From positions 1-22,568 of the IMG/VR virus record IMGVR_UViG_3300035034_004337: a stretch of 22,568 nucleotides of DNA; one strand, given 5' to 3'. Of this stretch, positions 1 to 22,568 are shown piece after piece. Made by a program: the position numbers and the translations under genes. Below the pieces are notes generated by a model. That model was not told where the DNA came from, ran no database searches, and saw only the letters and a program-made list of their open reading frames with translations. Each line of letters begins with the position of its first letter. The first letter of the stretch is position 1. The DNA comes from a virus.

Positions 1-316
1 CTAAATTTTAATGCAATTGCACCCCTTTAAATTTTAGGGAAATATGAAAATAAGATATTAAAAACAGATAAATAATAAAATAATATAATTTGAAAATTAA
101 ATTTCAACGACTAAATCAAGAAAAAAACTGCTCCGTGTATGGCTCGTATGTCGGGAAATTTTTCCAGAGCAGAAATTTAGATTGCAATCTCTACCTATAA
201 GGTAGTGTTTGCAATCTATTCGATATAAATCATAGCAAAGTATTATGAAATAAGTCTTTGCGTTTATGAAAAATAAAGCATACACCTAAAGAAGATGTAT
301 GCTATTGAATACTTTT
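1..316. other. Gene-poor left edge with hairpins
   Basis: No convincing coding sequence was found here. A 62-codon minus-strand frame at 97-285 runs straight through two strong hairpins and has unusual composition, so I do not accept it as a gene. Visible structure: a TGCAATTGCA palindrome at 12-21, the two-hairpin element at 121-217 (listed separately), and AT-rich filler. If a portal or tail gene lies further left, its boundary is outside the window. Confidence 0.6.
121..217 (-). ncRNA. Candidate small structured RNA or 3'-UTR terminator element
   Basis: Read on the minus strand, the element starts with a hairpin: arms AGATTGCAA (217-209) and TTGCAATCT (187-179) enclose an inner CTACC/GGTAG stem with a five-base loop. 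A second domain follows, closed by CTGCTC (172-167) and GAGCAG (133-128), with an inner GGAA/TTCC stem, and ends in a run of seven U (127-121). Stem-loop, closed domain and U-run is the outline of a bacterial sRNA with an intrinsic terminator. It could equally be the 3' end of the transcript of the small gene at 317-499. I do not recognise a named RNA family and saw no clear promoter between 218 and 316. Confidence 0.35.
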
Positions 317-499
317 CTATATACAATCTTTGTATTGTTCTAAATAGAAGTTAAAGTCATCAGTTGATAGTTCAGCACTAAATCCTTCATAATGCATGCT
401 ATCAAGAAAGTCCTGAAGTCTTTCTTTTAATCTTTGCTGATGAATTTCATATTGTTGTATTTCTTCTAATGCATAATGTTTACTTGAATGAGCTGCCAT
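317..499 (-). CDS. Small hypothetical protein (60 aa)
   Basis: A 60-residue, charged, probably all-helical protein rich in Gln, Glu and His in its first half (AAHSSKHYALEEIQQYEIHQ) with an acidic/aromatic C-terminus. No membrane segment, signal peptide or recognised motif. It is the last minus-strand gene seen leftwards, 267 bases beyond the large terminase stop, with a 62-bp repeat in between, so it is probably not in the terminase translation unit. The region before its ATG (ACATACAATT) resembles the start region of the gene ending at 10902. Support is length, plausible composition and lack of a competing frame only; function unknown. Confidence 0.5.
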   Translation of the reverse strand: MAAHSSKHYALEEIQQYEIHQQRLKERLQDFLDSMHYEGFSAELSTDDFNFYLEQYKDCI

Positions 500-766
500 A
501 ATTGTATGTTTTAATTAAATAATAGCAGACATAAAATCACAGAAAAGGAATGAAGTCAAGGAGGAATTGGAATACCGGATAACGCTTTAGCGTTAGAGGA
601 TATGCCGAGAAAATCCTTTAAATCATTACAAGTGATTAGTTTAGCGACACTATTTAATAAAACAGATATGGTATGACTCAGTAAGGGAGACATTAAAGGT
701 CCTAATGATATTTGTACTGCAATTTTCTACTGCAAAAATTGAAAACATATACTGCAAACATGGTAA
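500..766. other. Intergenic region between terminase and small gene
   Basis: No gene was found. It holds the 62-bp structured repeat at 557-618 (listed separately). Just past the terminase stop are three direct copies of TACTGCAA at 715-722, 728-735 and 750-757 (TTGCAGTA on the coding strand), two of which lie beside a CAATTTT/AAAATTG hairpin. The hairpin could end terminase transcription, but the U-run is weak. Confidence 0.5.
557..618. repeat. 62-bp structured repeat, copy 1
   Basis: This 62-base segment is identical, base for base and in the same orientation, to 9791-9852. Its ends are complementary (AAGGA at 558-562, TCCTT at 614-618), and its centre is the perfect hairpin TAACGC-TTTA-GCGTTA. 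On either side of the hairpin lie the related direct motifs GGAATACCGGA and GGATATGCCGA. Complete identity over 9 kb with different flanks points to a recently copied or gene-converted element, for example a REP/MITE-like sequence or a structured RNA. I cannot assign it to a named family. Confidence 0.85.
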
Positions 767-2245
767 TTATGAAATGTTAGTAGGCATGAAGTTCGCATAA
801 TCGAATGCTTGATCAGAGAACTTCCAGTAAATTAGATTATCAAATGCATCAGATAGGTGAGTGGCTTCATTTTGTGGTATATCCTGCCTTTCAGAGCGTT
901 TATCTTTTTCTATGACATCTTCCTTAAGCGGTGCGTTTTCTATTGATATAATTAAATCTTTACCATGCTCTCTATTAATAGATAGTTCTGGCTTATTTAT
1001 AAGTTGACCTGAAAGATATTCGTTAAAGAAAGCAAACTTCTTTTTATGGTTTATTTCATGTAGTCGATAACGAGCTTCAACTCTCCAACCTGCATTAATA
1101 AGTTGCTCAATCACCTTTTCAAAATATGTTTTGTCAGAGTCGTAATCTGCCTTTCTTCGACCATCAGAACCACCATATAGATATATTAATTTATTCCTAT
1201 GGAATCTATATTTTTCAATAAAATTTTCAACCAACTTTGATTTTATCTCTGGTTGTAACACAAACATAGACCTTACAAGCCTATATTTAGGAAATTGCTC
1301 CTGACCAACTAAGAGGCAATTTATACGAGAACCAAAATCAAAAGATAAATCAATTGGAGCTTCAGGGTCAATGTCGCTATCTAAACGCGCATCAAAAGAA
1401 GTAATTAAGCCATCATTGTTATCCTCTTCATCATCAAGAAAAGAATAGTTATATTTTGGCTCATAAGTATGCGTTTCATAATTAAATTTAGGATAAAAAA
1501 CATTGGCCATTTTTTTTGGTCTAATGTTTTCAATTTCTAAATCATAAAGAATTTTAGGCATTGTTCTATTATGATCCTTAAAGTAATTTTTACCAAGGAC
1601 ATCTGCATTTTCTGTGGCAGAGGCTTCTAGGTAGAAATAATCTGAATCTTCTTGAGCATATTTTTCATAGTCGTATATCCAATGACCCAGTTGGTTAAGT
1701 GCATGAGTTGTAGTAAACATAGTGCCATGATGGCGTCTAATATGAGAAAATCTATCATTATTTCCACGATTAGCAGGAAAAATATCACTAGTTAGTGCCG
1801 AGTGTTTAATTTTTGCAGCTTCATCCGCACGTAGAAAATCATAAGAACCTGAGCGAGCCATTTCAGGTCTATCCATAGAGAGAAATTCTATAGTATATCC
1901 ATTTCTAAATAATACACAATTTTTATAGTCTAAAGGTGGCATGTAAGCTTCAATTATACCCCAATTTTTAGGGGGTTTTCTACCTACAAAAAAGTGTATA
2001 TCTTTTTTAAAGCCCAATTTTTCCCAATGATTTATAATTACTGGCATTGATTTTGTTTTGATATGAAAATAGGTCTGACCAATAAAACCTTCTTTTCCTC
2101 TAGGCATCAACCTAGCAAGGTCAGCCTGGTCATCAGCTAACATGGTAGTTTTACCAACACCTCTTCCCGCAACTATCATTTTATGACGCGCTGAACTTAG
2201 CTTAATAGCCAACTGAGGCATATTGTATTTAAATCTATTCTTCAT
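767..2245 (-). CDS. terL: Phage terminase large subunit
   Basis: The motor ATPase/nuclease that packages DNA into proheads. I chose the ATG at 2245 (492 aa) over the longer frame from 2296: it overlaps the upstream stop by 11 bases, and the longer frame adds only residues encoded inside that gene. Walker A is GRGVGKTT at residues 27-34 and Walker B is LRADEAA with Asp-Glu at 141-142. The C-terminal half carries the RNase-H-like nuclease acidic residues: Asp303 in LSFDFGSR, Asp361 in YGGSDGRR and Asp466 in THLSDAFDNLIYW. Length and motif order are typical of TerL. It is the last gene of the packaging block, which is unusual because terL normally heads the late operon next to the portal gene; no portal is seen nearby. 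Confidence 0.93.
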   Translation of the reverse strand: MKNRFKYNMPQLAIKLSSARHKMIVAGRGVGKTTMLADDQADLARLMPRGKEGFIGQTYFHIKTKSMPVIINHWEKLGFKKDIHFFVGRKPPKNWGIIEAYMPPLDYKNCVLFRNGYTIEFLSMDRPEMARSGSYDFLRADEAAKIKHSALTSDIFPANRGNNDRFSHIRRHHGTMFTTTHALNQLGHWIYDYEKYAQEDSDYFYLEASATENADVLGKNYFKDHNRTMPKILYDLEIENIRPKKMANVFYPKFNYETHTYEPKYNYSFLDDEEDNNDGLITSFDARLDSDIDPEAPIDLSFDFGSRINCLLVGQEQFPKYRLVRSMFVLQPEIKSKLVENFIEKYRFHRNKLIYLYGGSDGRRKADYDSDKTYFEKVIEQLINAGWRVEARYRLHEINHKKKFAFFNEYLSGQLINKPELSINREHGKDLIISIENAPLKEDVIEKDKRSERQDIPQNEATHLSDAFDNLIYWKFSDQAFDYANFMPTNIS

Positions 2246-2852
2246 TTGAAATATCTTCATGCTGAATGTCTTCAACATTTTCATGCATGAAGTCAATTAT
2301 TTTTATTTCATTCATTAATTCTTTTAGCTTAGCCTTAGCTTTAGCATCTATATTAACAGAGTATTTATCCAGAAAGATTTCAATCTTATCTGGATCAATC
2401 ATGATTACATTCTGAGGAATGACAAAGTCTTCAGGCTTAGGCAAGTTAGGGTCTTCTTTATCGGCACCAGAAGCTTTGATATAGTTCGCAGTAGCCTTAT
2501 TCATTTGCTCTAAATCTCTTTTATTTTTAGCTATATCGTAAGTCTCAGATGCCATTTGCTTAGAAATAATTCTATCCATTTCCTTTTGATTCAGCGGAGA
2601 ACCAAAAATAATTTCAGCATTTTTTAGATCATTGTAAGCAGATGCAAGGGAATATTTATATTTTACAATTAATAAATCTGATGCTTTTTTTCTACTACGT
2701 TTTTTAATCCATATATTAAAAGCACATTCTGCTCTTTCTAAGATTTCTTTATCTCTAAAACCTAATTGAATATTATCACCATGCAAATAAGCTTTTAGCT
2801 TATCTGCAGTAGTTGCAAATTCTATTTTTTCATTATGCTTCAAAATACTCAT
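2235..2852 (-). CDS. Terminase-associated hypothetical protein
   Basis: A 205-aa, highly charged, mainly helical protein between the small-terminase candidate and the large terminase, overlapping the former by 20 bases and the latter by 11, so the three are very likely translationally coupled. The N-terminal half is rich in Lys/Arg (IKKRSRKKASDLL) and the C-terminal third contains PEDFVIPQNVIMIDP followed by an amphipathic helix and an acidic tail. No enzyme motif or membrane segment is visible. From position it is probably a packaging cofactor, for example a second small-terminase-like or adaptor protein. That role is inference from synteny only. Confidence 0.7.
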   Translation of the reverse strand: MSILKHNEKIEFATTADKLKAYLHGDNIQLGFRDKEILERAECAFNIWIKKRSRKKASDLLIVKYKYSLASAYNDLKNAEIIFGSPLNQKEMDRIISKQMASETYDIAKNKRDLEQMNKATANYIKASGADKEDPNLPKPEDFVIPQNVIMIDPDKIEIFLDKYSVNIDAKAKAKLKELMNEIKIIDFMHENVEDIQHEDISNEE

Positions 2853-3126
2853 CGTCTATAAATTTTATTACATGATTCTGTGCTTCTTTACTCCCTGCTT
2901 TTGCATCGCTTATTATTTTTTCTCTAACCCCTGCTTGGGTAATTAACTTACCCTTTTGATATTTTTCATAGTAGATATTGCCTTCAGTATTGCATAAGTC
3001 ACTAAAAGTGGAAATATCATTTTGATTCACACCTATCAATAATCCAATTTTAGAAGGCACAAAAAGCAATTCTGCATATTTATATATATCCTCTATCTGA
3101 TCCTTATCAAGCTCAAGCTTATTCAT
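2833..3126 (-). CDS. Putative small terminase subunit (HTH protein)
   Basis: A 97-aa protein starting at the ATG at 3126, which overlaps the stop of the upstream PLD-like gene (ATGAATAA overlap). The frame is open up to 3294, but that extension is hydrophobic and lies antisense-like within the neighbouring coding region, so I reject it. The sequence has an HTH-like N-terminus (AELLFVPSKIGLLIGVN) and the pattern VREKIISDAKAGSKEAQNHV, resembling the Ala/Gly-Ser-x-Ala-Gln stretch common in Bacteroidota phage DNA-packaging proteins. TerS proteins recognise the packaging site and stimulate TerL. Its place two genes before terL fits. The assignment comes from motif feel and synteny, not a database match. 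Confidence 0.6.
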   Translation of the reverse strand: MNKLELDKDQIEDIYKYAELLFVPSKIGLLIGVNQNDISTFSDLCNTEGNIYYEKYQKGKLITQAGVREKIISDAKAGSKEAQNHVIKFIDDEYFEA

Positions 3127-3559
3127 CAAATTCTTTTTTAAAAGTTTTAAAAATAACATCATCAAAGTAGATAGAGGCACTTTCTTTTCTAGGGTTATGA
3201 CCAATATTGATAGAGCTACTGCAGGCAATCTTCTTATCCGATGATTCCAGGAGCCATATCTTAGCATGGTAATTATCAAAACCAATACTATCACATACAG
3301 ATTCTAGATGTAGAATTAGTTGAGGATTGCTAAACTTAATTCTCCAGTCAACTACTACATGCAATTGTTTTATCAACTTTTCCATTTTGCATTTAGCAAA
3401 AAAATTGACAGCCCTTTCAGATACTGAATAAGAAGTGATATGCACAATTGAAGGACCAGTAAAGTCCAAAAGAAACTTCAATAAATCTATACTCTGAATA
3501 CTTTCAAAAATGCAAACAGCATTTTTATGTTCGAGTAAAATTTCTTTTAGCTGGTTCAT
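3119..3559 (-). CDS. Phospholipase D-like (single HKD) protein
   Basis: A 146-aa protein from the ATG at 3559, which has a purine-rich upstream region; the frame extends to 3652, but that part overlaps the previous gene. The C-terminal half has an HxK-type PLD motif: His98-Ala-Lys100 followed by a hydrophobic strand and SSSIN (114-118), the equivalent of the GSxN part. Glu105 stands where the family usually has Asp, and the spacing to SSSIN is longer than normal. Single-motif PLD proteins of about 150 aa (Nuc-type) act as dimeric nucleases. Here it precedes the putative terS and terL, so a DNA-processing or anti-host nuclease role is possible, but with a degenerate motif it may be structural. 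Function is not established. Confidence 0.6.
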   Translation of the reverse strand: MNQLKEILLEHKNAVCIFESIQSIDLLKFLLDFTGPSIVHITSYSVSERAVNFFAKCKMEKLIKQLHVVVDWRIKFSNPQLILHLESVCDSIGFDNYHAKIWLLESSDKKIACSSSINIGHNPRKESASIYFDDVIFKTFKKEFDE

Positions 3560-3614
3560 TTCATTCTTCTTTACTTTAAGTGAAGTAGTATTTTTAATAT
3601 AACTATAATTTAAT

Positions 3615-4274
3615 CTAATGATGCAGGTTTTCAAGTTCAAAATTGTATTCATCTAATTTTTGCTGACAAATTGCTTTTTGTTTGGTCGATTTGGCTTCTC
3701 TTATTTTCCTGGTGTACCTGGATATATAGGTTCTTAAGGTGTACATTCTTTTTACATGCTCTTTATTTTCCTTTGGTCGTACCTTTTGATGGTATTTATT
3801 GGGCAGTTTACCATTGCTTTCATAATACATGAGGTCGTCCATTATTTCAACATGTCGTTCAAAATTTTCTACTATTAATCTAGCATAATTAAATCTTTCA
3901 GATACTTTATTAATATGACAAAGCATGGTCTGAGCACTTGATGCTTTCGCCCAAAGCATTGCTTTTTCTTCCCTTAGCTTTACCACAATTTTATAATCTT
4001 CTGCTTTAAATCCTTTTTCTGCAGTAGGAATAATAACTTCTACTTTAGATTCAACTTTTTGTTTTTTAGGTTTAGGTGCAATTGCAGTTTTTCCAATTCC
4101 TTTTTTTTTGAGTTGCTTTAATGCTTTTTTAAGAAAAGCCTCATGAATAGGAGAGTAGCCTTGTTTTAGTTTTTTAAGAGATTCATTATTAGGATCAATA
4201 GATTCTATATAGGCAATAGCCTCATCATATTCTAAAGAGTTAACAATAAAGTAATCTATCTTATTAATATCCAT
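3615..4274 (-). CDS. Hypothetical basic coiled-coil phage protein
   Basis: A 219-aa protein. I chose the ATG at 4274 because the longer frame to 4340 runs through the terminator hairpin and the GTGCAATTGCAC palindrome. An N-terminal acidic region (residues about 1-35) is followed by a Lys/Pro-rich linker (about 60-85) and a long, charged helical C-terminal region (KLREEKAMLWAKASSAQTML onwards). No catalytic motif or membrane segment. It is the first gene after the head/tail terminator and has a late-type box 29 bases upstream of its ATG, so it probably starts a separate transcript that includes the terminase genes. Possible roles are head morphogenesis or packaging; unknown. Confidence 0.65.
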   Translation of the reverse strand: MDINKIDYFIVNSLEYDEAIAYIESIDPNNESLKKLKQGYSPIHEAFLKKALKQLKKKGIGKTAIAPKPKKQKVESKVEVIIPTAEKGFKAEDYKIVVKLREEKAMLWAKASSAQTMLCHINKVSERFNYARLIVENFERHVEIMDDLMYYESNGKLPNKYHQKVRPKENKEHVKRMYTLRTYISRYTRKIREAKSTKQKAICQQKLDEYNFELENLHH

Positions 4275-4286
4275 AGTGCAATAATG

Positions 4287-4298
4287 GTGCAATTGCAC
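4287..4298. promoter_or_regulatory. GTGCAATTGCAC palindrome before the packaging genes
   Basis: A perfect 12-base palindrome lies 13 bases upstream of the ATG at 4274, with another GTGCAAT half-site immediately beside it (4276-4282). A related TGCAATTGCA sits at 12-21. Position between the TGTCC box and the start codon suggests an operator. It could also be a chance AT-rich palindrome. Confidence 0.35.
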
Positions 4299-4302
4299 TT
4301 CA

Positions 4303-4314
4303 TAAAAAAGGACA
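4303..4314 (-). promoter_or_regulatory. Late-type TGTCCTTTTTTA box, copy 1
   Basis: On the minus strand this reads TGTCCTTTTTTA, directly after the U-run of the 4314-4345 terminator and 29 bases upstream of the start at 4274. The same box occurs upstream of the genes starting at 6281, 7621 and 21022. I infer a phage late promoter or other transcription-control element. Confidence 0.5.
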
Positions 4315-4345
4315 AAAAAAACCCCTTTGAAGTGAATCAAAGGGG
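4314..4345 (-). terminator. Intrinsic terminator after the head/tail block
   Basis: On the minus strand, CCCCTTTGA and TCAAAGGGG form a perfect 9-bp stem with a 6-base loop, followed by eight U. It lies 35 bases beyond the stop of the gene ending at 4380 and separates the capsid/tail genes from the packaging genes. Confidence 0.88.
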
Positions 4346-4379
4346 AAAATTAAAAGAATGAAAAATATAAAAGCAGCAA

Positions 4380-4940
4380 TTAAGGTGTAAAAGGATGAAC
4401 AGTAATTTCCCCCTCATAAAAAGGAGCGTGGTAAGGTTGACCCGTAGCTTTAACCGTTAATTGTGTACCTCTTCGGTCTGCATTGGCTTGACCAGAGTTG
4501 TAACCGTTATCGTCAATAGCATAAGCTGGGCGATAAGAATTTCCAACTTGGCGAACAATCACATTGCCATCTTCTCCGATTTCTTGTACTAAGAAAATCC
4601 ATTCGCATGTTTGCAAAAGCCCATGCATTGCAAGATTCTTTTTAACATTTCCAGGAATAAAACCTCTAGCAGTATGAGCAAAAGATTTACCGTCTTTTTC
4701 GCCTTCAGGAATCGATTCTAATTGACCAGTTTCATCCGTAATCCCTATTTCAAGAAACCCTTTGTTTGCTATAAAGGTATGGTCTCCAGTTATGGTAATT
4801 AGTTCTGAAGCTTCAGAAGCTATTGAAGCATCGGGAGGAACTGCAACCGTATCAAACCAAGATACTTTAGCTCCATATATTTTGTTTCCAATACCAGAAG
4901 GATTAGGACCGCAATTCTTTGTAATGTGATATAAATTCAT
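4380..4940 (-). CDS. Putative tail-tube or head-decoration protein
   Basis: A 186-aa protein with mixed beta-rich composition, many Gly and Asn residues and alternating hydrophobic stretches (for example SELITITGDHTFIANKGFLE and QLTVKATGQPYHAPFYEGEI), as expected of a phage virion beta-sandwich or tube protein. No signal peptide or enzyme motif. It is the last gene of the protease-capsid block and is followed by a strong terminator, a typical place for an abundant structural protein. It could be the major tail protein, a decoration protein or a head-tail connector; nothing in the sequence decides between these. Confidence 0.5.
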   Translation of the reverse strand: MNLYHITKNCGPNPSGIGNKIYGAKVSWFDTVAVPPDASIASEASELITITGDHTFIANKGFLEIGITDETGQLESIPEGEKDGKSFAHTARGFIPGNVKKNLAMHGLLQTCEWIFLVQEIGEDGNVIVRQVGNSYRPAYAIDDNGYNSGQANADRRGTQLTVKATGQPYHAPFYEGEITVHPFTP

Positions 4941-4965
4941 TGTATTTGAATTTGAATTTTAAAAA

Positions 4966-5283
4966 TTATTTCTTGTTAGAAGTCGCTTCTTCAGAAGCAT
5001 CCTCTTTTTTGCTTTCTTTTTCAGTTTTTTTAGCAGTTGATTTTGTAGAATCATTCGCTTTAATAGAAGCAGTATTTTCACCCGCTACTTCTTCAATTTT
5101 CTTGTCATTTGACTTAATCAATCTTTCCATTGCTTCAGCATTTTCAATAGCATTTTCAGAAGTAAATGCTTTGCTGTTTCCGGGGAAACGCCATCTAGCT
5201 CCTAGATGCTTTTCTTTGAATTGATAAGTCTTTCCGTTTTTTGCGTTGTAATATTTTCTTACTACTTTTTCTTTTTCAGCCAT
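4966..5283 (-). CDS. Lys-rich hypothetical virion-block protein
   Basis: A 105-aa protein between the capsid gene and the probable tail gene, 26 bases from each. The first 60 residues contain a folded-looking segment (KYYNAKNGKTYQFKEKHLGA, then RWRFPG), and the last 45 residues are low-complexity Lys/Glu/Ser/Ala (KSTAKKTEKESKKEDASEEA). Such a short domain with a disordered charged tail is common in phage head-associated small proteins. A plus-strand frame opposite is a shadow. Function unknown; from position a head-completion or accessory head protein is likely. Confidence 0.6.
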   Translation of the reverse strand: MAEKEKVVRKYYNAKNGKTYQFKEKHLGARWRFPGNSKAFTSENAIENAEAMERLIKSNDKKIEEVAGENTASIKANDSTKSTAKKTEKESKKEDASEEATSNKK

Positions 5284-5309
5284 GATTATGGTTTGTTTTG
5301 ATTAAAAAA

Positions 5310-6281
5310 TTATACTGCTTGAGCATCGTTCGTAAATACCAATTCCTTAAAGCCAAAGCCATGAGCAAAAGAGTAATCTCCCATTACAGCCAGTTTTCTT
5401 TTTGCTTTTTCAAGTTCGAAATTGCTTAAGCCTTTCAATCTGTTGTAAATTTTGACCATATTTTTCTTAGGTGTAGCCCAAATTCTCTTAGAATCTCCCA
5501 TACCTTCAACACCTATTAATTTAACTTTACCAGTATTAGGCATTTCAATCATGTGGTCTTCTTGTGGATTTCCTAACCATTTGATTTCTCTGTTTGGATT
5601 ACTATCTACATAATCATCCGCAACTGCATCTACTAAGTCTGTTGACAAGAAAATTTGATTTCCACAAGCTCTAAGTTCTGCTTTGGTCATAGATCTAATG
5701 AAAGTATGTACCTTTAGGTATGGATCAGTATCTAAATTTCCAATAGAAATTAAGTTAACGCCATCATCAGCCGTTTCAAAATCATTTAACCATTTCAATA
5801 ATCCATCAGAAATTGAAAGATAAGGACCCGCAGTACCAGGAGTAAAAGCAGCATATGCTCCATTTACAGCAATTTCGCCATGCTCTTCCATAGCTTTCTC
5901 CCCAATCATTTTAACAATCCATTTTGTTATTGGCCAAGTTTTTCTATCTGCACCTTCCGTAGTTAAAAATGACATCCAACCATTTACAAGCTCATCTACC
6001 GTGAATTCATTATCCACTTTAGCTCTTCGCATATTAATCTTGTTCGGAACGAATCGCAAAGTTCCTTTAGGTGTAAATTCTATTTGAAAAGGCTGTAAAA
6101 CACTTTCCATGTAAGAGTAAAGCATTTCATATAAACCGCCATCTACATTAGGTACATGAGTCATGTACCTTTCAATGTTACTATCTTTCATGATAGCTGT
6201 AAAGATTTCTTTTGCTCTGGTTCCTTTATGTGGACCAAACTCAGTTAAAATGTCACTTATATTTGGAGTGTTAGCTGCCAT
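5310..6281 (-). CDS. Major capsid protein (probable)
   Basis: A 323-aa protein directly downstream of the protease/scaffold gene, the usual place for the major capsid protein. It has the look of a capsid: an N-terminal helical arm (ISDILTEFGPHKGTRAKEIF), mixed alpha/beta centre with Gly-rich turns, and a C-terminal beta stretch (GDYSFAHGFGFKELVFTND). The protease upstream suggests an HK97-like maturation, but I see no obvious cleavage site. A TGTCC box sits 57 bases upstream, so the gene may have its own strong transcript in addition to readthrough from the protease gene. Assignment is by synteny, size and composition rather than by a diagnostic motif. Confidence 0.78.
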   Translation of the reverse strand: MAANTPNISDILTEFGPHKGTRAKEIFTAIMKDSNIERYMTHVPNVDGGLYEMLYSYMESVLQPFQIEFTPKGTLRFVPNKINMRRAKVDNEFTVDELVNGWMSFLTTEGADRKTWPITKWIVKMIGEKAMEEHGEIAVNGAYAAFTPGTAGPYLSISDGLLKWLNDFETADDGVNLISIGNLDTDPYLKVHTFIRSMTKAELRACGNQIFLSTDLVDAVADDYVDSNPNREIKWLGNPQEDHMIEMPNTGKVKLIGVEGMGDSKRIWATPKKNMVKIYNRLKGLSNFELEKAKRKLAVMGDYSFAHGFGFKELVFTNDAQAV

Positions 6282-6338
6282 TGTTGTCTATTTTGATTTA
6301 TTAATTGTTGATTGCAAATATTTAACTACATTATGCCT

Positions 6339-6350
6339 AAAAAAAGGACA
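6339..6350 (-). promoter_or_regulatory. Late-type TGTCCTTTTTT box, copy 2
   Basis: Minus-strand TGTCCTTTTTTT between the protease/scaffold stop (6356) and the capsid start (6281), about 57 bases upstream of the ATG. It matches the boxes at 4303, 7650 and 21071. Confidence 0.5.
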
Positions 6351-6355
6351 CTATT

Positions 6356-7621
6356 TTAAATATTATCGTCCACTAAGCGGTTGTGTGCTAAATGAGAAAA
6401 ATCATCATCCCCTCCACCATCATTGAAATCGTCTTTGTCTTTTTTAGCAGTTGTGCCTTTACCAGCTGCTTTATCTTTCAAAGCTTTATTTTCATCTTGT
6501 AGCCTTTTGATTTCAGCATCTTTATCAGAAATGGTATTTTCATGACCTGAAATAGCATTGTCTTTTTCAGTAATTTGAGTGTTCAAATTTGTTACAGTAT
6601 CATTAGCAGTCGCTAAATCAACAAGCTTACTATCAATTGTAGTAAGATGCTCTTCAGAGAATGAAGCGTGACCATCAGTCAAGACAATATTTTCACCATC
6701 AAATGCTAAAGCATTTGCAATATTTTTAAAACTTTTTTCTTTTGTTTCCATTTTATTAGAATTTTGATTTTTATGAATAAGCTCGAAAGCTCTGTTTACA
6801 ACTTCTTTAAAAGATTTAATGCCATCTATCAATCCATTATCTATTGAATCTTTAGCGTGAAATATGGCACCCTCAAAAACTTCTTGTTCTTTAATATCTC
6901 TCTTTATTTTTATATCATTGTGAAATTTCTCTACATGCTTGTTAAGCATTTCTTTTACAAGGGTATCATCCTCCTTGTCAGAAAATAAATCACGAGAAAA
7001 TTTATTCTTTTTAGGAGATAAATCAGAATAGATTTCTTTGATTTTGATTCCTTTTTTCTCAAAATATTCTGTATAGTCAGCAAGCGTTATATAACTACCA
7101 ATAGATCCTACATAATCATATTCAGAAGAGGCATATATTTCATCGCCTTGACTGGCTATCCAGTACCCAGCAGATGCTGCCATTCCTTCTACATACATTA
7201 ATGTAGGTTTCCCTGCATCTCTAATCGCTTTAGAAAAAACATCTAAAAAACAACCTTCCCCTCCAGGGCTATCTATTTTTAAGATGATAGCACCAATACT
7301 ATCGTCATTTATATAACTATTTAGCGATGCAAGTTTTGTTTGTAATCCGTAAGGACCACAAGGCTGGTCGTACTTTGTAATTCCTCCTAAAATAGGAATT
7401 ACCCCTACTTTTTTGGAGTCATTTTTATTGCTACCTATACTTCCTGAATAGTTAGAAGATACAACAAAAGGGGTATTTTTCTTTTGATTTGTAGAAAAAA
7501 CAGCCTGCGAAACAGCAATATCTTTACCTGACAATGCACCTATAACAACAGGAGCAAACTGTCTTATACCATGTTGCGAAATAAATAAAGGGCCTGCTAA
7601 AAGTTCTGTTATGCCTTGCAT
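6356..7621 (-). CDS. S49 (SppA/lambda C-like) prohead protease fused to scaffold
   Basis: A 421-aa prohead maturation protein. Residues about 70-285 are an S49 serine protease domain: KIDSPGGEG (115-123) and the nucleophile region GMAASAGYW with Ser150; the general-base Lys is probably Lys204, Lys205 or Lys207 in SPKKNKFSRD, about 55 residues later as in SppA. The C-terminal part is scaffold-like: from 291 it turns acidic, with a coiled coil (345-385) and a charged Gly/Asp-rich tail (about 388-410). Met291 (codon 6749-6751) follows an AT-rich stretch and could start a separate scaffold protein, as Nu3 does inside lambda C. It is the gene just before the probable capsid gene and lies 57 bases after the gene ending at 7679. 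Confidence 0.88.
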   Translation of the reverse strand: MQGITELLAGPLFISQHGIRQFAPVVIGALSGKDIAVSQAVFSTNQKKNTPFVVSSNYSGSIGSNKNDSKKVGVIPILGGITKYDQPCGPYGLQTKLASLNSYINDDSIGAIILKIDSPGGEGCFLDVFSKAIRDAGKPTLMYVEGMAASAGYWIASQGDEIYASSEYDYVGSIGSYITLADYTEYFEKKGIKIKEIYSDLSPKKNKFSRDLFSDKEDDTLVKEMLNKHVEKFHNDIKIKRDIKEQEVFEGAIFHAKDSIDNGLIDGIKSFKEVVNRAFELIHKNQNSNKMETKEKSFKNIANALAFDGENIVLTDGHASFSEEHLTTIDSKLVDLATANDTVTNLNTQITEKDNAISGHENTISDKDAEIKRLQDENKALKDKAAGKGTTAKKDKDDFNDGGGDDDFSHLAHNRLVDDNI

Positions 7622-7649
7622 ATTGCGAAGATTTCACACTTTATGAAGG

Positions 7650-7662
7650 TAAAAAAGGACAC
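7650..7662 (-). promoter_or_regulatory. Late-type TGTCCTTTTTTA box, copy 3
   Basis: Minus-strand GTGTCCTTTTTTA, 29 bases upstream of the protease start at 7621 and 17 bases after the stop of the preceding gene, the same arrangement as at 4303. Confidence 0.5.
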
Positions 7663-7678
7663 GAAAAGCTATAAAATA

Positions 7679-8161
7679 CTAGACTTGAGGGTCGTAAATA
7701 GGAGGAGCTTGAATAAAAGCTCCTGTTAATTTTATCACATATCCTGAAGTATTATTTACATTTTTAGGATTGCTAAAATCTGAAAGCAATCTTAAGCCAG
7801 CAAATTTATCTCCAATTATATGTATAGCATCCATATTTTCAACTAGGGCAACAAAATTTACTTTGCTATACTGCTTTAAAAAATCCAAAACTTTCTCTTG
7901 ATTGCTAGGAATAAATAATTCTATATTAACATCTACACTAGAGCCTTTATCATTTTCTTTTTCAGAAAAAGAATAGGTAGCACTATCTTGAGTAAAGTAA
8001 ACTTCAATCCATTCATCTATAATATTGGTATTGATAGTGACATCAGATATCACTTTTGTTTTTCTTAAATTATAAGAGAAGAAATTGTTTACCGCTTTTT
8101 GAGGAAGTAATTTTATGGAAATTAAAGAACCTGGTTGTTCTTGATTCGATTTTTCTAGCAT
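7679..8161 (-). CDS. Hypothetical phage structural protein (160 aa)
   Basis: A soluble, beta-rich protein with segments such as VNIELFIPSNQEKVLDFLKQ and NNTSGYVIKLTGAFIQAPPI. The C-terminus (a Gly-rich strand followed by PPIYDP) resembles small Bacteroidota phage tail or adaptor proteins, but I cannot name a family. It overlaps the upstream gene by 7 bases, so the genes at 8939-7679 are probably translated as one unit. It ends just before the TGTCC box of the protease gene. A role in head-tail connection or tail assembly is plausible from position only. Confidence 0.6.
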   Translation of the reverse strand: MLEKSNQEQPGSLISIKLLPQKAVNNFFSYNLRKTKVISDVTINTNIIDEWIEVYFTQDSATYSFSEKENDKGSSVDVNIELFIPSNQEKVLDFLKQYSKVNFVALVENMDAIHIIGDKFAGLRLLSDFSNPKNVNNTSGYVIKLTGAFIQAPPIYDPQV

Positions 8162-8661
8162 TTAAGTTTATTTTGTTGGTTAAAAGACGGGACATTTTTG
8201 ACTGTAAAAGACTGTTCAAAACGATAAAAATCTTTTTTAAGCGTGTCAAATTCAATATCATCAGGCGTAATATTAAAAACTTGCAGAAAGTATCTAATTA
8301 AATCTGCTTTTTTAGTTTCAGCTACATTATTACAAAAGAACATAGTCGTTCTAAAATGAGATTTGAATAAATTATGTAAAAAGCAATCAATATTTTTAAC
8401 TGTATCTTCGGTAACAATAAACTTGTATCTTCTCTGCCAAAGCACAGAAGGTATACAAACATCTATAGTTTCATTGAAATCTTTATAGCCTTCATTTTCC
8501 TTATATTCATCATAATAGTAAATAGTAGGGTTTTCAAGTTCGTTAAAAATAATTCTACCAAACTGATCCCGAATAGAAATTCTATAGGGGTTAACAGACG
8601 TGTAGAGTTGCATAAACTTCTTCAAATGGGAACGAATAGGTATGGTTACAATTATATCCAT
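8155..8661 (-). CDS. Hypothetical Bacteroidota-phage protein (168 aa)
   Basis: It starts MDIIVTIPIRSHLKKFMQLY, continues with an aromatic-rich middle (PTIYYYDEYK) and ends with an HTH-like segment (DLIRYFLQVFNITPDDIEFD, then TLKKDFYRF). I have the impression that similar proteins are common in Bacteroidota phages and mobile elements, but no function is known to me. It overlaps its downstream neighbour by 7 bases and shares one base with the upstream stop codon (TAATG), indicating tight translational coupling. The C-terminal helices could bind DNA, so a regulator of the late block is possible. Confidence 0.65.
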   Translation of the reverse strand: MDIIVTIPIRSHLKKFMQLYTSVNPYRISIRDQFGRIIFNELENPTIYYYDEYKENEGYKDFNETIDVCIPSVLWQRRYKFIVTEDTVKNIDCFLHNLFKSHFRTTMFFCNNVAETKKADLIRYFLQVFNITPDDIEFDTLKKDFYRFEQSFTVKNVPSFNQQNKLKC

Positions 8662-8939
8662 TAGCTCCCGATATTGGCATAATCAGTTTGAGTAGAAATT
8701 ATTTCTAAATCAAGATCAGAAATAATAGAATCAATTAATGAGTTTGAAGCCGTTTCATTTTCGCTAATATTTATTTGTTTTGCCACATCATTATACGTAT
8801 AAACAAGACTTACGCTATGCTTTTTATTTGTGGTTAATTCATCTTTTATACTTAAAAATTCTGACTTACTCTGTTGAAGTTGAGAAATTTTTTCTCTAAG
8901 CAAATCTGCTTCAAGATGTTTTGCTGTTGTGAATGCCAT
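8661..8939 (-). CDS. Hypothetical coiled-coil protein (92 aa)
   Basis: First gene of the leftward structural block. The N-terminal half is a heptad-type helix (HLEADLLREKISQLQQSKSE), the C-terminal half is acidic and Ser/Asn/Ile-rich. No membrane segment or enzymatic motif. Its start lies just beside the 8940-9254 repeat region, so transcription of the block may be controlled there, although no TAnnTTTG promoter or TGTCC box is visible. It is coupled to the next gene by a one-base overlap. Function unknown. Confidence 0.6.
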   Translation of the reverse strand: MAFTTAKHLEADLLREKISQLQQSKSEFLSIKDELTTNKKHSVSLVYTYNDVAKQINISENETASNSLIDSIISDLDLEIISTQTDYANIGS

Positions 8940-9254
8940 TATATATTTATTAAAGAGTCAATTAATAGTTTATGAAAACATATAGTAAAAGTATAAAAAA
9001 AAGTTTGATTTCACATAAAAAACATCAAAACAAGTGTGCCAACGTGCCAACGTGCCAATGTGCGCCAATGCGTGCCAATGTGTGCCAATGCATATTTTAT
9101 TTATATTAATTTAAAAAATATTAATAATCAATCAATTATATAATCTATTGGCACATTGGTCGCATTGGCACACTTTTTCTAAATTATGAAACAAATAAAA
9201 AAAATAGCAACAAAATCTCACTCGTTGGCACAAGTGAGATTTTGTTGGCACACT
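8940..9254. other. GTGCCAA repeat region; candidate replication origin or operator array
   Basis: A gene-free region. Six direct GTGCCAAY-type units (TGCCAA at 9037, 9045, 9053, 9073 and 9083, plus the variant GCGCCAA at 9062) lie on the left of an AT-only-like stretch (9091-9146). Inverted TTGGCA units follow at 9148, 9165, 9225 and 9245. AAGTGTGCCAA (9032-9042) is exactly mirrored by TTGGCACACTT (9165-9175 and again 9245-9255). Iterons beside an AT-rich unwinding region, close to the replication genes, are typical of a phage or plasmid origin. The same array could be the operator for the structural block starting at 8939. Confidence 0.6.
9195..9247 (-). terminator. Strong intrinsic terminator after the RadC-like gene
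   Basis: A perfect 15-bp inverted repeat (arms 9208-9222 and 9233-9247) has a 10-base loop containing TTGGCA. On the minus strand it is followed by an eight-U run and lies directly downstream of the JAB-protein stop at 9255. The loop carries one of the region's repeat units, so protein binding and termination may interact. Confidence 0.85.
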
Positions 9255-9701
9255 TTATAGCATGCCTTCGTTTTCAAATGAATAATATCCATTTGAGCTT
9301 AAAATAATATGATCAAGCAGCTTAATATCTAGTGTATTTAAACCTACTTTTAGTTTTTTAGTCAAATTAATATCAGCTTGAGAAGGGTTTAAATTACCCG
9401 ATGGATGATTATGAGCAACAATGACACCAGTAGCTAGATTTTCAAGTGCAATTTTAGCAACCATTCTAACATCAACTATTGTACTTTGAATACCGCCTTT
9501 ACTTAGTTCTGAATAGCCAGTCGTATTATTCGCTGTATTTAGTGTCAACATATAGAAGCTTTCAAATACTTCCATATTTTCATTAAATAAAGGTTTTAGA
9601 ACTTCATATGCCTGTCTAGAACTAGCTATCCTAGTCCTATTGTAAACTGTTTTCTCTTTAACCAAGGAAATTTTTTCTAGATTAGATTTATAAGTTTTCA
9701 T
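9255..9701 (-). CDS. RadC-like JAB/MPN domain protein
   Basis: A 148-aa protein made almost entirely of the RadC JAB domain. It shows the complete metal-binding JAMM signature His97-x-His99-x7-Ser107-x2-Asp110 within VAHNHPSGNLNPSQAD, with a likely partner Glu in MEVFESFY (residues 43-50). It lacks the N-terminal helix-hairpin-helix part of chromosomal RadC, as do many mobile-element copies. The family's biochemical role is not settled; such genes are frequent in phages and plasmids, and an anti-restriction or DNA-processing role has been suggested. It heads no operon here: its leader carries the conserved 9705-9745 element with a tiny upstream ORF, and a strong terminator follows. Confidence 0.9.
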   Translation of the reverse strand: MKTYKSNLEKISLVKEKTVYNRTRIASSRQAYEVLKPLFNENMEVFESFYMLTLNTANNTTGYSELSKGGIQSTIVDVRMVAKIALENLATGVIVAHNHPSGNLNPSQADINLTKKLKVGLNTLDIKLLDHIILSSNGYYSFENEGML

Positions 9702-9704
9702 TTC

Positions 9705-9745
9705 AATTTACCCATGCCCTTGGGATTTATTTGGGTATCTAGCGC
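9705..9745 (-). promoter_or_regulatory. Repeated leader element with overlapping mini-ORF, copy 1
   Basis: The 28 bases at 9705-9732 are identical to 10766-10793, and the flanking 13 bases are similar. On the minus strand the leader contains CCCAAGGGCATGGGTAAATT; its ATG opens the mini-ORF Met-Gly-Lys-Leu-Lys-stop, whose TGA overlaps the ATG of the JAB gene (ATGA). An imperfect CCCA...TGGG palindrome is included. It could be a translational-coupling leader or a repeated operator/promoter. Confidence 0.6.
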
Positions 9746-9790
9746 ACCATTAAACAATGGCACTTCACTTGATGGTAAGAGAGAATAAGA

Positions 9791-9852
9791 CAAGGAGGAA
9801 TTGGAATACCGGATAACGCTTTAGCGTTAGAGGATATGCCGAGAAAATCCTT
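9791..9852. repeat. 62-bp structured repeat, copy 2
   Basis: Identical in sequence and orientation to 557-618. Here the terminal inverted repeat extends to CAAGGA/TCCTTG (9791-9796 and 9848-9853). It lies between the gene ending at 9911 and the leader of the JAB gene. A 62-codon minus-strand frame at 9739-9927 spans the element and is not credible as a gene. Confidence 0.85.
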
Positions 9853-9910
9853 GACGTTTCGAGCTGATTCTAATTTTGTGGAGTTGTTAAGGGGGGTAAA
9901 ATTCTGTATT

Positions 9911-10258
9911 TTATAATCTAATATCATAAAATGATACTGCTCCGCTTTGAGATAATAGTATGCTATCAGTTACATATATCAAACAAATGAACCATTCAGA
10001 TTTATCAAATAAATTTTCTACTTTAGTTTCAGATGAATAAGGTGTAAATAAAATGTATTTAGAATCTTTCTCTATGTAATATCCTTGATATACTAAATCA
10101 ACATCAATACAGAAGCTCGTTCTTTTTTTATTTCCTAATTTTCTAATTTTCCAACCAGGTGTTAAAAATAAGTTTTTAAAAGCAATAGGTTCTCTTATTA
10201 TTTCACCTTTAATTGATATCCAATTGATGTTATTTCTTATAATATCTGAAATAATCAT
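9911..10258 (-). CDS. Hypothetical accessory protein (115 aa)
   Basis: A soluble, aromatic-rich, beta-looking protein (segments DVDLVYQGYYIEKDSKYILF and EWFICLIYVTDSILLSQSGA). No catalytic motif, signal peptide or membrane segment. Its ATG overlaps the stop of the gene at 10255 by four bases (ATGA), so they form a translationally coupled pair. It belongs to a cluster of small unrecognised genes between the replication and structural modules, the usual place for host-takeover or anti-defence genes; that is inference. Function unknown. Confidence 0.65.
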   Translation of the reverse strand: MIISDIIRNNINWISIKGEIIREPIAFKNLFLTPGWKIRKLGNKKRTSFCIDVDLVYQGYYIEKDSKYILFTPYSSETKVENLFDKSEWFICLIYVTDSILLSQSGAVSFYDIRL

Positions 10259-10581
10259 TTTACACCTCCTTGATTAATAGCCATATTTTCCCATGCTAAT
10301 GGATCTGATTTTACAAATTCAGCAATGGGATTTTTTTCATTTTGTGTGTACATCATTCTGTAAATTACAATTCTAACCATACCTCTAAGGCACCAATCAG
10401 TATCGCACATATACCAAAAATGCTTATTATTATTACTTTGAAATTCACTCACACAATTTTTCACATATCGTTCTAGCTCGTAAAAGCTTTCAAATTCATT
10501 GATATCAATTGAAGTTATTAATGCAAGTAATATTTGATCACTAACATTTAATTTTTTTATTAAATAATTCTTCTTAAACAT
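10255..10581 (-). CDS. Hypothetical accessory protein (108 aa)
   Basis: A helical protein with conserved-looking aromatic and Cys residues (NKHFWYMCDTDWCLRGMVRI) and an N-terminal helical bundle segment (LNVSDQILLALITSIDINEF). Two Cys around an acidic/aromatic loop (MCDTDWCL) might bind metal, but there is no full zinc-site pattern. It overlaps the upstream gene by 8 bases and the downstream one by 4, so all three of this run are coupled. Function unknown. Confidence 0.65.
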   Translation of the reverse strand: MFKKNYLIKKLNVSDQILLALITSIDINEFESFYELERYVKNCVSEFQSNNNKHFWYMCDTDWCLRGMVRIVIYRMMYTQNEKNPIAEFVKSDPLAWENMAINQGGVK

Positions 10582-10762
10582 AGCTTATTAGTTCACAAGT
10601 AACACCCACATAAAATACCCATTCACATTTAGCTCTATCTGTATAATAAATTCTTTTTTTGCTGGCATCAAGTTCTCCTTTTAATTTTATGCCAGGAGCA
10701 ACTTTGGAACCTTGCTTTACAAAATCTAATACTTCAGTTACTTTAAATTTTACTTTTGACAT
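10574..10762 (-). CDS. Small hypothetical protein (62 aa)
   Basis: A small basic, beta-rich protein (KFKVTEVLDFVKQGSKVAPG, then IKLKGELDASKKRIYY), possibly a single small barrel. It is first in the coupled three-gene run and its start is preceded by the second copy of the repeated leader, where the mini-ORF stop overlaps the ATG (TAATG). This shared leader ties it to the JAB gene in regulation. No family recognised. Confidence 0.6.
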   Translation of the reverse strand: MSKVKFKVTEVLDFVKQGSKVAPGIKLKGELDASKKRIYYTDRAKCEWVFYVGVTCELISYV

Positions 10763-10765
10763 TAT

Positions 10766-10806
10766 AATTTACCCATGCCCTTGGGATTTATTTTGGCATC
10801 TGGCAC
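10766..10806 (-). promoter_or_regulatory. Repeated leader element with overlapping mini-ORF, copy 2
   Basis: Second copy of the leader at 9705-9745. Its mini-ORF reads Met-Gly-Lys-Leu-stop and the stop shares bases with the ATG of the gene at 10762 (TAATG). The conserved 28 bases end right at the coding start in both copies, while upstream sequences differ. Confidence 0.6.
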
Positions 10807-10830
10807 GCCTATTTTAAAAAAGCTCTAGTG

Positions 10831-10903
10831 AAATTTAAAATCATAAAGTCAAGGGCGACCAAAGGGAGTACATTTACCCTTTACTTTTTTGACTTTTAAA
10901 TTT
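10831..10903. terminator. Large imperfect hairpin between small genes
   Basis: Nested inverted repeats: AAATTTAAAA/TTTTAAATTT (10831-10840, 10894-10903), AAAGTCAA/TTGACTTT (10845-10852, 10889-10896) and AAAGGG/CCCTTT (10861-10866, 10877-10882). The structure begins in the stop codon of the gene ending at 10902 and precedes the leader of the next gene. It may act as a terminator or mRNA-stability element; there is no clean U-run, so efficiency is uncertain. Confidence 0.5.
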
Positions 10904-11201
10904 AGACCTTTGCTGTGTTAAATCGAGGTGAGTATGAATAGTACAAAGCATTTGATGTTCTTATCAATAAAAAAACTTTAACCGGGAAGTGTGTAAGTTT
11001 TTCTGCAGCGCTAAAATCCTCTCGGCATGTTAAAGTATAGCCTTCATTATCAATGAAAATAAATTCATCACGAAAATTCTTTTTAGGTAATGCTTGAGGT
11101 ATTCTATCAATCCAATCTTGTTTATTTACAAGGGTTACAATAGGTCTTACTTTAATTTTTACTTCTTCCATAATTGTATATTTAATTTTTACTTCTTCCA
11201 T
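10902..11201 (-). CDS. Small hypothetical protein with duplicated start (99 aa)
   Basis: A 99-aa mixed alpha/beta protein (FRDEFIFIDNEGYTLTCRED) without recognised motifs. A perfect 30-base tandem duplication covers its start, so the N-terminus reads MEEVKIKYTI followed by MEEVKIK again. Translation could begin at 11201 (99 aa) or at 11171 (89 aa), each with an identical upstream region. It sits 18 bases after the primase-helicase stop and so is probably cotranscribed with it. Function unknown; from position it could be a small replication accessory protein. Confidence 0.6.
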   Translation of the reverse strand: MEEVKIKYTIMEEVKIKVRPIVTLVNKQDWIDRIPQALPKKNFRDEFIFIDNEGYTLTCREDFSAAEKLTHFPVKVFLLIRTSNALYYSYSPRFNTAKV

Positions 11202-11220
11202 AATTGTATATTTAATTTTT
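11151..11220. repeat. 30-bp tandem duplication (2.3 copies) over a start codon
   Basis: The 30 bases at 11151-11180 recur without change at 11181-11210, and the first ten bases again at 11211-11220, ending in the primase stop codon. The unit includes TACTTCTTCCATAATTGTAT, that is, a start codon and its upstream region on the minus strand. The length is a multiple of three, so the reading frame is kept. Confidence 0.95.
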
Positions 11221-14200
11221 AATATTCATCAGGTGCTGCAATACATCCTGTTATGTTTTTCAATTTATTTGATAATTTGTCAAAATCAACAACTATGCAA
11301 CTCGTATTTATCACAATATTTTTATCATTCTTAAATCTATAACCTTTACAATTACCTATAAAAGCAGGAATTCCTGCTATGTAATTGTTTAAAGTAGATA
11401 AATTCATTGAAATTAGTCTTTGCCTTGCAGCTGCCTCAGCATAATATCCATGAATAGCAGATGTTCTTAGTAGTAAAAGCTTTTTTATATGACCAAAATT
11501 TAAATCTTCTACTATTTTTCTATTTTTCCTAACCTTGAAACTGGTTTCTTCTATAATTCTAAAGTGTTGTCCCTCTTTGATATCGCCTTTCTCAATCAGT
11601 TGTTCTAAAATAGTCCAATAGCTACCTAGGGAATCGCTTTCTTCAATCAAAGAGCTTAAATTGATTACATCATTGATTAAGTTTAAATTAATAGTAGTTA
11701 AATCTTCTTCAATATTTAACGCCACTTTTTTGCTAAAGAATTTAAGCATGGTTGCCAGCGCGGTGTAATTCCTCAAAATTCTATCTTCAAAATTTTCCTT
11801 CTTTGCCACCAGATGATCTCTAAAATAAAAGTAGGTTTCAGAAAAAAGTTTAGGATATTCTTTTTCAAGTTCTTTCCGATGATTCAGCAGTTCTGGTATC
11901 AATCCAGATAGATTATCTTTTTTTTCAAGCTCTTTCAATTTTTCATAAGCTTCAAGCTGTTCATTAGTCCTTTTAGTGTTGGGCTTAAATTCAATCGTAA
12001 TGCATCGAGATAGCAAAGCGTTATCATCTGCAGTAGATAAATATTGACCATTTAAAATAGGAGACGAGTTAACGTGCATTATTTCTGACCGATCTCTTTT
12101 ACCTCCTCTGCCTCTTTCTCTTCCTGTACCATCAAATGAACCTTTTAAAGCTTGAAATCGCTCAGGCTTCACTACATTGTCATCAAACTCTTCAAAAAGA
12201 ACCACACAATTTCTAAATCTTGAAAGTCTGCTAGCAAAAGCGAAATCAGTACCTTGAGTTAAATTAAACCCTGGCAAGTCACGAAAAAAGAAGGAGGATA
12301 TGGATTCTCCAAGTTTAGATTTTCCACTCCCTTTTTTACCATAACAATACAATAGAGGGCAATTGTTATCAATTTTAAAAACAATATCTCTAAACAAGGC
12401 AACGCATATATAGCTGAAAGCATAAATATATTTATCGGGATATACTTTTTTAACCAGTTCAGCCCATTCTTTGAATGTTGTGTTTGGTCTATCAAATTTC
12501 AAATACCTATCATTTTCAAATTCATCATCATCCTTTCTAAGATTTTGATAAATTTTAGAAACAGATGGAGAAAAATAATTTTTTTCATCCACCATGGCTA
12601 TGCCATATTCATCAATGGGTTCTATCTGTTTGTTAAAAACTGCATTTGAATAAGCAAAAAAGCCTTCGGGCTGTTGTCCTAGTGTTTTCAATTCATAGCA
12701 TAAAGGGAAATTACCCGATATTTTATTGAGGATTTTCATTAAATGAGGTTTTCCGCCATTGAATAAGTAATTACCTTCATCATATACTGCACCAGCAAAT
12801 TGATCTACTTTAATCATTGACTGAGATGGGAGCTCCATGATTTTATATTCAATACCGTTATTTATTTCAATCAATCTTTTATTATCTTTCAAGGAATACA
12901 AGTGAAAAAGCGGTCTAACAATGAAATTGCTTTGGGCAGTGTGTGTGCCATTGCTATTATGAAAATAATAACCGGCTTTCCCTTTACCATATTCTTCATA
13001 GAAACCATGCTTCAACCATTCGTCTCTATCCACATGTTTCGGTAGATAGTTATCATATAAATCATCCTTTGGATGTGAAGATTTTAAAGATTTTTCAGCT
13101 TGTTTTTTAACGAGGTCTTTAAACTGGGTGAGCTTAACTTCGCTTCCTAGTTTTTTACACAATTCTTTTTCGTAATAAGCCTTGGCCACAGGCAAAGGAA
13201 TAGTTGAAACAATGGAAGCTATATTTTCAGTTGCCTCATGCTTATCTGTCGCAGAATCAACCTTTTCTATAAGGTAATTGACGTACCAAAACAAGCAATC
13301 ACCCTTCCCTTTTTCTATATAATCAAGTAATTCTTCAGCATTATACATCCTGCTCAAATCGTCCATATCAGCTCCCTCATGCAAAAGAACACACTGTGTA
13401 TCAAAACCTTTTGCAATGGCTATTTTCATCGCCCTAATAAGGGCTTTTGTTCCTGATTCATCGCCATCAAAAGCAAAACATATTTTATTGGTAAATTTCT
13501 TTAATAAATCTGCTTGTTCTGTAGTGAAAGCAGTACCGCAGCTAGCAACTATATTTTGTATGCCTTTGTCATAAATGGAGATTACATCGTAATAGCCTTC
13601 AGTAACAATGGCATATCCTTTATCTTTAATGGCTTTTTGGGCTAAATGGATTCCAAAAAGATTTTTCTTTTTGTTGTAAATAACATTGTCTGCACTATTC
13701 TTGTATTTAGCATATTTCTCATCGCCCATATTTTGAGCACCAAAACCAACAATAGAGTTTCTATTGTTGGTTATAGGAAAAATAATTCTATTTATAAAAA
13801 TATCATGTTTTGCCCCATTTTCATTTTTCTTAACAAGTCCTGCAGCTTGAGCGTCATCAAAAATGTCTTTATCATTAACTAGTTTAGTTATAAAGCGTAA
13901 ATTTTCAGGAGCAAAACCTATTTGAAAATCATCTATGGTTTCTTTAGAAAGGGCTCTTTTATCAAGCAATTCAGACCATACTTTATGTTTTTCGGGTAAA
14001 TCATTTAGATTTTCTAAATACTTAACTGCAGCTGCTTTAACAATAGAATAAGCTGATGTTTTTTGTTTGCGTTTAATTTTTGCTTTTTCAGCAGCTTTAG
14101 GATCATCGTATTCTTCAAATTCTAAAGTAAAGTTGTAATGTTTGGCCAGAAAATCAACCGCCTCATAAAATTCTAAATTTTTATGTTGCATGATAAAGTT

Positions 14201-14413
14201 TAAAGGACCAACAGCTGCGAATCCACAGCCAAAACATTTAACAAGGTTTTTAGAAGGCGAAATCACAAAAGAAGGAGTCTTTTCATCGTGAACAGGACAA
14301 CAAGCTTTGAATGTTGCCCCGTTTTTTTTAGGTTCGCAATAAAGACTAACTATTTCTAGTAAGTCAGCTTTTTCCAATAAATCATCAATGCTCTGAGGTT
14401 TTATATAAGGCAT
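11219..14413 (-). CDS. DnaG-type primase fused to AAA+ helicase
   Basis: A 1064-aa phage replication protein. The N-terminus is a CHC2 zinc finger (Cys39-x2-His42 and Cys60-x2-Cys63). A DnaG catalytic core follows with toprim motifs: Glu272 in TEGYYD and Asp316/Asp318 in FDGDESG. The C-terminal half is a P-loop ATPase: Walker A GKKGSGKS at 692-699, Walker B VVLFEEFDD at 737-745, a sensor-like SSPILNGQ and Arg-rich GTGRERGRGGKRDR between them. Priming and unwinding are thus combined in one chain, as in other phage primase-helicases, though the ATPase looks closer to SF3/AAA+ than to DnaB. The start overlaps the upstream small gene by 29 bases; the repeat-rich candidate origin at 9.0-9.25 kb is probably its site of action. 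Confidence 0.93.
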   Translation of the reverse strand: MPYIKPQSIDDLLEKADLLEIVSLYCEPKKNGATFKACCPVHDEKTPSFVISPSKNLVKCFGCGFAAVGPLNFIMQHKNLEFYEAVDFLAKHYNFTLEFEEYDDPKAAEKAKIKRKQKTSAYSIVKAAAVKYLENLNDLPEKHKVWSELLDKRALSKETIDDFQIGFAPENLRFITKLVNDKDIFDDAQAAGLVKKNENGAKHDIFINRIIFPITNNRNSIVGFGAQNMGDEKYAKYKNSADNVIYNKKKNLFGIHLAQKAIKDKGYAIVTEGYYDVISIYDKGIQNIVASCGTAFTTEQADLLKKFTNKICFAFDGDESGTKALIRAMKIAIAKGFDTQCVLLHEGADMDDLSRMYNAEELLDYIEKGKGDCLFWYVNYLIEKVDSATDKHEATENIASIVSTIPLPVAKAYYEKELCKKLGSEVKLTQFKDLVKKQAEKSLKSSHPKDDLYDNYLPKHVDRDEWLKHGFYEEYGKGKAGYYFHNSNGTHTAQSNFIVRPLFHLYSLKDNKRLIEINNGIEYKIMELPSQSMIKVDQFAGAVYDEGNYLFNGGKPHLMKILNKISGNFPLCYELKTLGQQPEGFFAYSNAVFNKQIEPIDEYGIAMVDEKNYFSPSVSKIYQNLRKDDDEFENDRYLKFDRPNTTFKEWAELVKKVYPDKYIYAFSYICVALFRDIVFKIDNNCPLLYCYGKKGSGKSKLGESISSFFFRDLPGFNLTQGTDFAFASRLSRFRNCVVLFEEFDDNVVKPERFQALKGSFDGTGRERGRGGKRDRSEIMHVNSSPILNGQYLSTADDNALLSRCITIEFKPNTKRTNEQLEAYEKLKELEKKDNLSGLIPELLNHRKELEKEYPKLFSETYFYFRDHLVAKKENFEDRILRNYTALATMLKFFSKKVALNIEEDLTTINLNLINDVINLSSLIEESDSLGSYWTILEQLIEKGDIKEGQHFRIIEETSFKVRKNRKIVEDLNFGHIKKLLLLRTSAIHGYYAEAAARQRLISMNLSTLNNYIAGIPAFIGNCKGYRFKNDKNIVINTSCIVVDFDKLSNKLKNITGCIAAPDEY

Positions 14414-14675
14414 ATTTCAGTTGGTTAATTTTTTGAACAATTTTATCAGTTGCTTTATTTTTGGGTATGAGATACCAAATTTCATGTCTATAAATTCTTA
14501 TAATTTTAAGAACCTGAATATCATAGGTATAGGGATAGCTATTTAACCAATTTTCTAACTTATCAATAATAGATAAATTTTTAGTTAAGTTAGTTTTAGA
14601 CTTACCTTCTTCAATCAATTTTTTTCTAATTCGAATAACAGATTGCAGCCAATATCTCGGAGTATCGTTAGACAT
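14385..14675 (-). CDS. Small hypothetical early protein (96 aa)
   Basis: A basic, all-helical protein (SVIRIRKKLIEEGKSKTNLT; DKIVQKINQLKYALY) lying two bases after the stop of the Cro-like gene and overlapping the primase start. It is therefore part of the early leftward operon. The basic helices would suit nucleic-acid binding or a replication accessory role, but there is no recognisable motif. Function unknown. Confidence 0.6.
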   Translation of the reverse strand: MSNDTPRYWLQSVIRIRKKLIEEGKSKTNLTKNLSIIDKLENWLNSYPYTYDIQVLKIIRIYRHEIWYLIPKNKATDKIVQKINQLKYALYKTSEH

Positions 14676-14677
14676 AA

Positions 14678-14929
14678 TTAGTCAATAATTGAATGACCAT
14701 CAACTAACTCTTCATAAGTAACTTCAAGGTGGTCAGAAATTTTAACTAATTCAGATACATCCCAATGCGCATGTTTATTGTTCATCAGTCTAGTAATTTT
14801 GTGTCTTTCAATCTTAGTAGATTTACATAGATTATTTACTACTTCATCAATCATTTGTGGATTATGATTAGCTTTTTCGCTTACGACTTTGTAAAGTCTA
14901 GATTTAATTTTCGGGACTACTTTTGGCAT
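14678..14929 (-). CDS. Cro-like HTH (XRE-type) regulator
   Basis: An 83-aa protein dominated by a helix-turn-helix domain of the XRE type: NLCKSTKIERHKITRLMNNK followed by a helix and DHLEVTYEELVDG, the usual last helix of the fold. It is the first gene of the early leftward operon, transcribed away from the rightward HTH gene at 15029, the arrangement of lambda cro and cI. A TATATTTG -7 element (14950-14957 on the complementary strand) with a TTG 21 bases further upstream lies just before it, and a GTAAA/TTTAC operator-like palindrome sits in the shared intergenic region. Confidence 0.78.
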   Translation of the reverse strand: MPKVVPKIKSRLYKVVSEKANHNPQMIDEVVNNLCKSTKIERHKITRLMNNKHAHWDVSELVKISDHLEVTYEELVDGHSIID

Positions 14930-15028
14930 AATTAAGTTTTTAGTTTACACAAATATAAAGTAAAACTTTACAATTATACAAGGTAATTGCATATAAATAA
15001 GGCATTATTTTTGCAACAAACAAATATT
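14930..15028. promoter_or_regulatory. Divergent early/repressor promoter-operator region
   Basis: Two face-to-face Bacteroidota-type promoters are visible. Leftward: TATATTTG (complement of 14950-14957) with TTG at 14979-14981 (complement), spacing 21. Rightward: TATTTTTG at 15006-15013 with TTG at 14987-14989, spacing 16. Between them GTAAAACTTTAC (14960-14971) is a 5-bp-arm inverted repeat, a likely operator for the two HTH proteins. The rightward promoter lies downstream of the ATG at 14987, which is why I start the repressor at 15029; its leader would be very short. Confidence 0.65.
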
Positions 15029-15409
15029 ATGCAACATCAAGGAGAAATTTTAAGTAAGATTTTAGAGGAAAATAAAATCAACAAAGCCCAATTAGCAAGG
15101 GATATAGGTATTACTTCCGCTTATCTATATGAGTTACTAAAGAAATCTGAAGTAAAAAATAAATATTTCTACCACCTACAAAATAAGTATGGTATTCAAG
15201 TTCGGGATTTTTATAAAGACCTTCCATACTTATATGAAGAAGTAGAAAAGTTAAAAAAAGAATTCATAAGTAATGAATTTTTCAAAGAAAAAGTAAACGA
15301 ATTGAATGATTTAAAGGAGAAGTATATTCTTGCAATTGAAAAGAATTCAGCATTGCAAGAAGAACTTGCTGAATGTTATAAAAAAATAAATAGTGAAATA
15401 AACAAATAG
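15029..15409 (+). CDS. Phage repressor-like HTH protein
   Basis: A 126-aa protein starting MQHQGEILSKILEENK. Residues 1-45 form an HTH (NKINKAQLARDIGITSAYLY), followed by a C-terminal coiled coil (EEVEKLKKEFI onwards, rich in Glu/Lys/Leu) for oligomerisation rather than a LexA-type peptidase domain. I therefore expect a CI-like repressor not inactivated by self-cleavage. It is the only rightward gene before the integrase and faces the Cro-like gene across the operator region. The frame is open from 14987, but that start is upstream of the predicted -7 element. Confidence 0.78.
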   Translation: MQHQGEILSKILEENKINKAQLARDIGITSAYLYELLKKSEVKNKYFYHLQNKYGIQVRDFYKDLPYLYEEVEKLKKEFISNEFFKEKVNELNDLKEKYILAIEKNSALQEELAECYKKINSEINK

Positions 15410-15588
15410 CTGACACGCTATTGCCACAATTTATATTGAAAAACTAAAATAAGAACCACGAAAAGCGTGTGTTTAATAAGGTATAATGAAAGGGGATGAA
15501 ATCCCTCTTTCTCCGCCATTAAAACGCAAACGCTTAATTATAAGGTGTTTGCGTTCTTGTTTTGCTTACTGCCACAGTATTGACACAG
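15410..15588. other. Candidate intact phage attachment site (attP)
   Basis: The 18 bases ATCCCTCTTTCTCCGCCA (15501-15518) match the 3' end of a bacterial tRNA-Ser, including the CCA end, with no tRNA 5' part present. Paired repeats of type YTGMCAC flank it: left at 15410 and 15421, right at 15569 and 15580. Within each pair the spacing is 11 bases, and the two pairs are related 20-mers: typical of integrase arm sites around a core. AACGCAAAC/GTTTGCGTT (15523-15531, 15547-15555) plus an inner CTTA/TAAG forms a hairpin that may replace the tRNA terminator after integration. The integrase starts 28 bases further right. Confidence 0.75.
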
Positions 15589-15616
15589 CTTTTAGGTTTT
15601 TGTGCCTTAAAAAAAA

Positions 15617-16771
15617 ATGCAAAAAAATCAAGCAGTTAAAATCCTCGGATATTCAATCCCTACCTACACTAGAGCTAAATCTTCTCGGATTACTTACTAT
15701 GTTCGTAATTTGGTAGATGCAGACAGATTAGTAAGAAAGCAAATAAGATTAGATTATATTAAAGATGTAAAGAGTCGTGATAAGTATGCTCGAGAGATAA
15801 TTAAAGAATTACATGAGAAATTGAAGCGTGGATGGCATCCTGATGGAAAAATTCAAGATTCATATATAACAATCAGTGTAGCATTAGAAAATTATCTTTC
15901 AAAAAAACAAAAAGAATATAAGGATGGCCAACTTAGATACGATAGTATCAGAAGCTTAAAGTCAATGATGGGCATTTTTTTGAAATGGCTTCAAGAAAAC
16001 AAGTACCAGGATCTATTACCAACAAATTTCAATAAAAGACATGCTGCAGAATATATGGATTTCATATATATGGTTAAGGATGTGAGTAGCACCACCTACA
16101 ATAACTACCTGATGTATGCTAGAATGTTCTTTAACGAATTCATTCAGCAGGACTACTGCAGTATTAATCCATTTAAACATATTAAACAAAAAACAGCTCA
16201 AAATAAAAGTGAGCGTGTGCCTCTTACCGTTGAGGAGAGGAATAGATTAAAAGAATATTTTTTAGAAAAAAATCCATGGTATCTGCTTTCAATACTTTTA
16301 ATCTTTCATTGTGGAATTAGGAGAACAGAGCTGACAAAAATCAAAATCGAAGATATTGACATTGAAAATAGAGTAATAATAGTTAAAAATAATGTAGCTA
16401 AAACCAAAAAACAGCGATATGCCTCCATGCCTTCAGAAGTAATTCAATTTATGTTGTTTTTGAAAGTATTTGACTTTGCAGGAAGATATTTCTTAATTGG
16501 CAATGAGTGGCAACCAGGAGACAAAGCAATCACGCCAAAAAGATTAACCAAAACTTGGGCTAGAGCTAGAGAGAAGCTCAAGCTACACCCCAAAGCACAG
16601 CTTTATAGTGTGCGAAAAACAGGAGGCATCCAAAAAGCCGAGGATAAAATAAGTGTTCAAGCGTTAAAAGATTTCTTTGGCCATACAGATTTAAAAACGG
16701 CTTCAAATTACTTAGAGAATCATCGAAATAAAGGAAATGACGAACTTAAAAATAATGTGAGTGATTTTTAA
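15617..16771 (+). CDS. int: Tyrosine recombinase (phage integrase)
   Basis: A 384-aa site-specific recombinase expected to integrate the phage at a tRNA-Ser gene. Residues 1-80 form an arm-binding-like basic domain, about 85-190 the SAM-like core-binding domain, and 200-375 the catalytic domain. Catalytic residues: Arg235 (GIRRTEL), a Lys in AKTKKQR (262-267), Arg333 in LYSVRKTG, His356 in FFGHTD and the nucleophile Tyr365 in SNYLENH. The usual His of the HxxR box is replaced by Tyr330. The start is directly downstream of the attP-like site. Its stop overlaps that of the convergent tape-measure gene by three bases, leaving no room for a terminator between them. Confidence 0.93.
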   Translation: MQKNQAVKILGYSIPTYTRAKSSRITYYVRNLVDADRLVRKQIRLDYIKDVKSRDKYAREIIKELHEKLKRGWHPDGKIQDSYITISVALENYLSKKQKEYKDGQLRYDSIRSLKSMMGIFLKWLQENKYQDLLPTNFNKRHAAEYMDFIYMVKDVSSTTYNNYLMYARMFFNEFIQQDYCSINPFKHIKQKTAQNKSERVPLTVEERNRLKEYFLEKNPWYLLSILLIFHCGIRRTELTKIKIEDIDIENRVIIVKNNVAKTKKQRYASMPSEVIQFMLFLKVFDFAGRYFLIGNEWQPGDKAITPKRLTKTWARAREKLKLHPKAQLYSVRKTGGIQKAEDKISVQALKDFFGHTDLKTASNYLENHRNKGNDELKNNVSDF

Positions 16772-19700
16772 CCCTTAGCAGAATTCTTAATTTTATCCAT
16801 CAAATCATTTTCTTTCGTAAAGTAATCATAATCAAATATGGCAGGGGAGGCAGGCGGATTTTCTAATAACTCATTCATTTTCTTCATGGTTTGCAAAATA
16901 TCTTCATAAGAAAAATCACTATTCGAGTTATCAAATCCAGTAAATGGATTAGGTGTTTTTGTAGATGGATTTGAAAATCCACCACTTTTCATTTGTGTCA
17001 TTGATATACTTTGCATCATCCCTTGAAAGTCAGGTACACTTATTTGGTGCGTTCTATAAGCTTCCAAAGCATCTGCCACTCTAGCAATGTATGGATTCTG
17101 CATCATATCTCCATTGATCCAATACTCAGGCTTATCTTCTCCACCTAAAACAAGGTTTGGACCATGCTTCCCAACATGTCCACCAGATTGATTAGAAAAT
17201 TTGGCATTATAAGTCTTCCCATCATTAGGACCTTTTACCCGAAAACCCCCTGTATAATATTGCTCTGGCACTGTTGGAATTTCTGTTTTCACAATTCCCA
17301 TCACATTGGCCATACCCGTTGCTGCTGCAGCGGCCATTTGTATTTTCGCTATTACAACAGCTGCAGGACCCGCAGCTGGATTAATTGATGCTTCAAAAGC
17401 TCTCTGCATTGCTGAAATCATGGAAATTTTTGCTTCAGCAATTTTAAGCATTTTCCATGCTCCTGATCCTTGGTTAAGCATTCCTGCAGCAGTACCTAAC
17501 AATCCGGCAATTGCTTCTTGAGCTTGAATTTGAAGGTTAATTTCAGTTTCACTTTTCGCTCTTTTTTGCTCAATATCAGCTTTATCAAACTTATCATTGA
17601 CAACCGCTCGTTTCTTCCTGTATTTTGCTTCTAACTGATATTTAAATTCTTCATAAACCCCTAACTGTCTAAGCTTTTCTTCTTCTTTTTCTTCATCTAA
17701 AGCTATTTCAGCTAATGCTTTATCTCTAAGGTCATTAATTTCTTCAAGCCAAAGTTCATTTTTAATTTCCATGTACTTTTCATGAAATTCTTCTGCATGA
17801 GATAGTTTGATTTCATCAATTTCTTCATTTCTAAGATTCAATAATTCTTTATACTGTTCGCTTTCTAAGCCAAATTGAGCTTTAGCAAATTCTAGCTGTT
17901 CACTATATTTATTTTTAACGGCTTCAATTTCTTTGTCTTTATCAGAAAGAGAATTTAAAAAATTATCTTCACGCATTTTTTTTAAAAATTGATAAAAACC
18001 CTCTAAATCTTTTTTTTGTTGTTCAAGAATTTCTTTTTCAGCATCGGTTAAATCCCGGCTAAGTTTCATTTTAGTTTCAACTACTTTTCTCCAATCCTCC
18101 AATCTATCTATGTTATGTTGAACCTCATCTTCTGTAATTCCTTGATTGTCTTTTATAATTTTAGAAATGCCCGTTTTATATAAATCATTAAATGGAGCTG
18201 AATTTTGTAAAAATTTAATTTCTTCTTCTAATATAGATGCGTGTCTTTCACTTGTAGCATTAGATAGTTGTTCTTCAAGTTCCTTAATTTTCTCATTATG
18301 TTTTTCTCTTTCAAGAATAATTCTTTCTTTAGATTTAACTTCTTCAGCAAAAATGGCTGCTTCTTTATTTTTATGCGCCATTATTTCCTGGTCAATATCA
18401 TCCAACAGGATTTTCATTTGTTCTTTAGATAATTTACCTATTGTTTTAACTCTAGTTTCAATAGATTTCGTGGATTGGATTAATCTATTGCCTTCTTCAA
18501 CTGCTTCGTTAAAATCAGCTTGAGCAATGGTAGCTTCTTCCACTTCATCTTTAAACAAAGTATAAGCTGTAGCTGCGGCAGCAAGCAAACCGAGTAATAA
18601 ACCAACAGGACTCAATTTAGTAGTCAAATTGAATATACGCATAGCTTTATCAGCTCTTGAGATATTCATTGCTAAAATCTTTTTTGATTTATAGAGCAAT
18701 ACCGTTGCAATTCTTTGAGCTGTAGTCAACGCAATACCTGCTTTTTGCCTATTATTATAAATAAGTAAAACAGCACTAATCGCTTTTATAGTACCTGCAT
18801 AGGTCAAGTAAACGGCTCCCAGTTTTAATACCACTTTTATGGTATTTATTATTTTTTGAGCATTTTCAGAAAGCCAAAAAACCAATGTTTTAATTTTTTC
18901 TATTAAAGAAATGGGTGCAATTTCTTCGGCAATAGCTTTACCTAGTTTTGCTAAAGTTGCTGCTAAAGTGGCATTTTTCAAATTAAACTCTTCGTTTATA
19001 GAAGTCCCTTTTTCAAATGCTTCATTGGAAATTTCTTGTTGTCTTCTAACTTCGTGAACATTGGTCGATAAAGTTCCTAATACACCTACAACTCTTCCCC
19101 CATCAGCTCCTAAATCTCCAAGCGATGCTGCTAAGGCCTCAATGCCTCCTTCCATATTGCCTACTCCTTCTAACACCAACATCAAAGCTTCAAGTGCATC
19201 CTTTTTCATAAGTTTTGAAAAATCATCAACAGCTACACCTGCTATTTTAGCATATTCAGCTGGGTTTTTTGCCATCGTAATTAAGGTCTTAGAAATAGCA
19301 GTAGATGAAGTTTCTGCAGTTTGCCCCAAAGAATCTAAAGTACCCGCTAAAGCTATATTATCAGCAGCACTTATTTTAGCAATGCCTGATACACCCGACA
19401 TTTTTTTTATAAACTCAACTAAATATCCTTCACTGGCTGTTGAAGCCATACCAATATCATTAATTGCAGAAGCAATTTTGAGCATGCCTTCTTCAATCCC
19501 AAATTCGCTTTCTAGATTAAAGATGTTAACCAATTTACCAATTTCTTGTACGGCATCAGCCCCAAGGTCAGATCCTAATGCAACATTAATTTTATCTGCG
19601 GCTCTAACAAAGCCCATAATATCTTCTTGACCTTGTATTCCAAGTTTTCCTGCCATCCAAGACAGATTAAGCAATTCTTTTCTAGAACTTCTGGTATCTA

Positions 19701-20118
19701 TTTTTTTAAGTTCAGATGCTAATTTTTTAACCTCCTCTGCTGTTAATCCAGTAACTTTTCTTACGTCTGCCAATTGTTCGTCAAGGTCTGCGGATGATTT
19801 TATGAGCTGTTGAAATCCAGTTATTGCACTACCCACACCAAGCGCACCTGCTGCAATCATTCCAAATTGTTTGACCTCTGTTTTCAAAGAACCCCAAATT
19901 CCAGAAGTACCTCTAAGTTTAGCATTGTGATCTTGAATGATTCCATTAGCCCTTTTAAGTTCTTTTACCGCTTGATTATATTTTTTAGTTCCAGGCGTTA
20001 ATTTATTTTCTATTTCGTTGCGCAAACTTCTAGCTTCTTTACGAATTTGGCGCATAGAATTTTCAACCGCTTTACCGTTGATGTAAATATTTATCCGTCT
20101 ATTTTCTGATTTACTCAT
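16768..20118 (-). CDS. Tail tape measure protein (TP901 type)
   Basis: An 1116-aa protein that sets the length of the phage tail and passes through the tube. The N-terminal region is a coiled coil with a basic start, followed by the TP901-family core (about residues 105-390; for example ASADLDEQLADVRKVTGLTA), two to three hydrophobic segments (about 420-540, such as PVGLLLGLLAAAATAYTLF) and long charged coiled coils (about 550-850). Then come Ala/Gly-rich helices and a Gly/Asn-rich tail. At the usual 1.5 Angstrom per residue this gives a tail near 170 nm, a flexible siphovirus scale. It follows the HK97 gp10-like gene and is the last gene of its operon; tail-tip genes, which normally come next, are replaced by the convergent integrase. 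Confidence 0.93.
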   Translation of the reverse strand: MSKSENRRINIYINGKAVENSMRQIRKEARSLRNEIENKLTPGTKKYNQAVKELKRANGIIQDHNAKLRGTSGIWGSLKTEVKQFGMIAAGALGVGSAITGFQQLIKSSADLDEQLADVRKVTGLTAEEVKKLASELKKIDTRSSRKELLNLSWMAGKLGIQGQEDIMGFVRAADKINVALGSDLGADAVQEIGKLVNIFNLESEFGIEEGMLKIASAINDIGMASTASEGYLVEFIKKMSGVSGIAKISAADNIALAGTLDSLGQTAETSSTAISKTLITMAKNPAEYAKIAGVAVDDFSKLMKKDALEALMLVLEGVGNMEGGIEALAASLGDLGADGGRVVGVLGTLSTNVHEVRRQQEISNEAFEKGTSINEEFNLKNATLAATLAKLGKAIAEEIAPISLIEKIKTLVFWLSENAQKIINTIKVVLKLGAVYLTYAGTIKAISAVLLIYNNRQKAGIALTTAQRIATVLLYKSKKILAMNISRADKAMRIFNLTTKLSPVGLLLGLLAAAATAYTLFKDEVEEATIAQADFNEAVEEGNRLIQSTKSIETRVKTIGKLSKEQMKILLDDIDQEIMAHKNKEAAIFAEEVKSKERIILEREKHNEKIKELEEQLSNATSERHASILEEEIKFLQNSAPFNDLYKTGISKIIKDNQGITEDEVQHNIDRLEDWRKVVETKMKLSRDLTDAEKEILEQQKKDLEGFYQFLKKMREDNFLNSLSDKDKEIEAVKNKYSEQLEFAKAQFGLESEQYKELLNLRNEEIDEIKLSHAEEFHEKYMEIKNELWLEEINDLRDKALAEIALDEEKEEEKLRQLGVYEEFKYQLEAKYRKKRAVVNDKFDKADIEQKRAKSETEINLQIQAQEAIAGLLGTAAGMLNQGSGAWKMLKIAEAKISMISAMQRAFEASINPAAGPAAVVIAKIQMAAAAATGMANVMGIVKTEIPTVPEQYYTGGFRVKGPNDGKTYNAKFSNQSGGHVGKHGPNLVLGGEDKPEYWINGDMMQNPYIARVADALEAYRTHQISVPDFQGMMQSISMTQMKSGGFSNPSTKTPNPFTGFDNSNSDFSYEDILQTMKKMNELLENPPASPAIFDYDYFTKENDLMDKIKNSAKG

Positions 20119-20124
20119 AATAAA

Positions 20125-20520
20125 TTATTTAATGCGTACATGCTTCATGGCTTCATCGGCAATGTTTAAATTCAAATCGTTGGCTAGTTCTGGTACAGTT
20201 ACTTCCATTACTGGGTTGAACCAAGGTTTTGGATTTCTTCTTCCTTTTGCAGCTGCTGTAGCTTGTGCAACTCTACCTATAGGATGTCCACGTCCAACGC
20301 CTTTTTCTACAAATACTCCATGTCTCGGAAATTGAAAACCTATTTTCCAAGGAATGCCAAAATCACGGGAAATAGAATATCTAATATATTTTTGGAGGTC
20401 TCCAGAGTGGTTTCTTATTCCCGCTGCAGACACACTGCCTCTTAAAATATTTCTAGTTTTAGCCGACCATCTTTTTACAATTGGGTCTATATTTTCTAAA
20501 GCGCTACCTCTATTACTCAT
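20125..20520 (-). CDS. HK97 gp10-like head-tail/tail completion protein
   Basis: A 131-aa protein with the pattern of the HK97 gp10 family: an N-terminal helix, a middle FGIPWKIGFQFPRHGVFVEK and the Gly/His-rich loop GVGRGHPIGR, then RRNPKPWFNPVMEVTVPELA and a C-terminal helix. The PWFNP segment is common in this family. Such proteins sit at the head-tail interface or tail terminator. It overlaps the holin-like gene by 8 bases and is separated from the tape-measure gene by only 6 bases, so the three are one translation unit. Family call rests on motif resemblance. Confidence 0.68.
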   Translation of the reverse strand: MSNRGSALENIDPIVKRWSAKTRNILRGSVSAAGIRNHSGDLQKYIRYSISRDFGIPWKIGFQFPRHGVFVEKGVGRGHPIGRVAQATAAAKGRRNPKPWFNPVMEVTVPELANDLNLNIADEAMKHVRIK

Positions 20521-21022
20521 TATCTATTTTTGCTTTAGAAAATTCTTTAAAACGCTCCATGATAAGTGGAGGAGGCATTTTACCCTCAGATAAGTGATAA
20601 ATCAGCTTAATGCAATCTAATCCTAAGTATAGAAAAATTAATAGTTGTGTGCTAATCGTAAAAGTATCTTGGAAAAAAGTGCTATTCACACTAATCAAGT
20701 TCATGACATTAAAAACAGCAGTACCTACAATACAAATAGCTGTTTTTTGGATTAATTTCCATATCATTTCAAAGGGGTCAAAAGTTTTAAATCTCCAATG
20801 CTTCCAAATACCTAAAGCTGTATTGGCAAAAAGCAAAATAAAAATAATGATTGTAGTGCTATAATCGGGAAGGGCTATATCGGTTACATCTTTTATAAAT
20901 TGCCAAAAAATGGCAAAAAAAGGAGTCATTATAACTGAAAGCGTTAAGGATAGCAATATTTTTATAAAAAGATTGCCGTGTTCAAATATTTCAAGAATAA
21001 TTCTAAAAAGGGAATGGTGCAT
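20513..21022 (-). CDS. Holin-like membrane protein
   Basis: A 169-aa protein with an N-terminal amphipathic segment, then about four membrane helices (IKILLSLTLSVIMTPFFAIF; TTIIIFILLFANTALGIW; ICIVGTAVFNVMNLI; LLIFLYLGLDCIKLIYHL) and a charged cytoplasmic tail (MPPPLIMERFKEFSKAKIDN). This layout matches phage holins of the larger Bacteroidota/phi29-like type that form pores for the endolysin. No endolysin is seen next to it. It is unusually placed ahead of the gp10-like and tape-measure genes. A TGTCC box and terminator precede it, so it probably opens a late transcript. Confidence 0.72.
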   Translation of the reverse strand: MHHSLFRIILEIFEHGNLFIKILLSLTLSVIMTPFFAIFWQFIKDVTDIALPDYSTTIIIFILLFANTALGIWKHWRFKTFDPFEMIWKLIQKTAICIVGTAVFNVMNLISVNSTFFQDTFTISTQLLIFLYLGLDCIKLIYHLSEGKMPPPLIMERFKEFSKAKIDNE

Positions 21023-21070
21023 AATAAAGATTTAATTTTAATAAATCAAATATCATAGAATAAAAGCCTT

Positions 21071-21082
21071 TAAAAAAGGACA
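21071..21082 (-). promoter_or_regulatory. Late-type TGTCCTTTTTTA box, copy 4
   Basis: Minus-strand TGTCCTTTTTTA right after the U-run of the 21084-21111 terminator and 49 bases upstream of the holin-like start, as at 4303-4314. Confidence 0.5.
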
Positions 21083-21083
21083 T

Positions 21084-21111
21084 AAAAAAAGGGGCTCACA
21101 CACCAAGCCCC
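21084..21111 (-). terminator. Intrinsic terminator upstream of the holin-like gene
   Basis: GGGGCT (on the minus strand 21111-21106) and AGCCCC (21096-21091) form a 6-bp GC-rich stem with a 9-base loop, followed by seven U. It ends transcription from the gene at 21136 and separates it from the tail block. Confidence 0.85.
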
Positions 21112-21135
21112 TCGTAAAAATAAGCAATCCTAAAA

Positions 21136-21537
21136 TTAAGGAATGATTTGAACATCATCACCGTTTACCACCACACAACCCCGCACGGTAATTTCATAGC
21201 AATAATCTTCAAAATCTTCAATTTGTGTTTTTAATTTCTCTCGAGTATCTGTTTCGTATTCTTTTAGATTAAAAAAAACAGGAATAATACTATCACTACC
21301 CGTAGCCCCTGCCAAGGCACCAAGCAATTTTACATCCATACTTTCTATTGGTGCAAAAGCCTGTAAGTGATAGTGGTTTAAACATAAAAGCCAAATTTGA
21401 CATTTATTGTCCACTTTTGCTTTTATAAAATTTGAGATAAAATAATTGATTTGCTCTGCGTTTGTTAGCGGAAGGAGCTCTTCCGTAAAGAAATACTCCA
21501 CTTTGAAGCTTTCTTTAAAGATTTCTTTTTCTTGCAT
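21136..21537 (-). CDS. Hypothetical protein (133 aa)
   Basis: I start at the ATG at 21537 (MQEKEIFKESFKVEYFFTEE); an upstream in-frame ATG at 21585 would add an odd Cys/Ser-rich stretch encoded inside a hairpin. The protein is acidic and soluble, with a central QIWLLCLNHYHLQAFAPIES and an acidic tail. No family recognised. It precedes the tail block on the same strand but is cut off from it by a terminator, so it seems to be a single-gene transcript. A TATATTTG element on the coding strand (complement of 21682-21689) could be its promoter, giving a leader of about 140 bases. Confidence 0.6.
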   Translation of the reverse strand: MQEKEIFKESFKVEYFFTEELLPLTNAEQINYFISNFIKAKVDNKCQIWLLCLNHYHLQAFAPIESMDVKLLGALAGATGSDSIIPVFFNLKEYETDTREKLKTQIEDFEDYCYEITVRGCVVVNGDDVQIIP

Positions 21538-21555
21538 AATACTAAATTTATAATG

Positions 21556-21624
21556 GGAAGGGGTGCTGCAAGAACAAGTGTCCATAAGACATTTGAATAA
21601 GGCTCTAAACCTCTCACCCCTTCC
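21556..21624. promoter_or_regulatory. Long-range hairpin in the leader of the 21136-21537 gene
   Basis: GGAAGGGGTG (21556-21565) and CACCCCTTCC (21615-21624) are a perfect 10-bp inverted repeat with a 49-base loop. On the minus strand this lies immediately before the chosen start codon and could occlude it, so it may regulate translation. No known riboswitch is recognised. Confidence 0.4.
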
Positions 21625-21777
21625 ACGAGTTTATAAAAATTAAAATGTTGTGTGTGTATTAGACACTTATTCTCTCAAGGGCAAATATAGTGCCACAAGT
21701 GTATAGTAAGAGTTGATTAATGTGTAAGTAAATGGTTGATGAATATTTTTTTTATCTTTGGAAAAAAATAAAAATAC

Positions 21778-22155
21778 ATGAAAGCAATTACAATTTATAT
21801 TTTATTAATCATTCCATTTTTAAGTTTTAGCCAAACGGATAGTGTAATTACACACCAAAAAACGGGTAAATCAATTGTATTAAAAGAAAGCAAATTTTAC
21901 GATTATCAAATCCAAAAAAATAAAGCAGCCATAGAATTAGAAATAAGCGCTAGTTTGTTAATTTACTCCCAGGTGGTTTTGTTAATTGGAGGGGCTTTAA
22001 TAGGTGTAGGTTATGCTATTGAGAATGAAAAAATGGCAGTAGGTGGAAGTGTAGTTATAGGTTTTTCAATTCCATTAACAATTGGCTCAGGATTTAAACT
22101 CAAAAGTGCTTCTAAGAAATTGAGAGATGCGTCTTTTTATGAAATCAATAAATAA
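21778..22155 (+). CDS. Hypothetical secreted/membrane protein
   Basis: A 125-aa protein with a signal peptide (MKAITIYILLIIPFLSFS, cleavage likely before QTDS), followed by a charged region and two Gly-rich hydrophobic segments (LLIYSQVVLLIGGALIGVGY and GGSVVIGFSIPLTIGSGF). It resembles many small Bacteroidota envelope proteins rather than a phage structural protein, and it lies on the opposite strand to the neighbouring late genes. A TATCTTTG -7 element at 21753-21760 gives it its own promoter, with a TTG 14 bases upstream. It is probably a lysogenic-conversion or cargo gene; alternatively the window passes into host DNA here. Confidence 0.72.
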   Translation: MKAITIYILLIIPFLSFSQTDSVITHQKTGKSIVLKESKFYDYQIQKNKAAIELEISASLLIYSQVVLLIGGALIGVGYAIENEKMAVGGSVVIGFSIPLTIGSGFKLKSASKKLRDASFYEINK

Positions 22156-22232
22156 TTTTAAAACAAATGCAAGGGCTGCGCCTGTTGCTTTACTTTTTCT
22201 TTTTGATGCGCTTATTTAGACGTTAGCCACAA
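22156..22232. other. Short intergenic hairpin between convergent genes
   Basis: The gap between the rightward gene and the next minus-strand gene holds GCAAGG...CCTGTTGC (22169-22188), a bulged hairpin with a GCTGCG loop, then a T-rich stretch and a terminal ACGTTAGCC (22220-22228). It may be a terminator for either gene. The GTTAGCC box is reminiscent of integron attC right ends, but a matching left box is not found. Confidence 0.3.
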
Positions 22233-22406
22233 TTAAAAATCCAAAAACTCTGTTCTTCTATTGTATTTTAGCATTTTATTTACAGTTTTAATCCTTTTTT
22301 TATTTTCAATTGCAAAGTCATCGCTTTGTTCGCCACCACTTCCACCGCACATAATTATATTTTCTTCTGCCATAGCAAAAAAGGCTTGAAACTCCTTTTC
22401 GCTCAT
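22233..22406 (-). CDS. Small hypothetical protein (57 aa)
   Basis: A short frame starting MSEKEFQAFFAMAEENIIMC and ending YNRRTEFLDF. It contains a Gly-rich stretch (CGGSGG) and a basic helix (KKRIKTVNKMLKYNRR). No known family. It begins 14 bases after the stop of the gene running off the window's right end, so the two are probably cotranscribed. Short length keeps confidence moderate. Confidence 0.5.
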   Translation of the reverse strand: MSEKEFQAFFAMAEENIIMCGGSGGEQSDDFAIENKKRIKTVNKMLKYNRRTEFLDF

Positions 22407-22420
22407 TTTTAAAGTTATCG

Positions 22421-22568
22421 TTAATTAAAGAAAAATCGGTGCATTTCATTAGTGTCACTTTCCGCAGCTATTAAATAAGGTCGCAATTCCAACGCACCGC
22501 ATATTTCTAAATAAACACCTAAAGGCATTGGAGTTTCTTTTTTAAAATATCTGATCAATGTTGTCACA
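22421..22568 (-). CDS. Partial hypothetical protein, cut by the window end
   Basis: The last 48 or more codons of a minus-strand gene, open to the right edge and ending RPYLIAAESDTNEMHRFFFN. The visible part is soluble and mixed alpha/beta (KKETPMPLGVYLEICGALEL). The 5' part is outside the window. No family can be named from this fragment. Confidence 0.55.
   Translation of the reverse strand, partial: VTTLIRYFKKETPMPLGVYLEICGALELRPYLIAAESDTNEMHRFFFN

Follow-up and report, generated by a model that had tools for sequence, protein, structure and literature searches.

A probable uncut attP with a tRNA-Ser(UGA) core and phased arm repeats in a metagenomic Bacteroidota phage

The stretch of DNA analysed here, a 22,568-nt virus record from a metagenomic virus contig (hereafter the window), very probably contains the uncut attP of a temperate Bacteroidota phage, lying beside the gene of its tyrosine integrase and predicted to recombine with the 3' end of a host tRNA-Ser(UGA) gene. 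At the level of sequence, four things speak for this assignment: the identity between core and tRNA end, the layout of the site, its conservation, and its reappearance at either end of relatives found in the integrated state. Integrase binding, strand exchange, terminator activity of a hairpin and self-repression are activities that such a site would be expected to display. The order along the window is the end of an HTH gene at 15409, a 20-mer (P), the tRNA-Ser end, the hairpin, a second 20-mer (P') and int, with the following features, in which L002 denotes a related viral contig and the rebuilt attPs are those described below.

15029..15409, plus strand: HTH regulator gene (Pfam HTH_26), whose stop codon abuts the P arm; the L002 counterpart ends directly before the L002 P arm
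15410..15429, plus strand: P arm, two putative integrase arm-type sites 11 bp apart, CTGACACGCTATTGCCACAA; found at the corresponding position in L002 and seven rebuilt attPs
15500..15518, plus strand: attP core, exactly identical to the last 19 nt of tRNA-Ser(UGA) including CCA, AATCCCTCTTTCTCCGCCA
15523..15555, plus strand: terminator-like hairpin with a weak T tail, probable intrinsic terminator; 13-bp stem, -16.3 kcal/mol, z -4.8
15569..15588, plus strand: P' arm, two putative integrase arm-type sites 11 bp apart, CTGCCACAGTATTGACACAG; lag-11 repeat before 21 of 23 related integrases
15617..16771, plus strand: tyrosine integrase, 384 aa (Pfam PF00589, E 4e-14)

The initial annotation had placed an 18-base core at 15501-15518; the place and the tRNA-Ser identity were right, but the identity spans 19 nt and starts at 15500. 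To its left the bases at the T-loop position differ from those of the tRNA (GATGA versus GTTCG). When compared with 195 distinct tRNA 3' ends, the window matched over at least 19 nt at the core and over at most 12 nt elsewhere, while 100 shuffled windows gave matches of mostly 12-13 nt and never more than 16 nt. The core match is therefore far above chance, which disposes of the concern, raised beforehand, that it might be of chance length. No tRNA gene was found anywhere in the window, in keeping with the earlier statement that the rest of the tRNA is missing. Many Bacteroidota have tRNA-Ser(UGA) genes that contain a 30-mer with the core end, Flavobacterium being foremost among the matches listed; the counts of such genes are lower bounds ("at least"). 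Since all but a few of the matches listed read GCCA, the CCA is gene-encoded in this tRNA, as it is in the phage; and since this tRNA end is widespread in Bacteroidota, the core does not fix the host species. One tRNA-Ser locus matching over 22 nt, three bases past CCA, was considered as the host and discarded, because about two such matches are expected by chance among 120 loci.

A 22-nt block, TATGAAATCCCTCTTTCTCCGCC, is common to the window and L002 or nearly so, one base to its left differing, between flanks that have diverged. On its left side the block reaches beyond what the tRNA also has; conservation of the core thus covers slightly more than the stretch identical to attB. To the left of the bases matching the tRNA lies a T-stem-like inverted repeat (AGGG/CCCT, AGAGG/CCTCT), at 15490-15509 in the window and at about 9855-9875 in L002, whose loop reads ATGAAAT in both phages versus TTCGAAT in the tRNA; it may be part of a core-type Int site. 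A search of viral contigs for the exact core version common to both phages returned L002 alone, and a search of viral contigs for the core with its right flank returned no match.

The paired YTGMCAC units that the initial annotation had seen, 11 bases apart within two related 20-mers, are present at 15410, 15421, 15569 and 15580, all on the plus strand. In the window the exact pattern YTGMCAC-N4-YTGMCAC occurs at 15410-15427 and 15569-15586 only, and CTGACACGCTATTGCCACAA and CTGCCACAGTATTGACACAG are identical at 15 of 20 bases. Taken alone, however, these repeats are of weak significance: the four-unit pattern of the window scores 24/32, a value reached by 19 of 1000 shuffles, and the motif was picked after the sequence had been seen. 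The comparison with relatives is therefore decisive. Integrase scans of viral contigs gave one relative, L002, an independent 40-kb contig whose integrase is 73% identical to that of the window and whose order (HTH gene, pair, core, hairpin, pair, int) is the same. Its arms are CTATCACAGTGTTGTCACAG and CTATCACAGTTTTGTCACAG. The arm word has changed from YTGMCAC to YTRTCAC, so that a literal search for YTGMCAC pairs misses the L002 arms, whereas the 11-bp phase, the direction and the distances have not changed. It had been proposed beforehand that units not conserved alongside a conserved int would tell against an integrase site; read literally, that test would have misfired here, for the word is not kept and the phase is.

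The hairpin, which was absent from the initial annotation, lies at the equivalent place in L002 and in all rebuilt attPs; its T tail is weak in the window and clear in L002. From its sequence and position it is probably an intrinsic terminator that would act downstream of the restored tRNA gene and shield int. Between the P' arm and int (15589-15616 in the window), many relatives have an inverted repeat and then, immediately preceding the int ATG, some nine consecutive A, which could possibly serve translational control of int.

More distant relatives were sought by sampling about 1,440 Bacteroidota genomes and scoring the best few candidates per genome, which provided 21 integrases at 23-32% identity. 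Each of these 21 integrases, which come from cellular genomes, is immediately preceded by a tRNA 3' end pointing towards int; this end belongs to a whole gene in 16 cases (Ser, Ala, Leu, Met) and is a tRNA-Met 3' part only in five. With the window and L002 included, a 7-mer repeat at lag 11 (at least 6/7 matches) precedes 21 of 23 integrases; lags other than 11 were found at no more than five loci, and shuffles gave a mean of 2.3 and a maximum of 6. For seven elements, of 8.1, 16.7, 19.0, 26.9, 32.6, 39.2 and 42.4 kb, the far end could be located, and it consists of a second copy of the tRNA end with the same phased pair before it. In two others (L181 and L228) the second core copy is present and the left pair was not resolved. 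Rebuilding attP from both chromosomal ends of the seven elements and adding the window and L002 gives nine attPs to compare. In these the distance from the start of the left pair to the core is 89-109 nt, and the right pair follows the core at 49-59 nt; all nine have a hairpin immediately behind the core. Four-unit scores are 30/32 in L002 and 26-32/32 in the seven rebuilt elements, thus 24-32/32 over the nine, and at most 1 of 1000 shuffles reaches them, the window's score excepted. Across relatives, then, the arm pattern is strong as judged by sequence: arm-type sites lie on both sides of the core and recur at both ends of integrated relatives. The P-core-P' layout beside int, as originally proposed for the window, is thus the one that related integrases use. 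The search of host genomes that had been suggested had a mixed outcome: tRNA-Ser(UGA) genes with the core end are present in many Bacteroidota, but the best few candidates from each of the roughly 1,440 genomes included no integrated copy, either of this phage or of a close relative. A scan of genome contigs for the integrase by peptide patterns confirmed none.

Two further observations concern these elements. Four integrases (L185, L188, L224, L225) are preceded by the last 41 nt of tRNA-Met only, from the anticodon on, without the 5' part, and in L188 the full 41-nt end is repeated about 36 kb away; elements stacked at one tRNA-Met gene would explain these ends. Three integrases (L207, G717:C110; L195, G717:C232; L199, G381:C9) are 1-2 kb from a contig end, as expected if integrated and circular forms coexist and break the assembly, although a repeat could do likewise.

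The tRNA-Ser(UGA) gene itself is occupied by related elements in nine viral contigs (L009, L012, L014, L020, L024, L025, L028, L031, L033). Their integrases belong to the family of the window's (profile E 1e-46 to 1e-57) and start just after a tRNA-Ser(UGA) gene ending in AATCCCTCTTTCTCCGC, with a hairpin and, in most, also a phased pair in between. Being only distant relatives (Int identity to the window 23-26%), these contigs show that the tRNA end is used and do not reveal the host of this phage.

The int gene is open and encodes the catalytic residues. The Arg, Lys, His/Arg and Tyr conserved in the catalytic domain of tyrosine recombinases are in place: R235, K262, H356 and Y365 are invariant among the 22 relatives compared, and the HxxR box is Y330-S-V-R333, or Y-S-L-K in most relatives. 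The predicted N-terminal domain comprises strands 16-18, 24-30 and 38-44 and a helix at 51-70 (model pLDDT 86); in the model it is followed by a helical SAM-like core-binding domain and then by the catalytic domain. The predicted order is the heterobivalent (lambda-type) one, with the arm-binding domain first, and a structure search with the model matched Tn1549 Int and lambda Int, the latter aligning over its full length (363-371 columns). The predicted N-terminal domain agrees with the presence of arm sites, to which it would bind. A nucleotide search with the att-int region among isolated phages gave no match.

The site is flanked by phage genes on both sides, in synteny with L002 from about 3119 to 21022. 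It is therefore uncut, and the sequence represents the unintegrated form, as had been surmised. The initial annotation further regarded the right-end genes as phage cargo. This applies to the genes at 20125-21022, which have counterparts in L002, one of them holin-like (20513-21022), but those at 21136-22406 have no counterpart in the part of L002 compared and are assigned to the phage solely because they are on the same contig. The structural genes at 767-8939 and 16768-21022 are distantly related to those of Polaribacter phage Leef_1 (Helgolandviridae), with identities of 31% for the terminase and 29% for the head protease. Alongside these related structural genes, Leef_1 has tyrosine recombinases of its own. 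A 1064-aa protein encoded at 11219-14413 is a DnaG-type primase in its N-terminal half, with zinc ribbon, DNAG_N and Toprim domains; the C-terminal half has its matches in other families of phage primases.

A plausible course of integration can be read from this layout. The N-terminal domain of Int would contact the two phased arm pairs, and the core-binding and catalytic domains would engage the core. Recombination would then take place between the core and its identical counterpart at the 3' end of the host's tRNA-Ser(UGA) gene. The 5' part of the host tRNA would thereby come to lie before the core, the phage giving the last 19 nt, from T-loop to CCA. One junction would then consist of the host tRNA 5' part, core, hairpin, P' and int, and the other of the HTH gene, P, core and host flank, the phage hairpin taking the place of the tRNA gene's own terminator. 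Because the phage would provide both the tRNA end and a terminator, the tRNA gene would stay whole and terminated, with no read-through into int; and because the P' pair lies between terminator and int, bound Int may repress int.

Three other explanations deserve consideration. The repeats could serve the adjacent HTH regulator as operators, or be -35 promoter elements, the att site being the core only. The P pair does come directly after the HTH gene, and two units are -35-like (CTGACA-16-TATATT and TTGCCA-18-TAAAAT). Against this, each of seven integrated relatives has one and the same word at both ends, across 8-42 kb and always at a set distance from the tRNA-end copy, and the words vary among elements and are mostly unlike a -35 box (CGCCACA, GGGCCA, GGGTTA), while the 11-bp phase is constant. 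Sigma-70-like promoter matches at the arms were dismissed as the cause of the repeats for the same reason, the words changing among relatives and the phase staying. I consider operators or promoter elements very unlikely.

Even less probable is an origin of the attP in assembly or at a prophage-prophage junction, on a chimaeric contig or one from tandem prophages. The contig is metagenomic, no terminal repeats were found in its 22,568 nt, and several relatives are stacked at tRNA-Met sites; yet the layout is just as uncut in the independent contig L002, where homologous genes flank it on either side. The least credible of the three sees in the core a tRNA remnant, decayed or there by chance, in a phage that integrates elsewhere or no longer can. 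In its favour, the best few candidates per sampled genome included no integrated copy of this phage, and the bases left of the core differ from the tRNA T-loop. The exact 19-nt match, against at most 16 nt in shuffles, speaks otherwise, as do the retention of the TATGAAATCCCTCTTTCTCCGCC block in L002 (one base left of it excepted) despite diverged flanks, the location of related integrases at exactly this tRNA end, and an open int with its catalytic residues. An uncut attP accounts best for these features.

A metagenomic phage is thereby recognised as probably temperate and caught unintegrated, with an exact chromosomal target predicted for it. The layout recurs with fixed spacing in distant Bacteroidota integrases that target tRNAs for Ser, Ala, Leu and Met. 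It can therefore guide the search for attP, prophage ends and hosts where isolates are lacking, and also the choice of integrases for Bacteroidota genetic tools. A more tentative idea, possible rather than probable, is that a large family of Bacteroidota phage and island integrases has a single att grammar (11-bp phased pairs, set distances, a tRNA 3' end, an int-side terminator) whose arm words drift with the integrase, making attP, attB and specificity readable from metagenomic contigs.

The layout as such is already known: paired arm sites and a terminator are found in cluster K mycobacteriophages. Its uniformity across Bacteroidota integrases may be new, as judged from the open-licence literature. 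In cluster K (CrimD, Pixie), a core from a tmRNA or tRNA gene is surrounded by pairs of arm repeats of about 11 bp, with a stem-loop terminator separating it from the int-side pair (PMC3203893). The window resembles these phages in its two arm pairs, in a core that is the 3' part of a tRNA or tmRNA 5' of int, in the terminator before the int-side pair and in arm words that differ between close integrases. In CrimD, however, the two pairs are mutually inverted and the target is tmRNA, whereas in the window all units have the same direction and an 11-bp phase and the target is a Bacteroidota tRNA-Ser(UGA). Within the Flavobacteriaceae, Riemerella phage RAP44 and its 50K island likewise have a 19-bp att, TCCCTCTCTCTCCGCAAAA, at a tRNA end with the integrase adjoining, and the region of RAP44 runs repeat, core, hairpin, repeat, int, with repeated words GCACAAA. 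RAP44 differs in its integrase (about 25% identical), its core sequence and its int-side words, about 10 bp apart. In experiments, integrase together with attP integrated at this tRNA site (PMC9745183). The att-int region of Shigella phage Henu10 (OQ791282.1) matches that of Riemerella phages at 98% identity along all 701 nt of the query, which makes the stated host of this record questionable. With phage lambda the window shares a three-domain tyrosine integrase and arm sites on both sides of the core; lambda targets no tRNA gene, whereas the window has a tRNA core and two pairs of two sites. Finally, in KplE1 of E. coli the int promoter region overlaps with attL, which lies at a tRNA gene, and the integrase IntS represses its own gene, a behaviour predicted for most tRNA-linked integrases (PMC2951348). 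Self-repression was shown for KplE1 IntS, while in the window it is the position of the P' pair that suggests it.
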